DNA from: an uncultured Clostridium sp.
GTDB taxonomy: Bacteria; Bacillota; Clostridia; TANB77; CAG-508
Assembly (NCBI GenBank): GCA_947646915.1
Contig: CANSII010000013.1
Location: 1-40,897, forward strand
Length of the DNA: 40,897 nt
Direction: 5' to 3'
The translations under genes were made by a program, and so were the position numbers. The notes under the pieces are model-generated. The model saw nothing but the letters and a program-made list of their open reading frames with translations, was not told the DNA's origin and searched no databases. Of this stretch, positions 1-40,897 are shown piece after piece (position 1 is the stretch's first letter; the number at the start of each line of letters is the position of its first letter).

Positions 1-173
1 TTCAAAGTGAGTTTGACCTGAGTTGTTATTCACTTTAACCTGTTATAGTGTGTTTATATACTTTGAATTTTCAGTTTCTTAAACGCCTTGGAAAACGGAA
101 CTGCGAAATATATATCTTTTTTCTAAATATTATATTTTTTCAAAATGCCGAAACTTAAAAAAAATTATAAAAC

Positions 174-201
174 TTGCAATTATAGAAAAGAATGTTATAA
201 T
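174..201 (+). promoter_or_regulatory. Sigma-A-type promoter of the HELSH protein gene
   Basis: TTGCAA at 174-179 and TATAAT at 196-201 are separated by 16 bases, and a TG one base before the -10 (193-194) makes it an extended -10 promoter. The start site would fall near 208, giving a leader of about 11 bases before the ATG at 219. Bases 1-173 contain no gene that I can see. Confidence 0.55.
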
Positions 202-218
202 TAAATTTAGGTGATAGT

Positions 219-1304
219 ATGGAAACTTTACAACAAAAAAATATATATAATCCTTTTTTAAAATATGGAAATGAACTAGAAGCAATAATATCTGAAAAAC
301 AATATACTACAGATATTGCTAATATGTTAAGATTATCATTTCCTGTAATGATAGAATACTATGGGCATGAATATAAAGATATTTTTTTTGATGTATTAAA
401 AAAAATTGATATTAAAATTCCAGAAAATGGTGAAAATATGTATGATATTTTACAGAAATATATACTTCATAACATAAAACACAAATCACAAGTATGTGCA
501 GTTAATGATGCTGAATTAAAAAGAGCTTCAGGAGTTCATTCTTTAATGCCTATATTTAAAATTGTGAATGGAAAAGCTGTATTAATTGGAAGGTCAGAAG
601 TTGTTTCAATAAGAAAAAATGAAAAAAACACACTTTATACTTTAGCTACATTTGTACATGAATTATCTCATGCATTTAAATCTAATCAAAATAGTATAAA
701 CTTATTTCAAGACAAAGATGGAAATCAAATTTTAGTAATTAGAAATGGAATATCTGTCATTTATAGCAAAGTGTATATAGAAGATGGTACAATTGTAATA
801 GACGATATTCAACAAAACAATCTTGGTTTAGAAGAAGGAATAAATACTTATGATGAAAACAATATTATAAATAAAATTTTGTCTTTACCAAGAAGCCAAA
901 TTCCTAATAGCTGTAAAGAATTATATAATTCTTTACAATTACCCGCTTCAAAAACTGAATATACTTCTGCAGGTTATATTCAAGAAACTTTGTGTGCAAA
1001 AAAATTACTGACAAAATGCTCTATGACTCCAATTGTACGACAAGATCAATTTATAGGAACAAATAATTGTGAACAAAAATACAATTCTATTACTAATAAT
1101 CCTCTAAATACTTGGCAAAATTTAAATTCAAAAATTGATTTATCTGTTAAGCATACATATGATAGATATAACTATCCTCTCCCTGCAATGCTCCAAAAGT
1201 GGTTAAAAGAGCATTATGATGAAATTATTGGCAATTTACAAGATATTCATTCAATGTTAGATGAATGTTCTAAAAATGAAAATTCATTGTATAACTGTAT
1301 ATAG
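219..1304 (+). CDS. Uncharacterised protein with HELSH zinc-peptidase-like motif
   Basis: 361-residue soluble protein with no signal peptide or membrane segment. I do not recognise the family. The only diagnostic element is FVHELSHAFK around residue 147, an HExxH motif of the zincin metallopeptidase type, set in a helix-like context. A Glu-rich stretch about 60 residues later (LGLEEGINTY) could supply a third zinc ligand, as in gluzincins, but this is inference. The start is supported by TTAGGTGATAGT just upstream and by the extended -10 promoter. Asn- and Lys-rich composition matches the rest of the window. It may be a protease, or a non-peptidase toxin- or phage-associated protein that shares the motif. 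The ORF is certain, the function is not. Confidence 0.8.
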   Translation: METLQQKNIYNPFLKYGNELEAIISEKQYTTDIANMLRLSFPVMIEYYGHEYKDIFFDVLKKIDIKIPENGENMYDILQKYILHNIKHKSQVCAVNDAELKRASGVHSLMPIFKIVNGKAVLIGRSEVVSIRKNEKNTLYTLATFVHELSHAFKSNQNSINLFQDKDGNQILVIRNGISVIYSKVYIEDGTIVIDDIQQNNLGLEEGINTYDENNIINKILSLPRSQIPNSCKELYNSLQLPASKTEYTSAGYIQETLCAKKLLTKCSMTPIVRQDQFIGTNNCEQKYNSITNNPLNTWQNLNSKIDLSVKHTYDRYNYPLPAMLQKWLKEHYDEIIGNLQDIHSMLDECSKNENSLYNCI

Positions 1305-1329
1305 AGAATTGATACTTTTTGCAAATCCC

Positions 1330-1365
1330 TTGATATATTTTCTTATATATAATATTATATATAAG
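1330..1365 (+). promoter_or_regulatory. Promoter overlapping a perfect 24-bp palindrome
   Basis: TTGATA at 1330-1335 and TATTAT at 1353-1358 are 17 bases apart. The interval 1342-1365 is a perfect 24-bp palindrome (arm CTTATATATAAT) that covers the -10 region. A dimeric repressor site is possible. An AT-rich coincidence is the alternative. Confidence 0.35.
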
Positions 1366-1391
1366 ATTATTAAAAGGAGGATAAAAATTTT

Positions 1392-2180
1392 ATGAAAAAT
1401 ACAAAAACATATGGTATTATATTTTTAGTTTTAATTATAATTATTTTTTCATTTATTATGTATTATAGAAGTACAAATTGGCCTATTAAATTTAAATCTG
1501 AACTAGATCATTTCTTTGGTCAAGGAAATTGGGAAATTTTATCAGAAAAAGAAAGCAATAGTATACTATATAATACATATAACTATAATATAGTTAGTAA
1601 TACATATACTAAAAATGAACCTGGTAAATATTACAATTGGTATATACAATTTAAATCTAAAAATGGTGAGACAAATATTGGTAAAATCACAAATCATGCT
1701 TTAAAGATTAATAATGACAAGTATTGGATATTTGATTCAAAAAGATATTCTGTTAAACAAGCCTTTATTTTAGAATTAATGGATATTTCTTTTAATATAG
1801 TTGGTAAAGATGTATTTGATGAATTTATAAGTAGTCAATTATCTGAAAATGAAGCAGATTGTATTGATGTTACTATATCTTATTATGGTGGAAATCCAAG
1901 TCCAAAATTTTATGATGAGCTTTTCGAACAACCTTGGTTTACTATTAATAATATTAATGCTGAAAATTTCTTATCTTCTGATTTATATGATTTTTATATA
2001 TCAATAAAAGCTCATGATTATAAAGTCAAAAAATTATCAGAAGAGGAACATCAACATTTGCTTGATAATTTTGAAACTATCCAAAAAAATCTAGTTCAAA
2101 AATATAATAATAATGCTTCTTTCGAAATTTATTTTGATAAAGAACATTCTGTTAAATATATAAATGGAGTAATCAAATAG
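1392..2180 (+). CDS. Membrane-anchored hypothetical protein
   Basis: 262 residues. Residues 8-24 form one hydrophobic segment (IIFLVLIIIIFSFIMYY) after a short basic N-terminus, so it is an N-terminally anchored extracytoplasmic protein or an uncleaved-signal protein. The rest is hydrophilic and aromatic-rich with no motif I recognise. AAGGAGG at 1375-1381 sets the start. A strong intrinsic terminator follows the stop directly, so this is a monocistronic unit or the end of a short operon with the HELSH gene 87 bases upstream. No function assigned. Confidence 0.8.
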   Translation: MKNTKTYGIIFLVLIIIIFSFIMYYRSTNWPIKFKSELDHFFGQGNWEILSEKESNSILYNTYNYNIVSNTYTKNEPGKYYNWYIQFKSKNGETNIGKITNHALKINNDKYWIFDSKRYSVKQAFILELMDISFNIVGKDVFDEFISSQLSENEADCIDVTISYYGGNPSPKFYDELFEQPWFTINNINAENFLSSDLYDFYISIKAHDYKVKKLSEEEHQHLLDNFETIQKNLVQKYNNNASFEIYFDKEHSVKYINGVIK

Positions 2181-2218
2181 AATATCCAAAGGGTAACATT
2201 TCCCTTTGGATATTTTTT
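2181..2218 (+). terminator. Intrinsic terminator after the membrane-anchored hypothetical
   Basis: Perfect 13-bp stem: arm AATATCCAAAGGG at 2181-2193, partner at 2202-2214, 8-base loop, then a T run. It begins immediately after the stop codon and separates this gene from the converging minus-strand operon. Confidence 0.9.
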
Positions 2219-2220
2219 CT

Positions 2221-2670
2221 TTAAAGTACAGATGAAATAACATATTCTATATGATCTGTATGAGTAATACAATCTATTCCAAAAGTCATATTTTCTAATT
2301 CTTTTGAACCATCAATATGAACATTATATACTTGTATGGTTACATTATTTCCATTTTCTGAAATAATATCTCCTACTTCATATTCAATTCTAGAGCCACC
2401 ACCATTAAAATAATATAATACTCCATTTGTATTTCTATAACCACCTGTAAAATTTTTATTAAAGCAATCTTCTGTCATATAACTCATCATTGTATCTTTA
2501 TAATCAGAATATTTTACATCAGTTTTTACAAAATTATCACTTGTTATTGTTTTTTCACTATCTTCATATGTTTTTGAAATAAATCCTAATTTTTCTAATA
2601 CAGCACGTGGTGAACCTTCTCTAGCTCCAACTAATTCTATATAATTTTTTATAGCTCGCTTTTTAAAGCC
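2221..2670 (-). CDS. -1 frame extension of the second anti-sigma protein (C-terminal domain)
   Basis: Open frame of about 150 codons that overlaps the end of the upstream anti-sigma ORF and lies in its -1 frame. Read from 2670 it gives KKRAIKNYIELVGAREGSP and continues to a stop at 2221. Its only internal ATG cluster (2490) has no convincing ribosome site. The fold pattern (a ...YMTEDCFNKNF... helix region, then strands with NGVLYYFNGGG and NVTIQVYNV) resembles the preceding extracellular domain of the 4385-2649 protein, so it reads as a second tandem domain of the same protein. It could be made by programmed -1 frameshifting at the U UUA AAA heptamer, or be cut off by a real frameshift or sequencing error. 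The absence of stops over 150 codons argues for recent loss or continued use. Confidence 0.6.
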   Translation of the reverse strand, partial: GFKKRAIKNYIELVGAREGSPRAVLEKLGFISKTYEDSEKTITSDNFVKTDVKYSDYKDTMMSYMTEDCFNKNFTGGYRNTNGVLYYFNGGGSRIEYEVGDIISENGNNVTIQVYNVHIDGSKELENMTFGIDCITHTDHIEYVISSVL

Positions 2671-4385
2671 TTATTTATTTCTTCTTGATTTGAAAGTTCT
2701 AATCCACTTCCATAATTAAAATCTATTGTTTCTACATCAAATTCATCAATTAACCATTTATCTCCATTTTTTATTACTGAAAATTTACTTTCTCTATATT
2801 CATGGTCTTGAGAACCTGGAGTTACAGAATTCCATGTTACAACAGTAGCCGTTATTTTATTATTTGATATAACAATATTTTTAAAACTATCCCATTGATC
2901 ATAAGTATAAGCTCCCTCTACACCATTACGCATATAAATTTTTCCATCTTTTTTGAATAGTATAGCTGGAAGATTATTTTCAAATTCTTTTTTTCCATCA
3001 TTTAAAAATGTATTATTTAAAACTTGTTCATAATTAGAAACATTATAAGCATCATTATATTTTTCATTGCCCTTTGTAAAGTACTTATCAGGTTCAGTAT
3101 ATAAATTTACAAGTTCTAAAAATTTATCTCTTAATATTTGAGTTGCCTCATTTTCATTCATCTGATTATTTTGTGTTGGTGTTTCTGTTTTTTTATCTAC
3201 AAATGTTGAATTTGATCTACTACTAATAAAGTATTTTGAATATTGATTATTTTCATTTAATATCAAACCTACTGACATTTCGTAAACTGGTAATTCTTCT
3301 ACTTTTCCTTCATCATAATCTGTTTGTGTTGGATAGCAATATGTAAATGTTACATTATATATTCCTGATGTATAAGATATATCTTTTACATCTAAGCATA
3401 ATCCTGTAGGCCATTCGTCTCCATAACTTGAATCTATATATTGTTTTTTACCTTTTATAGTTTCTTTATAATATCCACTACCAATTTGTAATTTCATTAG
3501 TCCATCTTCTTCTAATTGTATTTTTGTAAAAGCTTCCACTATATTATTTAATTTTTCAGCATCTATTACTTCTTCATATTCAAATCCTTGCGTTTTTTTC
3601 TCTCCTGTATAAATATTTATATTATTTATCTTTGCTATTTGTTTTGCAACAGTTATATTTTTATTATTTTCTAGTATCTCTCCTGAAAGACTTCCATATC
3701 TATCATCTGCATAATCTAAAAGTGCGAATGCTCCTAAATATTGTTTTAATTCTTCTTCTGATATTTTCTTTACTGCTTCTTGATTTCCAACTACGATTAT
3801 TTCTCTATTTACTAAATCTATTTTTAATGTAACTAATTCTTCACTATCTTTATTTATTTTTAATTCTAATTCATTTATATCATTTTTATAATTTGGTAAC
3901 CATATATTAGCTGTATATATTGGATCAGTACTATATTTTGATAATTCACCTAATTTATTTCCATCTCCATCATTTACTTTAAATGTTAACGTTGTGTCTT
4001 GTTCTTCTTCTGTTCTTTCCACTTGTAAATATAAACCTGATTTGTTATCTTTTACTACTAATCTATTTACTTGTATTCTTATTCCTTTTGCTATTTCTAT
4101 TGGTTTATATGATATTGTTATGTCTTTATCTGATAATATTTCATCTCTGTTATTTGTGTCTTTCGATGAGCTTATCATGTCTTTTATCATAAAAAATATA
4201 TTTTGATATCCTTGTGTTGAAGCATATATGTTACTTCCTGCAAATACTACTGTTACACATGCTGCTGTAATAATAACTCTCTTTAATGTTACTCCTTTAA
4301 CTTTTTTCTTTTTCTCTTCTTTCGTTACTCCCTCTATATTGTTAATTCCTTGATTTATATTTTTTACTTCTTTATTTTCTTCCAT
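2649..4385 (-). CDS. Anti-sigma-like membrane protein lacking its cytoplasmic domain
   Basis: About 578 residues from the ATG at 4385, preceded by GGGG in a suitable place; a TTG at 4397 would add MGNT. Order: short charged cytoplasmic tail; membrane segment (VIITAACVTVVFAGSNIYA); conserved juxtamembrane block (QGYQNIFFMIKDMISSSKD); a large extracellular region closely matching the paralogue encoded at 7999-10176; then a C-terminal domain from about residue 410 (NEATQILRDKFLELVNLY...) that resembles NTF2-like or IseA-type domains. The N-terminal sigma-binding part found in the paralogue is absent and sits in the separate ORF at 4468-4599. It is the last gene of the sigma-factor operon. It ends prematurely relative to the -1 frame extension. 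Either a split functional sensor or a decaying duplicate. Confidence 0.75.
   Translation of the reverse strand: MEENKEVKNINQGINNIEGVTKEEKKKKVKGVTLKRVIITAACVTVVFAGSNIYASTQGYQNIFFMIKDMISSSKDTNNRDEILSDKDITISYKPIEIAKGIRIQVNRLVVKDNKSGLYLQVERTEEEQDTTLTFKVNDGDGNKLGELSKYSTDPIYTANIWLPNYKNDINELELKINKDSEELVTLKIDLVNREIIVVGNQEAVKKISEEELKQYLGAFALLDYADDRYGSLSGEILENNKNITVAKQIAKINNINIYTGEKKTQGFEYEEVIDAEKLNNIVEAFTKIQLEEDGLMKLQIGSGYYKETIKGKKQYIDSSYGDEWPTGLCLDVKDISYTSGIYNVTFTYCYPTQTDYDEGKVEELPVYEMSVGLILNENNQYSKYFISSRSNSTFVDKKTETPTQNNQMNENEATQILRDKFLELVNLYTEPDKYFTKGNEKYNDAYNVSNYEQVLNNTFLNDGKKEFENNLPAILFKKDGKIYMRNGVEGAYTYDQWDSFKNIVISNNKITATVVTWNSVTPGSQDHEYRESKFSVIKNGDKWLIDEFDVETIDFNYGSGLELSNQEEINKALKSEL
2664..2670 (-). 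promoter_or_regulatory. Candidate -1 frameshift heptamer U UUA AAA
   Basis: On the minus strand the end of the upstream ORF reads gcT TTA AAA agc in frame 0, the X XXY YYZ form of a canonical slippery heptamer. A -1 slip here continues as K-R-A-I-K-N-Y-I instead of terminating as S-E-L-stop. I see no strong downstream stem, only a weak 4-bp pairing, so this remains a candidate. Boundaries are approximate to one base. Confidence 0.4.
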
Positions 4386-4467
4386 TGTATTCCCCAACCT
4401 TTCTATTTTTTATTAAATTCATTGATATGTTAGTTTGTACTTTTTTAATTTAATGTTTTCTAAAAAT

Positions 4468-4599
4468 TTATTCAAAATTTTCATCTATTATTTTTTTATT
4501 ACAATTTAATAGCATAATCAAATATTTTATAAATTCTTCAGGTATACTTGTTTTCTTTATTTTTAGTTTTATAAAAATATCTTTTTCTTCATCTGTCAT
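4468..4599 (-). CDS. Detached anti-sigma domain peptide (43 aa)
   Basis: Short ORF starting at 4599 behind TGGAGGTAAAACTA, a good ribosome site, 28 bases after the stop of the GH5 gene. It begins MTDEEKDIFIKLKIKKTSIP and aligns with the N-terminus of the intact anti-sigma paralogue (MNNEEKDIYIRTKIKDKNIP). In that protein this part precedes the membrane segment and should contact the sigma factor. Here it stops after 43 residues, and the membrane and extracellular parts restart about 80 bases later. It may be a relic of a split gene, or a free cytosolic anti-sigma peptide. The family match is by eye. Confidence 0.6.
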   Translation of the reverse strand: MTDEEKDIFIKLKIKKTSIPEEFIKYLIMLLNCNKKIIDENFE

Positions 4600-4627
4600 T
4601 AGTTTTACCTCCATTTGTTAATTTAGT

Positions 4628-7600
4628 TTATTTTATATCTCTCATACCTTTTAATTTATAATAAACAAAAACGCTAAAGCCTATAATAAAAATTATAACT
4701 ACTCCTAATTGAATTTTACCTGCTTTTGGTAATTCTTTATCTGATACATCCATTGTTTTCTTATCATCTTTTTCTAATTTAGTTAAATCACTTCTTTTGT
4801 CTTCTGTAGTATCTTTATTAGTGTCATCTTTTCCTTCTTCTTTTTCTAAATCATTTCCTTCATTTGTTTCTTCCTTTCCTCCATTTGGTTTATCTTTATC
4901 ATTCTCTTCTTTTCCTGTAATATTTTCATTATTTGGATCATCTTTTTCAGTTTCTTGTTTTTCTATAACTTCTATTTCAAATTTTGCTTCTTTATTGGCA
5001 TAATTTAGTTTAACTTCTTGTTTTCCTACATTAGCACTATTATATCCTGATACATTAAATATCTCATCTGTCATATCCTTTTCTTGTACTGTATTATCAC
5101 TATATTTTAAGTTTATTTTTCCATCTTTTAGATCTAAATTATCATTTTTATTATATTTTAATTTTTGCGGTTTTTGTTTTATTTCTATACTTTCCAATTT
5201 AATTCCACCATTTAATAGTCCTTCTGCTGAGTCTATTCCTATTTTTTGTAATCCTATTTCATTTAAATGTAACATATCACTACACATATATTTTGAATCT
5301 TTTGAATATATTTTAGTAACATTTTTTGTTGTTAAAATAATATCTTCATTTTCATTTGCTAATTGTTGCTGTGCTTCAACTATAACATCTAGTGCATCGT
5401 CTGTATAATGTGAATTTTTTGCGTGCCAATATCCAGGTGTAATAATTCCTCCATATTCTAATTTTGCATCTTTTATAATTTTTTTATGAAATGATAAATA
5501 AGTTTCTTTATATTGGTTTACATTTATTTTACTAACTGCATCTGATTCTCCTTGATACATTATATAAAATTTATTTCCAATTTCACAATTATTATTTTTT
5601 GCGTATTCCTCTGCAAGTTTTGTTGCTTTATTTGCCTTTTTAGTAATATATGAAATTGCATTTGTATCAGATTTATCTGTAAAATACGTTATGTCTTTCC
5701 CACTAATAGCAGTATGAATAAATACTACTTTATGACCTGTTTCTTTCATATATTTTTCTACAAATGCTGGTATTAATGTTGATTTTTTTTGTTTTTCTAA
5801 TATTAATTTTCCATTATTGTATATATTATCACCTAAATTTTGTTGTGCATTTGATGTTGTTATATCTACTAATTGCGCCTTATTATTATCATTTCCATCC
5901 CATTTAGCTTCAAATGCAGTATTTTCTTCTATATTAGTTTTGTATGTTTTATTTGCTAAACCAACCATATTTGATTGTCCTGTAAATACTATAATATCTA
6001 AAATTTTCTTTTCTGTTTCTGAATTATCTGCTACTTTAAATGCTTTACTTCTTATTGCTGTTTTATTTACATCATCTTTTACATCTACATAAATAACTTT
6101 ATTTTTTCCCATTTCCCAATTTGCTTTATTATTTGTGCTAAAGTCCTGTATTAATTTATACTCTCCATTAGTTTTATTACATTCAATAAATTTATATGTC
6201 TTTGTTCCTGATCCTCCTGTTACATTTGCTATTAATGTAACATTGTCTCCTTCTTTTGCATTTTCATTGTTCACACTAACTTCTATGTTTAAATTTTGTA
6301 TTCCTTTTATTCTATTTAAAGTATTTTCTAAAAATGTTCCAAATACAAGCTTTCCATATTCAGATAAATACTTTTCGCTCATTACTCCATGTTGAAGTAT
6401 TTCGCTTTTTTTGCCAAGTTCTGTATTCCAAAGCGAGTATGTGTAATTTCCATGGCAAAGCATCCATGGTGCATTTAGTATATTTTCATTATTCCACCAA
6501 GCAAGATACTTTTTTGTAATTGCTGTATACTGTTTATCAAATACAGCACTATTACAACTTGAATTTCCCCATTCATTATATATTAGTGGAATATCTGTAG
6601 AATCATATAATTCCTTATATTTTTCATATGGATTACCATCATAGTAATGTTCTGTAATAAAAAAATTATCTATCTTTTCTTGTTTTACAGCATATTCATA
6701 AAATCTTCTAAGATCTTCTGCCGCCCAACTTCTATGTCCAAGTATTAATATTGGATTAGAATCATATTGTTGGATTATTGGTATAATTTGTTTTAAATAT
6801 TTCACTAAAACTTCATCTGTATTTGAGCCATCATGTGGCTCATTTGCTAATTCATAAAAAATATTTTCTTGTTTTCCATATTTCTGAGCAAAATGTGTAA
6901 AAAATCTTTTAGACATATCTGTATATTGAGTAATGTTACCATTTTTTCCAAGAATATGAAAATCTACCATACAATATAATCCTTCTTTTGTTGCTATATC
7001 AATAATTCTATCCATTTCTCTTATATATTCGTCAAACGCTGTGTTTAAACCTCTTTCTTCTCTAGTCACTGTGTCTACAGGGCTAGATGTCATATATTGT
7101 AAGTATGCTGGAAGTCTAACACAATTTATTCCCCAATATTTTAATGCATGTATTGTTTCTTCATTAAACATATATCCATAATCTAATAAATGAAATAATC
7201 CAACTCCATTTATCATTACTTCTTCACCTTTACCATTTTTTATCTTTTGACCATCTTTATGAAGTTTTCCTTGACCTTTTGCATTATATTTATCAATATA
7301 TTTATCTACATCATTTATATTTATTCCAAGACCATCTGCCCATTTCTTTTTCATTATTTGTATATCTTCTTGTTTTAATGTATTTATTTCTTCTTGTGTT
7401 AGATTTGATGTTGGTATTAATGATTTATCTTCTGATTTTTGTAATTCTTCTCTTGTATCTGAATTAACTGCTTTTGCTATATGATATTTTTCTCCATTAT
7501 ATTTTACCCATGCATAAAGTGTAATATCTTCTTTTGGCAAATTCGTTATTGATATTTTGCTTATGCTATTTTCTTTATATGTAAGAAATGTGTATTGATA

Positions 7601-7957
7601 ACAATAGTGTTGATCTTCATTTATAAATGCCACCTCTGATTTATGCTCTCTTTTTTGTCCATTTTCTGTAATTTGTACTTTTCTGCCTTTTATACTTTTA
7701 TCTGTTCTTATATAAAATATTAAATCCTTATTGCCTTCTACTTGATTTTCTTCAAAAATGAGATCTATATTTTGTGCTGAATTTGTTTTTATTTCAAATA
7801 AATTGCTAGTATTTTCTTCAAACTCTGTTAATTCTGTCATCATCTTTTCTGTTTCTGTTGACTTTACTTGTGATACTTCTATATCCTCCTTTTTGATGAA
7901 TAAAAGACTACATAATACAATAATCACAATTATAAGTAATACTCCTACTTTTTTCAT
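4628..7957 (-). CDS. Cell-wall-anchored GH5 glycosidase fused to a GQSNM (SGNH) acetyl-esterase
   Basis: 1109 residues, multimodular surface enzyme. Residues 1-20 are a signal/anchor segment. Residues about 60-165 look like a beta-sandwich. Residues about 230-540 are a GH5 cellulase-type barrel with GINCVRLP, the acid/base in NEP (Glu373), HYYD (His437) and the nucleophile in YNEWG (Glu462). Residues about 556-645 form an Ig-like module. Residues about 652-915 are a sialate-O-acetylesterase-like SGNH domain with GQSNM (Ser662), QGESD (801-805) and D893/H896. One more Ig-like module and a long Lys/Glu/Asp-rich stalk follow. The C-terminus is LPKAG (about 1076), a hydrophobic span and a basic tail, a variant sortase signal. 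A deacetylating glycan hydrolase for acetylated hemicellulose or mucin-like glycan is inferred. AAGGAGAGG lies 12 bases before the ATG. It sits between the two anti-sigma genes, so it probably belongs to that regulon. Confidence 0.88.
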   Translation of the reverse strand: MKKVGVLLIIVIIVLCSLLFIKKEDIEVSQVKSTETEKMMTELTEFEENTSNLFEIKTNSAQNIDLIFEENQVEGNKDLIFYIRTDKSIKGRKVQITENGQKREHKSEVAFINEDQHYCYQYTFLTYKENSISKISITNLPKEDITLYAWVKYNGEKYHIAKAVNSDTREELQKSEDKSLIPTSNLTQEEINTLKQEDIQIMKKKWADGLGININDVDKYIDKYNAKGQGKLHKDGQKIKNGKGEEVMINGVGLFHLLDYGYMFNEETIHALKYWGINCVRLPAYLQYMTSSPVDTVTREERGLNTAFDEYIREMDRIIDIATKEGLYCMVDFHILGKNGNITQYTDMSKRFFTHFAQKYGKQENIFYELANEPHDGSNTDEVLVKYLKQIIPIIQQYDSNPILILGHRSWAAEDLRRFYEYAVKQEKIDNFFITEHYYDGNPYEKYKELYDSTDIPLIYNEWGNSSCNSAVFDKQYTAITKKYLAWWNNENILNAPWMLCHGNYTYSLWNTELGKKSEILQHGVMSEKYLSEYGKLVFGTFLENTLNRIKGIQNLNIEVSVNNENAKEGDNVTLIANVTGGSGTKTYKFIECNKTNGEYKLIQDFSTNNKANWEMGKNKVIYVDVKDDVNKTAIRSKAFKVADNSETEKKILDIIVFTGQSNMVGLANKTYKTNIEENTAFEAKWDGNDNNKAQLVDITTSNAQQNLGDNIYNNGKLILEKQKKSTLIPAFVEKYMKETGHKVVFIHTAISGKDITYFTDKSDTNAISYITKKANKATKLAEEYAKNNNCEIGNKFYIMYQGESDAVSKINVNQYKETYLSFHKKIIKDAKLEYGGIITPGYWHAKNSHYTDDALDVIVEAQQQLANENEDIILTTKNVTKIYSKDSKYMCSDMLHLNEIGLQKIGIDSAEGLLNGGIKLESIEIKQKPQKLKYNKNDNLDLKDGKINLKYSDNTVQEKDMTDEIFNVSGYNSANVGKQEVKLNYANKEAKFEIEVIEKQETEKDDPNNENITGKEENDKDKPNGGKEETNEGNDLEKEEGKDDTNKDTTEDKRSDLTKLEKDDKKTMDVSDKELPKAGKIQLGVVIIFIIGFSVFVYYKLKGMRDIK

Positions 7958-7998
7958 AAGTTATTTCATCCTCTCCTTTTATATTTTAGTTACTATTC

Positions 7999-10176
7999 TT
8001 ATCCAACTGCATCATATGTAGAACATTGTTTATATACTTGTTTTCCATCATTATAATTTAAATCCTGACCTTTTTTATTTTCACCTTGTCTTCCATATAA
8101 CATTTTGTGTACTTCTCCATTAGAATATGTTAATATTACCACGTCCCAGTTATTTTCTTGTGTAATTTTGTATTTTCCTTCTCTTACTATTTCAAGTTGT
8201 GTACTGCCATTTGCATTTTTATAAGCTGGCTCTTTTTCTACAAATGTTCCATCACCCAAAAATGTTAATTGGTTCTTTTGATTTTCTTCAGTAGTTCCAT
8301 TAAATGTTCTCCACCAACTTCCTACTAACCCTCTTTTCGTTTCATCTATTTCTTTTACATAAAATTCTTCTACATTTCCATTTTTTATTGATATATTTGA
8401 TATTCCCATTTCACCATATTCATTATTTGTATAGTAAGTATAAATTACTGTTCCATTAAGAAATGTTCTTTTTATAGTGTTATCATCTATTATTTCATAT
8501 TTTCCTAACAAACCTTCAGTAACTCCACTTATATTATTCTTAATCTCTTGAGCAAACATTCCATTTTCTTTGAATGTTAGTGATATCTCTACTCTTTCTA
8601 ATCCATATAAATTAGGTAATGAAATATCATAATTTTTTTCACCTTGATGGCTTGTAGCATAATCTAATTTCCATGTTCCTAAAAATTTTTGTATACTAGA
8701 ATTTGTATTAGTAATAGTTGTTGTATTTGATGTATTTGTATTTTTATTAGCATTTGAATTTGTGCTTGTGTTTATATTCGCATTACTATTAGAATTTGAA
8801 TTAGTATTTATTTCAATTTCATTAAATTTGTTTGTTTTTGAATCTTCTGTATCTGTTCCTTCTTTTTCACTTATTATTCTTGATTCTGTTTTACTACTAA
8901 TAAAGTATTTTGAATATTGATTATTTTCATTTAATATCAAACCTACTGACATTTCAAAAACTGGTAATTCTTCTACTTTTCCTTCATCATAATCTGTTTG
9001 TGTTGGATAACAATATGTAAATGTTACATTATATATTCCTGATGTATATGATATATCTTTTACATCTAAACATAATCCTATAGGATTCTCATCTCCATAA
9101 CTTGCATCTAAATATTGTTTTTTACCATTTATTTTTTCTTTGTAATATCCATATCCTATGTCTAATTTCATTAATCCATCTTCTTCTAATTCTATTTCTG
9201 TAAATGCTTCTATTATTTTGTTTAATTTATTAGAATCTATTACATTACTATAATGAAATCCTTCAGTTCTTTTCTCTCCTGTATAAATTTCTATATTATT
9301 CATTTTTGCTATTTGTTTTGCTACTTCTATATTTTTATTGTTTTTAATTATTTGTTTATCTGAATCTGGTATTAAAGTATTACTATTATCATAGTTTAAA
9401 AGTGCAAATGCTCCTAAATATTTTTTCAATTCTTGTTCTGATATTTTCTTTACAGCTTCTTGATTTCCAACTACGCTTATTTCTCTATTTTCCAAATCTA
9501 TTTTTAATGTTACTAACTCTGGTTCATCTACTTTTTTCACTTTCAACTCTAATACCTTTGTGTCATTTTTATAATTCTCTAATACTATTTTTGTTGTATA
9601 TATTGGATTAGTACTATATTGTGATATTTCACCCAATTTATTTCCACTTTCATCATTTACCCTAAACATTAATGCTTTTGCTTGTTGCTCTTCATCTGTT
9701 CTTTCTACTTGTAGATATAACGCTGCATGATTATATTTTATCACTAATCTATTTACTTGTAATTTTATTCCTTTTGCTATTTCTATTGGTTTATATGATA
9801 TTGTTATGTCTTTATCTGATAATATTTCATCTCTGTTATTTGTGTCTTTTGATGAGCTTATCATGTCTTTTATCATAAAAAATATGTTTTGATATCCTTG
9901 TGTTGAGGCATATATTTGACTTCCTCCTAAAACTATTGTTGCACATGCTGCTGTAACAATAACTTTTTTTAATGTTACTCCTTTAAATTTTTTCTTTCCT
10001 TCATTTTTGTTTAATTCTTCTGATATATTATTTATTTTATTATTATTTTCTTCTATATTTTCTCCTTTACATTCTACTAAATTTATAGAATTATTAAATA
10101 ATTCATCAATTTTTTCAGGTATATTTTTATCCTTGATTTTTGTTCTAATATATATGTCTTTTTCTTCATTATTCAT
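7999..10176 (-). CDS. Membrane-spanning anti-sigma factor with lipocalin-like extracellular domains
   Basis: About 725 residues from the ATG at 10176; a GTG at 10188 is the longer alternative, but AGAGGTG fits the ATG better. It overlaps the sigma gene by 8 bases, so the pair is translationally coupled. Order: N-terminal cytoplasmic helix region (residues about 1-70), which is the expected sigma-binding part; membrane span (VIVTAACATIVLGGSQIYA); extracellular region shared with the paralogue downstream; an Asn/Ser/Thr-rich linker near residues 465-505; then two lipocalin-like repeats, each starting with a G-[TS]-W motif (FLGTWKLDYA and LVGSWWRTF). Known families of this layout hold an ECF sigma factor at the membrane until an outside signal releases it. 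The ligand here is unknown; small hydrophobic molecules or envelope fragments are possible. Confidence 0.8.
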   Translation of the reverse strand: MNNEEKDIYIRTKIKDKNIPEKIDELFNNSINLVECKGENIEENNNKINNISEELNKNEGKKKFKGVTLKKVIVTAACATIVLGGSQIYASTQGYQNIFFMIKDMISSSKDTNNRDEILSDKDITISYKPIEIAKGIKLQVNRLVIKYNHAALYLQVERTDEEQQAKALMFRVNDESGNKLGEISQYSTNPIYTTKIVLENYKNDTKVLELKVKKVDEPELVTLKIDLENREISVVGNQEAVKKISEQELKKYLGAFALLNYDNSNTLIPDSDKQIIKNNKNIEVAKQIAKMNNIEIYTGEKRTEGFHYSNVIDSNKLNKIIEAFTEIELEEDGLMKLDIGYGYYKEKINGKKQYLDASYGDENPIGLCLDVKDISYTSGIYNVTFTYCYPTQTDYDEGKVEELPVFEMSVGLILNENNQYSKYFISSKTESRIISEKEGTDTEDSKTNKFNEIEINTNSNSNSNANINTSTNSNANKNTNTSNTTTITNTNSSIQKFLGTWKLDYATSHQGEKNYDISLPNLYGLERVEISLTFKENGMFAQEIKNNISGVTEGLLGKYEIIDDNTIKRTFLNGTVIYTYYTNNEYGEMGISNISIKNGNVEEFYVKEIDETKRGLVGSWWRTFNGTTEENQKNQLTFLGDGTFVEKEPAYKNANGSTQLEIVREGKYKITQENNWDVVILTYSNGEVHKMLYGRQGENKKGQDLNYNDGKQVYKQCSTYDAVG

Positions 10177-10696
10177 CCTTGTTTTCACCTCTTTCTTCTT
10201 TTAATAATTTATATAGTTTATTTCTTGCCCTTGATAATCTAGATTTAACAGTTCCTAATGGAATATTTAACATTTCTGCAATTTCTTTAATTGATAATTC
10301 ATCATAATAATATAAAACTGCTGTTAGTCTTAAATCAGGTTCTATCTTATCTAATAATTTTACAACTTCATCATCGCAATCATAGATATCTTCCCTTGTT
10401 TCTTCATATGTATCCATAACTTTTAAGTTTATATTAACTACTTTTTTATTTCTATTTATTATGTCATAACAACTATTTATTAATATTCTTTTACTCCAAA
10501 AATTAAAAGATTCAATATTTTGCAAATTCTTTATGTTTTTATACATTTTTATTAAACATTCTTGTATTGCATCATATGTATCATCTTCATTTTTTAAAAT
10601 TACTATTGCAGTTTTATACATGGCTTCTTTATTTTTTATAATTACTCTGTTAAAAGCTTCTTTATCTCCATTAACAGCCTTTTCTATATCTGTCAT
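10169..10696 (-). CDS. ECF-family RNA polymerase sigma factor
   Basis: 175 residues, typical ECF length. Region 2 spans residues about 1-80 (FNRVIIKNKEAMYKTAIVIL, then DDTYDAIQECLIKMYKNI, the DAxQE core-binding signature). Region 4 spans about 115-165 (LSIKEIAEMLNIPLGTVKSR, the helix-turn-helix that reads the -35). No region 3, as expected. GGAGGGGAAAAA before the ATG gives a strong start. First gene of an operon with its anti-sigma factor, the GH5 surface enzyme and the second anti-sigma-like protein. An ECF-type promoter lies 23 bases upstream, consistent with autoregulation. Confidence 0.95.
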   Translation of the reverse strand: MTDIEKAVNGDKEAFNRVIIKNKEAMYKTAIVILKNEDDTYDAIQECLIKMYKNIKNLQNIESFNFWSKRILINSCYDIINRNKKVVNINLKVMDTYEETREDIYDCDDEVVKLLDKIEPDLRLTAVLYYYDELSIKEIAEMLNIPLGTVKSRLSRARNKLYKLLKEERGENKDE

Positions 10697-10718
10697 TTTT
10701 TCCCCTCCTACTTATAAA

Positions 10719-10744
10719 GACATTTTTTTCTTTTTTTAGGTTCA
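10719..10744 (-). promoter_or_regulatory. ECF-type promoter of the sigma operon
   Basis: On the minus strand TGAACC (10744-10739) and TGTC (10722-10719) are exactly 16 bases apart, matching the TGAAAC-N16-CGTC pattern of Bacillus ECF promoters in layout. The start site would give a leader of roughly 15 bases that just contains the ribosome site. The spacer is nearly pure A on this strand, also typical. Confidence 0.55.
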
Positions 10745-10765
10745 CATTTTTTAATTTTTTTCAAC

Positions 10766-10814
10766 ACAAAAAGCAAAATACAATTATATTATTTTAAATA
10801 TATTGTATTTTGCT
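10766..10814 (-). terminator. Hairpin between ferredoxin and sigma genes
   Basis: Perfect 12-bp inverted repeat, AGCAAAATACAA at 10772-10783 and its complement at 10803-10814, with a 19-base AT-rich loop. On the minus strand it is followed by TTTTTGTG. It probably ends the ferredoxin transcript. The long loop would also suit an operator. Confidence 0.5.
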
Positions 10815-10968
10815 ATAATTTTCTTTTTTATTATTACTTTTAATTCTTCTTTTCCTTTGTTTATTTTGTCTTATTATACCAAAAGTTATACTTTCTTGTC
10901 TATACTTTTTTCTTTTAAAATCTTATTTTTGAATTATGTACTTTTATTAATAGTCTTTTTTGATATTT

Positions 10969-11154
10969 TTATAATACTAGTGCTTTTTTAGGGCAAAAAT
11001 TTGAACATTTCCCACATCTTATACATTTTTCATGATCTATTTTTGGTGCTTTAAAATCTTTTTGTGTTAATGCTCCAACTGGACATACATTAACAGCAGG
11101 ACATTTATGATTTTGAGGACATTTTTCTATTATAACTCTTAATTTTTTATCCAT
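10969..11154 (-). CDS. Small 4Fe-4S ferredoxin-like protein
   Basis: 61 residues from the ATG at 11154. The upstream ATG at 11163 abuts AAGGAG and is too close to be used. The C-terminal cluster is canonical (CIRCGKCSNFCP). The N-terminal one is variant, CPQNHKCPAVNVCPVGA, with a CxxxxxC spacing and a CP that suits the second cluster. Two [4Fe-4S] clusters are likely, for low-potential electron transfer in anaerobic metabolism. It stands alone upstream of the sigma operon, so its redox partner is not shown here. Confidence 0.88.
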   Translation of the reverse strand: MDKKLRVIIEKCPQNHKCPAVNVCPVGALTQKDFKAPKIDHEKCIRCGKCSNFCPKKALVL

Positions 11155-11270
11155 AACTTCCATCTCCTTTTAAATTATACTATTATATATCTTTAATGTT
11201 ATATATTTTTTTATTACACTACTAATGTGATTTAAAAATTTTTCAAAGCTATATTATTAATTTATATTCT

Positions 11271-11486
11271 CTAACTCTTTGTTTTATGACTTATCCTTTT
11301 AAATATAAACATTTTAAAATTTACAAATAGTTTTTCAAGTTTGTATTTAGGAATAGTAGCTCCTTTATTTTTTATTAAATTTCCAAATGCCCTCACTATT
11401 TTATCTCCATCTGCATTATACATTAAATCATCATCAAACACTAAAATATTCATTTTTCCTCTTTTCAATCTCTTGTATTTTACCAT
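11271..11486 (-). pseudogene. Remnant of a sensor histidine kinase ATPase domain
   Basis: About 70 codons. The stretch ILVFDDDLMYNADGDKIVRA with AFGNLIKN matches the N-box region of HisKA-type kinases (usually ADGDKLVRxFxNLLxNA). It jumps directly to GATIPKYKLEKLFVNFK, which matches the segment after the G1 box (IPxExLExIFExF). The dimerisation domain, G1 and G2 boxes and sensor are missing, so it cannot be a working kinase. Internal deletion plus truncation is the simplest reading. Confidence 0.6.
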
Positions 11487-11619
11487 ATTTATTTAATATT
11501 TTCTATAACTCTTTTCAAATCTAATGAAATGTTAAGATTTATTTAATCATTTCTTAAAACTTATTTTTTCATTCCGTTTTATACTATAAGCAAGGTACAA
11601 GAAAATAGGAGAAAATCAA

Positions 11620-11850
11620 ATGAAGAAAAAAAGAATAATTATACTATTATTTATAATTGGGAGAATATATCTATTTTTTATAAATATTCCATTTAATGAT
11701 ATATCTTATAACTTAAACAAATTTATATAAAAATTAACTAACACTTCAGAATATAGAACAATTAAACAGGATGTAAATAAAACTTTATTAGATTTAGAAA
11801 AAAAAGTAGTTATCCCATTTGGTAACACAGTATATGCTTATAATTTATAA
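11620..11850 (+). pseudogene. Small membrane-protein gene with an in-frame stop
   Basis: AGGAGAAAATCAA precedes an ATG at 11620. The frame reads MKKKRIIILLFIIGRIYLFF, a signal or membrane segment, then meets TAA at 11728-11730. It stays open in the same frame for 39 more codons to a TAA at 11848. The second part ends VVIPFGNTVYAYNL. Either a 36-residue membrane peptide, or a 76-codon gene with one nonsense mutation. The decayed genes on both sides favour the latter. Confidence 0.45.
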
Positions 11851-11906
11851 ATCACCTTTTAAAGTGCTGTTCCCTTTGTTAGTACAAATAATTCATCCAT
11901 ATTCAC

Positions 11907-12213
11907 TTATTCGTGTTCTAATAAGTATTTCTTCTTTTTAATTCCAGTTGCATAACCTGTTAAACTTCCATTTGTTCCAACTACTATATGGCAAGGAATA
12001 ATAATTGAAATAGGATTATGACTTATTGCTCCACCTACTGCCTGTGCTGACATTTTTTTATTCCTTTTTGTTTAGCAAGTTTTTTTGCAATATCATTTTC
12101 CTATTTTCTCTGCTATTCTTTGTAACAATGTAGTAGCTGATTTAATACTTCTATTGTGCCAGTTCCTTCTGCAATTATTTTGCTTTTTTAAATACTTCAT
12201 TTTCTATATTCAT
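11907..12213 (-). pseudogene. ogt: Broken methylated-DNA-protein cysteine methyltransferase
   Basis: Reading the minus strand and allowing several frameshifts recovers an Ogt/MGMT protein: NDIAKKLAKQKGIKK, then SAQAVGGAISHNPIS, the active-site block IIIPCHIVVG (the PCHRV motif with Cys acceptor, Arg changed to Ile), then TNGSLTGYATG and a normal C-terminus. The start ATG at 12213 is followed by stops and frame changes. The native enzyme moves alkyl groups from O6-alkylguanine to its cysteine. This copy is dead. Confidence 0.75.
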
Positions 12214-12237
12214 ATTTAATTTATATACCTTTGTTTA

Positions 12238-13053
12238 TTAGTTACACTTTCCACACCAATGACAACCATTGCAGGCTTTCCTTCGTTTGCAATTTTTACA
12301 TTTTGGTTGTATTTTTATATCTTCATATTTTATAGGATTTTGCAATTTTGACTTTAATGCCATTACTCTTTGATATGCTTTAGGTATATGATAAGTTTTT
12401 TCATTTTTTATAAAAATATTCCCTGTTCCACAAAAATCAAATTTAATATTATATTTTATACATTCATCATATAAAGTCTTTACCCAATCGTAATATAAAG
12501 GTCTATTACCCTCGTAATTTTCTCCATCAACTAATACAATTTCAAAATTTCCAGTTCTTAAATATTTATCAAGTGAAATTTCTCCAATCATTGGGGCACA
12601 CATAATTCCTTTATGCTTAAAAGGTAAATCAACTAAAATCGGTAATCTTTCATCTGCTCTTTTTTGATTTTCTGCTGTAAAAACCATAATTACATTTTCC
12701 CAGCCATCTCCCCAGTCATTTGGTAAATTAGTATAAACTCTTTCTGCTCTTTTAGTTTGAAGCCAAAATGTAACATCTTTTCTAGTTCTTATCATATCCC
12801 ATACATCATTTCTCCACTTATCTGCTTCTTCCAAGAAAAAATCACTCGTCATACATACCCTTATTACTGCTCCACTTGGAATCTTATATTCTCCATTTCT
12901 ATTTTTCTTTAATGGTAGATTAAAATTTGTTTTAACCTTATATATTTCATTTCCATCTTTTTCTCTTTGTGAATCAAGGAAATACATATAGCAATATTTA
13001 CAACCTTCACTATATTTATGACATCCATGCCAAGGATTCCAAATGTCATTCAT
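12238..13053 (-). CDS. DUF5131 / phage Gp37-Gp68 family radical-SAM-like protein
   Basis: 271 residues. The N-terminus carries WNPWHGCHKYSEGCKYCYM, with Cys11, Cys18 and Cys21, the signature of the Gp37/Gp68 (DUF5131) family whose members look like radical SAM enzymes. Mid-protein motifs (TSDFFLEEADKWR, FWLQTKRAER) are also typical. The C-terminus is a Cys-rich knuckle, CKNCKRRKACNGCHWCGKC, probably a zinc or second cluster site. The reaction is not established to my knowledge. The gene occurs in phages and mobile regions and here sits in a decayed zone beside a group II intron remnant. The start at 13053 has GGAAGTGATATAAG upstream. Confidence 0.85.
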   Translation of the reverse strand: MNDIWNPWHGCHKYSEGCKYCYMYFLDSQREKDGNEIYKVKTNFNLPLKKNRNGEYKIPSGAVIRVCMTSDFFLEEADKWRNDVWDMIRTRKDVTFWLQTKRAERVYTNLPNDWGDGWENVIMVFTAENQKRADERLPILVDLPFKHKGIMCAPMIGEISLDKYLRTGNFEIVLVDGENYEGNRPLYYDWVKTLYDECIKYNIKFDFCGTGNIFIKNEKTYHIPKAYQRVMALKSKLQNPIKYEDIKIQPKCKNCKRRKACNGCHWCGKCN

Positions 13054-13267
13054 CTTATATCACTTCCATTTTAATATCTATCTTAATTTTTATATTTAAT
13101 ATTTTTTGATTATATCAGTAACAAGTTTAATACTTAATTTCTACATTTAGTCTTTAGTCCTTATATCTCTGTTTTCGTATAACCATAATTTCATAGCTTT
13201 TACTTTCTGTTTAAATTTCTTCTTATTTGTTTTAACTTTAATACAAGACTTTCATTGTTTTGTCCTA

Positions 13268-13375
13268 CTACCATTGTTTTAGTAATTCTTCGTTGATTAA
13301 ATGATACAATGATGTAAATATTGGTCGCTTTTCATTTCTCGATTTGTCTGCTATTCTTGCTAGTTTTGTTTCCAT
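13268..13375 (-). pseudogene. Truncated group II intron reverse transcriptase (N-terminus only)
   Basis: Behind AGGAGGAATA an ATG at 13375 opens METKLARIADKSRNEKRP..., continuing to SLYHLINEELLKQW and a double stop at 13268. This is the N-terminal signature of LtrA-type intron-encoded proteins (ETKLARIAE..., then F-T-S-x-x-H-L-I-N-x-E-x-L). The reverse transcriptase, maturase and endonuclease domains are gone. Confidence 0.75.
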
Positions 13376-13866
13376 TATTCCTCCTGTCCCTGAGTACAGA
13401 TAATGTTTCCGTAGTCAAGACCGTTATTATGTAAGTCCCTTCGCTCCATTCCCATTACAGAAACTTCTTCACTAATATGGACTTATCCGACTGCCTAACA
13501 TTCTTTTGACATTCTCCGTTTTATTGTTGTTTATAATACTTGTATCATAACAAGAAATATTAGACTCTCCCTAGTTGATAAAGTAAACACTATGTAAAAT
13601 ATGATTACCTCTATTAACCCCATAAAAGTTTGAATATTCTCACCCTATTGATTATTCAAATATTGTATTCCGTAGTAAGTAGCACATTTGCCTTTTAATT
13701 GATAATATTTCAGGGCTGAATCGCCTTTTACTCCCTACTTTCTCGCTGTTTACGCTTTGTTCATAACATTACTGTCATAAGTACAAAACTCGCTATTGGT
13801 GGTTGGTTAGACCTTAACTAGATGGGATTTCTACCCGCTAGATTACTTACCCTTAGCTGGTCGCAC
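13268..13866 (-). mobile_element. Group II intron remnant (5' part)
   Basis: The 5' end is GTGCGACC on the minus strand at 13866, the expected GUGYG start, followed by the GC-richer folded sequence of domain I (CTAGCGGGTAGAAATCCC, then GTTAAGGTCTAACC) and the open frame of the intron protein. I find no domain V/VI hairpin between 13054 and 13267, so the 3' half is lost and the element cannot splice. Its 5' junction lies 12 bases beyond the stop codon of the DUF3267 gene. Bases 13054-13267 hold no recognisable gene. Confidence 0.75.
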
Positions 13867-13878
13867 ACTTGTAATTTT

Positions 13879-14478
13879 TTATTCAAAATAATATGTTTCA
13901 TTTTTATTATTTTGAATTGTAGCATTCTCTGGTACTTCTCTTAAAATATTAAATATATTATAAATATCAGGATAAACACCTACCATCCCCATTATTGCCA
14001 TTCCAAACAATATTCCATTTAATTCTTTTAAACTATTGCTACTAAAACAGAATATAACTAGCGGAATCAGTCCTAAAATAATTGGTAATATGCTTAAAAA
14101 TATAAAACGATTCCTTTTTACTGGACTTGGAGATAATGCCACTGCTGTCAAACTTCTAGGCATTATACCTATATATACTGTTGCATTTTTAGGAAAAGCA
14201 ATAGCATGTAGCAATTCATGAACAATTATCAATAATAATCCTATAATAACTCCTAAAAATAGAAATCCTACATTTATTACTTTTTGACTTGCTACAAATG
14301 TTTTAACAATCATACATATAAAACAAAGAAAAATAGATGGTATCATAAAAGGTAGTGCTTTTATTTGCATTTTTTTCATATCTTCTTCACTATCTATCTT
14401 TTTAGCATTTTTAGGTATCTCGGCAATCGGAAAATCCTTCTCACTTTTTATTATACCTTTCCATATAATTTTAGGCAT
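13879..14478 (-). CDS. DUF3267 membrane protein with HELLH motif
   Basis: 199 residues with about four hydrophobic segments: residues about 46-62, 70-93, 126-146 and 153-169. The second ends in IIVHELLHAIAF, an HExxH zinc-peptidase motif embedded at the membrane, as in the DUF3267 family and site-2-protease-like proteins. TAGGAGATGAAAAA before the ATG fixes the start. It is downstream of the tatD/NDT pair on the same strand, with about 40 bases between, and may be cotranscribed. Proteolytic activity is a family inference only. Confidence 0.85.
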   Translation of the reverse strand: MPKIIWKGIIKSEKDFPIAEIPKNAKKIDSEEDMKKMQIKALPFMIPSIFLCFICMIVKTFVASQKVINVGFLFLGVIIGLLLIIVHELLHAIAFPKNATVYIGIMPRSLTAVALSPSPVKRNRFIFLSILPIILGLIPLVIFCFSSNSLKELNGILFGMAIMGMVGVYPDIYNIFNILREVPENATIQNNKNETYYFE

Positions 14479-14520
14479 TTTTTCATCTCCTATTCTCTCT
14501 ACTTATTGTAATTTGTCGCT

Positions 14521-14829
14521 CTATTTGTCTTTTATTAAATCAGTATAATATATAATTCTCTTGCCTAATTTTTTAGCATAATCTATTTCTAAATTTGTAC
14601 TATTTCCAATATAATTATTCACATTTACTACTAGAATAGCATCAGACAATTCTATTCTTTTAAAATGTGCTTCTTTTAGTTTTCCTAATTTCTCTTCTGT
14701 TCTTTCAATATTATCTAATACTGGATAAACAGGTGTTAAAATACAATTTCCTTCTAATGCAACTTTTTCTGCAATTTCCATCATCTCTTTTTGAAATTTT
14801 AAACTTCCACATAGAGTTATTATTTTCAT
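14521..14829 (-). CDS. Nucleoside 2-deoxyribosyltransferase-like protein
   Basis: 102 residues, a small Rossmann-like protein. It opens with ITLCGSLKFQKEM (nucleotide or sugar-binding loop) and has ELSDAILVVNVNNYIGNSTN followed by LEIDYAKKLGKRIIY, the D...E pattern of the NDT/DUF4406 family. Such proteins cleave or exchange N-glycosidic bonds of nucleosides, but many short relatives are uncharacterised. Its ATG overlaps the tatD stop as TAATG, so translation is coupled to tatD. Confidence 0.8.
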   Translation of the reverse strand: MKIITLCGSLKFQKEMMEIAEKVALEGNCILTPVYPVLDNIERTEEKLGKLKEAHFKRIELSDAILVVNVNNYIGNSTNLEIDYAKKLGKRIIYYTDLIKDK

Positions 14830-15623
14830 TATATATCCTCCAATTTATAATTTTTATTAATTCCATATACTTTATATGCATTCTGTGTAGTATTTTTTAC
14901 AACTTCTTCCTCTGATAGTCCTTTAATTTCTGCTATTTTTTTCACAATATAATTTAAATACAAAGAATTATTTCTTGAATTCTTTTCAAATGGTTCTGGT
15001 GGTAGAACTGGACTATCTGTTTCTATAACAATTTTATCAATAGAAGTAATTCTAACCGTTTCTTGTATATCTTTATATCTTGTAACAGGTCCTCCTACTC
15101 CTAAATAATAACCCATATCGATAAACTTTTTTGACATTTTTGGTGTTCCAGAATAACAATGCATTATACCTGCTTTTTTAACTCTATATTCTTTCAATAT
15201 TTTTTCTACATCTTCTTGTGATTCTCTCGAATGTATAATTATTGGTAAATCATATTTATTGGCTAATTTTATTTGTTCAATAAAATACTTCTTTTGCAAT
15301 TCTATAGGATAATTAAAATGATAATCTAAACCAGTTTCTCCTATTGCAACTAACTTTGACTCCTTATTTTTTAATTCGTTTTTTACTATTTGTTCAATCA
15401 AATCCACTGAAATTTCTTTTTCTACTTCCATAGGATGTATTCCTAATGAATAATACATATATGAATATTTATTGGCATATTCTATAACTTTGTTAGCTGA
15501 TTCTATATTTATACCTATATTTACAAGTCCACAAAGTGTTTCCTTAAATTTATCAAATAATTCTTCTCTATCTTTATCAAATTCTTTCCAATCATAGTGA
15601 GCATGAGTATCAAAATATGACAT
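14829..15623 (-). CDS. tatD: TatD-family metal-dependent DNase
   Basis: 264 residues, full length for the family. It shows the amidohydrolase metal ligands in order: DTHAHYD (residues 5-11), GETGLDYH near 95 (Glu ligand), IIIHSRES near 128, HCYSG near 155 and ETDSP near 205. TatD proteins are 3'-5' exonucleases/DNases implicated in repair and DNA turnover. GGGGGAAGATAAT precedes the ATG. First gene of a coupled pair with the NDT-like gene. Confidence 0.95.
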   Translation of the reverse strand: MSYFDTHAHYDWKEFDKDREELFDKFKETLCGLVNIGINIESANKVIEYANKYSYMYYSLGIHPMEVEKEISVDLIEQIVKNELKNKESKLVAIGETGLDYHFNYPIELQKKYFIEQIKLANKYDLPIIIHSRESQEDVEKILKEYRVKKAGIMHCYSGTPKMSKKFIDMGYYLGVGGPVTRYKDIQETVRITSIDKIVIETDSPVLPPEPFEKNSRNNSLYLNYIVKKIAEIKGLSEEEVVKNTTQNAYKVYGINKNYKLEDI

Positions 15624-15671
15624 ATTATCTTCCCCCTTTTTCGTTTATATTATAATTCTAAATTTTCATAA

Positions 15672-15699
15672 AGGCAAGATGTCATTTGACACCTTGCCT
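15672..15699 (-). terminator. Stem-loop after the GNAT gene
   Basis: Near-perfect stem of 7 + 5 bp with one mismatch (AGGCAAG at 15672-15678 pairing with 15693-15699). It lies 10 bases beyond the stop of the GNAT gene. The T tract on the minus strand is weak (TTTATGAAAATTT). Confidence 0.6.
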
Positions 15700-15708
15700 C
15701 ATTACATA

Positions 15709-16227
15709 TCAGTTCTTAGAAAAGCCAGGATAGAGTTGTTCTGCTAAATCAAACATCTCATCAAAATTTCTTCTATGCCACAGATCATACACAGCAACCC
15801 AGTTACTCTGTTTCTCTATGTTGTGATAATTCTGACCAATCACATCAAAATGCAGTGACTCAAACATATGAACCACAATCTTGTTGTGAATACGGGTTTG
15901 GATATATGCATAGTCATATTTCTGTGCTTTAAGTTCTTCCAGAACTTGCAACAAAGCTTCCTTAGCATATCCTCTTTTCTGACAATTAGGAAACACATAG
16001 ATTCCATTAATCTTCGCACATTTAGCCGTTGAAAAATGAATCATCATGTATCCTACTGTTTCTCCATCGTCATTGAGTTCATAAATAACTCTTGTTCCAT
16101 CTTTGAATGTTGCTTCGTTCTTCTGAATCCATGTTGAGTAATATGGATACTCTCCTATAAATTCTTCAGTCAAACTCCGCAATCCCTCTTGAATTCTTTC
16201 ATATTCTTTCAGCTGTATGATTTTCAT
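15709..16227 (-). CDS. GNAT-family N-acetyltransferase
   Basis: 172 residues. The acetyl-CoA-binding core is visible: INGIYVFPNCQKRGYAKEAL, where the loop QKRGYAK is the Q/RxxGxG/A motif, followed by LLQVLEELKAQ and the strand DYAYIQTRIHN. The substrate is unknown. AAAGGAG sits 8 bases before the ATG. It follows the ASCH gene by 18 bases and both are visibly richer in G and C than their neighbours, suggesting they came in together. Confidence 0.88.
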   Translation of the reverse strand: MKIIQLKEYERIQEGLRSLTEEFIGEYPYYSTWIQKNEATFKDGTRVIYELNDDGETVGYMMIHFSTAKCAKINGIYVFPNCQKRGYAKEALLQVLEELKAQKYDYAYIQTRIHNKIVVHMFESLHFDVIGQNYHNIEKQSNWVAVYDLWHRRNFDEMFDLAEQLYPGFSKN

Positions 16228-16245
16228 CTTGCATGCTCCTTTCTG

Positions 16246-16647
16246 TTATTCGTCAGCATCATAATTCCAAATGTTCAAATGTCCTTTTGCAGGAATTGGT
16301 TCATCAAGAACTTCTACATCTTCCAAAATCCAAGCATATCTTCCTAAGCTATATTCTCCGCATAAGAATTCTTGCTTGTCTTTCTGAATTCTGTCCAAAA
16401 ATTCCTGGTCCATATATATACAATCTACCAATTTGCATTTGCATATAATGTTACCATATCCCATAGGAACATTAGGAATTAACTTCAGTAGTTCAATTGT
16501 GTGTTCATCACTCCTTTTGATTTTTTTGCTACTTGCATGGATATAAAGTTCACCTCTATAAGATGTTTTCCAACTTCTTGTTTCGATGACCTTTTTGCCC
16601 TCTTTGATAAGAGTTGCCCATGGTTCAATTAAGCTTAATACCTTCAT
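16246..16647 (-). CDS. ASCH-domain protein
   Basis: 133 residues from the ATG at 16647, with AAAGGTG 9 bases upstream; a GTG at 16659 is less likely. The ASCH fold is shown by LSLIEPWATLIKEGKKVIE, then TRSW and RGELYIHASS with the conserved G-K-K-x-I-E-x-R and the basic surface expected for RNA or nucleotide binding, and by GRYAWILEDV near the end. Some ASCH proteins hydrolyse N4-acetylcytidine. Being in one operon with an acetyltransferase makes an acetyl-nucleoside or RNA substrate worth considering, but this is inference. Confidence 0.85.
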   Translation of the reverse strand: MKVLSLIEPWATLIKEGKKVIETRSWKTSYRGELYIHASSKKIKRSDEHTIELLKLIPNVPMGYGNIICKCKLVDCIYMDQEFLDRIQKDKQEFLCGEYSLGRYAWILEDVEVLDEPIPAKGHLNIWNYDADE

Positions 16648-16767
16648 ACTTTCTGACACCTTTCTAATTGATATGCAATTCTTACATGAAAAAAACTTCC
16701 ATATTTGTATTATACTATATAATTCTTTTAATTCAACATTTACATAATATTTTTTGTAATAATCATA

Positions 16768-17745
16768 CTATGTAATATATTTTCTATGTGAATTTTTTAT
16801 ATTATTTTGATTTACCATAGCATATTCCATTGTAGTATCTATTTTTATATGTCCTAATAATTTTTGCACTTGTTCAACTGGCATTCCTTTATCAATATCC
16901 ATAGTAGCCAATGTTCTTCTAAATTTATGTGGATACACTTTATTTATATTTGCCTCCCTTCCTAAATTTCTAATTGCTATTTCAATTCCTGATATTCCTA
17001 ATCTTTTATAAGGTTTTATAAGCGATACAAATAGTGCTTCATTATTATCGGTTCTTGTTTCTAAATATTTTTTAATATACATTTTACTTTTTGCACTAAA
17101 GTAAACTTCCCTTTCACTATTTCCTTTTCCTAAAACAATACAACTTCTTTATTGAAAATTCATATCTGATATATTTAATCTAGTAAGTCCTCCGACTCTC
17201 ATACCAGTTGAAATTAATAGTTCTAATATTGCTAAATCTCTTACATTTGAGCAGGTATCTCTCAATTTTTCCAAATTTTCATCTGTTAATGTTGCTTTTA
17301 CTTTGTGAATCCTTCTAACTGGACTTTTAACAATATAATCTTCGTTTTCTAACCAAGCAAAGAAACTTGATATTGTCCTTCTTATATTATCAATTGTAAC
17401 CATACCAGCACTTGAATTGTTTTTATAATTTGATAGATAATTTCTTAATGTTTCTGTTGTAATTTCATTTATTGGAAGATTTATTTTATCTAGCATTTTG
17501 GTTATATTATCTTTATAATATTTTAATGTTCTAAGTGAACAGCCTTCAATTTCTTTTGATGATATAAATTTATTTAATATTTCTTCATTGTTCTTTTGTA
17601 TTTGTTGTTTTTGGTTTTGTTCTAATATTTCAATGTGATAATTTAAACATATTTCTGTAAGTATCTCTTTTAATTTTATTCTTTGGTTATTGTCTAAAAA
17701 TTCTCCTGTTGTATCAATTACTTTTTCAACAAATAATTCTCTCAT
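16768..17745 (-). pseudogene. Tyrosine recombinase with one in-frame stop
   Basis: Reads as one frame of 326 codons from the ATG at 17745 (AAGGAGGTAATTGTC upstream), interrupted only by TAA at 17151-17149. First part: core-binding SAM-like domain and the start of the catalytic domain with STGMRVGGLTRLN (first catalytic Arg). After the stop the same frame continues SCIVLGKGNSEREVYFSAKS, then HKFRRTLAT (H-x-x-R), LLGHIKIDTTMEY (His and Tyr nucleophile). All catalytic residues survive, so the stop is recent, or is read through. XerC/D-like mobile-element integrases are the nearest relatives. Confidence 0.75.
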
Positions 17746-18035
17746 GACAATTACCTCCTTACATTTTTCCATAATTTACAATATATAGAACTCTACCTAT
17801 ATTATACAATATTTAATTGACATAATAAAAGATGAGTATACTTTATATACCCACCTCAAAATTTATAATTTTTTTATTTAAATTTTAAAATTCAATCTCA
17901 GCAACAAATTACTATTTGTCTAACACAGATTATATCAAAAAATTCTATAAAAGTATATAAATTAATATAAACTGTTTTTTAATTGAATCAGTTTAAAAAA
18001 ATTCTCAAAAAATTTCCGACTTTTGGATATTGAAT

Positions 18036-18308
18036 GACATATACCTAGTAGAGAGTAAAATCGTAAATAAAAAAATTAAAAAAAATTTTTAGAAAATTAC
18101 CCCTTTTTTGAAAAACGATGGCATATACCTAGTGAAGAGTAAAATATAAAAAAATTAAAGAAAATTTTAAAAATTACCACTTTTTTGAAAAACGATGACA
18201 TATACCTAGTGGGGAGTAAAAATTTTAATTACAAAAAAGTTAAATTAATTTTTTACAAATTATACTTTTTGCAAATATAGGTGGCATTTACTTATTAGAA
18301 GAACAAAA
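18036..18308 (+). repeat. Four iteron-like direct repeats upstream of xis/int
   Basis: Three close copies of GRCATATACCTAGTRRRGAG (then TAAAA) start at 18036, 18120 and 18197, with a diverged fourth at 18283. Copies 2 and 3 are each preceded by TTTTTTGAAAAACGATG. Spacings are 84, 77 and 86 bases. The array fills most of the gene-free stretch 17746-18346, just before the excisionase start. Likely arm-type integrase or Xis binding sites, or a replication iteron set of the element. Confidence 0.75.
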
Positions 18309-18346
18309 TTTTACTCTTACTAAATCAAGAAAGGAGGAAATCTACA

Positions 18347-18556
18347 TTGACAACAAATGAAGAAAATACAAAATTAGGATTAACTGTAGATGAGGCAAGA
18401 GAAATGTTAGGTATAGGTAGAAATTTAATGTTGAAATTAGTTAAAGTAAAAGGTTTTCCAGCAGTTAGATTTAAAAGAAAAATAATCATTAATAAAGAAT
18501 TGTTACCAAAGTGGTTTGAGGAGAACTGTGGTGAGTATGGCGACTATGATTATTAA
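18347..18556 (+). CDS. xis: Excisionase / helix-turn-helix DNA-binding protein
   Basis: 69 residues. TTG start at 18347 with AAAGGAGG 8 bases upstream. LTVDEAREMLGIGRNLMLKL followed by RFKRKIIINKELLPKWFEEN is the MerR-like winged helix of Tn916-type excisionases (HTH_17). Such proteins bend DNA at the element ends and steer the integrase to excision. It lies 116 bases before the integrase gene and directly after the direct repeats it may bind. Confidence 0.85.
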   Translation: MTTNEENTKLGLTVDEAREMLGIGRNLMLKLVKVKGFPAVRFKRKIIINKELLPKWFEENCGEYGDYDY

Positions 18557-18672
18557 TAATTAGTAAAAAGGGCTGATTTCTTGTTTTAAACGTGATAAGA
18601 TATGTTTAGATATTAAGTTTTGTGCCCTTAAACTATTTATATTTTTTAGACTTATTTGGAAGGAGTTATTTA

Positions 18673-19995
18673 ATGGAAAAAATAAATAGACAAAGAGCAC
18701 CAAAAGGAACAGTTACAATAAGGAAAAAAGGAAATAGTTATGAGGCAAGAGTAACATTAGCTCTAAATTCAATTATGGAAGGAGTTGATAGGAATCCAAG
18801 ATTATCAAGAACAGCAAGAAGTGAACAAGAGGCAAGAAAAAGATTAGGAGAATTAATTACTGATGTATATTTTGATATTAAAAGGAATAGTACAAATCCT
18901 AATGTTAAAGTATTTACAGAAGAATGTTCATTAAAACTAAATAAGTTTACTGAATTTAATGAGGAAAAAGCTAAAAGGAAAATAGAAATACTAGCAGATG
19001 ATTATATTTTATTCCCAAATATAGAAAAGGAATGGCTTAATTGGAAAAAGAATCAAGTTAATCCTACTACCAATAAAACTATCAGTTTAAAAACTGTAGA
19101 AACTTACATAAATACAATTAAAAATCACGTTATGGTAGATTTTGAAAAATATCATGTTAGCGAAATTAGTAAAGACTTAGTAGAAAACTACATCAATGAG
19201 AAAAGACAGAAAACACCTAGACTTGCTAAAGATTTATTCTTGCTTATTAGAGCAGTATTAACTTATGCTAAAGATAAGAAAGGATTAATAAAAGAAGTTC
19301 CAAACTTTGATTTAAAGTTTCAAAAAAAGAAAAGAGCTAAGGCAGCAAAGGTATGCTATTTGCTAGAAGATAGGCAAAAAGTGTGGCTTGATGTATGCGA
19401 AGAAGATAAAAGACCTTTTGCTTTACTTTTTGCAACATTACTGCAAACAGGTATGCGACTAGAAGAAGGATGTGGTTTAAAATGGAAATCCGTTCACTTT
19501 AATCAAAATAAAATTAAAGTAGAAAATGCTTACAAAGATATTACCTTATATGATGACGAAATGAATATTACTGGACATATTATGACTGATGGAGATTTAA
19601 AAACTACAGAAAGCTATCGTAATATACCAATGACACCAAGATTAAAAGAAATGTTACTTAACCTAAAAAGAGAAAAAATGAATAATTTAAAATATGGACA
19701 AGAATGGGATAATAATGAATATGTATTTTTAAATACAATAGGAACACCTTATGTTCCAGAAAGATTAACAAAAAAGATTACAGAATTTATTAAAAAACAT
19801 AAATTAGAACACATGACAATTTATGGATTTAGGCATTCTTTTGCAACTTTAATGAGTGTAAAAGGTATGGACAAAGAAGTTTTACGAGAATTAATGGGAC
19901 ATGCTGAATTTGAAACTACAGATTTTTACTATATTCATGTATCAGAAGAACGAAAGAAAAAAGAATTTGAAAGAGTAAATTTTGAGGAATTTTAG
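18673..19995 (+). CDS. int: Tyrosine integrase of a Tn916-like or phage element
   Basis: 440 residues from the ATG at 18673 (GGAAGGAGTTATTTA upstream). N-terminal arm-binding domain (KGTVTIRKKGNSYEAR), SAM-like core-binding domain around residues 105-195, catalytic domain about 215-430 with Arg in LLQTGMRLEEGCGLKW, GFRHSFATLM, LMGHAEFETTDFYY and the Tyr nucleophile. All active residues are present, so it looks functional. It sits next to tRNA-Arg, its probable target. No cargo genes of an element can be recognised between the recombinase pseudogene and xis. Confidence 0.92.
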   Translation: MEKINRQRAPKGTVTIRKKGNSYEARVTLALNSIMEGVDRNPRLSRTARSEQEARKRLGELITDVYFDIKRNSTNPNVKVFTEECSLKLNKFTEFNEEKAKRKIEILADDYILFPNIEKEWLNWKKNQVNPTTNKTISLKTVETYINTIKNHVMVDFEKYHVSEISKDLVENYINEKRQKTPRLAKDLFLLIRAVLTYAKDKKGLIKEVPNFDLKFQKKKRAKAAKVCYLLEDRQKVWLDVCEEDKRPFALLFATLLQTGMRLEEGCGLKWKSVHFNQNKIKVENAYKDITLYDDEMNITGHIMTDGDLKTTESYRNIPMTPRLKEMLLNLKREKMNNLKYGQEWDNNEYVFLNTIGTPYVPERLTKKITEFIKKHKLEHMTIYGFRHSFATLMSVKGMDKEVLRELMGHAEFETTDFYYIHVSEERKKKEFERVNFEEF

Positions 19996-20061
19996 GGGAA
20001 AACAAAAAATGCTGAAAGCAAGTTTACACAAGTGAAACGATACTTTTTAAAGAAAAAGCCT

Positions 20062-20096
20062 CAAAAAAAAAGAGTTCTCAAACTAGCTTGAGAACT
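20062..20096 (-). terminator. Terminator of the tRNA-Arg transcript
   Basis: Nine-bp perfect stem AGTTCTCAA (20073-20081) with its complement at 20088-20096. On the minus strand it is followed by a run of nine T (CTTTTTTTTTGAGG). It lies 13 bases past the tRNA 3' end. Confidence 0.9.
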
Positions 20097-20109
20097 ATGA
20101 TTTACCAAA

Positions 20110-20186
20110 TGGTGTGCCTGGAGGGATTCGAACCCCCGATCTGCAAGTTCGTAGCCTGCCATTCTATCCAGCTAAACTACAGGCAC
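20110..20186 (-). tRNA. tRNA-Arg (anticodon ACG), CCA encoded
   Basis: Minus-strand cloverleaf: acceptor GTGCCTG pairing with CAGGCAC, anticodon stem GCAGG/CTTGC around loop CTACGAA (ACG), T arm GGGGG-TTCGAAT-CCCTC, discriminator A and an encoded CCA. The integrase gene is immediately beyond its 3' end, as expected for a tRNA used as attachment site. Confidence 0.95.
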
Positions 20187-20302
20187 ATATAGAATATGCT
20201 TTTGGTATGAAATTTATATTAAGGGGAATTTCAGGGGAAACCTTTTGACACTATCTCTTGAAATCCCTAAATATCAATATTTATAAGTTTGTGAGTGTGC
20301 GT

Positions 20303-20334
20303 TTCGTAGCCTGCCATTCTATCCAGCTAAACTA
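20303..20334 (-). repeat. 32-bp duplicate of the tRNA-Arg D-arm/anticodon segment (att candidate)
   Basis: An exact 32-base copy of 20148-20179, the part of tRNA-Arg from the D arm into the anticodon loop. It is preceded on the minus strand by a diverged acceptor half (GTGTCCA) and followed by unrelated sequence, so it is a 5' half-tRNA. Crossover in the anticodon loop is a known integration mode for tRNA-targeting recombinases. The stretch 20187-20302 has no gene; it includes GAATTTCAGGGGAAAC, close to the sequence right after the int stop (GAATTTTAGGGGAAAA), which hints at a second, lost integrase end. Confidence 0.7.
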
Positions 20335-20592
20335 TGGACACAAATTAATAATACTATTTAATTATACAGTTAAAGAATAAATATTTCAAGTAGAAATTCA
20401 AATTTTTGTATTAAATGGTTACTAGTTAATATTTATTTTATACAAATCAATAAAATTAAGTAATGTTTTAAATAATGTTAACTCTATAAAAATTCAAAAA
20501 CAAGGGTTTGTTTTTATAATAATATACTCAACTAAAAATAAATAAAATGAATAAAAAAAAATATTATCAATATAATTAACTGAGGTGTTATA

Positions 20593-21660
20593 ATGATAAT
20601 AAAAAGTGTAAAAATAACAAAAAGAAAATTAAAAATAACACTATTAGTAATACTAATATCCATATTTACTAGTAGTTACATATATATATCCAATTCAAAA
20701 AATGGTGAAGTATTAATATTATGGGACACTCATAATGCTATAGACTTAGAAGAACAGAAAGATTATATAAAATGGGTAGACTTCAAAATAACATCAGAAG
20801 CATTAAACAGAACAGCAAAATTAGATATTAAATCTCACAATAATAATGAAGAAATAAAATATAATTGGATAGAACTATTATCATATCTAGCATGCAAAAA
20901 TGGTGGAAACTTCAAAAAATTTAATCAAAATGAATTAGATAAACTAATTACACAATTAAATAGTGGAAAAACAATGGATGAAATAACAAAAGATATGAAA
21001 TATTATAATTATTATTATGAAAGTTATTCTGCAATCTTAGGAGGATTTATAGGAAATTATTCTATTGAAACAGAAGGAGAAAATGGTCTAACAACATTTC
21101 AAGACAAATATGGAATAAAAACATTTTTACCTATTGCAAAAAATTACAGTTTTAGTCATTATGATGACTTTGGAGCATCTAGGTCTTATGGATTTAAACG
21201 TACTCATCTTGGAAATGATTTAATGGGAAACATTGGAACTCCTATTATAGCTGTAGAATCAGGAACAATTGAACATATTGGTTGGAATCAATATGGAGGT
21301 TGGCGAATAGGAATTAGAAGTTTTGACAAAAAAAGATACTATTACTATGCACATCTAAGAAAAGATCACCCATATGTAGCTGGTCTCATAGAAGGTTCTA
21401 CAGTAAAAGCTGGAGATGTAATTGGATATCTTGGCATGACAGGCTACAGTCAAAAAGAAAATATAAATAATATAAATATTCCTCACTTACATTTTGGTAT
21501 GCAAATAATTTTTGATGAATCTCAAGTTGAAGGAAATAATGAAATTTGGATAGATGTTTATAATATTATTGAATTTTTAAAACAAAATCAGTCAAGTGTT
21601 TTTATAAACAATACTAAAACAAAAGATTATGCTAGAAAATACAATTTCAAAGAAAATTAA
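20593..21660 (+). CDS. Membrane-anchored M23 (LytM-type) peptidase
   Basis: 355 residues. Basic N-terminus and membrane segment (about residues 14-30, LKITLLVILISIFTSSYIYI), then a linker domain, then an M23 domain at about residues 190-320 with zinc ligands in HLGND (His205, Asp209) and HLHFG (His298, His300) and the substrate-site YYYYAHL. M23 enzymes cut peptidoglycan cross-links or act as inactive LytM regulators; here all ligands are present. GAGGTGTTATA precedes the ATG. Bases 20335-20592 contain no gene, only an AAAACAA...TTGTTTT hairpin near 20497-20516. Confidence 0.9.
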   Translation: MIIKSVKITKRKLKITLLVILISIFTSSYIYISNSKNGEVLILWDTHNAIDLEEQKDYIKWVDFKITSEALNRTAKLDIKSHNNNEEIKYNWIELLSYLACKNGGNFKKFNQNELDKLITQLNSGKTMDEITKDMKYYNYYYESYSAILGGFIGNYSIETEGENGLTTFQDKYGIKTFLPIAKNYSFSHYDDFGASRSYGFKRTHLGNDLMGNIGTPIIAVESGTIEHIGWNQYGGWRIGIRSFDKKRYYYYAHLRKDHPYVAGLIEGSTVKAGDVIGYLGMTGYSQKENINNINIPHLHFGMQIIFDESQVEGNNEIWIDVYNIIEFLKQNQSSVFINNTKTKDYARKYNFKEN

Positions 21661-21663
21661 GCC

Positions 21664-21705
21664 TCTAACATCCTACCTCCGACTTCTGACATCTGACCTC
21701 CAACT
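21664..21705. repeat. Degenerate 7-bp tandem repeat (six units)
   Basis: Units TCTAACA, TCCTACC, TCCGACT, TCTGACA, TCTGACC, TCCAACT follow one another without gaps, consensus TCYRACN. The array fills most of the 54 bases between the converging M23 and htrA genes and is clearly richer in C than its surroundings. Confidence 0.8.
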
Positions 21706-21714
21706 TACTACTTT

Positions 21715-22839
21715 TTACCGCAAAATTATACTAACATTCTTAACAGCTTTACCACTAGAAACCTCTAAAGAAACAGTATCTCCATCTTTCTTACTAAAGA
21801 TAAATTCTTTTAAATCATTCATCGTATTAAGTTTAACACCATCAATTGATAAAATAATATCACCTTCTTTTAAACCTGAACTACTAGCTGGACCATTTTT
21901 TATAATTTCTGCAATATAAATTCCTTGATTAAAGCTAATATTACTAGACAAATAAGGAATAACATTCTTATCATAAGCATAAACTCCAATAGTAGCTTGT
22001 TCAAATTTCCCATTATTTTTAAAACTCTCTATAACAGGTTTTACAACATTAACAGGAATTGCAAAGCCAATACCCTCTGCTGATGATATTTTAACAGTGT
22101 TTATACCAATCACTGTACCATTTGGATAAATTAATGGTCCTCCACTGTTTCCTGGATTTATAGTTGCATCTGTTTGTATTAAATCTGACATATAAGAAAT
22201 ATTTTGTTTATCTTCTAATTTTATTGTTCTATCCTTTGCACTTATAATACCTGAAGTAACAGTCCTTCTAAACTCAAAGCCTATTGGATTTCCAATTGCA
22301 TATACTGTTTCTCCAACTCTTATTTTACTTGAATCCCCTAGACTTATAGAATTTAAATTTGTTGCATTAATTTTTGTAATAGATAAATCTAAATCTTTAT
22401 CACTCCACATTACAGTTCCATCATACTTCTTCCCGTTTTCTAATGTAATATAACATGTACTATATTTTTCTCCTGTTACATGTTCATTACTCAATATATA
22501 TCCATTATCTGTAACAATTATACCTGTTCCTAGGCCTAAAGAATCTTCGTTAGAACTAGAAAATATTGAACTTCCATTATTTTTTAATTTTGAAATTCCA
22601 ACTACACATTTCATTGTTTCCTCTAACACATCTGCAACATTTTCGCTTTTTTCAGTAACATCTTCCACAGTTTGTTCATTAACTGTGGATTTTACTCTTT
22701 CTGCAACATATTGATTTTCGTTTATTTCTATTTGTGAATATGTACTATATAAATATATTGCTGTTACTAAAAATATCACTGATATTAAAGATACAATTAT
22801 TACTTTTCTCAAATTTCTGTTTTTCTTTCTCATTCTCAT
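21715..22839 (-). CDS. htrA: HtrA/DegP-type membrane-anchored serine protease with PDZ domain
   Basis: 374 residues from the ATG at 22839; AGAGGAG fits it with 8 bases spacing, and the GTG at 22848 is too close. Cytoplasmic basic tail, one membrane span (VIIVSLISVIFLVTAIYLY), then a trypsin-like domain with the triad His in LSNEHVTG, Asp in DLDLSI and Ser in PGNSGGPL, then a C-terminal PDZ domain (GIYIAEIIKNGPASSSGLKE). Such proteins degrade misfolded envelope proteins. It is transcribed away from the NRPS gene with a shared 380-base intergenic region. Confidence 0.95.
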   Translation of the reverse strand: MRMRKKNRNLRKVIIVSLISVIFLVTAIYLYSTYSQIEINENQYVAERVKSTVNEQTVEDVTEKSENVADVLEETMKCVVGISKLKNNGSSIFSSSNEDSLGLGTGIIVTDNGYILSNEHVTGEKYSTCYITLENGKKYDGTVMWSDKDLDLSITKINATNLNSISLGDSSKIRVGETVYAIGNPIGFEFRRTVTSGIISAKDRTIKLEDKQNISYMSDLIQTDATINPGNSGGPLIYPNGTVIGINTVKISSAEGIGFAIPVNVVKPVIESFKNNGKFEQATIGVYAYDKNVIPYLSSNISFNQGIYIAEIIKNGPASSSGLKEGDIILSIDGVKLNTMNDLKEFIFSKKDGDTVSLEVSSGKAVKNVSIILR

Positions 22840-23132
22840 ATATATCACTCCTCTTAATCATTTTTTACATTTATTATTTTTTTAAACAAATTTTTAGTTA
22901 TATAATTATTTTTTTGATCAAAACTTTTTAAACACTTGAAATAATTAGACAATATAATATTTATAATATTAAAATCATCACTGACCTAAGTAATTAGGTA
23001 ATATAACTAAAGGGGGAATAGTCAAATATTTTTATTTATTTACAAGATTTAGTATACATAATTAATTATAATAGTATTAATTTATAAATATATTATTCTT
23101 TAAACAAATTTTTACTTTTTTTTCCAAAATTC

Positions 23133-23159
23133 TTGATTTTATTTAACTTTTATTATAAT
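23133..23159 (+). promoter_or_regulatory. Possible promoter of the NRPS operon
   Basis: TTGATT (23133-23138) and TATAAT (23154-23159), 15 bases apart. Spacing is short, so the -10 is firmer than the -35. The start site would leave a leader of about 55 bases. The rest of the divergent region 22840-23222 is very AT-rich and shows no other feature that I can support. Confidence 0.35.
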
Positions 23160-23222
23160 ATTGGTATATAAATTTATAAACAAAATTAAGAAGCTATTAA
23201 TTATAATGAATGGAGTAAAAAA

Positions 23223-26200
23223 ATGAAAGAGACAAAATTATATGAACTAACAAACCCCCAAAAATCAATATGGTATATGGAAGAATATTATAAAGGAACA
23301 GCAATAAATAACATATGTGGAAGTCTAACTATTAGTGAGGAAATTAACTTAAAAAAATTCATTCAATCCATAAAAATATTTGTAAAACAAAATAAAAGTT
23401 TCAGTATAAAATTAAATTTAGAAGAAGGAACACCAAAACAATACTTTAGCAATTTAGAAGATTTTAATATAGAAATTATAAATATAAACTCCCAAGAAGA
23501 TATACAAAAACTTGAAGAAGAAATGGTTAATAAACCATTCAATATAATTAACTCATTACTATTTGAATTTAAAGTATTTAAACTACCAAATGGAAGTGGA
23601 GGTTTTGTTGTAAATTGTCATCATCTTATTTCTGATGCTTGTACATTTGCATTAATAGGAAATGAAATTGCAAAAATTTATTATAACTTATTAAATAATA
23701 TAAATGAAGAATATTATTTTCCATCATATTTAGAATATATTAATTCTGAAAACGAATATTTAACAAGCGATAAATTTAAAAAAGATCAAGAATATTGGAC
23801 TAATCAATTTTCAACTATACCTGATATAGCCTCTATTCCCGCTTCTTTTAAAAATGTCTCTAGTTATAGTGCAATTTCCAAAAGAGCATCATTTATATTA
23901 CAAAAAAATACTTTAGAAGATATAAGAAATTACTGTTTAAAGCATAAAATTTCAATATTTAACTTTTTCATGGCAATATACTCTTTATATATTAGTAGAA
24001 TATGTAATTTAGATGATATTGTTATAGGAACACCAATTTTAAATAGAACAAATTTTAAAGAAAAGACTACAACTGGTATGTTTATTAGTAATGTTCCACT
24101 TAAAATTAATATTAATAATAACTCAACATTTTTGGAACATGCTTCAAAAATTGCCAAGGATTCTTTGTCAATGCTTAGACATCAAAAATATCCTTATCAA
24201 TTTTTATTAGAAAATTTAAGGAAACAAAATTCTTCTGTTCCAAATTTGTATGACAATTTAATTTCATACCAGATTACTAAAGCAAATGATGGGTCTGTCA
24301 ATTTACCTTATAAAGTACATTGGACTAGCCCTGATTATATCTCTAGTAGTTTAAATATTCATTTACATGATAATAATGATACAGGCGATTTAATTATGTC
24401 TTATGATTATCTAGTTGATAAATTTTCTTTTAATGATATTTCTGCTACTAATGATAGAATTTTAACTGTTATTAATCAAGTATTAACTAATTCAGATATT
24501 TGCTTAAGTGATATTGAAATTGTTACAGATGAAGAAAAAAATAAAATTTTATATGAATTTAATAATACAAATGTTGATTATCCAAAACATAAAACTATTG
24601 TTGATTTATTTGAAGAACAAGTAGAAAAAACACCTGATAATATTGCTGTTGTTTTTAAAGATCAAAAATTAACCTATAGAGAATTAAATGAAAAAGCTAA
24701 CAGTTTAGCAAATTATATAATTAAAAATGATTTAAAATCCACTCCAATAATAGGAATTCTATTAGATAGATCAATAGAAATGATAATTTGTATAATTGCA
24801 GTATTAAAAAGTGGTAAAGCATATATTCCAATTGATCCAAATTATCCTACTGATAGAATTAATTATATGTTAAAAGATTCTAATTGTAATTTAATTTTAT
24901 CCTCAGAAAAACTATATACAAATTTAAATTTATCTATAAACTTTATTAATGTAGAGTTAAACAATAACAAAGTATATGATAATTATGCAAAAAATCTAAA
25001 TATGAAAATAAATCATGATAGCTTATCTTATATAATATATACATCTGGTTCAACAGGGAAACCTAAAGGAGTAATGCTAACTCATAAAGGAATATTTAAT
25101 TTAGTTAATTATTGTAACAATTATATAAAATACCTAAAAGATAATATATATAGAACAATTGTATCAGTTACTACTATAAGTTTTGATATTTTCTTTTTTG
25201 AAAGTATAATCTCTTTACAAAAAGGATTAAAATTAGTTATTGCAGATCAAGATCAACAAACAATTCCTAGACTATTAATAGAGTTAATAGAAAAAGAAAA
25301 TATAGAAATAATCCAAACAACACCATCAAGGATGAAATTAATACTTGATAACATAAAAAATGAAGAAAATCTAAATAGTTTAAAATATATAGTATTAGCT
25401 GGAGAACAATTTCCTATCACACTTGCCAAAAGATTAAAAAGCATAGAAAACATAATATTATATAATGGGTATGGACCTAGTGAAACTACAGTATTTTCGA
25501 CTCTTACAGATGTAACAAATTTTGAAAACATGACTATTGGTAAACCTTTAGACAATACTCAAATATATATATTAGATAAAAATATGAATTTATGCCCTAT
25601 TGGAACTCCTGGAGAAATTTGTATTTCTGGTAATGGAGTAGGAAGGGGATATATAAACAAACCTGATCTAACAAATAAAAGCTTTGTAAAAAATAAATTT
25701 AATAATAACAGTTTATTATATAAAACTGGTGATTTAGGTTTTTATAATGAAAATGGTATAATAACTTGTCTTGGGAGAATTGATAATCAAATAAAAATAA
25801 GAGGTCTAAGAATAGAACTAGAAGAAATAGAAAAGGCAATTCTAGAACTAAACGAAATACAAAATTGTGTAGTTGCAAAAAAACAATTTGATGATGGTCA
25901 TGAATTTTTATGTGCATATTATATTAAAAATAAATCTATTGAAGAGAACTCCATTAGAAGCCATTTACAGAAAAAACTTACTAATTATATGATACCTCAA
26001 TACTTTATTGAACTTGATAAAATGCCATATACTCCTAATGGTAAAATTGATAAAAAATTATTACCTATGCCTAAAATAAAAATTAATGAGAAAATCATAT
26101 TGCCAACAAATAAAACAGAAAAAGCTCTAAGAGAAATATTTGAAGAAGTATTGCACTTAGAAAACATAAGTATTGAAGATAACTTTTTTACATTAGGAGG

Positions 26201-29200
26201 AGATTCATTATCTGCAATAAATTTAGCAACGAAAATATATAATAAATTAAATATACAAATAGGAATTAAATATATATTTGATTATCCAACTATAAAATCC
26301 CTTGCGTTCATGCTAAATAACATAAATTATTCCAAAAAAATAATAAAAACAGAAAAAAATGACTATTATCCAACATCATCTGCACAAAGAAGAATTTATT
26401 ATAGTTGCCAAGTAGCTGGGAAAACATCAATTGTATACAATATACCTGGAGGAATAATATTAGAAAAAGTACCTGATATAGACAAACTTGAAAATGCATT
26501 TAATGAGATAATAAAAAGACATGAATCATTTAGAACTTATTTTGAATTAGTTGATGGAAATGTAGTACAAAAAATTATAGATAATGTAGATTTTCAATTA
26601 AAAATATCTAATGCAAATTACAAAGATTTGGATAATTGTTTTAAATCTTTTGTAAAACCATTTAACTTAAATACTGCACCTTTAATTAGAGCAGAATTAG
26701 TAAAATTTGAAAATGATAAATGTTTATTACTTATAGACATGCACCATATAATATCAGATGGAACATCATTAGAAATATTAGTAAAAGATTTATGTTCTTT
26801 ATATAATAATGAGAAAACAGATAATGTTTCATTAAATTACAAAGACTTTGCTGTTTGGGAAAGTGATCATTTAAAAAATAATAGATTTGAGGAAGATAAA
26901 AAATATTGGATAAATCAATTTAATGATGAAGTTCCTATATTAAATTTACCAACTAACTATTCAAGACCTTCTGAAAAATCATTTAAAGGATCAAAAATAT
27001 ACAAAACACTTGATGCTAATCTTACTACACAAATACATAACTTAAGCAAAAAATTAGGAGTAACACCATATATGATTTTACTATCATCTTATTATATTTT
27101 GCTTTCAAAATATTCATCTCAAGATGATATAGTTGTTGGATCTCCTATTATTGGAAGGGATAATCCTCAACTTCTAAATATAATTGGAATGTTTGTTAAT
27201 ACACTTCCATTACGTGCCAAAATTAATGATGATTTAAAATATATTGACTTTTTAAAAGATATAAAAACATTATGTTTAAACAGTTTTGAACATCAAACAT
27301 ATCCTTTAGATGAATTAATAAATAATTTAGATTTACCACGAGATAATAGTAGAAATCCTCTTTTTGATGTATTATTTACATATCAAAATAATGGTTTAAA
27401 AAACATACATTTAGATTGCATCAAATCTCAATATTACATTCCTGATACTAAAATATCAAAATTTGATTTATCTTTAGAAGTAATACCAAATAATGATACA
27501 ATGAATTTAAATTTTGAATATTGTACTAAATTATTTAATAATGATTTTATTGAAATTTTATCAGAACACTATATAAATATATTAAAAATTGTTACACAAA
27601 ATGAGTATACACAAATATCAAATATTGATATGTTATTTGAAGAAGAAAAACGTAGAATATTATTTGACTTTAATAATAACAACCTAGAATATAATCAAGA
27701 AAAAAATTTAATTGATTTATTTAAAGAAATAGTATCAAAATATCCTAATAATATAGCTGTTCAATTAGGAGAAAAAAGTATAACTTATACAGAATTAGAT
27801 GAAAAATCAAATACATTAGCATTAGAAATGCAAAAAATGGGAATTAAAAAAGGCGATGTTGTAGGTGTTTGTATAAATAAATCTATTGAATTAGTTATAT
27901 CTATATGGGCAATACTTAAAAATTCTTGTGTTTATATGCCAATGTATGTTGGATATCCAAAAGATAGACTAGAATATATGTTAAAAAACAGTAATTGTAA
28001 ACTTCTAATTGTAAACTCTACCATGAAAAATGTATTAGATTTTGAATGTAAAATTTACAATATTAGAGGCTTTGAGAAAATAGGAAATACAAATCAATTA
28101 GATTTACCATATAAAATATCTTCTACAGATTTAGCTTATATAATATATACATCAGGTTCTACAGGAAAACCAAAAGGTGTAAAAATAATGCACAAAAATT
28201 TAATTAACTATGTTCTTTCATTCAATGAATTGTTTGAAAATATTTCTTCTAAAGACAGATTTTTATCTTCAACAAACATTTCATTCGATGTTAGTATTTG
28301 GGAATTATTTTTATCAATTCTAAATGGTGCAACATTAGTTTTATATATAGAAGAAATAATAAATAATATATTATCATATTCAAGAGCAATATTAGATTAT
28401 AAAATTACAACATTATATATACCACCAAATATTTTAGAAGAAGTTTATACAATGTTAAAAAATTCAAAAGAAGTAAAAATTAATAAAATATTAGTTGGTG
28501 TAGAGCCTATTAAAAAAAGTACTTTAAATAAATATTATAATTTAAATCCAAATTTAAAAATTGTAAATGGATATGGTCCTACAGAAACTACTATTTGTTC
28601 AACTGCTCTAAAATATGTAAAAGATGAAACTAATGATAATATAGTTTCAATAGGAAAACCTATACACAACACTAATATTTATATACTTAATAAAAATATG
28701 CAAGTTCTTCCTATTGGTGTAACAGGAGAATTATGTATTTCAGGTAATGGCGTTGGAAATGGATATATAAATAATAAATTAGAAACTGATAAACATTTTG
28801 TAAATAATCCTTTTGATAATACATCAAAATTATATAAAACAGGTGATTTAGCAAAATGGAATATTGATGGTACAATAAATTATATGACAAGAAAAGATAC
28901 TCAAGTTAAATTTTCTGGATATAGAATAGAACTAAAAGAAATTGATTATACAGTTATGCAATATCCTTATATAAATAAATGTTTAACAACAATATATACT
29001 ACAGGAAAAAAATCTTATTTAGTAACCTATTTTACATCAGATAGAAAAATAAATACATCAGATTTAACAACATATTTACAAACTAAACTTGCATTTTATA
29101 TGGTTCCAAGTACATATATTCAATTAGATGCCTTTCCACTTACTGTTAATGGAAAAATTGATAGTAAAAAATTACCTACTCCTATAATAAAATCTAAAAA

Positions 29201-30674
29201 TAATTATGTAGCACCTACAACAGAACTAGAAAAAATGATTTGTAAAATATGGGAAAATTTATTTGGAATAAAACATATAGGAATTGATGATAATTTCTTT
29301 GATTTAGGAGGGGATTCACTATCTGCAATAAGATTTCAGGTAGAAGCTATAAATCAAAACTTAAATATATCTTATGGAGACATATTTAAATATCCAAGAA
29401 TTCGATTATTAGCTCAAAAAGCTAATAATTCATTACCTATAGAAGATAAAACAGAAGAAAATTATAATTATACAAAAATAAATGAATTATTATCAAATAA
29501 TAATGTCGATAATATTCCAAAAACAGTTAAATTTGGACATATTGGAAATATATTATTAACAGGAGCTACTGGATTTTTAGGTGCCCACATACTAGATAAC
29601 TATTTATCTAATACTGAAAAAGGTATTGCATATTGCTTTGTAAGAAGAAAAAATTTAGGAAATCCTGAAGAAAGATTGCAAAAAACTTTAGAATTTTACT
29701 TTGGAAATAAATATACAAAAATGTTTGGAACACGAATTAAGGTTATAATTGCTGATATAACACTTGATAACTTTAGTTTAAATGCTTCAGATTACGAAAA
29801 TTTATCAAAGAAAATAGATATTATTATAAATAGTGCAGCACTTGTGAAACATTATGGAGAATATGAACAATTCAACTCTATAAATGTTCTTGGAACTAAA
29901 AGATTAATTGAATTTTGCAAAAAATTCAATAAAAAACTTTACCATATTTCAACAACAAGTGTTTCAGGTATGGGAATTCCAGAAAATAATATAGAGAAAG
30001 CTTCTGAAGTTACATATTTCAGTGAAAAAGATTTGTATAGAAATCAAAATCTAAACAACACTTATATAAAAACAAAATTTGAAGCAGAAAGATTAATATT
30101 AGAAAATATTAATTTTGGTTTAAATGCTTGTATTTTTAGAATGGGTAATATTTCTAATAGATACTCTGATGCAAAATTTCAAATTAATTTATCTGAAAAT
30201 GCTTTTGTAAATAGAATAAAATCTATTTTAAAATTACAAGTTTTACAAGATGGATTTTTACAACATAGTACTGAATTTGCCCCTGTAGATTTATGTGCTG
30301 ATGCAATAATTAGAATTATTAAATCTAATCCAAAATTTACTGTATTTCATATATTTAATAGTAAATTAATTTCATTTAAAAACCTTGTTGAATATATTAA
30401 TGAAATTGGTATAAAATTAGATTTTGTTTCTAATTCTGAATTTTCTAATAAAGTTAAACAATTTCTATCTGATAAAAACTTAAAAAATGAAATTTCAGGA
30501 ATAATTACAGAGTTAAATAAAGATAAAATTTTTGATTTAAATGCTAATATTTTATTAAATAGCAATTTCTCTAATACATATTTACAAAAATTAGGATTTA
30601 AATGGACAAATATAAATAAAAATTATATTGTAAAATATTTTAATTATTTTAAAAATATTAATTATTTTGATTAA
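23223..30674 (+). CDS. Two-module NRPS, C-A-T-C-A-T-R, reductive release
   Basis: 2483 residues. C1 (about 1-440; HHLISD at 133-138); A1 (about 455-955; TSGSTGKPKG at 607-616, GYGPSETT, YKTGDL, NGKID); T1 (Ser995 in LGGDS); C2 (about 1045-1480; HHIISD at 1174-1179); A2 (about 1490-1990; TSGSTGKPKG from 1643, GYGPTETT); T2 (Ser2032); thioester reductase R (about 2105-2483; NAD(P)H loop GATGFLG at 2114-2120, Tyr2281/Lys2285). All catalytic motifs are intact. The first C domain suggests the first amino acid is acylated; the R domain should release a dipeptide aldehyde, or an alcohol. Gut Clostridia are known to use such enzymes to make protease-inhibiting peptide aldehydes. No phosphopantetheinyl transferase or exporter is nearby. 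GGAG precedes the ATG. The kinase gene follows after 15 bases. Confidence 0.96.
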   Translation: MKETKLYELTNPQKSIWYMEEYYKGTAINNICGSLTISEEINLKKFIQSIKIFVKQNKSFSIKLNLEEGTPKQYFSNLEDFNIEIININSQEDIQKLEEEMVNKPFNIINSLLFEFKVFKLPNGSGGFVVNCHHLISDACTFALIGNEIAKIYYNLLNNINEEYYFPSYLEYINSENEYLTSDKFKKDQEYWTNQFSTIPDIASIPASFKNVSSYSAISKRASFILQKNTLEDIRNYCLKHKISIFNFFMAIYSLYISRICNLDDIVIGTPILNRTNFKEKTTTGMFISNVPLKININNNSTFLEHASKIAKDSLSMLRHQKYPYQFLLENLRKQNSSVPNLYDNLISYQITKANDGSVNLPYKVHWTSPDYISSSLNIHLHDNNDTGDLIMSYDYLVDKFSFNDISATNDRILTVINQVLTNSDICLSDIEIVTDEEKNKILYEFNNTNVDYPKHKTIVDLFEEQVEKTPDNIAVVFKDQKLTYRELNEKANSLANYIIKNDLKSTPIIGILLDRSIEMIICIIAVLKSGKAYIPIDPNYPTDRINYMLKDSNCNLILSSEKLYTNLNLSINFINVELNNNKVYDNYAKNLNMKINHDSLSYIIYTSGSTGKPKGVMLTHKGIFNLVNYCNNYIKYLKDNIYRTIVSVTTISFDIFFFESIISLQKGLKLVIADQDQQTIPRLLIELIEKENIEIIQTTPSRMKLILDNIKNEENLNSLKYIVLAGEQFPITLAKRLKSIENIILYNGYGPSETTVFSTLTDVTNFENMTIGKPLDNTQIYILDKNMNLCPIGTPGEICISGNGVGRGYINKPDLTNKSFVKNKFNNNSLLYKTGDLGFYNENGIITCLGRIDNQIKIRGLRIELEEIEKAILELNEIQNCVVAKKQFDDGHEFLCAYYIKNKSIEENSIRSHLQKKLTNYMIPQYFIELDKMPYTPNGKIDKKLLPMPKIKINEKIILPTNKTEKALREIFEEVLHLENISIEDNFFTLGGDSLSAINLATKIYNKLNIQIGIKYIFDYPTIKSLAFMLNNINYSKKIIKTEKNDYYPTSSAQRRIYYSCQVAGKTSIVYNIPGGIILEKVPDIDKLENAFNEIIKRHESFRTYFELVDGNVVQKIIDNVDFQLKISNANYKDLDNCFKSFVKPFNLNTAPLIRAELVKFENDKCLLLIDMHHIISDGTSLEILVKDLCSLYNNEKTDNVSLNYKDFAVWESDHLKNNRFEEDKKYWINQFNDEVPILNLPTNYSRPSEKSFKGSKIYKTLDANLTTQIHNLSKKLGVTPYMILLSSYYILLSKYSSQDDIVVGSPIIGRDNPQLLNIIGMFVNTLPLRAKINDDLKYIDFLKDIKTLCLNSFEHQTYPLDELINNLDLPRDNSRNPLFDVLFTYQNNGLKNIHLDCIKSQYYIPDTKISKFDLSLEVIPNNDTMNLNFEYCTKLFNNDFIEILSEHYINILKIVTQNEYTQISNIDMLFEEEKRRILFDFNNNNLEYNQEKNLIDLFKEIVSKYPNNIAVQLGEKSITYTELDEKSNTLALEMQKMGIKKGDVVGVCINKSIELVISIWAILKNSCVYMPMYVGYPKDRLEYMLKNSNCKLLIVNSTMKNVLDFECKIYNIRGFEKIGNTNQLDLPYKISSTDLAYIIYTSGSTGKPKGVKIMHKNLINYVLSFNELFENISSKDRFLSSTNISFDVSIWELFLSILNGATLVLYIEEIINNILSYSRAILDYKITTLYIPPNILEEVYTMLKNSKEVKINKILVGVEPIKKSTLNKYYNLNPNLKIVNGYGPTETTICSTALKYVKDETNDNIVSIGKPIHNTNIYILNKNMQVLPIGVTGELCISGNGVGNGYINNKLETDKHFVNNPFDNTSKLYKTGDLAKWNIDGTINYMTRKDTQVKFSGYRIELKEIDYTVMQYPYINKCLTTIYTTGKKSYLVTYFTSDRKINTSDLTTYLQTKLAFYMVPSTYIQLDAFPLTVNGKIDSKKLPTPIIKSKNNYVAPTTELEKMICKIWENLFGIKHIGIDDNFFDLGGDSLSAIRFQVEAINQNLNISYGDIFKYPRIRLLAQKANNSLPIEDKTEENYNYTKINELLSNNNVDNIPKTVKFGHIGNILLTGATGFLGAHILDNYLSNTEKGIAYCFVRRKNLGNPEERLQKTLEFYFGNKYTKMFGTRIKVIIADITLDNFSLNASDYENLSKKIDIIINSAALVKHYGEYEQFNSINVLGTKRLIEFCKKFNKKLYHISTTSVSGMGIPENNIEKASEVTYFSEKDLYRNQNLNNTYIKTKFEAERLILENINFGLNACIFRMGNISNRYSDAKFQINLSENAFVNRIKSILKLQVLQDGFLQHSTEFAPVDLCADAIIRIIKSNPKFTVFHIFNSKLISFKNLVEYINEIGIKLDFVSNSEFSNKVKQFLSDKNLKNEISGIITELNKDKIFDLNANILLNSNFSNTYLQKLGFKWTNINKNYIVKYFNYFKNINYFD

Positions 30675-30689
30675 CAAGGAGGTTCTCAT

Positions 30690-32501
30690 ATGCTTACTGA
30701 TATTTCAACATTTATAATATTACTATTATCTTTTCTAATTCTTTTTGTTTTGTCAATATTAGTTGCAAAAAAGACAAATAGAAGTCAATTAAGAACTTGT
30801 TTCTTATTGATTCTCTTCTGCCTAATAATTTGTTGCAGTGGTTTATTAGCACAAATATTATTATCAAAAACATTAGGAATTGACCCTATTTATTTTGATT
30901 ATATAGTCTATATTGGTACTTGTTTTTTACCTATAAGCCTTTTATTTACAGGATTAGTATTTGCAAAAACAAAAATATATTTTAAAAAAATATATCTCTT
31001 AATTATTATAATACCAATTATTTCTTTATTTATATTATGGACAAACGATTTTCATCACTTATTCTATAAAGAATATTCTGTTAATATTAATAATACAATT
31101 TTTGGACCTTACTTTAAAATACATTCTATAAATTCATATTCTTTATTATTTATAGGATTATATTATTTAATAAAATTTTCTATTAAAAATGCTGGCTTCT
31201 TTTCAAAACAATCATTATTATTAATTTTAGGAGCATTAGTTCCACTAACCATAAATTTATTTGGAACATTAGGAATTATACCAATGACAATATATATTAC
31301 TCCAATCTCCTTTACTATATCAGCATTACTATTTGCTTTAGCAATATTTAAATTTAAATTTTTAACAACAACACCAATAGCATTACAAAAAATAGTAGAC
31401 AGAATGTCTGATGGATATTTAGTAATAGATGAAAATAATAAAATAACAGACTTTAACCAAACAATATTAATCATGTTTAACTTAAAAGAAGCATACATTA
31501 GAAACATAAATATATTCAATTTATTACAAGAAAACAAAAATATCTCACTAGATATAGAAAAGTTAAAACAAGCACTATCAATAGTAAAAAAATCAATAAA
31601 AACACAATCATATGAAGAGTATATAGAAACATTAAAAAAACATTTCAGAATAGAAATAAGCAGTTTAAACAACAATACATCATTTATAGGAACACTAATC
31701 TTATTCAAAGATATAACACAACATATTGAAGATATGAAAACAATAAAAGAAAATCAAGAAACCTTAATGGAAAGTGAACGTTTAGCATCTCTTGGACAAT
31801 TAATAGGAGGAATAGCACACAACTTAAAAACACCTATAATGTCAATATCAGGAGCAACAGAAGGTCTATCAGACCTAGTAAAAGAATATGACTCATCAAT
31901 AGATGACCCACAAGTAAATAGTCAAGATCACCATGATATAGCTAATGATATGACAAAATGGATAGAAAAAATTAAAAATTATACAGAATATATGTCAGAC
32001 ATTATAACAGCAGTAAAAGGACAAGCTGTAACATTATCAGAAACAGACAATGTAACATTTGACTTAGAAGAACTCGTTAAACGAGTTGATATATTAATGA
32101 AACATGAACTAAAAAACTCTATTACATATCTAAATGTGAAAATGTTAGCGAATGAACATACAAAAATACGAGGAGATGTTAATAGTTTAGTTCAAGTTAT
32201 AAATAATATGATTTCAAATTCAATACAAGCTTATAATGGAAAAACAGAACAAAATATAGATTTAATTTTAAAACAAGAAGAAAATAATTTAATCATTTCT
32301 GTAAAAGATTATGGTTTAGGACTACCAGAAAAGGTAAAGCAAAAGTTATTTAAAGAGATGATTACTACAAAAGGGAAAAATGGTACAGGATTAGGTTTAT
32401 ACATGTCTTATTCTACTATAAAAGCTCATTTTAATGGTAATATAACTTTTGAATCTGAGGAAAACAAAGGTACTACTTTTAATATAACATTACCTCTATA
32501 A
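30690..32501 (+). CDS. 7TM sensor histidine kinase linked to the NRPS
   Basis: 603 residues. Residues about 1-225 hold seven hydrophobic helices with the HHLFYKEYSV signature of the HisKA_7TM input domain; then a PAS domain (about 230-350, SDGYLVIDENNKITDFNQ); HisKA with the phospho-acceptor His377 in GGIAHNLKTP; and a HATPase_c domain (NMISNSIQAY N box, DYGLGLP G1, GTGLGLYM G2). A strong AAGGAGG site and only 15 bases from the NRPS stop indicate one operon. 7TM kinases sense membrane-soluble or extracellular small molecules, so the NRPS product is a natural candidate ligand (inference). A terminator follows. Confidence 0.95.
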   Translation: MLTDISTFIILLLSFLILFVLSILVAKKTNRSQLRTCFLLILFCLIICCSGLLAQILLSKTLGIDPIYFDYIVYIGTCFLPISLLFTGLVFAKTKIYFKKIYLLIIIIPIISLFILWTNDFHHLFYKEYSVNINNTIFGPYFKIHSINSYSLLFIGLYYLIKFSIKNAGFFSKQSLLLILGALVPLTINLFGTLGIIPMTIYITPISFTISALLFALAIFKFKFLTTTPIALQKIVDRMSDGYLVIDENNKITDFNQTILIMFNLKEAYIRNINIFNLLQENKNISLDIEKLKQALSIVKKSIKTQSYEEYIETLKKHFRIEISSLNNNTSFIGTLILFKDITQHIEDMKTIKENQETLMESERLASLGQLIGGIAHNLKTPIMSISGATEGLSDLVKEYDSSIDDPQVNSQDHHDIANDMTKWIEKIKNYTEYMSDIITAVKGQAVTLSETDNVTFDLEELVKRVDILMKHELKNSITYLNVKMLANEHTKIRGDVNSLVQVINNMISNSIQAYNGKTEQNIDLILKQEENNLIISVKDYGLGLPEKVKQKLFKEMITTKGKNGTGLGLYMSYSTIKAHFNGNITFESEENKGTTFNITLPL

Positions 32502-32509
32502 AATAAAAA

Positions 32510-32546
32510 TGTGACAAAGGGGGCGTCCCTTTTTGGCACATTTTTT
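32510..32546 (+). terminator. Terminator of the NRPS-kinase operon
   Basis: Stem TGTGACAAAGGG pairing with CCCTTTTTGGCACA around a short loop, then TTTTTT. It belongs to the same GTGACAAAGGGGG family as the hairpin at 40573-40604. Confidence 0.85.
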
Positions 32547-32603
32547 ATTTAAAATTACTTGCTTTTTATAATTTTTATTAATATAATAAATACATACTTA
32601 TTA

Positions 32604-32639
32604 CAATTTACAGCTTATATATTTTAATATTGTAAATTG
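32604..32639. promoter_or_regulatory. Inverted repeat upstream of the response regulator
   Basis: CAATTTACA at 32604-32612 and TGTAAATTG at 32631-32639, an exact 9-bp inverted repeat with an 18-base AT-rich centre, 28 bases before the regulator ATG. It could be an operator, or a leader hairpin. Confidence 0.4.
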
Positions 32640-32666
32640 CAATATAACTTATTATGAGGTGAGTTT

Positions 32667-33749
32667 ATGAGAAAAGGTCTAAAAGACTTTCAAGAAAATG
32701 GAAATATAAACGATTATAATTTAAATAATAATTTTAAAATAATGGCAGTAGATGATGAAGAAGGAATAGTTGACTCATTATCAATCTTTTTAAAACGTTC
32801 AGGATATAACTATACAGGAGTAACAAATCCAGTTTTAGCTATTGATAAATTAAAAAAAGAACATTATGACCTTTTGGTATTAGACTTTATAATGACACCA
32901 TATCATGGAGATCAGGTTGTAGAAGAAATTAGAAAATTTGATAAAGAATTATACATATTATTATTAACTGGACATAAAGACTTGGCTCCACCATTAGAAA
33001 CAATCAGAAGATTAGATATACAAGGATATTGCGAAAAAAGTGATAAATTTGATCAATTATTATTATTAATTGAATCAGGCATAAAATCAATTAAACAGAT
33101 GAAAGAAATCAAAAAAATAAATTCAGAATTAAAAGATACATTTGACAAATTAGAAAAGGCATATTTAGGCAGTATCCAAACATTAAGATATACAGTTGAA
33201 GCAAAAGACCCATACACAAGAGGACATTCAGATAGAGTATCTGCCTATTCAGTTTTAATAGGAAAACATTTAGGTTTATCAGAAAATGACTTAAAAATAC
33301 TAGAAATTGGAGGGCTTTTCCATGATATTGGAAAAATAGGAGTTCCTGATTCAATTTTAAAAAAAGAAGGGAAACTAACAGATGATGAATATTCAGAGAT
33401 AAAAAATCATCCTTCAATAGGTGCCCATATATTATCTACAGCAGAAATTTTTAAAGATATTATTCCTATTGTAAAACATCATCATGAAAAATATGATGGT
33501 AATGGTTACCCTTCAAGATTAAAAGGAAATGATATTCCTTATTTAGCAAGAATTTCTGCAATTGCTGATACCTTTGATGCTATGACTTCCAAAAGGACTT
33601 ATAGAAATGCCTTACCTTTAGATGTTGTTGTTGCAGAAATAGAAAGGTGTAAAGGCACTCAATTTGACCCTAATTTAGCAGATACTTTTTTAAATATAAT
33701 AAAAAATAATTATAATGAAATTGAAGAAATTCAAGAAAAATATAAATAA
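32667..33749 (+). CDS. REC-HD-GYP response regulator (cyclic-di-GMP phosphodiesterase)
   Basis: 360 residues. N-terminal receiver domain (about 22-145; acidic pocket DDEE, phospho-acceptor Asp73 in VLDFIM), a coiled linker, then an HD-GYP domain (about 165-345) with HDIGKIG (His219, Asp220), HHHEKYDGNGYP (GYP at 280-282) and ISAIADTFDAMTSKR. HD-GYP enzymes hydrolyse cyclic di-GMP. There is no DNA-binding output, so the signal goes to second messenger levels, not directly to promoters. AGGTGAGTTT gives the start. It lies 165 bases after the kinase, behind a terminator, so it has its own promoter. Pairing with the kinase is inferred from adjacency. Confidence 0.93.
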   Translation: MRKGLKDFQENGNINDYNLNNNFKIMAVDDEEGIVDSLSIFLKRSGYNYTGVTNPVLAIDKLKKEHYDLLVLDFIMTPYHGDQVVEEIRKFDKELYILLLTGHKDLAPPLETIRRLDIQGYCEKSDKFDQLLLLIESGIKSIKQMKEIKKINSELKDTFDKLEKAYLGSIQTLRYTVEAKDPYTRGHSDRVSAYSVLIGKHLGLSENDLKILEIGGLFHDIGKIGVPDSILKKEGKLTDDEYSEIKNHPSIGAHILSTAEIFKDIIPIVKHHHEKYDGNGYPSRLKGNDIPYLARISAIADTFDAMTSKRTYRNALPLDVVVAEIERCKGTQFDPNLADTFLNIIKNNYNEIEEIQEKYK

Positions 33750-33879
33750 ATTTATTTTATTAGAATATATATTATAATAATATATATTCTTTTTTAGTCA
33801 TCTTTTGTCTATTTTTGTTGACTTTTTTAACTTATTACTATATTATTTTAATATAAAAATAAAAAAGGGGGATTTTAAA

Positions 33880-34674
33880 ATGTTATCATCAGATTTTAGA
33901 GAAGAAGCACGTAAAAGATTAACTGGAAAATGGGGAAAGGTTGCTATAATGGTATTAGCATATATGGCACTATTCTTTGTTATAGGTTTTATTGAAGGAA
34001 TTTTACCAGAACCAATACAACCAATCTTATCTTTAGCTGAATTAATTATTGAAATACCTTTGGGATTCGGATTAATTTATGCACTTGTAAAAGTCTATAA
34101 TGGAGAAGATGTAAGTGCTTTTGATTTTGTAAGTTTAGGCTTTAACAATTTTAAGAAATCATGGGGAGTTAGCTTAAATGTAGCATTAAAAATGTTACTT
34201 CCTATTATATTAATAATAGTTTCTTATTTCTTGATTTTTGGTGCTTTAATATTTGCTGCAAGTTCTGCAATATTATCACCATCATCAGCAACATCAGCTG
34301 CTTCAACAGGTGGAATAGTATCAATAATAGGATTTATATTATTAATAGTTTCTATGATTTGGGCTATAACTAAATCTTTTTACTATCAATTAGCAATGTT
34401 AATTGCTATGGAGAATCCTGATATGTCTTCTAAAGATGCTGTATTAAAAAGTCAAGAACTAATGACTGGTAACCGTGGAAAATTATTCTGCTTACAATTT
34501 TCATTTATAGGTTGGTCTATTTTAGCAACAATTACTTTTGGTATAGGATTTTTATGGTTACTTCCTTATATTCAATTTGCTACTATAGCTTTCTATAAAC
34601 ATCTTAATGGAGATTCTTCAAATAATGAAGTAGTTTCTAATGTAGAAATTAACGATAATAATGAAAATTTATAA
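33880..34674 (+). CDS. DUF975-family integral membrane protein
   Basis: 264 residues from the ATG at 33880, preceded by AGGGGGATTTTAAA; an in-frame upstream ATG at 33805 lacks a ribosome site. The opening SSDFREEARKRLTGKWGK is the DUF975 signature. About five hydrophobic segments follow, with the conserved SxELMxGxxGK-like stretch (KSQELMTGNRGKLFCLQFSF) near residue 195. Function unknown; often called a hypothetical transporter-like membrane protein. Confidence 0.88.
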   Translation: MLSSDFREEARKRLTGKWGKVAIMVLAYMALFFVIGFIEGILPEPIQPILSLAELIIEIPLGFGLIYALVKVYNGEDVSAFDFVSLGFNNFKKSWGVSLNVALKMLLPIILIIVSYFLIFGALIFAASSAILSPSSATSAASTGGIVSIIGFILLIVSMIWAITKSFYYQLAMLIAMENPDMSSKDAVLKSQELMTGNRGKLFCLQFSFIGWSILATITFGIGFLWLLPYIQFATIAFYKHLNGDSSNNEVVSNVEINDNNENL

Positions 34675-34690
34675 AATATAATGGAAAACT

Positions 34691-34733
34691 AAAAATCATT
34701 GAATTTACATATGTATTTTCAATGATTTTTATT
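34691..34733 (+). terminator. Terminator after the DUF975 gene
   Basis: Thirteen-bp stem: AAAAATCATTGAA at 34691-34703 with its complement at 34718-34730, followed by TATTATT. It starts 17 bases after the stop codon. Confidence 0.8.
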
Positions 34734-34793
34734 ATTATAATTTACAATAATATGACTTTTTACAGTCCCTAATATTTTCTAATTATATTTATT

Positions 34794-35306
34794 CTATAAT
34801 TCAAACTTTTCTTGATTCAAATTTCCATTATTATACCATTTATAAAATTTTCTCCAATTTTTACCAAATGTATTATAACAAATTGGTACATAAATACATA
34901 AAATTATTATAATAATTAAAACAAGACCTAAAACTATAATAATAGCTAGACTATCTTTTTCATTTTGAACATCTTTTAATGGTGAAATATTTATTACATT
35001 ATAATCTTTATCTAAATATACTATAAACTGTTCATTTTCAGAATAATCTTTGTAATTATATCCATAATCTGATAAATTAATTTCCTTTTTATCATTTTGG
35101 ATATACCAAATTTTATCTTTAGATACATGTGCTGTTCTTGTACTATCAGATGAATATTTATCCATTGTACTTACTTGAGTTAGTACTACAATAAGATAAA
35201 TTAAAATCAGCACTACCATAACTATAACTGTATACTTAATAATATCTTCATATGATTTTTCTATCTTTATATATATCTCTCTTTGTTTAAATTTTCTTTT
35301 GCCCAC
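34794..35306 (-). CDS. Two-TM hypothetical membrane protein
   Basis: 170 residues with a GTG start at 35306 and no convincing ribosome site, so the start is uncertain. Membrane segments at about residues 26-43 and 118-141 flank an outside domain of about 75 residues (VSKDKIWYIQNDKKEINLSD). The layout is like DUF3592-type proteins but I cannot confirm the family. Confidence 0.65.
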   Translation of the reverse strand: MGKRKFKQREIYIKIEKSYEDIIKYTVIVMVVLILIYLIVVLTQVSTMDKYSSDSTRTAHVSKDKIWYIQNDKKEINLSDYGYNYKDYSENEQFIVYLDKDYNVINISPLKDVQNEKDSLAIIIVLGLVLIIIIILCIYVPICYNTFGKNWRKFYKWYNNGNLNQEKFEL

Positions 35307-35419
35307 ATGAGTGTCATCTTATTAGACTCAAAATTTGCAAGCGTATAATCCATAATATATCTTATTTTTAATTTATCCCCTCTTTTATCTTTAACAAAAT
35401 TATAATCTTAATTAGACTA

Positions 35420-37603
35420 TTAAACTTTCATAGATAAAGCTACTTTCTTTCTTTCCATATCAATTTTAATAACCTTAACTTTAACAATATCACCAACAGA
35501 AACTAAATCTGAAGGATTTTTAATAAACTTATCGCTCATCTCTGAAATATGAACCAAACCATCATATTTTACACCAATATCTACAAAAGCACCAAAATCT
35601 ATAACATTTCTAACAGTTCCTGAAAGAAGCATTCCCTCTTTTAAATCTTCTAATTTTAATACATCTGAACGTAAAATAGGCTTTGGCATATCTTCACGAG
35701 GATCTCTACCAGGTTTACTCAATTCTGATATAATATCTGTTAATGTCATCTCACCTATTTGAAGCTCATTTGCCATTTTTTTAACATCTACAGTTTTTAA
35801 TTTTTGTCTTATTTCATCTATTTTCTGTTTATCTCTTAAATCTTCTTTATCAAAATTTAATAAATTTAATAGTTTTTCAGTAGCTTCATAACTTTCAGGG
35901 TGAACAGCTGTAACTTCTAATGGATTTTTTCCATCAATTATTCTTAAAAATCCAGCACATTGTTCAAATGCAACTTTTCCTAATTTAGGAACTTTTAAAA
36001 GTTCTTTTCTCTCTTTTAGTTTTCCATTTTCATCTCTATATTTTACAATATTTTTTGCAATTGTATTATTAATTCCTGATACATAAGAAAGTAATGAAGG
36101 TGTTGCAGTATTTACATCTACACCAACTTTATTAACACTATCTTCTACAACTCCTGTAAGGCTCTCAGCTAATCTTTTTTGATTAACATCATGTTGATAT
36201 TGTCCAACACCAATTGCTTTTGGATCTATTTTTACAAGCTCTGCAAGCGGATCTTGTAATCTTCTTGCTATTGATATTGCTCCTCTAATAGAAACATTAA
36301 TATCAGGATATTCTTCTGTTGCAAGTTTAGAAGCAGAATATACTGATGCTCCCGCTTCACTAACAATTACATAATGAACATCTCTTGTTGCTTCTTTTAT
36401 CATATCTGCAACAAACATTTCAGATTCTCTCGAAGCAGTACCATTTCCTATAGCAATCATATCAATTTTATCTTTTTCTATTAATTTTAATAATTCTTTT
36501 TTAGCGCCTTCAACATCGTTTTGAGGTTCTGTCGGATATACAGTTGTATAATCTAAAACCTTTCCTGTATCATCAATTACAGCTATTTTGCAACCTGTTC
36601 TATAAGCGGGGTCAAATCCCATAACAGTTTTGCCCTTAATTGGTGCTCCTAACAATAATTGTTTTGAATTTTGTCCAAAAACCCTTATTGCTTTTTCTTC
36701 TGCTTTTTCAGTTAAATCTGAACGAATTTCTCTATCAATTGAAGGTTCAATTAATCTTTCAAAACTATCCAATATTGTATCTTTTAGCATTTGTGTAAAT
36801 TGTGTATCACCTTTTATTATATCTCTTTCAATATATGCTAAAATTTTATCTTGAGGCTTTTCTATTGAAACTTTTAAAAATTCTTCCTTTTCTCCTCTAT
36901 TTATTGCTAAAATTCTATGGCTTGGAATATATTTTATTGCCTCACTATAATCATAATACATTTCATAATTAGATTTTGCTTCTTCATCTTTTGCTTTTGT
37001 TTTTATCAAGCCTTCTCTGTAACATTGTCTCTTTATCTCTTTTCTATATTTTGCATTATCAGAAATATCTTCAGCAATAATATCTAAAGCACCTTGTATT
37101 GCTTCTTGTGGACTTGATACAACTTTATCTTTATTTTTTCTATCCTCTTCAGAAAGTTTATCAATATTTACATATTCTTTTGCTAATTCTTCTATAGGTG
37201 TATTTTCTTTTTGTTCAATTATTATTTGTGCTAATGGTTCTAATCCTTTGGCTTTAGCCACTGTTGCTCTTGTCTTTTTCTTTTGCTTATATGGTCTATA
37301 TATATCTTCCACTTCTGCTAAAGTTTTAGATATTGCAACTGCTTGTAAAATTTCATCTGTTAGTTTTCCTTGCTCATCTATAGATTTTATTACTTCTTCT
37401 TTTCTTGTTTCTAAATTTCTTAAATATGTTAATCTTTCACCAAATGTTCTTAATGTTTCATCACTTAATCCTCCTGTAACTTCTTTTCTATAACGTGCAA
37501 TAAAAGGAATTGTATTTCCCTCATCTATTAATTTTATTGTGTTTTCTACTTGTGTTATTTTTATATTTAATTCTTCTGCTAATATTTTTATAATTTTATC
37601 CAT
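35420..37603 (-). CDS. tex: Tex-family RNA-binding transcription accessory protein
   Basis: 727 residues, full length. N-terminal helical region; RuvC-like YqgF domain (MGFDPAYRTGCKIAVIDDTG near residue 330); helix-hairpin-helix section (TPSLLSYVSGINNTIAKNIV, then LKVPKLGKVAFEQCAGFLRI); C-terminal S1 RNA-binding domain (GTVRNVIDFGAFVDIGVKYD). Tex proteins bind nucleic acids and associate with transcription or RNA turnover. AAGGAAG precedes the ATG. Its start lies 2 bases after the stop of a 41-residue membrane peptide. Confidence 0.97.
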   Translation of the reverse strand: MDKIIKILAEELNIKITQVENTIKLIDEGNTIPFIARYRKEVTGGLSDETLRTFGERLTYLRNLETRKEEVIKSIDEQGKLTDEILQAVAISKTLAEVEDIYRPYKQKKKTRATVAKAKGLEPLAQIIIEQKENTPIEELAKEYVNIDKLSEEDRKNKDKVVSSPQEAIQGALDIIAEDISDNAKYRKEIKRQCYREGLIKTKAKDEEAKSNYEMYYDYSEAIKYIPSHRILAINRGEKEEFLKVSIEKPQDKILAYIERDIIKGDTQFTQMLKDTILDSFERLIEPSIDREIRSDLTEKAEEKAIRVFGQNSKQLLLGAPIKGKTVMGFDPAYRTGCKIAVIDDTGKVLDYTTVYPTEPQNDVEGAKKELLKLIEKDKIDMIAIGNGTASRESEMFVADMIKEATRDVHYVIVSEAGASVYSASKLATEEYPDINVSIRGAISIARRLQDPLAELVKIDPKAIGVGQYQHDVNQKRLAESLTGVVEDSVNKVGVDVNTATPSLLSYVSGINNTIAKNIVKYRDENGKLKERKELLKVPKLGKVAFEQCAGFLRIIDGKNPLEVTAVHPESYEATEKLLNLLNFDKEDLRDKQKIDEIRQKLKTVDVKKMANELQIGEMTLTDIISELSKPGRDPREDMPKPILRSDVLKLEDLKEGMLLSGTVRNVIDFGAFVDIGVKYDGLVHISEMSDKFIKNPSDLVSVGDIVKVKVIKIDMERKKVALSMKV

Positions 37604-37605
37604 TA

Positions 37606-37731
37606 TTAAAACACTTCCTTTTTTAGATTTAATACATTATTATATTTTTTATAACCTCTAAATGATAATATTCCTACAATTGTACCAATAACTAAAATTA
37701 TTAATATAACTTTTAAGATATTTAATAACAT
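37606..37731 (-). CDS. 41-residue membrane peptide coupled to tex
   Basis: ATG at 37731, stop at 37606. One hydrophobic helix fills residues 5-24 (ILKVILIILVIGTIVGILSF), followed by a basic, Asn-rich tail (RGYKKYNNVLNLKKEVF). The last codons contain the ribosome site of tex, and the stop is 2 bases before the tex ATG, so translation would be coupled. The upstream ribosome site is weak (GAAG). Possibly a small membrane protein, or a leader peptide controlling tex. Confidence 0.5.
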   Translation of the reverse strand: MLLNILKVILIILVIGTIVGILSFRGYKKYNNVLNLKKEVF

Positions 37732-38038
37732 GTTTTTTATCTTCAATTTTCTTTTTTAATCTAATTAATTATTTATTGTAATTATTTATAATTTACATTT
37801 TTTGTTATATTATATATTTTCTATAAATAAAAATCAATATTTATAGAAATTTGACTTAAATTTGTAACATCCTTGTAATAAAAAAATACTTTAAGTTTCG
37901 TTTTTTTTCTTGGAAAATCAAAAATGTTATCCACAGAATTATGAAATTTATGTGAAAATGAAGAAAAACCACCGTTGTTTTAGTATAATTAACTTGAAAT
38001 AAAAAAAATACACTAAACAAAACATGGAGGTTTTTCTT

Positions 38039-39077
38039 ATGGATAATTTTACCTTAAATAAATATGAAATGAAAAGAGATATAATAAATTTTTCCAAAAA
38101 AATTTCAGTTGGCTGTGATAAACCAAAAAGTAAATTTATAATGGATATGATTTATGGAATCTCAAAGTCAAAAGATATTCTATTATCAAGCATTGCAGAA
38201 GCATTAGACGAAAATGTAAAAAAAGCTTATACAATAGATAGATTAAGTGATAATATATCAAATGATTTATCTTGTTCAATAGATGAAAATTATTGTAATT
38301 TGGCAATGGATACATTAGGAGAAAATCCAATATTTTTGATAGATGGCAGTGATATAATAAAACCATTAGGGGAAAATTTGAAGATTTAGGAATAGTGAGA
38401 GATGGCTCAAGCATAAATAAAAGTTATGAAAAAGGATATCATCATACAGAAATAGTAGGGTTAACACAAAATATAAGACAACCAATAAGTGTATTTTCAA
38501 AGATACATTCATCAACCCAAAAAGATTATGTATCAACAAACACAATAACATTTGAGGGAATAGATAAAGTAGTAGAGATGTTAGATAAAAGAAAATTAAA
38601 AGGAATATTTGTAAATGATAGAGGATATGATAGCAATGAATAATATTTGTGTATGGACTTTCAGAAACACCAATGATGCTTGCAAGTAACATAGAAATAA
38701 AAAGAAAAGAAGATGTAATAAAAATAGGAAGATGCTATTTAGATTGATGGAGAATAGAGGAATATTTTAAATTTAAGAAACAAGAATATAAATTTGAAAA
38801 CTTCAGAGTAAGGAGACGAAAATAAATAAATAATTTAAATAAAATGCTAACATATACAATAGGACTAATAGCAATATTAAGAGAGAAAATTGGAAAAAGA
38901 GAATTTGTAAATAAAATAATAAAAGAATCAAGATCATTAAAAAGAAAAGTATATCTATGGTTTTATCAATTAGCAAGAGGGATATATAATATATTGTCAA
39001 AAATAAGAAGTGGAATAAAGGAATGGCAAAATATTAGAAAAGTGAAACAATATGATGGACAACTATCTCTGCTCTGA
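38039..39077 (+). pseudogene. Degenerate IS4-like DDE transposase
   Basis: Starts MDNFTLNKYEMKRDI at 38039 behind ATGGAGG. The first frame runs to the catalytic strand FLIDGSDIIKPLG and stops at 38389 after a frameshift. The next frame has DLGIVRDGSSINKSYEKGYH, TSVFS-like KIHSSTQKD and FVNDRGYDSNE (second Asp) and stops at 38641. It then continues, with two further interruptions, through YLD-stop-WRIEEYFKFKKQEY (catalytic Glu) and FENFRVR to a C-terminal part at 38844-39077. Catalytic blocks are recognisable but spread over at least three frames, so it is inactive. I could not identify terminal inverted repeats. The gene-free stretch 37732-38038 shows a 9-bp hairpin at 37821-37846 and an isolated DnaA-box sequence at 37927-37935. 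Confidence 0.85.
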
Positions 39078-39220
39078 AGGCATATTTTACATAATGTAAA
39101 CAGCCTATTTTCAGTAGGTTTATTAAAAGATGTCTAAAAAAATATAATTGATAAAATCTGTAAATAATATACATTTTTTACTAATTATATTTAACATTAA
39201 AAATTATTTCTTCAAAAAAC

Positions 39221-39246
39221 CGAAACTAAAAAAAATACATATTGTC
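39221..39246 (+). promoter_or_regulatory. Possible ECF-type promoter of the CapA-like gene
   Basis: CGAAAC (39221-39226) and TGTC (39243-39246) are 16 bases apart with an A-rich spacer, the same layout and -10 as the promoter of the sigma operon. Located 49 bases before the start codon. The -35 differs at three positions from TGAACC when aligned. Confidence 0.3.
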
Positions 39247-39294
39247 TTTTTTTACAATATATGATATTTTATTTTTGATAAGGGGGAATAAAAC

Positions 39295-40554
39295 TTGAAA
39301 AAAAACATACAAGATAATAAACATACAAAACTAAGTAAAATCCTAAACATTTTTATAATTGCAATATTTATCATTCTAATTTGCATAGCAATTTTAAATA
39401 ACACAATAAATACAGATAGTAAAAATACTACATATTCAATATATCAAAAAGAAATTGAAAACGATATAACAACAAATGACACAAAAATAAAATACGATGA
39501 AAATAATACAACTGAAACAGATACAACATTTACATTCTGTGCAATTGGAGATGTTATGTGTCATAATACACAATATTGGGATGCTTATAATTCATCTACA
39601 AAAACATATGATTTTTCTTATGTTTTTGATGAAATTAATACATATACAAAAAATGCAGATATTACTGTTGCAAGTTTAGAAACCTCTTTTGCTGGTGAGG
39701 AACGAGGTTATAGTAATTATCCAACATTTAATAGTCCTGATAATTTAGCATATTCATTAAAAGATATAGGAATTGATGTAATTTCAACTGCAGGAAATCA
39801 CTGTTTAGACATGGGATTTTCAGGTCTTTCAAGAACTATTGATGTATTAGACAAAGCCAATATCTCTCATGTTGGTACTTACAAAACTCAAGAAGATCAA
39901 GATAAAATTTTATTTAAATATGTAAACGGAGTAAAAATTGCATTTATAAATTACACTTACGGAACAAATGGAATTCCCATTCCTAAAAATAAAGAATTTT
40001 GTGTAAACTTGATTGACAAAAATCTAATAAATAAACATATTAAAACTGCAAAAGATCAAAATGCTGATATAATTGTTGCTTGTATGCACTGGGGAACTGA
40101 ATACAGAACCACTGCAAATGAAGAGCAAAAAGAACTTGCTGACTTTCTTTTTAAAAAAGGTGTTGATATTATACTTGGTAACCATCCTCATACTTTAGAG
40201 CCTATGGAAAAGAGAACTGTAACTTTAGAAGATGGTACAACTAAAGAATGTTTTGTAATTTATGCTTTAGGTAATTTTATTTGCGACCAAAATGCTGAAA
40301 ATACAAGAAATTCTATTATTTTAAATTTAACTATAACAAAACATACTGATGGTAATATTTCGATAGATAAAATTAATTATGTTCCAATTTATATGTATAA
40401 GAATACTTCTATTAAAACAAGAGGAATGCGACTTATTGATATTAATAAAGCTATTTCAGATTTTGAAGCTAAAATTGAAGGTGCTGTTGACGTGAATTTA
40501 TATGACTTATTAAAGAAACAATTATCTAAAATTATTTCAATTATTGAAAAATAA
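39295..40554 (+). CDS. CapA-family metallophosphatase-like protein
   Basis: 419 residues. TTG start with AGGGGGAATAAAAC upstream. Membrane anchor at about residues 16-37, then a CapA domain (about 80-360): FCAIGDVMCHN (first metal-binding Asp), ASLETSF (Glu), STAGNHCLDMG (Asn/His), ACMHWGTEY and GNHPHTLEPME. CapA homologues take part in poly-gamma-glutamate capsule synthesis, but many orphan copies have unknown roles. No capB/capC are present here. A terminator hairpin follows. Confidence 0.9.
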   Translation: MKKNIQDNKHTKLSKILNIFIIAIFIILICIAILNNTINTDSKNTTYSIYQKEIENDITTNDTKIKYDENNTTETDTTFTFCAIGDVMCHNTQYWDAYNSSTKTYDFSYVFDEINTYTKNADITVASLETSFAGEERGYSNYPTFNSPDNLAYSLKDIGIDVISTAGNHCLDMGFSGLSRTIDVLDKANISHVGTYKTQEDQDKILFKYVNGVKIAFINYTYGTNGIPIPKNKEFCVNLIDKNLINKHIKTAKDQNADIIVACMHWGTEYRTTANEEQKELADFLFKKGVDIILGNHPHTLEPMEKRTVTLEDGTTKECFVIYALGNFICDQNAENTRNSIILNLTITKHTDGNISIDKINYVPIYMYKNTSIKTRGMRLIDINKAISDFEAKIEGAVDVNLYDLLKKQLSKIISIIEK

Positions 40555-40572
40555 ACGTGACAAAGTGACAAA

Positions 40573-40610
40573 AGGTGACAAAGGGGGCACCCCCTTTGTC
40601 ACCTTTTTCT
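40573..40610. terminator. Bidirectional terminator with GTGACAAA repeats
   Basis: Perfect 15-bp stem: AGGTGACAAAGGGGG at 40573-40587 and its complement at 40590-40604, then TTTTCTATTT. It is preceded by two extra GTGACAAA copies. It serves the CapA gene on the + strand and lies at the end of the converging surface-protein gene. Confidence 0.9.
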
Positions 40611-40897
40611 ATTTGTTTTCTATAACCTTTTTCTTAATTACTATTATTCCTACTCCTATTATTATTAATCCTGTTATTCCTACTATTGTTGGTATTACAT
40701 ATCCACGGTTTTCTCCTGTACTTTGAACTATTGTTACACTTTCTGATACAGTTGCCACTGGGAATTCCTTTACAATGCTTCCTATTTGTTGTTCTATTAT
40801 TGTTCCTGTTCCAGTTTCTTCTGTTGGTGGCTCTTTGGTTGGTTTTTCTATTTTTACTGTGTCTGCTTCATTTTTAAATTCTATTCCTTGCATTCCT
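40609..40897 (-). CDS. C-terminal end of a surface protein (partial at window edge)
   Basis: The frame is open to the right edge, so the 94 residues visible are the C-terminus of a longer protein. A Pro/Thr/Glu-rich stalk (KPTKEPPTEETGTGTIIEQQ) is followed by a hydrophobic span (IVGITGLIIIGVGIIVI) and a basic tail KKKVIENK. I see no clear LPxTG ahead of the span, so a membrane anchor is more likely than sortase attachment. Confidence 0.65.
   Translation of the reverse strand, partial: GMQGIEFKNEADTVKIEKPTKEPPTEETGTGTIIEQQIGSIVKEFPVATVSESVTIVQSTGENRGYVIPTIVGITGLIIIGVGIIVIKKKVIENK

What the first reader, a model, noticed from the sequence alone, without database searches (positions are those of the whole stretch)
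23223..33749. NRPS for a reductively released dipeptide in an operon with a 7TM histidine kinase, followed by an HD-GYP regulator
The NRPS is complete (C-A-T-C-A-T-R, all catalytic motifs) and the kinase follows by 15 bases behind a strong ribosome site, then a REC-HD-GYP protein. Peptide aldehydes from similar gut Clostridia NRPSs inhibit proteases. A built-in membrane sensor and a cyclic-di-GMP output suggest the product is also a self-sensed signal that changes surface or biofilm behaviour. I know of no described system with this exact gene set.
Basis: partly seen in the sequence, partly recalled or inferred. Interest (0 to 1): 0.85.

Follow-up and report, generated by a model that had tools for sequence, protein, structure and literature searches.

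The report
NRPS and kinase sensor swapped together
In gut Clostridia, a small peptide-making enzyme and the sensor half of the kinase next to it appear to be exchanged between species as one cassette while the rest of the signalling chain stays put, which is what one expects if the bacteria sense their own product as a private chemical signal.

Summary
In detail: a complete C-A-T-C-A-T-R NRPS (23223-30674), a 7TM-PAS histidine kinase 15 nt downstream (30690-32501), and a catalytically intact REC-HD-GYP gene behind a terminator-like hairpin (32667-33749). The order is conserved. In the genus (35 genomes) kinase core and REC-HD-GYP occur in the same 25, all with an NRPS. Of 80 GTDB loci with the kinase core, 77 have an NRPS R domain upstream; the other three lie at contig ends. 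New: NRPS and kinase sensor are exchanged as one cassette, with breakpoints about 23-52 residues before the phospho-histidine, while kinase core and HD-GYP stay with the species. In 62 further loci, R-domain groups and sensor groups agree almost exactly (1 discordant pair of 946; 0 of 153); kinase-core groups agree poorly. About 15 NRPS+sensor types were seen. This is the mosaic pattern of comQXPA pherotypes, with an NRPS as synthase. Likeliest reading: a self-sensed, NRPS-made N-acyl (di)peptide aldehyde controls a c-di-GMP phosphodiesterase. Ligand, phosphotransfer and output are inferred; a biofilm output is unsupported.

The parts
23223..30674 (+). NRPS, 2483 aa, C-A-T-C-A-T-R (reductive release)
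23235..24551 (+). first condensation domain (HHLISDA; best match of the lone C domain in nearly all monomodular relatives, so probably acyl-starter)
24609..26063 (+). adenylation domain A1; motif-derived code DIFQVAGVFK (positions recalled)
26124..26306 (+). carrier domain T1
26358..27662 (+). second condensation domain (HHIISDG)
27693..29102 (+). adenylation domain A2 (limits approximate, as cut in the script); motif-derived code DVWYIVGICK (positions recalled)
29178..29402 (+). carrier domain T2 (limits approximate, as cut in the script)
29520..30671 (+). reductase (R) domain with GATGFLGAH and YIKTK
30676..30682 (+). AAGGAGG ribosome-binding site of the kinase
30690..32501 (+). histidine kinase, 603 aa
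30717..31376 (+). HisKA_7TM sensor; travels with the NRPS
31383..31730 (+). PAS domain; lies on the NRPS side of the exchange breakpoint
31743..32498 (+). kinase core (H-box IGGIAHNLKTP, phospho-His codon 31818-31820); follows the species
32515..32535 (+). terminator-like hairpin between kinase and HD-GYP gene
32667..33749 (+). REC-HD-GYP response regulator, 360 aa, catalytic motifs intact; follows the species

Best explanation
The locus is a self-sensing (quorum- or kin-sensing-like) system. The NRPS makes an N-acyl dipeptide released reductively as an aldehyde (or an alcohol or cyclised derivative). The product is detected by the polytopic membrane sensor of the kinase encoded 15 nt downstream. 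The conserved kinase core passes the signal to the neighbouring REC-HD-GYP phosphodiesterase, which changes c-di-GMP. NRPS and sensor are a matched synthase-receptor pair that species exchange as one cassette in front of a fixed signalling core, giving about 15 signal types among the close relatives sampled. Shown here: gene order, co-occurrence, co-grouping of NRPS and sensor, cassette breakpoints in a few close pairs, intact catalytic motifs. Inferred: the product's chemistry, that it is the ligand, phosphotransfer to the HD-GYP protein, c-di-GMP as output.
For: Co-occurrence: in 35 genomes of the genus, kinase core and >=70% identical REC-HD-GYP occur in the same 25, all 25 with Condensation and R domains. 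Adjacency: an R domain lies upstream in 77 of 80 GTDB loci, the other 3 at contig ends. Trees (fewest changes of sensor type, 7TM or long, on the best tree): rpoB 8 (37 rows, quick tree), HD-GYP 7 (33 rows; 7TM as one clade rejected, p 8.6e-36), kinase core 5 (33 rows without f5 and G043; rejected, p 1.5e-6), NRPS R domain 1 (40 rows; all 15 7TM rows, three families, form one clade, 97/95; the genus as one clade rejected, p 8.6e-5). Within the long type, 17 genomes: Mantel sensor~R 0.58, partial 0.55 given core and HD-GYP, against core~R 0.24. 62 other loci: R/sensor ARI 0.97 (44 long) and 1.0 (18 7TM); core/R ARI 0.08-0.35. Sister species G001 and G008 share both flanks at 88-94% nt identity but carry very different NRPS+sensor cassettes; homology resumes 70 nt before the His codon; in four other pairs run it resumes 122-157 nt before it. 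Mean identity for 227 different-group pairs is 12-38% up to 21 residues before the His and 82-100% from -20 to +9. Readable adenylation codes agree within four long-type groups.
Against: No ligand, transcript or phosphotransfer data. The 80 named loci are metagenome bins by their titles. Four genus genomes carry NRPS sequence without kinase core or HD-GYP orthologue: G014, whose NRPS lies inside a long contig, G018, and G026 and G028, whose NRPS contigs end close by. In the six f5 genomes with an NRPS, the 7TM kinase has another core class and no adjacent HD-GYP; two more f5 genomes have a related kinase without NRPS. Outside the order, f43 has a 7TM kinase plus REC-HD-GYP without NRPS in the 4.8 kb upstream, and f56, f30, f44 and f25 loci carry the kinase core without NRPS. 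In the 7TM type the core also correlates with R (0.50) and with the sensor (0.50). Adenylation codes in the 7TM groups are not cleanly group-specific. The c-di-GMP network in this genome looks minimal. One PF01648 match was found in this genome and not examined, so NRPS activation is unproven.
Confidence: 0.72

Rival explanations
1. Autoregulated bioactive metabolite: the NRPS product is mainly a protease inhibitor or antimicrobial, and the kinase senses it to tune its production or self-protection, as in lantibiotic clusters (recalled). The sensor then co-varies with the product for regulatory reasons.
For: Related gut NRPSs are reported to make dipeptide aldehydes, with protease inhibition named in the titles of the cited works (passages of PMC12327764). 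Sensor and NRPS co-vary.
Against: The linked output is an HD-GYP phosphodiesterase, not a DNA-binding regulator or transporter. I did not search the loci for export or resistance genes, so this rival is only weakly tested.
Confidence: 0.17
2. Plain linkage: NRPS and sensor co-vary only because they are neighbours on one recombination tract; the kinase senses something else.
For: NRPS and kinase genes lie within -47 to +80 nt of each other in all but two of the 41 loci tabulated (G003, sensor frame disrupted; G040, kinase broken).
Against: The kinase core, which adjoins the sensor, co-groups poorly with the R domain (ARI at most 0.44, 23 genomes), whereas the first C domain, kilobases upstream, co-groups with the sensor (ARI 0.89, 16 long-type genomes). 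In the five pairs run, tracts end inside the kinase gene at nearly the same place, not between genes.
Confidence: 0.08
3. Metagenome assembly artefact: conserved kinase cores caused misjoins between species.
For: The 80 named loci are metagenome bins by their titles.
Against: In four of five pairs run the swap is two-sided: homologous flanks both upstream and downstream (the upstream flank was not shared in G024/G008). The same NRPS/sensor pairings recur in bins from several projects. The gene order also stands on contigs of about 0.5 Mb (G037, L229).
Confidence: 0.03

Closest known systems
comQXPA quorum sensing of Bacillus (ComP/ComA; also agr, recalled)
   Same: Linked signal synthase, polytopic sensor kinase and response regulator; variable N-terminal sensor domain against a conserved cytoplasmic kinase domain (ComP: passages of PMC4008528).
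   Different: Signal made by an NRPS, not from a ribosomal prepeptide; two unrelated sensor types; response regulator is an HD-GYP protein, not a transcription factor.
Gut reductive NRPSs (Guo et al. 2017, not held; ruminopeptin, Schneider and Balskus 2018, not read; both known only through passages of PMC12327764)
   Same: NRPS gene clusters of gut bacteria reported to give dipeptide aldehydes; the C-A-T-(C-A-T)-R layout is recalled.
   Different: 'Histidine kinase' occurs 0 times in PMC12327764; whether the original papers mention linked kinases could not be checked.
AusA aureusimine/phevalin synthetase (NF047350)
   Same: Best NCBIfam hit, reductive dimodular NRPS.
   Different: 1555 bits against a cut-off of 2500; AusA has an A-T-C-A-T-R layout without an N-terminal C domain (recalled).
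Pyrazinone autoinducers of Klebsiella oxytoca (PMC11480411, abstract start and passages)
   Same: Peptide-aldehyde-derived (leupeptin) signals proposed as autoinducers.
   Different: 'Histidine kinase' occurs 0 times in the main text of that paper.

Membership tests
comQXPA/agr-type two-component quorum sensing | signal synthase, membrane sensor kinase and response regulator linked | tested here: met
   (linkage shown; that the NRPS is the signal synthase is inferred)
comQXPA/agr-type two-component quorum sensing | synthase and sensor co-vary while kinase core and regulator stay conserved | tested here: met
comQXPA/agr-type two-component quorum sensing | ribosomal prepeptide gene between processing enzyme and kinase | tested here: not met
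   only 15 nt between NRPS and kinase
comQXPA/agr-type two-component quorum sensing | exogenous product activates the cognate kinase only | not testable with these tools
   needs experiment
Reductive gut NRPS (peptide aldehyde) family | C-A-T-C-A-T-R with intact motifs | tested here: met
Reductive gut NRPS (peptide aldehyde) family | aldehyde product | not testable with these tools
   needs expression and mass spectrometry
AusA aureusimine synthetase | NCBIfam NF047350 score at or above 2500 bits | tested here: not met
   1555.4 bits
HD-GYP c-di-GMP phosphodiesterase response regulator | REC plus HDxGK and HHExxDGxGYP | tested here: met
HD-GYP c-di-GMP phosphodiesterase response regulator | c-di-GMP signalling present in the genome | tested here: inconclusive
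   one REC-GGDDF protein, one degenerate GGDEF protein, no PilZ and no c-di-GMP-I riboswitch found in G000; riboswitch found in 6 of the 34 other genus genomes

The most novel reading that the evidence does not exclude
Clostridia have a widespread kind of quorum or kin sensing in which NRPSs are pheromone synthases: about 15 pherotypes among close relatives alone, each a matched NRPS and membrane sensor exchanged as one cassette in front of a fixed kinase core and c-di-GMP phosphodiesterase. On this reading the gut 'protease-inhibitor' peptide aldehydes are first of all private signals between bacteria.
Probability: 0.55. Interest if true: 0.93.

Novelty: new variant of a known kind. Interest (0 to 1): 0.86.

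Why it matters
Reductive NRPSs of gut bacteria are reported to make dipeptide aldehydes that have been discussed as protease inhibitors. If NRPS and kinase sensor are a matched pair, these compounds are bacterial signals, their receptors are identified, and the question of what the metabolites are for becomes directly testable with a ready set of matched and mismatched pairs. It would also add an NRPS-based class to pherotype signalling and give uncultured Clostridia a defined communication system.

Tried and rejected
Stand-alone pathway or chance neighbours: rejected, order conserved. Sensor type simply tracking the number of NRPS modules: not exact. G012 and five f5 genomes pair 7TM with a monomodular NRPS, and in G043 only one A domain was found; the sensor tracks the R-domain lineage instead. 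The independent-pairs test of 7TM against bimodular had only 3 pairs on starred branches and cannot reach significance. On the core tree, supported branches alone force only 2 changes for the genus's 7TM rows, against 4 on the best tree.

Results that weaken or blur the co-grouping: in the first set with both sensor types pooled (23 genomes) R/sensor agreement is ARI 0.79 with 6 discordant pairs of 253, all within the 7TM type at 44-53% identity; pooled rank correlations are weak and alike (sensor~R 0.26, sensor~first C 0.22, sensor~core 0.18), as expected when two non-homologous sensors are mixed. In one search I used a 55% sensor threshold for 7TM clusters and 50% for the rest; the count of discordant pairs used 50/50. 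Mantel tests do not correct for phylogeny; in the long type sensor~core 0.24, sensor~HD-GYP 0.26 and sensor~rpoB 0.32 are also positive, and in the six 7TM genomes tested the partial correlation is 0.43 with p 0.08. The 62 loci include near-copies of each other and of first-set loci and are not phylogenetically independent.

The c-di-GMP-II riboswitch search was silent everywhere, controls included, so it shows nothing; the c-di-GMP-I search also had silent controls but rang in 11 of 55 genomes, with filters that lose weak matches. Adenylation codes came from a crude motif script with recalled positions; many domains gave no code and no substrate was assigned; G000 and G003 differ in A1, A2 codes are alike across two 7TM groups, and G013 and G029 share a code. 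Rows dropped before the 41-genome table: G002 (broken NRPS and kinase), the second partial locus of G006, G014/G018/G026/G028 (no kinase), G046/G054 (kinase without NRPS). rpoB was available for 37 of 41; G043 has no R match and is not in the R tree. In one search, 71 of 80 loci had full kinase plus R and 62 were not in the first set.
Full report
Observation. The three genes are as described. The NRPS is C-A-T-C-A-T-R; its best NCBIfam hit is AusA, below cut-off. The kinase starts 15 nt after the NRPS stop behind AAGGAGG. A terminator-like hairpin lies between kinase and HD-GYP gene, so 'operon' probably applies to the first two genes only. H-box, HDxGK and HHExxDGxGYP are intact.

Conservation. 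In 55 genomes of the genus and order, 49 have a kinase match and 54 an HD-GYP match at the thresholds used, many of them distant. Taking the kinase core and a >=70% identical HD-GYP protein, the genus (35 genomes) has both in the same 25; all 25 have Condensation and R domains. Four more (G014, G018, G026, G028) have NRPS sequence without the kinase core. The remaining six have no Condensation match and neither kinase core nor close HD-GYP orthologue, though three of them have weaker HD-GYP matches (49-61%). Reading the loci, 41 genomes show NRPS followed by kinase, within -47 to +80 nt except G003 (sensor frame disrupted) and G040 (kinase broken). In 30 of 41 the REC-HD-GYP gene follows on the same strand and contig; in G004 and G010 it is on another contig, in G040 it follows the broken kinase, and in the two f2 and six f5 genomes it is not adjacent.

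An R domain lies upstream in 77 (in five of these the kinase frame is short); the other three lie at contig ends. An HD-GYP gene lies downstream in 73; five of the other seven are at contig ends, L204 and L211 are not. Among 391 genomes of the class, 56 match the kinase-core profile. Of 20 such loci read outside the order, 9 have an NRPS upstream and REC-HD-GYP downstream: five with an R match (f41, f77, f88, f65, f17), four without (f86, f11; one f86 NRPS ends in a thioesterase, one f11 NRPS in nothing Pfam knows). L259 is cut by its contig end. f43 has 7TM kinase and REC-HD-GYP without NRPS in the 4.8 kb upstream (L268), and the f56, f30, f44 and f25 loci show no NRPS.

Two sensors on one core. 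Kinases of the genus share a core at 64-95% identity but carry one of two unrelated sensors: HisKA_7TM plus PAS (about 600 aa), or a longer one (662-696 aa in the genus). In the three long sensors examined, five or six hydrophobic segments precede an extracellular-looking stretch, another segment and HAMP-like similarity. All 25 long-type rows of the 41 have a monomodular NRPS (some split or cut). In f1-f4, 7TM goes with a bimodular NRPS except in G012 and, unclear, G043.

The sensor follows the NRPS. Fewest changes of sensor type on the best tree: rpoB 8 (37 rows), HD-GYP 7 (33), kinase core 5 (33), R domain 1 (40). One clade of 7TM rows is rejected for core (p 1.5e-6) and HD-GYP (p 8.6e-36); one clade of the genus is rejected for R (p 8.6e-5). 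Within the long type of the genus (17 genomes) sensors are 21-35% identical between groups and 58-95% within, and the groups match those of the R domain: G022 and G030 have cores 88% identical but sensors 27% and R domains 39%, whereas G022 and G016 have cores 70%, sensors 58% and R domains 53%. Mantel: sensor~R 0.58, sensor~C 0.64, sensor~A 0.57; sensor~core 0.24, sensor~HD-GYP 0.26, sensor~rpoB 0.32, core~R 0.24; core~HD-GYP 0.55, core~rpoB 0.64; partial sensor~R given core and HD-GYP 0.55, p 0.001.

Second set. On 62 loci not in the first set (44 long, 18 7TM; some near-copies), R and sensor groups agree at ARI 0.97 and 1.0, with 1 discordant pair of 946 and 0 of 153; core against R gives ARI 0.08-0.35. 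In the long type sensor~R is 0.65, sensor~core -0.00; in the 7TM type sensor~R is 0.72 but sensor~core and core~R are both 0.50. Among long-type pairs, the 15 printed pairs (list cut at 15) with cores at least 87% identical and R under 50% have R 31-42% and sensors 23-31%; in the 7TM type there was no such pair. The R domain gives 10 groups in the long type and 5 in the 7TM type.

Breakpoints. G001 and G008 are sister species by rpoB. Their loci align at 88-94% nt identity upstream to about 220-255 nt before the NRPS start and again from 70 nt before the His codon onward; in between lie an 8.7-kb bimodular-7TM cassette and a 5.8-kb monomodular-long cassette with only patches of 64-74% identity. 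Four other pairs were run: homology resumes 122 (G022/G030), 150 (G011/G021), 157 (G010/G004) and 151 nt (G024/G008) before the His codon; an upstream flank is shared in the first three, in G022/G030 reaching about 160 nt into the NRPS, but not in G024/G008. Over 227 different-group pairs (cross-type pairs included), identity is 12-38% up to 21 residues before the His and 82-100% from -20 to +9; in 26 same-group pairs it rises only from 48-86% to 85-100%. Linkage alone does not explain this: the core adjoins the sensor yet co-groups poorly with the NRPS, while the first C domain, kilobases away, co-groups with the sensor.

Mechanism. Polymorphic synthase and sensor in front of a conserved kinase core and regulator is the pattern of ComP (PMC4008528, passages). 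I infer that the NRPS product is the ligand. The N-terminal C domain, the closest of the window's two to the lone C of nearly all monomodular relatives, suggests N-acylation; the R domain suggests an aldehyde. Output: the HD-GYP protein correlates with the kinase core (Mantel 0.55 and 0.69 in the long type, 0.39 in the 18 7TM loci), consistent with a cognate pair. In this genome I found one REC-GGDDF protein, one degenerate GGDEF protein, a second HD-GYP protein, no PilZ and no c-di-GMP-I riboswitch; 6 of the 34 other genus genomes have that riboswitch. c-di-GMP output is therefore plausible but unproven, and biofilm control is a guess.

Literature. Searches for gut aldehyde NRPS (15 of 192 papers listed), NRPS with histidine kinase and HD-GYP, NRPS with sensor kinase and quorum sensing, related wordings, NRPS with pherotype and HisKA_7TM listed no paper that, from titles and abstract starts, describes this system. 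Passages were read in PMC12327764, PMC11480411 and PMC4008528 only. The library lacks most subscription papers, including Guo et al. 2017, so priority cannot be claimed firmly.

Noticed in passing
window 4628-20186: A tyrosine integrase (18622-19995) sits beside tRNA-Arg (20110-20186) with a run of mostly minus-strand ORFs (4628-17772), which may be an integrated element.
   Followed up: no
window 21715-22848: An HtrA-type serine protease gene is divergent from the NRPS here; in 13 other genus genomes the divergent neighbour is instead an AMP-binding ligase, about 575 aa where complete (Pfam on one).
   Followed up: partly
L133 806-1588; L134 848-1590: c-di-GMP-I riboswitches in two genus genomes precede membrane-anchored-looking proteins of 223 and 209 aa that look alike by eye, a possible output of c-di-GMP in the genus.
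   Followed up: partly
L095 3963-14314: G043 has a kinase-linked NRPS without an R match and with a different middle part, followed by a response regulator without HD-GYP.
   Followed up: partly
L261, L262, L269, L270: Family f56 carries several kinases with this core, some in tandem, one with dCache_1 beside an ABC-2 transporter gene, no NRPS seen in the stretches read.
   Followed up: partly
G018:C2:80388-81731; G035:C27:104590-104883: Open frames of 24585 and 13756 aa were reported; they may be runs of N rather than giant genes.
   Followed up: no
L074 8562-10535; L075: G045 has a second kinase of the same core class, on the other strand, between its kinase and HD-GYP gene; G006 has a second, partial 7TM-type locus besides its long-type one.
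   Followed up: no
G000:C31:7221-7559: Only one PF01648 (phosphopantetheinyl transferase) match was found in this genome, in a 399-aa open frame; whether it can activate the NRPS is unknown.
   Followed up: no
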